From NCBI GenBank assembly GCA_934234005.1, contig CAKQHC010000026.1, forward strand, positions 1 through 16,176: 16,176 nt of DNA, read 5' to 3'. A program made the position numbers and the translations under genes. Shown piece by piece: positions 1 to 16,176 of the stretch. Within the stretch, counting starts at the first letter, position 1; the number at the start of each line of letters is the position of its first letter. Source of the DNA: an uncultured Methanomassiliicoccales archaeon (GTDB taxonomy: Archaea > Thermoplasmatota > Thermoplasmata > Methanomassiliicoccales > Methanomethylophilaceae). The notes beneath the pieces are model-generated. The model worked only from the letters and a program-made list of their open reading frames with translations, was not told the DNA's origin and ran no database searches.

Positions 1-132
1 AAGGAAGCCAAAGCAGCAATAGAGCAAATCAAGAACAGGGAGTACTCTTACGGGCTCGGCAAAAATCAGATTCTGTATGGAGTCTGCTTTAACGGCAAGA
101 GACCGAAAGTTGTGATGGAACACATTGCATGA
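1..132 (+). CDS. C-terminal end of a PD-(D/E)XK nuclease-like protein (AAA-ATPase-like family), partial
   Basis: The window opens inside a reading frame of 44 codons that ends in TGA at 130-132. Its residues include the run IKNREYSYGL followed by ILYGVCFNGKRPKVV. This matches my knowledge of the extreme C-terminus of the PDDEXK_9 domain, found at the end of AAA-ATPase-like proteins that occur in many copies in gut bacteria and methanogens. In that family the final beta strand of the nuclease fold is preceded by a helix rich in Q, K and Y, as here. The catalytic residues and the ATPase domain lie upstream of the window, so I cannot say whether the gene is intact. The biological role of the family is not established. 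Confidence 0.7.
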   Translation, partial: KEAKAAIEQIKNREYSYGLGKNQILYGVCFNGKRPKVVMEHIA

Positions 133-210
133 TTCACAAATAATTGCCGAATAGTCAGATGCCGTCTAAATTTTGGATGATACAGATTCATACAATAGAT
201 TCTTAACCTA

Positions 211-219
211 CAATATAAT
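211..219 (+). promoter_or_regulatory. TATA box for the five-gene SPFH/zinc-ribbon operon
   Basis: CAATATAAT is centred 26 bases before the ATG at 241. This is the usual archaeal TATA-to-transcription-start distance, so transcription should begin at or next to the A of the start codon and the first gene would be leaderless. No Shine-Dalgarno sequence precedes 241, which agrees. The rest of 133-240 holds nothing else I recognise. Confidence 0.6.
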
Positions 220-240
220 GAACCATATGAGTGTAACAGC

Positions 241-1167
241 ATGGCATTCAAACTGTTCAAAAACGGTGATGACCTCCATGAGAACGGAGACGAACTCATA
301 AAAAGAGGCGAATGGCAGAAAGCCCGCAACGTATTGCAGAAGTCTGTCGACAAAGACGGAGGAGATGATTCTCTAGCCCTTGTAAAAATCGCTCTAATCG
401 ATTTGATGGGACAGCTTAACAATCCTGGAGCATACAGGAACGTTGCATCGAAGGCTGAGGACATAAAAAGTCGCGGTACCATTGACTTCGGTATAACAAC
501 TATAGATCTTTCCGATCTCATTACAGAATGTAAGGTGACCGCACAGAAGTTGGATGTACTAAACAGCGGAAGCAAAGGCAAAGAAAAGTCCGATGCCCTG
601 CAGGCTGTCGCTACCGCAATGGAAGAAAAAATCGGCCAGAAACCATTCATCATCAAACAGATGTTCGCCAACGACAGTACCACTACGGGAGAGACTGAGT
701 TCTACAACCTCATGGCTCTTTCCTACGAAGTGCTGGCGGATGAAGAGGTTTGGAACAATCCGCAAAAAGCTGCAGAGTACCAACAGATTGCGATGGGCTA
801 CCGTCAGCAAAACGGACAATCCGGCGAAGAAAACATGAAACGCATCAAGCAATATTCGTGTACCTCCAAATGCTGGATGTGCGGCAGAATATCTACCGGA
901 GAAGGTATACACTTCTTCCAGACTCCTGCCGATGTTTCAGAAGCACTCAACAGCACCAATGACGGAAATCTGAAATCCGCACCCGACAACGGTCACATTT
1001 ACATCTGTCGCGCATGCTACACTGCGGTATCCAAACGTGCAGACGAAATCTCCACAGGATACTACAACCGTGCTATCGGAGAGATTAGATCCACGGAAGC
1101 CAGGCTTCAGGCGGAAATCGCCGGACTGCAGGCACAGATTACATCACTGAGAATGACGGTGAGATGA
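241..1167 (+). CDS. Helical-repeat (TPR-like) protein with a C-terminal zinc site and coiled coil; first gene of the SPFH operon
   Basis: 308 residues, soluble, with no signal peptide or membrane segment. Residues 5-75 look like TPR-type helical hairpins (short helices around GDELIKRGEWQKARNVL), and a second helical region covers 110-190. A cysteine-rich module follows: C207, C211 and C214, then C256 and C259 about 40 residues later (CWMCGR and CRACY). These two CxxC pairs could hold one zinc ion. Residues 280-308 form a short amphipathic coiled coil (ARLQAEIAGLQAQITSL). I do not recognise the family by name. It is the promoter-proximal gene of a tight operon; its TGA overlaps the start of the next gene. 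A scaffold or adaptor role next to the SPFH protein is an inference from context only. Confidence 0.85.
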   Translation: MAFKLFKNGDDLHENGDELIKRGEWQKARNVLQKSVDKDGGDDSLALVKIALIDLMGQLNNPGAYRNVASKAEDIKSRGTIDFGITTIDLSDLITECKVTAQKLDVLNSGSKGKEKSDALQAVATAMEEKIGQKPFIIKQMFANDSTTTGETEFYNLMALSYEVLADEEVWNNPQKAAEYQQIAMGYRQQNGQSGEENMKRIKQYSCTSKCWMCGRISTGEGIHFFQTPADVSEALNSTNDGNLKSAPDNGHIYICRACYTAVSKRADEISTGYYNRAIGEIRSTEARLQAEIAGLQAQITSLRMTVR

Positions 1168-2711
1168 TGGATGATTTATTGGAGCTCCGTTGCAAACACT
1201 GCGGTGCCCCGCTAGATTCCGAAGACATTCAGTCGGACTCCCAGTATATCAAATGTCAGTACTGTGGCACCAGCCAACAGAGGGTGGATGCCAAAGCGTA
1301 TATGAATCAGATGATGGACCAGATTAAATCCTGGGTCAGCAAATCGATTCCGGGCGGATTCAGCCTTGCTCAGACAGAAAATGTGGATCCGATTGCCAGG
1401 CATAATATCTATGTCAACAATGTAAAACCGGCCATCATGCCGGAAATCAGCGAATTCCGTATCGCGGTAAATACCCTCATGGCCAATCCCCTGATAGTGT
1501 TGCCGTTCACAACGGGATCTCCCGCCAAATCTCAACACAGTTCCTCGCAGGCGTTCGAATTCAATGCCAAACTGAAGAGCATAGAACCTCTGGCAGTGGA
1601 TTCCGAACAAAAGAAAATCATAGTTGATGCAGAAAATCTCTCATCCGCATATGCTTTGATGGTCAACAACCTAAGACTGCTCTCGGAACAAACTGAAGGG
1701 AGATTTGCACTGATGTCCACAAACTTCAAGGATGCAGCAGATTCCATATCGCGCTGTACAGGATACGAAGTGCTTCAAAAACGTCTTGCGGCACTTGCCG
1801 AGATATGTACGGCATCGGACATGGTGCTTAACGGAGATTCTTTGGGGTGCGCCGTAAAAGCCGAAGCGGCCGTCGCACAACTGGAAGAAGCCAAAAAATC
1901 CATCATGAAAACGCCGAGCCTTGCCATGATGCTCAGAGCCATCAACATGGAACTCGCACAGTCCAAGACACTTCTGAGTGCTGCCGACGGCGAAACAAAA
2001 GGTTCCGACGAAGATGCTTTGGAAACTCTCGAATTGCTCGGTAAAATCAAGAAAATCAAATATCCGTCAGTCGGCACATGGGGTGCCGTACTCAGCAAAA
2101 GCGGAAGAGAAAACGAACTGTATCAGTATGCACAAGACATTGAAGCCGCCAAAAACAACGGCACACTGCCCATAGCATCCGGAAGCGGACAGATTCTGTA
2201 TCCGTTCTGGGATGTGGATCTGAAATACAGTTTCACAACAGGGTCTCTCTTCAACAAAAAGGCCGTTGAGGTGTCTGAAGACATTCTCGTTCCGGCCACA
2301 TTCACTCTCGATTTGAACGCACTGTCGTCCGCCAACCGCGGTTTGACAGATATCTTCGGAGCTGCTCCGCAGAGCGGTTTCTTTGATCGCGTCAAAGGCA
2401 ACGAATCGAGCATCAGCAGCAGTGCCGGACTCGGTACCATCGCGGACAGCGTGGCCATGAACCCTCCCGGATCCAGAGAAGTCGTTCTTCCGACCAGCAC
2501 CAAAGCGGATGCAGTCAAACTGGTCAATGAATATCTCAAACAGGTATCATCGTCCCATTCCAAACTGAAACTCAGCAATCCGAATGTGAAGAAGCTGTTC
2601 TATCTGCCGTGCGACCGTTTCGAGAACACCATAAAGGCACCCGTGTCCATGGGCTCTCTGACACCGGCCTGCATATCGATGATAAGCGCCAACAATCTGA
2701 TTATTCTATGA
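1164..2711 (+). CDS. Large protein with an N-terminal zinc ribbon; second gene of the SPFH operon
   Basis: 515 residues. A zinc ribbon sits at the start: CKHC at 10-13 and CQYC at 31-34, as in TFIIB-like or YdjG-like ribbons. The middle (about 125-290) is mostly helical with heptad-like stretches. The C-terminal half has a beta-rich segment with the aromatic signature YPFWDVDLKYSF at 346-357 followed by KKAVEV and LVPATF. Similar aromatic, PAT-containing segments are familiar to me from bacterial zinc-ribbon proteins encoded near SPFH genes, but I cannot place this with certainty. There is no membrane segment. Two in-frame starts are possible, ATG at 1164 (ATGA overlap with the previous stop) and ATG at 1167. 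A GGTGAG just upstream (1159-1164) favours 1167, which drops one methionine. Function unknown; coupled translation suggests fixed stoichiometry with its neighbours. Confidence 0.85.
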   Translation: MMDDLLELRCKHCGAPLDSEDIQSDSQYIKCQYCGTSQQRVDAKAYMNQMMDQIKSWVSKSIPGGFSLAQTENVDPIARHNIYVNNVKPAIMPEISEFRIAVNTLMANPLIVLPFTTGSPAKSQHSSSQAFEFNAKLKSIEPLAVDSEQKKIIVDAENLSSAYALMVNNLRLLSEQTEGRFALMSTNFKDAADSISRCTGYEVLQKRLAALAEICTASDMVLNGDSLGCAVKAEAAVAQLEEAKKSIMKTPSLAMMLRAINMELAQSKTLLSAADGETKGSDEDALETLELLGKIKKIKYPSVGTWGAVLSKSGRENELYQYAQDIEAAKNNGTLPIASGSGQILYPFWDVDLKYSFTTGSLFNKKAVEVSEDILVPATFTLDLNALSSANRGLTDIFGAAPQSGFFDRVKGNESSISSSAGLGTIADSVAMNPPGSREVVLPTSTKADAVKLVNEYLKQVSSSHSKLKLSNPNVKKLFYLPCDRFENTIKAPVSMGSLTPACISMISANNLIIL

Positions 2712-2721
2712 AGGTGAATAA

Positions 2722-3090
2722 ATGTCTGAAAAGAAGGAAATCAACCCGAGGACATTGAATGCCGTATCTCTCGGCGCATTGCTCATAGCCGTGGCAGTCG
2801 GACTCATAATCTATGCCACGACCGAGAATGTTGCCGGAGTAATATGCGCGATCCTTGTCATACTCGGACTGTATCTTGTATGTGCATCGTTCCTCTACAG
2901 CGGGGATAAATCCGGATATGGCCCGTCCACACGCGACATGACCCTTGTATGCGGAACGCTGCTGGTAGCCGTCGGTGCAGCCGTCGGAATCTACACCTAC
3001 ATCGACAGCATCCTGATTATGGTCGCTGTGCTCATAATCATAGTGGCTGTCCTCGGAATCACAATGGCCTTAAAAAACAGAAACGACTGA
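2722..3090 (+). CDS. Small four-helix membrane protein; third gene of the SPFH operon
   Basis: 122 residues with four predicted membrane helices at roughly 13-32, 36-58, 73-92 and 94-116, arranged as two hairpins. A charged loop with KSGYGPSTRD lies between helices 2 and 3, and both termini are short and charged, probably cytoplasmic. A GGTGA Shine-Dalgarno at 2713-2717 lies four bases before the ATG, ten bases after the previous stop. I do not recognise the family. In this operon it is the only integral membrane protein, so it is the natural candidate for anchoring the complex to the membrane; that role is inferred. Confidence 0.85.
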   Translation: MSEKKEINPRTLNAVSLGALLIAVAVGLIIYATTENVAGVICAILVILGLYLVCASFLYSGDKSGYGPSTRDMTLVCGTLLVAVGAAVGIYTYIDSILIMVAVLIIIVAVLGITMALKNRND

Positions 3091-3099
3091 GGAATGAAA

Positions 3100-3639
3100 A
3101 TGGCATTAAACGATACTGTAAGAAATGAAATAAAAGGAGATATGTCTCTTATCTCCAGAATCGCCATGTACATCCCCGGATACAGGGGATACAGGGAGAG
3201 AAACCTCCGCAGAGACGAAGACAGGGCAGTAAGGAACGAACTTGCACGTGCCATATCCGGAGCCAAAAGCGACCTTGCGGAAGCTCAGAGGGAACTTGCT
3301 TCATCCAATCCCGACCTTATGATGGACGTCGAAAGGATAAGAACAAAAGCGGACAGATACCAGACTGATGTGAAAAAAGCGGTCAACGGATACTCCGGTT
3401 TCCTGGACAACGTTAAGATAACAGCCGAGGACTTGGACAGGGTCGTCAAATGGGACGGTCAGCTCGTCGACGACATAGAAGATCTCAGACAGATTACCCA
3501 GACTGTATTGGAAAAGACCGACGACGGATCGCTCACGAAAGCAGACTTGCGTGGAACCGAAAAACTCCTCGACAAAATGATTGAGGACTACGGAGCCAGA
3601 GATGCAGTAATGAAAGGATTTGCCGATAACGGAGAATGA
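3100..3639 (+). CDS. Small coiled-coil protein with a YIPGYRGY motif; fourth gene of the SPFH operon
   Basis: 179 residues from the ATG at 3100; an in-frame ATG at 3094 would add two. I chose 3100 because GAGG at 3089-3092 is seven bases upstream of it but only one base before 3094. The N-terminal part has the run MYIPGYRGYRERNLRRDEDR (window residues about 27-46 of the longer form). I associate this conserved motif with small uncharacterised proteins of archaea and some bacteria. The rest is almost wholly helical and highly charged, with coiled-coil potential over about 50-100 and 110-165. There is no membrane segment. Its size and helical, charged character recall PspA/ESCRT-III-like membrane-remodelling proteins, but I see no sequence motif that proves this. 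Its stop overlaps the first possible start of the SPFH gene. Confidence 0.8.
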   Translation: MALNDTVRNEIKGDMSLISRIAMYIPGYRGYRERNLRRDEDRAVRNELARAISGAKSDLAEAQRELASSNPDLMMDVERIRTKADRYQTDVKKAVNGYSGFLDNVKITAEDLDRVVKWDGQLVDDIEDLRQITQTVLEKTDDGSLTKADLRGTEKLLDKMIEDYGARDAVMKGFADNGE

Positions 3640-3644
3640 TTTAC

Positions 3645-4751
3645 ATGGCTAGCAAAACAAACGTCGTTACATGGGCATCCCAGGGCCCCGAAGACATAAT
3701 CTACGCATACGAACACGACGACCTCAGGACACTGACATCCGTCACAGTCCCCGAGCATGCCGTTGCAATATTCGTCAGAGACGGACAGCTCCAGGGCGTA
3801 TTGGAACCCGGAAGACACATGATAACATCCAACAACATTCCGTGGCTTACCAAGATCTACCAACTGGCTCTCGGATATAAGGAGACCCCGTTCAAAGTCA
3901 TGATCATCTTCGTATCGCTGAAGATGTTCAGCGGAAAATGGGGCATACGCGGTATGATCAAAGCCGCTCAGGAATACGAGGTTCCCGTAACGCTGATGGC
4001 CAACGGCGACTATCAGTTCAGAGTTTCCGATGTGCCCGTGTTCTACACACAGGTCCTCGGAGGGCTCAAGTCGTACACAACCGGCGATGTCAACGCCTTC
4101 ATGAAGGGATTCATCAACGAACAGGTGACCACCCAACTGTCCAAACAGTACTACATGGAGATGCTCAACAACCTCGACAAAGCTTCTACCACCACCAAAG
4201 TACAGGTAGAGCAGTACTTCGCCCAGAGGGGTATCGAACTCCTGTCTCTGAAGATTATAGAAGCAAGGACAACTGAGGAAGACCAGAAGAAGGTATTCGA
4301 GTATCTCCAGTTCAGCAGTTCCCGCGGAGAAGCGTTCAAGAGGTATGAAGTCATGGAAAGAATGGCCGATGCTATCGGAGACTCCACCGGAGGCGCAGCA
4401 ATGGGTGCAGGCATGCTTCTGTTCCCGCAGATGTACCAACAGCTGCAGCAACAGCCTCTCCAGGGCGTACAGGGCCAACAGCAGCAACCCCAAAAGGTCA
4501 TGTGCCCGTTCTGCGGCGGACTCAACGAATATCCGTACAAGTTCTGCGGAAACTGCGGAAAACCGTCCCCTATGATGCAACAGCAGCAACAGGGAGGACA
4601 GGTTCCCCCCGCACAGCCTGCAGCCGCGGCCGCTCCCGCGACCGGAGGACAGGCACCCGCATTCAAGAACTGCCCCTATTGCGGACAGGGACTCGGAATG
4701 CTGCCGAAGACTCCCAAATTCTGCCCGTTCTGCAGCGAACAGCTCTATTGA
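3645..4751 (+). CDS. SPFH/band 7 (prohibitin-stomatin-like) protein with two C-terminal zinc ribbons
   Basis: 368 residues from ATG 3645, or 371 from ATG 3636 (ATGA overlap). GGAG at 3631-3634 is ten bases from 3645 and only one from 3636, so 3645 is preferred. Residues are numbered here from 3636. Residues 20-220 look like an SPFH domain of the YdjI/virion-core-like type (COG4260): an N-terminal AIFVRDGQLQGVLEPGRH segment, a long strand-helix core, and a helix ending in EYLQFSSSRGEAFKRYEVM. A Q-rich linker follows. Two ribbons close the protein: CPFC 290-293 with CGNC near 306-309, and CPYC near 348 with CPFC near 364-367. Family members assemble as oligomers on membranes. There is no obvious transmembrane helix, so membrane contact would be through the SPFH domain or the neighbouring four-helix protein. 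Last gene before a hairpin terminator. Confidence 0.9.
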   Translation: MASKTNVVTWASQGPEDIIYAYEHDDLRTLTSVTVPEHAVAIFVRDGQLQGVLEPGRHMITSNNIPWLTKIYQLALGYKETPFKVMIIFVSLKMFSGKWGIRGMIKAAQEYEVPVTLMANGDYQFRVSDVPVFYTQVLGGLKSYTTGDVNAFMKGFINEQVTTQLSKQYYMEMLNNLDKASTTTKVQVEQYFAQRGIELLSLKIIEARTTEEDQKKVFEYLQFSSSRGEAFKRYEVMERMADAIGDSTGGAAMGAGMLLFPQMYQQLQQQPLQGVQGQQQQPQKVMCPFCGGLNEYPYKFCGNCGKPSPMMQQQQQGGQVPPAQPAAAAAPATGGQAPAFKNCPYCGQGLGMLPKTPKFCPFCSEQLY

Positions 4752-4757
4752 TCAAAC

Positions 4758-4785
4758 CGGGGCTGCGGCCCCGTTCTTCCGATTT
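4758..4785 (+). terminator. Hairpin terminator after the SPFH operon
   Basis: CGGGGC at 4758-4763 and GCCCCG at 4768-4773 form a perfect six-pair GC stem with a four-base loop. It is followed by a pyrimidine-rich stretch ending in TTTTT at 4783-4787. It begins seven bases after the SPFH stop codon. Confidence 0.6.
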
Positions 4786-4867
4786 TTCCCGTAACAAACG
4801 GTGCGTTCCGACACTGCCCCGTACGAATGCCCGCACTTGCGTCCTGACAGGATTTTTACCTGCATTG

Positions 4868-4876
4868 TATTATAAT
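4868..4876 (+). promoter_or_regulatory. TATA box for apt
   Basis: TATTATAAT is centred about 26 bases before the ATG at 4899. This predicts a leaderless apt transcript and excludes the upstream in-frame ATG at 4875, which overlaps the TATA box itself. Confidence 0.6.
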
Positions 4877-4898
4877 GCAGTTACACACTTTCCGTGTC

Positions 4899-5423
4899 AT
4901 GAAGAAGCTGGAAGACTATGTTACGTCGATTCCCGACTTTCCAAAGCCCGGAATTCTGTTCAGAGACGTAACATCCATCGTCAACGACGCCGACGGTCTC
5001 AAACTCGCCATAGACGGTCTGATATCCAACGCCGAAAGCATGCATCCCGACATCATTATGGGTTCGGAATCACGCGGATTTATTTTCGGATGTCCCGTGG
5101 CATACGCCCTCAACAAAGGATTCGTTATGGCACGCAAAAAAGGAAAACTCCCCAGAGAGACCATATCCGAAGAATATGCGCTCGAATACGGTACTGCCTC
5201 ATTGGAGATACACACAGACTCCATAAAACCGGGGCAGAGAGTCGTAATTATCGATGACCTCATCGCTACCGGAGGCACCGTTGATGCCATGGTAAAACTC
5301 GTAGAAAGGGAAGGAGGCATAGTGGCCGGAATCCTGTTCGTTATGGAACTGAAAGGTCTGAAAGGCCGCGAAAAACTGAAAGGATACGATGTCCGTTCGC
5401 TCATTGAATACGAAGGTGCCTGA
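4899..5423 (+). CDS. apt: Adenine phosphoribosyltransferase
   Basis: 174 residues. The enzyme converts adenine and PRPP to AMP and pyrophosphate in purine salvage, in the cytoplasm. The protein starts MKKLEDYVTSIPDFPKPGIL, the classic Apt N-terminus including the FPKPGI loop. It has the GSESRGFIFG substrate loop (about 55-64) and the PRPP-binding signature VVIIDDLIATGGT (about 115-127). Length is normal for the family. An ATG 24 bases upstream (4875) would add eight residues, but it lies in the promoter. Archaeal Apt-like proteins can prefer other purines (hypoxanthine or guanine), but this one resembles the bacterial Apt type. The next gene begins directly after its TGA, so the two are cotranscribed. 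Confidence 0.95.
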   Translation: MKKLEDYVTSIPDFPKPGILFRDVTSIVNDADGLKLAIDGLISNAESMHPDIIMGSESRGFIFGCPVAYALNKGFVMARKKGKLPRETISEEYALEYGTASLEIHTDSIKPGQRVVIIDDLIATGGTVDAMVKLVEREGGIVAGILFVMELKGLKGREKLKGYDVRSLIEYEGA

Positions 5424-5924
5424 ATGAAAGTTATCAGCGACGGAATAGTCGACGGAAAAATTCTGGACAGGTACGGATCCAAAGGGTCGGATTTTGTAGC
5501 AGACATGCCGTCTCTCTCCCTTCCTGTCCGTATCGAAGATGCACCGAAAGGAACGAAAAGTTTTGCTGTCGTGTTCGACGACTACGATGCCGTGCCTGTC
5601 AGCGGATTCTGCTGGATTCATTGGATTCTGTGCGATTTGAAATCGACCGAGATTCCCGAAGGTGCATCCGGCAAATCTGATGATTTTGTGGAAGGGTGCA
5701 ACAGTTGGCACGGTGCATTCGACAGGCTGTCAGCAGAACAGTCTTCAAGATACGGCGGACCCGCTCCTCCCAACCGCATGCACAGATACACCCTCAAAGC
5801 CTATGCCCTGGACTGCGAACTCGGTCTTGAAAAAGGATTCATGATGAACGACCTATTCTTCGCCATGCAAGGCCATGTTCTAGGTCACGCAATGACCGTC
5901 GGCGAATACTCGCCCAAAAACTGA
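5424..5924 (+). CDS. PEBP / YbhB-YbcL family Raf-kinase-inhibitor-like protein
   Basis: 166 residues. The phosphatidylethanolamine-binding protein fold is shown by FAVVFDDYDAVP at 47-58, where other members have a DPDAP-type motif, by the strand GFCWIHWILCDL at 61-72, and by YGGPAPPNRMHRY at 110-122, which corresponds to the YGGPxPPxxxHRY ligand-pocket signature. There is no signal peptide. The biochemical role of prokaryotic members is unclear. The ATG abuts the apt stop codon (TGAATG), with AAGGTG at 5413-5418 as ribosome binding site, so translation is likely coupled to apt. The 3' end lies six bases from the convergent tRNA-Arg. Confidence 0.92.
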   Translation: MKVISDGIVDGKILDRYGSKGSDFVADMPSLSLPVRIEDAPKGTKSFAVVFDDYDAVPVSGFCWIHWILCDLKSTEIPEGASGKSDDFVEGCNSWHGAFDRLSAEQSSRYGGPAPPNRMHRYTLKAYALDCELGLEKGFMMNDLFFAMQGHVLGHAMTVGEYSPKN

Positions 5925-5930
5925 ACGATG

Positions 5931-6003
5931 CGGCCCTGCCGGGATTCGAACCCGGGTCATTGGTTCCGAAGTCCAACAGGATAATCCGCTACCCTACAGG
6001 GCC
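5931..6003 (-). tRNA. tRNA-Arg (anticodon TCG)
   Basis: On the minus strand the acceptor arms GGCCCTG and CAGGGCC pair fully, and the T arm CCGGG-TTCGAAT-CCCGG is canonical. The anticodon loop is CTTCGGA, giving TCG (arginine, CGA codons). The stem TTGGA/ACCAA leaves an A-A mismatch at 31-39. Discriminator is G and no CCA is encoded. No intron. A short T run (complement of 5916-5920) lies just past the 3' end, inside the end of the PEBP gene. Confidence 0.92.
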
Positions 6004-6027
6004 GTCATCCCACCCATAATCGGTGAA

Positions 6028-6036
6028 CTTTATAGT
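6028..6036 (-). promoter_or_regulatory. TATA box for tRNA-Arg(TCG)
   Basis: On the minus strand ACTATAAAG lies 25-33 bases before the tRNA 5' end, the expected archaeal spacing. The region 6004-6111 between the divergent tRNA and hypE contains both promoters. Confidence 0.5.
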
Positions 6037-6082
6037 ATCTCCGCATAGACTCCCGTCGGCAACGGTGTTTCCAGCACAATCG

Positions 6083-6090
6083 CTATAAAC
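6083..6090 (+). promoter_or_regulatory. TATA box for hypE
   Basis: CTATAAAC is centred about 25 bases before the hypE ATG at 6112 and no Shine-Dalgarno is present, so the hypE transcript is probably leaderless. Confidence 0.55.
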
Positions 6091-6111
6091 GGAATCGCAG
6101 GTTTCGGATTC

Positions 6112-7158
6112 ATGTCAAAGGTGATTATGAACCACGGTGCGGGCGGAGAGCTCATGCAGGAGTTCCTCTCCAAGCACATCACCAATCATTTTCCCAAAAT
6201 GAATGCAGAGGTCCCTCTGGATTCCATGGATGACTCCGCCGTTGTGGATGACATTGTTTTCACCATCGACGGACATACCGTCAAACCGCTGTTTTTCCCC
6301 GGCGGAGATCTCGGAAAAATATCCGTTGCCGGAACCGTCAACGACATTTCCGTTATGGGTGCAACCCCGTTAGGAATCGGATGTTCTGTCATTATCGAAG
6401 AGGGCCTTGACATAGAAACAGTGGACAAAGTTATGGACAGCATGGGAAAAACTGCCGCAGGGTGCGGTGTGCCCATAGCCACCGGCGATACGAAAGTCGT
6501 AGAGAACGGCGCCGTAGATAAAATGGTGATGTCTACCTCCGCCATAGGCAAAAGATCGAAATACCTTGATTCTGACCTTGCCAAAGCCGGAGAATACAGG
6601 AAAATCGACCACCGCTGGTGTACCGATTCCAATGTCAGACCCGGAGATGCAATTATCGTATCCGGATATGTCGGAGACCACGGGGTTGCCCTGCTGTCGT
6701 TCCGCGAAGGATACGGATTCGAAAGCGAAATCCAGAGCGACGTTGCTCCTTTGAACAACATGATTGCGGAAGGTCTTAAAGCCGGAGGTATCGTTGCCAT
6801 GAAAGACCCTACGCGCGGAGGATTGGCCAACACCCTCAACGAATGGTGTTCGAAATCCCACATAGGTATGGAAATAGAATATTCTTCCATACCTCTCAGA
6901 GACGGAGTCGTCAACGCATGCGATCTTCTGGGCATAGACCCGCTGAGCATAGGAAACGAAGGAAAAGCCGTTATAGGAGTGGTTCCGGATTTGGCCGAAG
7001 ATGTTCTGAAAGCTATCCGCAACACCCCGGAAGGCAGGAATGCCGCCATAATCGGATATGCCGTCGACGGACCAGAAAGAGTCGTTCTGAAAACAGAAGT
7101 CGGCGGACGCAGGATTCTGGAAGCACCCGCAGGCGATCCGGTCCCGAGGATCTGCTGA
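6112..7158 (+). CDS. hypE: Hydrogenase maturation protein HypE
   Basis: 348 residues. HypE takes the carbamoyl group made by HypF on its C-terminal cysteine and dehydrates it, using ATP, to a thiocyanate that supplies the CN ligand of [NiFe]-hydrogenase. The protein ends in PRIC, with the essential terminal cysteine C348. The AIR-synthase-like fold is shown by HGAGGELM (8-15), DSAVVDD (41-47), FFPGGDLGKISVAGTVNDIS (61-80), GDTKVVE (125-131) and KDPTRGGLAN (231-240). The segment around 147-172 appears longer than usual. No hypF, hypC, hypD or hydrogenase gene is in the window, so it sits apart from its partners here. Confidence 0.97.
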   Translation: MSKVIMNHGAGGELMQEFLSKHITNHFPKMNAEVPLDSMDDSAVVDDIVFTIDGHTVKPLFFPGGDLGKISVAGTVNDISVMGATPLGIGCSVIIEEGLDIETVDKVMDSMGKTAAGCGVPIATGDTKVVENGAVDKMVMSTSAIGKRSKYLDSDLAKAGEYRKIDHRWCTDSNVRPGDAIIVSGYVGDHGVALLSFREGYGFESEIQSDVAPLNNMIAEGLKAGGIVAMKDPTRGGLANTLNEWCSKSHIGMEIEYSSIPLRDGVVNACDLLGIDPLSIGNEGKAVIGVVPDLAEDVLKAIRNTPEGRNAAIIGYAVDGPERVVLKTEVGGRRILEAPAGDPVPRIC

Positions 7159-7170
7159 GGTAACAAGCCA

Positions 7171-7178
7171 CTTATAGG
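7171..7178 (+). promoter_or_regulatory. TATA box for the DUF1015 gene
   Basis: CTTATAGG is centred about 26 bases before position 7200. That would give a leader of about ten bases carrying the AGGTGA ribosome binding site at 7199-7204, four bases before the ATG at 7209. Confidence 0.45.
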
Positions 7179-7208
7179 CGCATCATATCGTCCGAAACAG
7201 GTGAATCA

Positions 7209-8396
7209 ATGGTCGGATTCCTTCCATTCAAAGGCTATAGGCCCAACATAAGAGCCGGAGAGCACATCGGAGACCGTATATCCCCGCCGTATGACGTAAT
7301 AAGCGGAGATTATCTTGCCGAACTTCAGTCCAAAGAATTCAACGTTACGAATCTCACACTGAAACAGGACTCCGACAAGAGATACCACGGTGCCAGAAAA
7401 ACGCTGGATTCCTGGATAGAATCCGGTGCGCTGAAACAGGACGGCCCCTCGTTCTACATTTATGAGCAGACTTTCGAAGACAAGGGCACCGAATATGTCC
7501 GCAAAGGTATAGTCGGCATACTCAAGACGGAAAAATACGAGGAAGGCCACATCATGCCGCATGAGGAGACGTTCTCCAAGGTCAAAGCCGACCGTCTTAA
7601 TCTTCTCAGGGACATGGAAGCCCACCTCGAGTCCATATTCGGAATCTTCGAGGGATTCACGCCCGAGCTGACCAGGAAAATAAACGACAATGCACACCTT
7701 GTCTACAGATATGTCGATTCGGCCGGAGTCGAGCACAAATACTACAGACTCTCGGACGAATCCGTAAACAATGAGATTACCGAACAGCTGAAAGATCAGA
7801 AAATGCTCATAGCCGACGGACACCACAGATACGAAACGGCTTTGAATTATTCTCTGGAAAATCCCGACGATCCCGCCAAAGGATATGTTCTTGCCACATT
7901 GGTTGCCTCGAACGACAGCGGACTGGTCATCTGGCCGACCCACCGCCTGGTGGATACGGGAAATATCTCCGAGAAAAATGCCATCAAAGGTATATCAAAA
8001 GCTCTTGAGATTACCGAAACCACCGAAGAAGAGATGGAATCGGAACTGAAGAATCATATGATGGGTCTGATGTTCAGGTCCGGAAAATGCTTCCTTGCCG
8101 ATTATAAGGGAGAAGAGGGCACCCTGTGGACTCTCGACACATATGTCGTACAGGAAAAAATTCTCAAAGGCGTGTACAAATCCGATGAGGACAAAGCTAC
8201 CGTATCATACGATGCGGAACTTTCTTCGGTGAAAGAATCTATGGCCGAGGGAAAACACGATTTGGCGATTGTACTCAACAACCCATCCCTTCAGACCATA
8301 TGGGATTTGGCAAAGGCAGGCAAACGCATGCCGAAGAAGACCACATTCTTCTTCCCGAAGATTTGGTCGGGTTTTGTCTTCTATCTAATGAGATAA
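7209..8396 (+). CDS. DUF1015 family protein
   Basis: 395 residues, soluble. It opens with FLPFKGYRPN followed by a DRISPPYDVIS segment, typical of DUF1015 proteins. It carries the family's most conserved stretch ADGHHRYETALNY at 202-214 and ends with MPKKTTFFFPKIWSGFVFY, also typical. Length is normal. The family is widespread in bacteria and methanogens, sometimes near serine and glycine metabolism genes, but its activity is not firmly known to me; the paired histidines of the GHHRYE motif suggest an enzyme. It has its own promoter after hypE and a strong hairpin terminator. Confidence 0.93.
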   Translation: MVGFLPFKGYRPNIRAGEHIGDRISPPYDVISGDYLAELQSKEFNVTNLTLKQDSDKRYHGARKTLDSWIESGALKQDGPSFYIYEQTFEDKGTEYVRKGIVGILKTEKYEEGHIMPHEETFSKVKADRLNLLRDMEAHLESIFGIFEGFTPELTRKINDNAHLVYRYVDSAGVEHKYYRLSDESVNNEITEQLKDQKMLIADGHHRYETALNYSLENPDDPAKGYVLATLVASNDSGLVIWPTHRLVDTGNISEKNAIKGISKALEITETTEEEMESELKNHMMGLMFRSGKCFLADYKGEEGTLWTLDTYVVQEKILKGVYKSDEDKATVSYDAELSSVKESMAEGKHDLAIVLNNPSLQTIWDLAKAGKRMPKKTTFFFPKIWSGFVFYLMR

Positions 8397-8410
8397 AACC
8401 GGTGTAAACA

Positions 8411-8449
8411 GGTCCGTTATGAGCGTCATATAACGGACCCGAACTTTTC
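8411..8449 (+). terminator. Hairpin terminator after the DUF1015 gene
   Basis: GGTCCGTTAT (8411-8420) and ATAACGGACC (8430-8439) form a perfect ten-pair stem with a nine-base loop, followed by a T-rich stretch (CTTTTCTTT). It begins 15 bases after the stop codon. Confidence 0.65.
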
Positions 8450-8477
8450 TTTCCGCATGATTTGACGGCAGCATCAA

Positions 8478-8518
8478 ATTTACTGTTTTGAAAAATACTA
8501 TTTTGAAAAATAGTAAAT
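8478..8518. repeat. Tandem 15-mer with a palindrome, next to the ATPase remnant
   Basis: The 15-mer TACTGTTTTGAAAAA (8481-8495) is repeated at once as TACTATTTTGAAAAA (8496-8510), with one difference. The second copy runs into a perfect inverted repeat: TACTATTTT (8496-8504), a two-base spacer, then AAAATAGTA (8507-8515). An outer pair ATTTACT (8478-8484) and AGTAAAT (8512-8518) is also inverted. The element lies at the point where the truncated ATPase reading frame begins, so it may mark a deletion or insertion junction or be a protein-binding site. Confidence 0.7.
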
Positions 8519-9172
8519 ACTGAACAAAGAGTCCATACTTCTTTTCGCAGAGGAGTTTGAGTCTCCCGTAACATACTTCGATGTTATATCTGCAATTGCC
8601 AAAGGGCATAACAGAGTGGACGAAATAGCATCCGATACAGGATTGGAAACATCCCGCGTATCCGTATTGCTGAAAGAGCTTATTGCATTGGAAATCGTAG
8701 ATAAAATCAAACCGATTGACGACCCGGGGTCCAAACGCACATACTATAGAATTAAAGACCACTACATACGTTCATTCTTCAGATTTATCTACCCAGACAA
8801 TACAGATGTCAGCATCAGAGATTATGAAAGAGTGTATAACAGCATAACCGAGTGCATGAATGAGTACCTCGACCATGTATTCGAGAACGTATGCTCCGAA
8901 TATATTGAAAAAGAATGTTACGAAGTCGGTACGTGGCGGGGTACCGATCCCATAAGCCGTACCAAGGAAGAAATCGACATTGCGGCTCGGGAAACGGATA
9001 CATAACATTATGCGAATGCAAATACCGCTCCGAACCCGTAAACGGCGATGTTATAAACACTCTTGTCAGACGCTCCAAACTCGTAAAGAATAACCTTCCG
9101 CGTAAATTGAAGATCTTTTCCAAATCGGGTTACACAGACGGCGCGATAATAAAAGCAAAATCCGAAATATAG
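8517..9172 (+). pseudogene. Remnant of an archaeal ATPase (winged helix plus DUF234), headless and frameshifted
   Basis: The open frame begins at 8517, just after an in-frame TAA, with no suitable start. Its first part (RVDEIASDTGLETSRVSVLL) is the winged helix that follows the P-loop ATPase domain in archaeal DUF234 proteins. The next part has the DUF234 motif GTWRGTDP and EEIDIAA, up to TAA at 9003-9005. The continuation, LCECKYR and onward, is in the next frame and ends in TAG at 9170-9172. A single base lost near 8995-9000 explains the shift, since reading GAAACGGA one frame over rejoins the two parts without a gap. The whole ATPase domain (about 230 residues, with Walker motifs) is absent. 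Function of the intact family is unclear; it is often multicopy in archaea. Confidence 0.85.
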
Positions 9173-9226
9173 AACTGTATACCCTTGACGATGTTGCTCA
9201 TAATTAATGACTAAAAACATGAATGG

Positions 9227-9298
9227 AGCCGCCGATGGGAATCGAACCCACGACCTATGCCTTACCAAGGCATCGCTATACCCCTTAGCCACGGCGGC
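9227..9298 (-). tRNA. tRNA-Thr (anticodon GGT)
   Basis: On the minus strand the acceptor arms GCCGCCG and CGGCGGC pair fully. The D arm GCTA/TAGC, anticodon arm ATGCC-TTGGTAA-GGCAT and T arm GTGGG-TTCGATT-CCCAT are all canonical. Anticodon GGT reads ACC and ACU. Discriminator T, no encoded CCA, no intron. A T5 run (complement of 9213-9217) follows the 3' end and may end transcription. Confidence 0.95.
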
Positions 9299-9324
9299 GT
9301 GTGTAAATTGGGGTAGCAACACCC

Positions 9325-9334
9325 CATTAATAAG
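9325..9334 (-). promoter_or_regulatory. TATA box for tRNA-Thr(GGT)
   Basis: CTTATTAATG on the minus strand lies 27-36 bases before the tRNA 5' end. A GGGGT/ACCCC inverted repeat (9310-9325) lies between the box and the gene. Confidence 0.45.
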
Positions 9335-9348
9335 TGTTTTGATTGGAC

Positions 9349-9368
9349 CCAGCCCCGAATGGGGCCGG
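9349..9368 (-). terminator. Possible terminator hairpin after the MMPL transporter
   Basis: GCCCC (9352-9356) and GGGGC (9361-9365) form a five-pair stem with a GAAT loop, extended by two further pairs past a mismatch. It is downstream of the transporter on the minus strand, but no T tract follows it, so termination is only plausible. Confidence 0.35.
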
Positions 9369-9404
9369 TAAGAAGTTTCACCGTAATTCGCAGGGTGTTA
9401 CGGT

Positions 9405-11981
9405 TCAGTTCTCAGATTCCGAATCGATTTTTTTCTTTCCGGGACCCTTCCAGCTCCAGTCTCCCATGAGATGCATGAGAGCGGGAACCACATACGGGAC
9501 CACGAACAGCGAATCGACAAGGATTGCAAATCCGAGCGCAAATCCGATTTCCTGAAGCATAGCGGATCCGGAGATAAGCAGCGTCAGGAACGTACCGCCC
9601 ATGATGAGTCCGCACAGCGTGATTATAGGTCCGGACTTCTCAAGAGCCGCGGTTATAGCTTCGTCGTTGGAGAGGCCTTTGGTCTTTCCTTCTCTGATAC
9701 GCGTAGTTACAAGGATATCGTAGTCCATTCCGAGACCGAGGCATATAACGAACAGTACTATGGGCACAATCCAGACTATGTCTTTGGAGAGGAGGGATCC
9801 GAACACAAGGTGCAGCAGACCGAGAGTCCATACGACACTCATCATAATCGTAGCAAGAGATCTGACAGGAGTGAAGTAGGATCTGAGGACCACGAACAGC
9901 AACACGTAGATCAGAATCATGACTCCGACTTCGATGTAGTTGAACTCCTTATTGACAACATCGGATATGTCGTAAAGGACTGCGGCGGTTCCGAGAACCC
10001 AGGTTCCGGTAATCCAGTCGTATCCGTTCTCGGAAATTGTCGAGGAGATTACATCCCTTGCGTTACCGATAGAATCCATGGATGCAACTGACATGGGCTC
10101 ATCCTTAACGACAATCATAGACTGAACATATGTTCCGTCGGCAGAGATGAGACCTGCTCCGACGTTAACGGAGTAGTCGATGAGATTCATGATGTCAACA
10201 GACATTGCACCGAGCGAAATTGTGTCTGTAGGCGCCATCTTCATGATTTCTTTTCCGGATGCATCGTGTCCCATACCGTCCAATCCGTTGGTGAAGAATT
10301 CCTTGAGCTTGAGCGTAACTGCATCGGGAAGTTCTCCTGATTTTAGAATCGCATTGTTAACCACTTCAGGATGTGCCTGCACATATGCAGCAGCGACAGC
10401 TTCGTCCATTCCTCCTTCTACCATTGTCTTAACAACCAATGCAGAAGCAGTCTTGTATATTGTCGCCCAGGGTGTAGGTCCGAGAGCGTAACTGACATTC
10501 TCGTCGTTAGCTTCGATTTTACTGTTGATCGTACTGATTCCCGTCAGATATTCGGTAGCGTTGGAATTCCATACGAGAGTACCATACTGGGTATTTGGAA
10601 TGGGCGTAATCGTTGCAACCGGGTTTTCAAGCTGGAAAAGAGCATATGTGGGCATGACCATTCCGCCGTCGGCGTAATCGGTCATGACGCCGACTCCTTC
10701 TTTGGCTTCGCTGTCGGGCATGACGGAAACCATATCAAATGACGTATCTGATGTGAATGCCACATATCCGAGAGGTACAGTCAGCAAAATTGCTGCAACT
10801 ACAACCGGAACAGCATGTTTGGTAGAGAATTTTCCTGCGGCTCTGAAGTATTTCTTTCCGAAACCTACAAGCTTGCTGTATGCTCCCTTTGTACGCATGG
10901 GGCTTCCGGCTGTATAGGACTCGATTGTCCTGGGCCAGAAAATCTTGTCTCCGACAACCGCGAGTATTGCGGGAACGAGCGTAAGTGCTGCGAGCATCGC
11001 GAGAACGATACCCAATGCAAGGACGATAGCCATCGTGCGGATGAGCATGAATGAACAGCATGACATGACTGCAAATCCGATGATAACTGCGAGACCGGAT
11101 GTGAACACAGACTCTCCTGCCCATTTGACGGCTTCGGTAAGAGCTGTTTCCTTATCGTGTCCGAGCTTACGCTCCTCTCTGTATCTGGATATGATGAAGA
11201 TTGAATAATCGCAACCTGCTCCGAGCATGGAAACCAGGACGATTGTCTTTGTGATATAGAATATATCAAGGAACTGACCGAGTGCAAAGGTCAGTGCAAG
11301 AACGACTCCGTATGCGGTACCTACGACCAGCGGAGGTGCAAGTGCGGTTACAAGAGTCCAGAAGAACAGGCCGAGCAACAGAATGATCAGAAGAATGGAT
11401 ATGGGATCGACTTTCTTCACATCGTCGTTTGCTCCCTGAAGGGTATCATATGTAATTGCAGCAGAACCGGTAACATAAGACTTCATGTCGGATATTCCGG
11501 CTGCTTCTTTGGCATCGGCAACCATTTCTCTGATGGTTCCCGTTTCATCGGATACGGTTATTCCAGAATTGGGATTGAATCCGACTGCAATGATGTATAC
11601 TCCTTCTTTGGATGCGTCGGTCTTAGAATAGAATCCCAATACGCTGGTACTTGCTTTATCATCGTATTTTTCGGTGACTTTGGCATCAATAATCGAAGCG
11701 ATGGAATCCGAGCCGGTTTTTTCCAAATCTGCTCTTTCACCTGCATCGGTGTATGGGAATGCTATTACCATATCTGTATTCAGTCCGCCGGCGAAATTGG
11801 CGTCGACGATGTCCTGTCCGTCACCGGACTCGGACGAGAAGCCTCCCATGGAGGTCATATCGTAGTTGAGGACATCCTCTGCCTGTGCCGCAAAAGGCAA
11901 AGCACAGATCAGAGCAACAATCCAAACGGCGATGATAGCCTTTGGGTGCTTCATGACATGTTTTGCGTAATTCTCGAACAT
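9405..11981 (-). CDS. MMPL/RND-superfamily exporter
   Basis: 858 residues in the two-fold RND layout. Helix 1 is at about 15-33, followed by an extracytoplasmic domain (about 35-190), helices 2-6 (about 193-345), a cytoplasmic linker, helix 7 (about 390-408), a second large outer domain (about 410-655), helices 8-12, and a lysine-rich tail. Each half has the MMPL motif in helix 4 or its counterpart: GAGCDYSIFIISRYREE from 254, and GLGMDYDILVTTRIREG from 749. D258 and D753 are the likely proton-relay aspartates. These transporters use the ion gradient to export lipids or hydrophobic compounds; the substrate here is unknown. It is transcribed away from a TetR-family regulator across a shared control region with two operator-like repeats, so induction by a ligand is likely. 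Confidence 0.95.
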   Translation of the reverse strand: MFENYAKHVMKHPKAIIAVWIVALICALPFAAQAEDVLNYDMTSMGGFSSESGDGQDIVDANFAGGLNTDMVIAFPYTDAGERADLEKTGSDSIASIIDAKVTEKYDDKASTSVLGFYSKTDASKEGVYIIAVGFNPNSGITVSDETGTIREMVADAKEAAGISDMKSYVTGSAAITYDTLQGANDDVKKVDPISILLIILLLGLFFWTLVTALAPPLVVGTAYGVVLALTFALGQFLDIFYITKTIVLVSMLGAGCDYSIFIISRYREERKLGHDKETALTEAVKWAGESVFTSGLAVIIGFAVMSCCSFMLIRTMAIVLALGIVLAMLAALTLVPAILAVVGDKIFWPRTIESYTAGSPMRTKGAYSKLVGFGKKYFRAAGKFSTKHAVPVVVAAILLTVPLGYVAFTSDTSFDMVSVMPDSEAKEGVGVMTDYADGGMVMPTYALFQLENPVATITPIPNTQYGTLVWNSNATEYLTGISTINSKIEANDENVSYALGPTPWATIYKTASALVVKTMVEGGMDEAVAAAYVQAHPEVVNNAILKSGELPDAVTLKLKEFFTNGLDGMGHDASGKEIMKMAPTDTISLGAMSVDIMNLIDYSVNVGAGLISADGTYVQSMIVVKDEPMSVASMDSIGNARDVISSTISENGYDWITGTWVLGTAAVLYDISDVVNKEFNYIEVGVMILIYVLLFVVLRSYFTPVRSLATIMMSVVWTLGLLHLVFGSLLSKDIVWIVPIVLFVICLGLGMDYDILVTTRIREGKTKGLSNDEAITAALEKSGPIITLCGLIMGGTFLTLLISGSAMLQEIGFALGFAILVDSLFVVPYVVPALMHLMGDWSWKGPGKKKIDSESEN

Positions 11982-11996
11982 AGTCGTTCACACTTC

Positions 11997-12010
11997 TTGA
12001 ACGTGCTCAA
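11997..12010. promoter_or_regulatory. Operator copy 1 for the TetR regulator (TTGAACGTGCTCAA)
   Basis: Near-palindromic 14-mer differing at one base from the copy at 12034-12047. It covers the predicted transcription start of the MMPL gene, so bound repressor would block initiation. Confidence 0.65.
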
Positions 12011-12019
12011 TTTACATGT

Positions 12020-12029
12020 GATATATAAG
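12020..12029 (-). promoter_or_regulatory. TATA box for the MMPL exporter
   Basis: On the minus strand CTTATATATC predicts a start near 11995, leaving a leader of about 14 bases before the ATG at 11981. The core TATATA is self-complementary and could also serve the divergent TetR gene with a leader of about 80 bases. A weaker box for that gene may be CATTAAAAAA at 12087-12096. Confidence 0.55.
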
Positions 12030-12033
12030 TTTG

Positions 12034-12047
12034 TTGAACATGCTCAA
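12034..12047. promoter_or_regulatory. Operator copy 2 for the TetR regulator (TTGAACATGCTCAA)
   Basis: Second near-palindromic 14-mer, 37 bp centre to centre from copy 1. It lies upstream of the exporter TATA box, where the BRE and TFB would bind, and between the box and the TetR gene, so it could serve both exporter repression and autoregulation. Confidence 0.65.
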
Positions 12048-12128
12048 CGAATAGTAACGAAGCAAAATACGGGGCGGACTGAAAGCATTAAAAAACAAAA
12101 ACGACAAATCAAAGGTTGCTGAGGGAAT

Positions 12129-12797
12129 ATGACGCCTATAACAAAAAAAAGCCGCGCCGAGAAACGCGAAAATCTCAGAAACGAGATACTAAAGGCATCG
12201 GTAGAGCTTTTTATCGAACAAGGGTATGAGAAAACAACCACCAGACAAATCCTCCAAAAAGTATGCATTCTCAACGGAAGTCTGTACAATATATTCCGCA
12301 GTAAAGAGGAAATTTTCACTGCAGTGATGATCGATGCACTGACTGAATCCATGAACGAAGCCGAGAAATATCTGGGAGGGAGCATAACTCCGCTTGACCG
12401 TGTCGCATTCCCGATATGCATGGAGATTTATGCCGCATCCCGTTCCACAAGGATTGCGGGACTTTTGGCAATATCGAATAAGAAATGGGATATCATGAAT
12501 TCCGCCTGCGAAATGCTCACGACATGGATACGCGAGCGCGACACAGACAAAATTTTCGTCGGTAACGAAAACAGTTTCAAAATCAAAATGATGGCATTCA
12601 TCGGTGCAATGGGGAACGTCATAGAACGCTTCGAAAAAGAACCGGATGCAATGACTGCATCGGAAACTGCCCATATTCTGTTCAAGATTCTTGTATCCAC
12701 GTTTGATATTCATGCCGATAATCTCCAGGAAAGAGCAGATTATATGCTTGACATCATATCGAAGAATGAAATCCGTATATGCGGCGTCATAATCTGA
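12129..12797 (+). CDS. TetR/AcrR-family transcriptional regulator
   Basis: 222 residues. The N-terminal DNA-binding domain is clear: ILKASVELFIEQGYEKTTTR (20-39), then the helix-turn-helix around 37-56 ending in GSLYNIFRSKEEI (50-62). The remaining all-helical domain is divergent, as usual for ligand-binding parts of this family. GAGGGA at 12121-12126 sits just before the ATG. It is divergent from the MMPL exporter, and the two matching operators between them point to local repression relieved by an exported or toxic compound. The identity of the ligand cannot be read from the sequence. Confidence 0.93.
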   Translation: MTPITKKSRAEKRENLRNEILKASVELFIEQGYEKTTTRQILQKVCILNGSLYNIFRSKEEIFTAVMIDALTESMNEAEKYLGGSITPLDRVAFPICMEIYAASRSTRIAGLLAISNKKWDIMNSACEMLTTWIRERDTDKIFVGNENSFKIKMMAFIGAMGNVIERFEKEPDAMTASETAHILFKILVSTFDIHADNLQERADYMLDIISKNEIRICGVII

Positions 12798-12807
12798 AAC
12801 CAACACT

Positions 12808-12817
12808 ATCTTTATCC
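12808..12817 (+). promoter_or_regulatory. Possible TATA box for rqcH
   Basis: ATCTTTATCC is centred about 28 bases before the ATG at 12841, which would give a leaderless or nearly leaderless message. A GGGGGTG at 12833-12839 abuts the start too closely to be an ideal ribosome binding site. Confidence 0.35.
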
Positions 12818-12840
12818 GTTTCCTCCGATGTAGGGGGTGT

Positions 12841-14775
12841 ATGAAGAAAGAGATGAGTTCGTTCGACGTACGTTCGATTGTAACGGAACTCTCGGCGCTC
12901 GAAGGCGCCCACATGGACAAGATCTATCAATGGGGATCCGGCAACGTACTGTTCCGTCTGAACGTTCAGGGTGCGGGAAAAAAAGATCTCTTTTTCAAAG
13001 ATAGAAAATGGCTGTATTGCCCGTCGGTTAAACCTGAAACTCCGACAACCCCTACATCGTTTGCCACATTCTTGAGAAAATACATCGACAACGCCCGTAT
13101 AGGAAAAATCAGGCAGATCGGTTTCGACCGTGTAATCGAAATGCAGCTCTTCAAAGGCGACGGCGAATATCAGCTCGTTTTTGAAATGTTCGGCGGAGGA
13201 AACGTCCTGCTGAACAAAGACGGAAAAATCGTTAACTGTCTCATACACAAAACCATGAGGGACCGTGCAACAAGGCCCGGCGAAGATTACGTCTCCCCCA
13301 AACCGAGGTTCGATCCCACATCGTCCTCGGAAGAAGAATTCATAGAATGCTTCAGAACATCGGATGCCGATACTGTCAGAACCCTGGCAACGGCAGTCAA
13401 TCTCGGAGGGCAGTATGCGGAAGAAATCTGCGTACGTTCGGAAATCGGAAAAAACACGCCTTCTTCCGAAATTACCGACGGACAGCTGTCCCGCATGTAC
13501 TCCGAGATGAAGATTATCGTTACCAAAGTGCTGTCCGCTCCGGAACCTACCGCATGGTTTAAAGACGGTCAGATCGAAGATTTTGCCCCGGTGGAATTGG
13601 TTTCGCGTTCCGAAATGGAGTCTAAACGTTACGATACGGCATCATCATGCATCGAATCTTATCTCGAACAGATTGCCGATGCCGAGGAAGAGGCATACGT
13701 CGATCCAGAAATAGAAAAACTGAACAGAAGAATTGCAAAGCAGGAAGAAACTCTGGACGAATACAAGGTGGAATGCGATGCACAGAAACGCAAAGCCGAA
13801 GCACTGTACACCGAATACGCAAAAACAAGCGAACTCCTGAATGTTCTGAACGAACAGTCCAAGAAGCTCACCTGGGACAAACTGTCCGAAGGCGCTATGA
13901 AGATTCCGTTTGTCACATCCATCGATCCTTCCAAAAACACCGTAACCGCCACTTTGGCAGAAGAGTCCGTCACCCTCGACTACACACAAAACCTCGATGC
14001 AAACGCATCGATACTGTATCAGAAAGGAAAGGACATCGGCGAAAAAGCCAAACGTGCGGAAGAAGCCCTCAATGAAAGCAAAGCCGAGCTTGCGAAGAAG
14101 CAGAAAGGTATTGATAAGGCTAAAGCCGCAATGGCAGGAAAGGCGCAACCCACCAAACAATTCTGGTTCGAAAGATACAAATGGTTCATAACATCGGGCG
14201 GAAAGCTTGTTGTGGCCGGAAGAGATGCACACACAAACGACAACGTAGTAAAGAAACACCTCAAAGACGGAGATCTGTTCGCCCATGCCGACGTGCACGG
14301 GGCCCCTTCCACGATTATAAAAGAAGGAAGCAAAGCGAACAACGATGAACTCAGAGAGGCCTGTCAGTTCGCACTTGCACAATCCAAATCATGGATTGCA
14401 AAATTGGCAGAAGGCAGTGCATTCTGGGTATATCCGGATCAAGTGAGTAAAACACCCAATCCCGGAGAATTTGTACCGAGAGGAGCATTCATCATACGCG
14501 GAAAAAGGAACTACGAATACCACCTGCCCATCGAACTCGTTGTCGGAGAGGTTTATTATCAGGGTTCCAGAAAAGTGATGTGCGGACCCGCGGAATGTTT
14601 CAAAGACTGCGACCGTTACTTCGTAATACGTCCCGGAAAGGGATCTTCCAGAAAATCTGCCGAAATGGCCAAGAAATTCCAGGTTCCCGAAGAAGAAGTT
14701 TCCAGAATATTGCCTCCCGGAGATGTGGAGATTATAAAAGAGGTCTGGCCGAAAGACGAAGCTGACTCGGAGTAA
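12841..14775 (+). CDS. rqcH: NFACT-family protein RqcH (Rqc2/NEMF homologue), ribosome quality control
   Basis: 644 residues. Homologues bind large ribosomal subunits still carrying peptidyl-tRNA and recruit tRNA to extend the stalled chain with a C-terminal tail (alanine in bacteria) that marks it for decay. The NFACT-N domain (about 1-170) keeps D9 in the FDVR motif and the D96-R97 pair in GFDRVIE, corresponding to the residues needed for tailing in yeast Rqc2 and Bacillus RqcH. A helix-hairpin-helix region follows (about 175-260), then coiled coils (about 275-340 and 395-430). The NFACT-R domain covers about 435-545 with KQFWFERYKWFITSGG (439-454) and AHADVHGA (481-488). An alternative start at 12853 would shorten it by four residues. 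Confidence 0.95.
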   Translation: MKKEMSSFDVRSIVTELSALEGAHMDKIYQWGSGNVLFRLNVQGAGKKDLFFKDRKWLYCPSVKPETPTTPTSFATFLRKYIDNARIGKIRQIGFDRVIEMQLFKGDGEYQLVFEMFGGGNVLLNKDGKIVNCLIHKTMRDRATRPGEDYVSPKPRFDPTSSSEEEFIECFRTSDADTVRTLATAVNLGGQYAEEICVRSEIGKNTPSSEITDGQLSRMYSEMKIIVTKVLSAPEPTAWFKDGQIEDFAPVELVSRSEMESKRYDTASSCIESYLEQIADAEEEAYVDPEIEKLNRRIAKQEETLDEYKVECDAQKRKAEALYTEYAKTSELLNVLNEQSKKLTWDKLSEGAMKIPFVTSIDPSKNTVTATLAEESVTLDYTQNLDANASILYQKGKDIGEKAKRAEEALNESKAELAKKQKGIDKAKAAMAGKAQPTKQFWFERYKWFITSGGKLVVAGRDAHTNDNVVKKHLKDGDLFAHADVHGAPSTIIKEGSKANNDELREACQFALAQSKSWIAKLAEGSAFWVYPDQVSKTPNPGEFVPRGAFIIRGKRNYEYHLPIELVVGEVYYQGSRKVMCGPAECFKDCDRYFVIRPGKGSSRKSAEMAKKFQVPEEEVSRILPPGDVEIIKEVWPKDEADSE

Positions 14776-14784
14776 TCTTCGATA

Positions 14785-14794
14785 ACTATATAAT
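14785..14794 (+). promoter_or_regulatory. TATA box for the small membrane protein gene
   Basis: ACTATATAAT predicts a transcription start near 14816, 25 bases before the ATG at 14841. Confidence 0.55.
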
Positions 14795-14840
14795 CGATAC
14801 AAACGAGTCGGAATCGGTAAGAGATTACCAAGTGATAAGA

Positions 14841-15329
14841 ATGGATAAGAAGAACATAAACGTCCTCGGACTTGTTGCGTTCGTAGGAGCGATAATCATG
14901 ATTGTCGGTGTGTTCCTTACCTGGGGTAAATTCGAAATTACTTCCTTTTTGGGAAGTACTTCAACCGAATTCACAGGATGGGAAATGTACACAGACGATT
15001 CCGATAACAAACTGGATTACTATTATGCACCTCTCGTTGCATTGATCTGCGGTATACTGGCTATAGTCGCTATGATTCTGCCTACAATTGATGCAAGCAA
15101 AAAAATGGACAACATCAACAAGATTCTTAGCCTTGTGGTGTTAATCGTTTCCGTTGTTTCTATCGTGTTCATGGTATTGTTCTACACCAACCTTACCGAT
15201 TCTGTCGATGTCGGAGGCCTTGTCGGTGCAAAAGCCACTGTAGAAACCGGATTCTGGCTATGCCTCGTAGGCGGAGTGATTACTGCCATTGGCGGAATTC
15301 TGCCTATTCTGAAAAAAATAACGGCATAA
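14841..15329 (+). CDS. Small four-helix membrane protein, family not recognised
   Basis: 162 residues from ATG 14841. An in-frame GTG at 14832 would add three, but the purine-rich AAGTGATAAG before 14841 fits a ribosome binding site for the ATG. Predicted helices: about 7-27, 60-82, 95-117 and 136-156. The loop between helices 1 and 2 is acidic and aromatic (TDDSDNK, YYY) and probably faces outside; the loop before helix 4 is short. The layout resembles small tetraspan proteins common in methanogens and gut bacteria, but I cannot name a family or function. It has its own TATA box and a terminator, so it is a single-gene unit. Confidence 0.85.
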   Translation: MDKKNINVLGLVAFVGAIIMIVGVFLTWGKFEITSFLGSTSTEFTGWEMYTDDSDNKLDYYYAPLVALICGILAIVAMILPTIDASKKMDNINKILSLVVLIVSVVSIVFMVLFYTNLTDSVDVGGLVGAKATVETGFWLCLVGGVITAIGGILPILKKITA

Positions 15330-15336
15330 ACAATTT

Positions 15337-15358
15337 AGGGCTTCGGCCCTTTTATTTT
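15337..15358 (+). terminator. Hairpin plus T-tract terminator after the membrane protein gene
   Basis: AGGGC and GCCCT pair around a stable TTCG tetraloop (15337-15350), followed directly by TTTATTTT. It starts seven bases after the stop codon. Confidence 0.75.
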
Positions 15359-15410
15359 GAATCAATATCCAAACGAATTGATATTCGATCTACAGATTCA
15401 GCTACCATCC

Positions 15411-15418
15411 AAAAAAAA
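15411..15418 (-). terminator. T-tract terminator of tRNA-Arg(GCG)
   Basis: On the minus strand a run of eight T begins three bases after the encoded CCA of the tRNA. A T run is the standard archaeal termination signal. Confidence 0.6.
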
Positions 15419-15421
15419 GAA

Positions 15422-15498
15422 TGGTGCCCGCGTCGGGATTCGAACCCGAGTCAAGAGATCCGCAATCTCACAGGATATCCAAGCTACCCCACGCGGGC
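15422..15498 (-). tRNA. tRNA-Arg (anticodon GCG), CCA encoded
   Basis: On the minus strand the acceptor arms GCCCGCG and CGCGGGC pair fully. T arm TCGGG-TTCGAAT-CCCGA is canonical. Anticodon loop TTGCGGA gives GCG (arginine CGC/CGU). The stem pairs over four positions (GAGA/TCTC) with a U-U at 27-43. Discriminator A is followed by CCA in the DNA (15422-15424), unlike the other two tRNA genes here. TTAAA at 15521-15525, in the 38-base gap to rps17e, is a possible TATA element; cotranscription with rps17e is also possible. Confidence 0.93.
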
Positions 15499-15536
15499 GA
15501 AATATGCGGAAACCACAAGGGTTTAAGGCGTTTGAC

Positions 15537-15728
15537 TCATGCCTCAGGGTGAGACAGATAGCGGGTGATATAACCTGCGATTCTGTTCCTCATTGTAACC
15601 GATGAGACATCAGTAAGAGTGTTGACCATTTCCTTGTTAGCATCAAAATCCTTGCTGAATGCCTGAGGATATTTGTTAATCAGATCAATGGAAACTCTCT
15701 TGATGTAGGTGGGTCTTATTCTTCCCAT
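15537..15728 (-). CDS. rps17e: 30S ribosomal protein S17e
   Basis: 63 residues, a small-subunit protein found only in archaea and eukaryotes. The sequence starts MGRIRPTYIKR, contains LINKYPQAFSKDFDANKE, and ends with the conserved RNRIAGYITR stretch. I chose the ATG at 15728 over the GTG at 15737 because GGTGA (15738-15734) sits five bases upstream of the ATG and overlaps the GTG. It has its own promoter and lies just upstream of tRNA-Arg(GCG) on the same strand. Confidence 0.95.
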   Translation of the reverse strand: MGRIRPTYIKRVSIDLINKYPQAFSKDFDANKEMVNTLTDVSSVTMRNRIAGYITRYLSHPEA

Positions 15729-15750
15729 ATCTTTCACCGAGTGAAACGCA

Positions 15751-16153
15751 CTATGGAGATGTTATATTTAAAGACTTGTTCATAGAATTTGTGTTTCGCA
15801 CAAGCTTGTAACTGCCATTCGTGATAGGCAGAAAGAGATTATTATCGATTGAATCTACAGATTCCCCATAAATATCGGATTCGAATAAATATTGCCTCAT
15901 AAGTAATGCACGGACATAACTAAAATCACCGTACAGCAAACAGGACTTGTTTCGATGTTGTCTGTGACAACAATAAAGTAATCTTTTCACTGACCAAAGC
16001 ACTTCGAAAAGATTCCCTGCCCATATAATTGATGTATTCTTCGATAGAACCAATAATGCAATATTTGATGGTCAAAACCAACGCCTGAATGAGTGTTTGA
16101 CGAAGGTCATTTAAATATCTATGTGGTTCAATATATTTGTCGGCTGAATCCAC
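15751..16153 (-). pseudogene. Possible degraded reading frame in the AT-rich right end
   Basis: The last 400 bases are visibly more AT-rich than the rest and hold no convincing gene. On the minus strand a frame runs from GTG 16153 to TGA at 15926 (75 codons, with DSADKYIEPHRYLNDLRQT near its start). A second, overlapping frame continues from about 16053 to TAG at 15751 (with YVRALLMRQYLFESDIYGES). Both have plausible protein-like composition, and a one-base shift around 15930-16000 would join them. However, the end runs into the rps17e TATA box and I recognise neither part. It may be a decayed accessory gene or chance open frame. Confidence 0.3.
15762..15773 (-). promoter_or_regulatory. TATA box for rps17e
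   Basis: On the minus strand CTTTAAATATAA is centred about 26 bases before position 15742. The predicted leader of about 14 bases contains the GGTGA ribosome binding site. Confidence 0.55.
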
Positions 16154-16176
16154 TAGTCAGAATTAAAAATCAGATA

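Follow-up and report, generated by a model that had tools for sequence, protein, structure and literature searches.

In a survey of 915 archaeal genomes, the majority carried no Psp domain at all (Popp et al., PMC9239133), and how the membranes of so many archaea stay intact is therefore a question. The locus described here raises a particular form of it: what could an SPFH protein do in an archaeal operon whose helical partner is not detectably PspA?

Layout of the operon

The window, i.e., the whole stretch of 16,176 nucleotides that was analysed (contig CAKQHC010000026.1 of an uncultured Methanomassiliicoccales archaeon), contains five neighbouring open reading frames, all on the forward (+) strand like every feature located below: gene 1 (241..1167), gene 2 (1164..2711), gene 3 (2722..3090), gene 4 (3094..3639) and gene 5 (3636..4751). 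From the first junction to the last, the genes overlap by 4 bases, are separated by 10 and then by 3, and overlap by 4 again, bearing out the tight same-strand spacing of at most ten bases reported in an initial annotation of this DNA. Judging by start sites conserved among relatives, gene 4 probably begins at position 3100, and the start of gene 5 is probably 3645. No paper describing the operon was found among the matches listed in our literature searches.

What that annotation had read as genes, spacing, zinc modules and a membrane protein held up, but its two transcription signals were not confirmed. An A/T-rich box (209..240; sequence and a profile over 60 upstream regions) is a possible archaeal promoter and lies ~22–31 bases 5' of the gene 1 ATG. 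Over the 60 upstream regions, the window among them, the A/T peak falls at −40..−36, which suggests that the gene 1 transcript has a short leader; the claimed leaderless promoter was not confirmed. Likewise, a GC hairpin (~4757–4773) with a T-run some 10 bases further on forms a weak terminator candidate (4757..4787), but the terminator scan did not accept it.

The SPFH protein and the membrane protein

The 371-aa product of gene 5 contains an SPFH domain (Band_7_1, PF13421; 3723..4298), matched at E 1.2e-22 with 81 bits against a cut-off of 24. The earlier assignment of this protein to the SPFH family stands, and the same family was also matched in Bacillus subtilis among the controls; a profile search against solved structures gave no match at E 0.01. 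Two zinc ribbons (C290/293/304/307 and C346/349/363/366; 4503..4733) lie at the C-terminus and are joined by a Q/A/P-rich linker. The first does not vary in any of the 26 chosen rows and the second is conserved at at least 90%. With a C-terminal zinc ribbon and no membrane anchor of its own, the protein is of the YdjI type.

Gene 3 encodes 122 residues with four transmembrane segments, the four-helix membrane protein of the initial annotation, and no other product of the operon is a membrane protein: four hydrophobic segments were found in 51 of 53 aligned members and three in the other two, and none in genes 1, 2, 4 and 5 of the window.

A pair of soluble zinc proteins

Gene 1 (308 aa) combines a putatively TPR-like N-terminus, a short coiled coil and a C-terminal four-cysteine zinc module, C211-x2-C214 plus C256-x2-C259 (871..1017), whose cysteines are unchanged in all 27 chosen rows (the window, 9 of 62 near loci and 17 of 20 distant loci). 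Its profile (A5) matched repeated engineered TPRs at E 2.5e-11 when summed over the repeats, no single stretch passing, and YrrB at E 0.0034 in one stretch; the single sequence gave Pfam TPR_2 at E 0.04 only. Gene 2 (515 aa, no transmembrane segment) starts with a zinc ribbon (C10/C13/C31/C34; 1191..1265; unchanged in all 25 chosen rows), continues with a helical solenoid and ends with a mixed alpha/beta part. This architecture of the pair, TPR-like plus zinc in gene 1 and zinc ribbon plus solenoid in gene 2, is described here for the first time, and together with gene 5 these proteins account for the three zinc-bearing products expected from the annotation.

The solenoid (residues ~48–286; 1305..2021) shows a weak fold resemblance to the Bro1 domains of HD-PTP, BROX and Bro1, which is suggestive only. 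The profile of gene 2 met nothing better than E 0.81 among solved structures. When 44 gene 2 members (alignment A4: the window plus 34/55 loci and 9/120 of the listed proteins) were scanned at E 10, 41 families came up, and the 25 of them shown did not include Bro1. The ribbon and the alpha/beta part lie outside the match.

A helical protein in the place of PspA

Gene 4 (181 aa), predicted to form two helical hairpins, is the charged protein of the initial annotation, with 37% charged residues. Its motif IPGYRGYRERNLRRDEDRAVR (3172..3234) includes P28, Y33, R40, D43 and R47, all invariant in 29 rows, and G99 and Y100 of a GYSG turn (3388..3399) are invariant in 29 archaeal rows; a bacterial member has a different residue at Y100. 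A likeness to the Leptospira family LIMLP_15305 (NCBIfam NF047596) extends over most of the length of gene 4 and was seen at E 1 in 52 of 52 scanned members (alignment A3: the window plus 38/51 loci and 13/120 of the listed proteins), with a best E of 2.2e-12. The window's gene 4 scored E 7.4e-6 and 25.9 bits, far below the curated equivalog cut-off of 210 bits; a wider homology is supported. LIMLP_15305 itself is listed next to a non-coding RNA in the accessible portion of PMC7567364.

When gene 4 was considered as a PspA, no homology was detectable: against a profile built from two PspA sequences only, without a positive control, the probability was 0.1–1.8%, and the Pfam scan gave no PspA match among the five products. 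PspA (PF04012) was also matched in none of the 69 genomes with gene 2, with matches in 9 of 14 controls; these 69, used for the PspA, Band_7_1 and ESCRT-III scans and for the Fisher test below, leave out the fragment in G310. Gene 4 occupies the place of PspA in the Bacillus operon without detectable PspA homology, a situation new here. Both results support the earlier idea of an archaeal counterpart made from partly different parts.

Conservation of the gene order

The operon is real and strongly conserved in methanogens from the gut and from termites and in related archaea. Two bacterial loci with zinc-ribbon matches only (L063, L064) were excluded before counting, and weak zinc-ribbon-only matches to gene 2 were set aside in each search (12/82, 16/88, 40/68 and 4/4). 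Gene 1 lies directly 5' of gene 2 in 59 of 61 related loci; in the remaining two (L055, L057) gene 2 is broken. Loci entered the downstream count if gene 2 was full length and was followed by over 1.3 kb of sequence, which left 49 of 62 loci. In all 49, genes 4 and 5 come after gene 2 in the expected sequence, with the spacing kept as well; gene 3 is in its place in 46. The survey of neighbourhoods proposed with the initial annotation thus shows the five genes kept together in relatives, far beyond chance, with a gene 2 that is ~40–62% identical to that of the window. Since gene 3 is absent from 3 of the 49 loci, it is not indispensable as an anchor. The five-gene form also occurs in G193 and G388, two genomes that are not listed among the matches in the order.

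Pairwise distances of the five proteins are correlated as well (Mantel r 0.68–0.91; none of 500 permutations reached any of the ten values). Shared ancestry contributes to these correlations.

Two separable modules

Beyond these relatives, the operon proves to consist of two separable modules not described before, genes 1–2 and gene 4–SPFH. Genes 1 and 2 are adjacent in 20/20 distant loci and stand apart from the SPFH gene in 15 of them (in two of the 15, L081 and L082, the sequence ends ~1 kb after gene 2); in 3 of the 20 the pair is joined to an SPFH gene with no gene 4 nearby. In G011 and G204, whose gene 2 is of the near type, the pair likewise has no gene 3, 4 or 5 beside it, and the gene 4 profile found no match elsewhere in either genome. 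Many relatives, including two close ones, thus have genes 1–2 on their own, which indicates that this pair can act without the rest. In this respect the original interpretation of a five-part system is not fully supported; its SPFH protein, conserved operon and partly different parts are.

The second module is wider. The gene 4 profile matches 285 of 400 genomes of the class Thermoplasmata; gene 4 is present in 64 of 69 genomes with gene 2 versus 221 of 331 others (Fisher p 3.5e-6, uncorrected for kinship). In all 20 fetched loci picked from among the gene 4 matches listed, one of them bacterial, an SPFH gene lies directly 3' of gene 4, and in 16 of 20 loci picked by SPFH, gene 4 lies directly 5' of it. 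A same-strand reading frame with four to six hydrophobic segments occurs within 3 kb in 15 of the 19 archaeal gene 4–SPFH loci. In a genome of the phylum Verrucomicrobiota, genes for a TPR protein, a DUF4178 protein and a potassium channel come after gene 4–SPFH, in that order; Ravi et al. (PMC11237479) describe the latter two in PspA operons. A single distant gene 4 searched against plasmids gave no match.

Relation to known systems

The closest comparison is pspA-ydjGHI of Bacillus subtilis, which shares with the archaeal operon a soluble SPFH protein with a C-terminal zinc ribbon, a helical partner, one or more integral membrane partners and a zinc-ribbon partner, all in one operon. In that system YdjG/H are needed for the membrane localisation of YdjI, and YdjI is required to place PspA there (PMC8581546, accessible portion). 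In contrast, the archaeal operon has no PspA and an extra TPR-like zinc gene, no TPM domain of the YdjH type was matched among its five products at E 1 in the Pfam scan, and its zinc-ribbon partner, unlike the Bacillus one, has no transmembrane segment. The archaeal Meth_adaptin loci, in the accessible text of Makarova et al. 2024 (PMC10936438), likewise include an SPFH protein that has both a coiled coil and a zinc ribbon, but they are Vps4-based ESCRT loci with an adaptin-like part, whereas neither an ATPase nor ESCRT-III was matched in the operon here. Bacterial SPFH-DUF4178-DUF350-polyamine operons also pair SPFH with small helper proteins, and the gene 4–SPFH–TPR–DUF4178 locus of G592 can be compared with them; unlike these, the archaeal operon has no polyamine enzymes.

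Possible function

With somewhat less than even confidence, we read the operon as encoding a PspA-free, YdjI-like membrane-associated scaffold that would work like the PspA–YdjGHI complex of Bacillus. SPFH subunits would build a ring or cage at the cytoplasmic side of the membrane, with the four-helix protein of gene 3 holding it in the role of YdjG/H, and the scaffold would recruit or organise gene 4, in PspA's place, to act on the bilayer or stabilise it. Because gene 4 has no detectable relationship to PspA or ESCRT-III, a role at the membrane is a guess based on its place in the operon. Genes 1 and 2, as zinc-stabilised TPR-like and solenoid adaptors, may deliver a client or signal to the scaffold; the simplest reading is that they were added to the wider module of multi-TM protein, gene 4 and SPFH. 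That SPFH scaffolds swap their helical partner, PspA in Bacillus and gene 4 here, is suggested by this comparison. More doubtful is the general proposal that Thermoplasmatota have a PspA-independent membrane-maintenance machine with the gene 4 family, helical-hairpin proteins not described before, as effector of the SPFH cage, coupled in Methanomassiliicoccales-type archaea to a TPR-like/Bro1-like zinc adaptor pair. If true, an archaeal SPFH–Bro1 membrane system would run in parallel with ESCRT and Psp. With its wide retention and a defined partner other than PspA, the SPFH system gives experimenters five proteins and one recurrent dyad to work on.

The same proteins might form a platform for membrane protein quality control, in which an SPFH cage of the HflK/C or prohibitin type gathers membrane clients and genes 1–2 are chaperone-like receptors delivering them to a protease encoded elsewhere. 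HflK/C has a membrane segment and the SPFH protein here does not; this, together with the lack of a protease or ATPase match in the domain scan of the five products, makes such a platform rather unlikely, although the TPR-like start of gene 1, the constancy of the soluble gene 1–2 pair and the lack of a regulator domain match in the same scan speak for it, as does the chaperone-like role of band-7 and other PspA partners backed by Ravi et al. (PMC11237479, same part). ESCRT-like remodelling, with gene 2 as a Bro1-type adaptor and gene 4 as a highly diverged filament-former that bends or cuts membranes in division or vesicle formation, seems improbable to us. No AAA domain (Vps4-type ATPase) was matched among the operon products, and ESCRT-III (PF03357) was matched in 0/69 genomes, with a match in 1 of 14 controls only and that below the cut-off.

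SPFH and zinc-ribbon proteins are also found in conflict loci, and an SPFH gene on a Butyrivibrio plasmid has mobile genes alongside, as expected if the operon served anti-viral defence or abortive infection. The PADLOC search gave no convincing match (best E 0.0015, a generic TPR), and the breadth of gene 4 and the congruent protein distances differ from patchy defence islands, so that a defence role is very improbable. Finally, the genes could be a housekeeping operon that shares a promoter without forming a complex, its conservation reflecting co-regulation only. The splitting of the modules in other Thermoplasmata and in the two near genomes fits this explanation, which we nevertheless consider quite unlikely, since the order is identical in 49/49 loci despite the divergence of gene 2, and the gene 4–SPFH adjacency is retained in a bacterium.

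Conservation of the five-gene operon

The operon at 241–4751 on the plus strand of the window consists of tightly spaced genes, and the initial annotation rightly took the product of gene 5 for an SPFH protein (Pfam Band_7_1, E 1.2e-22). The zinc modules that it placed in genes 1, 2 and 5 were also found: the four-cysteine modules of genes 1 and 2 show no variation in rows selected from all over the class, and gene 5 carries zinc ribbons. Gene 3, with four hydrophobic segments, is the sole membrane protein of the operon, as had been proposed; the leaderless promoter and the terminator that it proposed remain putative. Candidatus Methanomethylophilaceae and allied archaea are the source of the nearest named proteins, and the group may be called "Methanomassiliicoccales-type".

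That the five genes are kept together in related genomes was borne out by the scan, which yielded 64 loci (one genome per species; two bacterial zinc-ribbon matches were removed before counting). Gene 1 adjoins gene 2 in 59 of the 61 loci with upstream room, and in the other two gene 1 is in place and gene 2 is broken. Where there was downstream room, genes 4 and 5 followed gene 2 in order in 49/49 loci and gene 3 was present in 46/49. The median gaps between profile matches along the operon were 4, 15, 4 and 8 bases. Pairwise distances of the five proteins correlate with r of 0.68 to 0.91 (43 loci; 41 for gene 3), as expected of a unit inherited together, and shared ancestry alone raises r too. 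The archaeal system is real and conserved.

In one of the broken loci (L055), an in-frame TAG at 2373–2375 breaks up gene 2. TAG can encode pyrrolysine in relatives of this order, and the triplet may be such a codon or else an assembly error. In the other, from Methanomethylophilus sp. 1R26 (L057:7983–12049), genes 2 and 5 are split over several frames, probably by sequencing errors. Genome G244 holds two operon copies (L012 and L062), one without gene 3, and three metagenomic ORFs (P0062, P0074, P0077) extend past gene 2, continuing into gene 3 or, via a shifted frame, into gene 4.

Two modules and their joining

Beyond its zinc ribbon, the gene 2 profile matched in 70/400 genomes of the class sample, 72/147 of the order and 28/292 of the phylum sample. 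In the bacterial phylum searched, which was reached via a Prosthecobacter record and which we take to be Verrucomicrobiota, it matched ribbons only, in 4/188 genomes. Among 20 distant loci, gene 1 always adjoined gene 2, and all five genes were present in two (L083, L086). The SPFH gene directly followed gene 2, without gene 4, in three (L077, L078, L096), and the other 15, two of which end about 1 kb after gene 2, had no SPFH gene nearby.

The broad gene 4 profile matched in 285/400 class genomes and, in the bacterial phylum, in 1/194. Another 20 gene 4 loci, one bacterial and 19 archaeal, were picked among the matches listed: SPFH lay directly downstream of gene 4 in every case, and 15/19 of the archaeal loci had a nearby ORF containing four to six hydrophobic segments. 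Conversely, gene 4 lay directly upstream of SPFH in 16/20 SPFH regions from genomes with gene 2; of the four without it (L115–L118), L115 is the single SPFH gene of G011, and each of the remaining three is an additional SPFH gene in its genome. These adjacency counts indicate two modules, a wider one of gene 4–SPFH that frequently includes a multi-TM ORF, and a second one of genes 1–2.

The joined five-gene form prevails among the window's relatives and also occurs in G193 and G388, both outside the order's matches. Gene 4 is commoner with gene 2 (64/69 genomes) than without it (221/331), in a comparison uncorrected for kinship. Two counter-cases to the conserved order were found beyond the 64-locus scan: among 47 class-sample genomes with near-type gene 2, G011 and G204 had no gene 4 match; their regions (L150, L151) hold genes 1–2 alone, with genes 3, 4 and 5 not beside them. 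The SPFH match of G011 is on a different contig, and the scan of the G204 genome gave none.

Upstream of the multi-TM/gene 4/SPFH module, an ORF of 917–1506 aa was seen in six loci (L099, L101, L102, L109, L111, L112); it may be a bigger client adaptor. In L099, L101, L102, L109 and L111, an ORF of 329–340 aa with four CxxC lies downstream of SPFH. In a Pfam scan of L111 alone, the large ORF was TPR and the CxxC ORF a zinc ribbon.

Gene 4 as a possible stand-in for PspA

The PspA of Bacillus is accompanied by the SPFH protein YdjI, which is required for PspA to localise to the membrane with YdjG/H (PMC8581546); gene 4 beside SPFH occupies a like place. Profile comparison of gene 4 with PspA gave a probability of 0.1 to 1.8% (unrelated pairs, 0.3 to 8%), using a thin PspA profile of two sequences without a positive control. 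PspA was found in 0/69 gene 2 genomes by a search that was positive in 9/14 controls. Gene 4 could not be recognised as PspA with these profiles, in keeping with the earlier proposal of an archaeal counterpart built from partly different parts.

The closest named family of gene 4 is LIMLP_15305, which all 52 scanned members matched at E 1 (best E 2.2e-12). It was also matched by four distant gene 4 proteins from archaea (E 7e-13 to 1.2e-8) and by the one from the bacterium (E 0.0023). The predicted structure (mean pLDDT 82) has two helical hairpins. Across 29 rows, P28, Y33, R40, D43, R47 and G99-Y100 are among the positions that do not vary.

In G592, a genome from the bacterial phylum above, TPR, DUF4178 and potassium-channel genes come after gene 4 and an SPFH gene whose product has a SHOCT tail. 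DUF4178 and a potassium channel are found in PspA operons, according to Ravi et al. (PMC11237479), and this one locus supports the reading that gene 4 would take the part of PspA in a scaffold of the same type. The system as a whole is of the SPFH and YdjI-like type, has no PspA and consists of two modules; its mechanism is an inference. A third kind of SPFH neighbour occurs on a Paracoccus plasmid (L149), where a toxic anion resistance protein is encoded two genes before SPFH.

The operon is apparently undescribed: no description appeared in titles and abstract openings of mostly open-access literature on SPFH in Methanomassiliicoccales and Thermoplasmat-, on SPFH and zinc ribbons in archaea, on stomatin in Methanomassiliicocc- and on LIMLP_15305, nor among the matches listed for virion core protein/SPFH/zinc and YdjI/YdjG/SPFH/PspA. 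Meth_adaptin ESCRT loci carry an SPFH-coiled-coil-zinc-ribbon protein (Makarova et al., PMC10936438), but they are a different system.

Genes downstream of the operon

Window positions 4875–15498 hold Pfam matches to phosphoribosyltransferase, PEBP, AIRS (presumably HypE-like), DUF1015, DUF234, an MMPL exporter, a TetR regulator and NFACT. Three tRNAs lie beside these neighbours.
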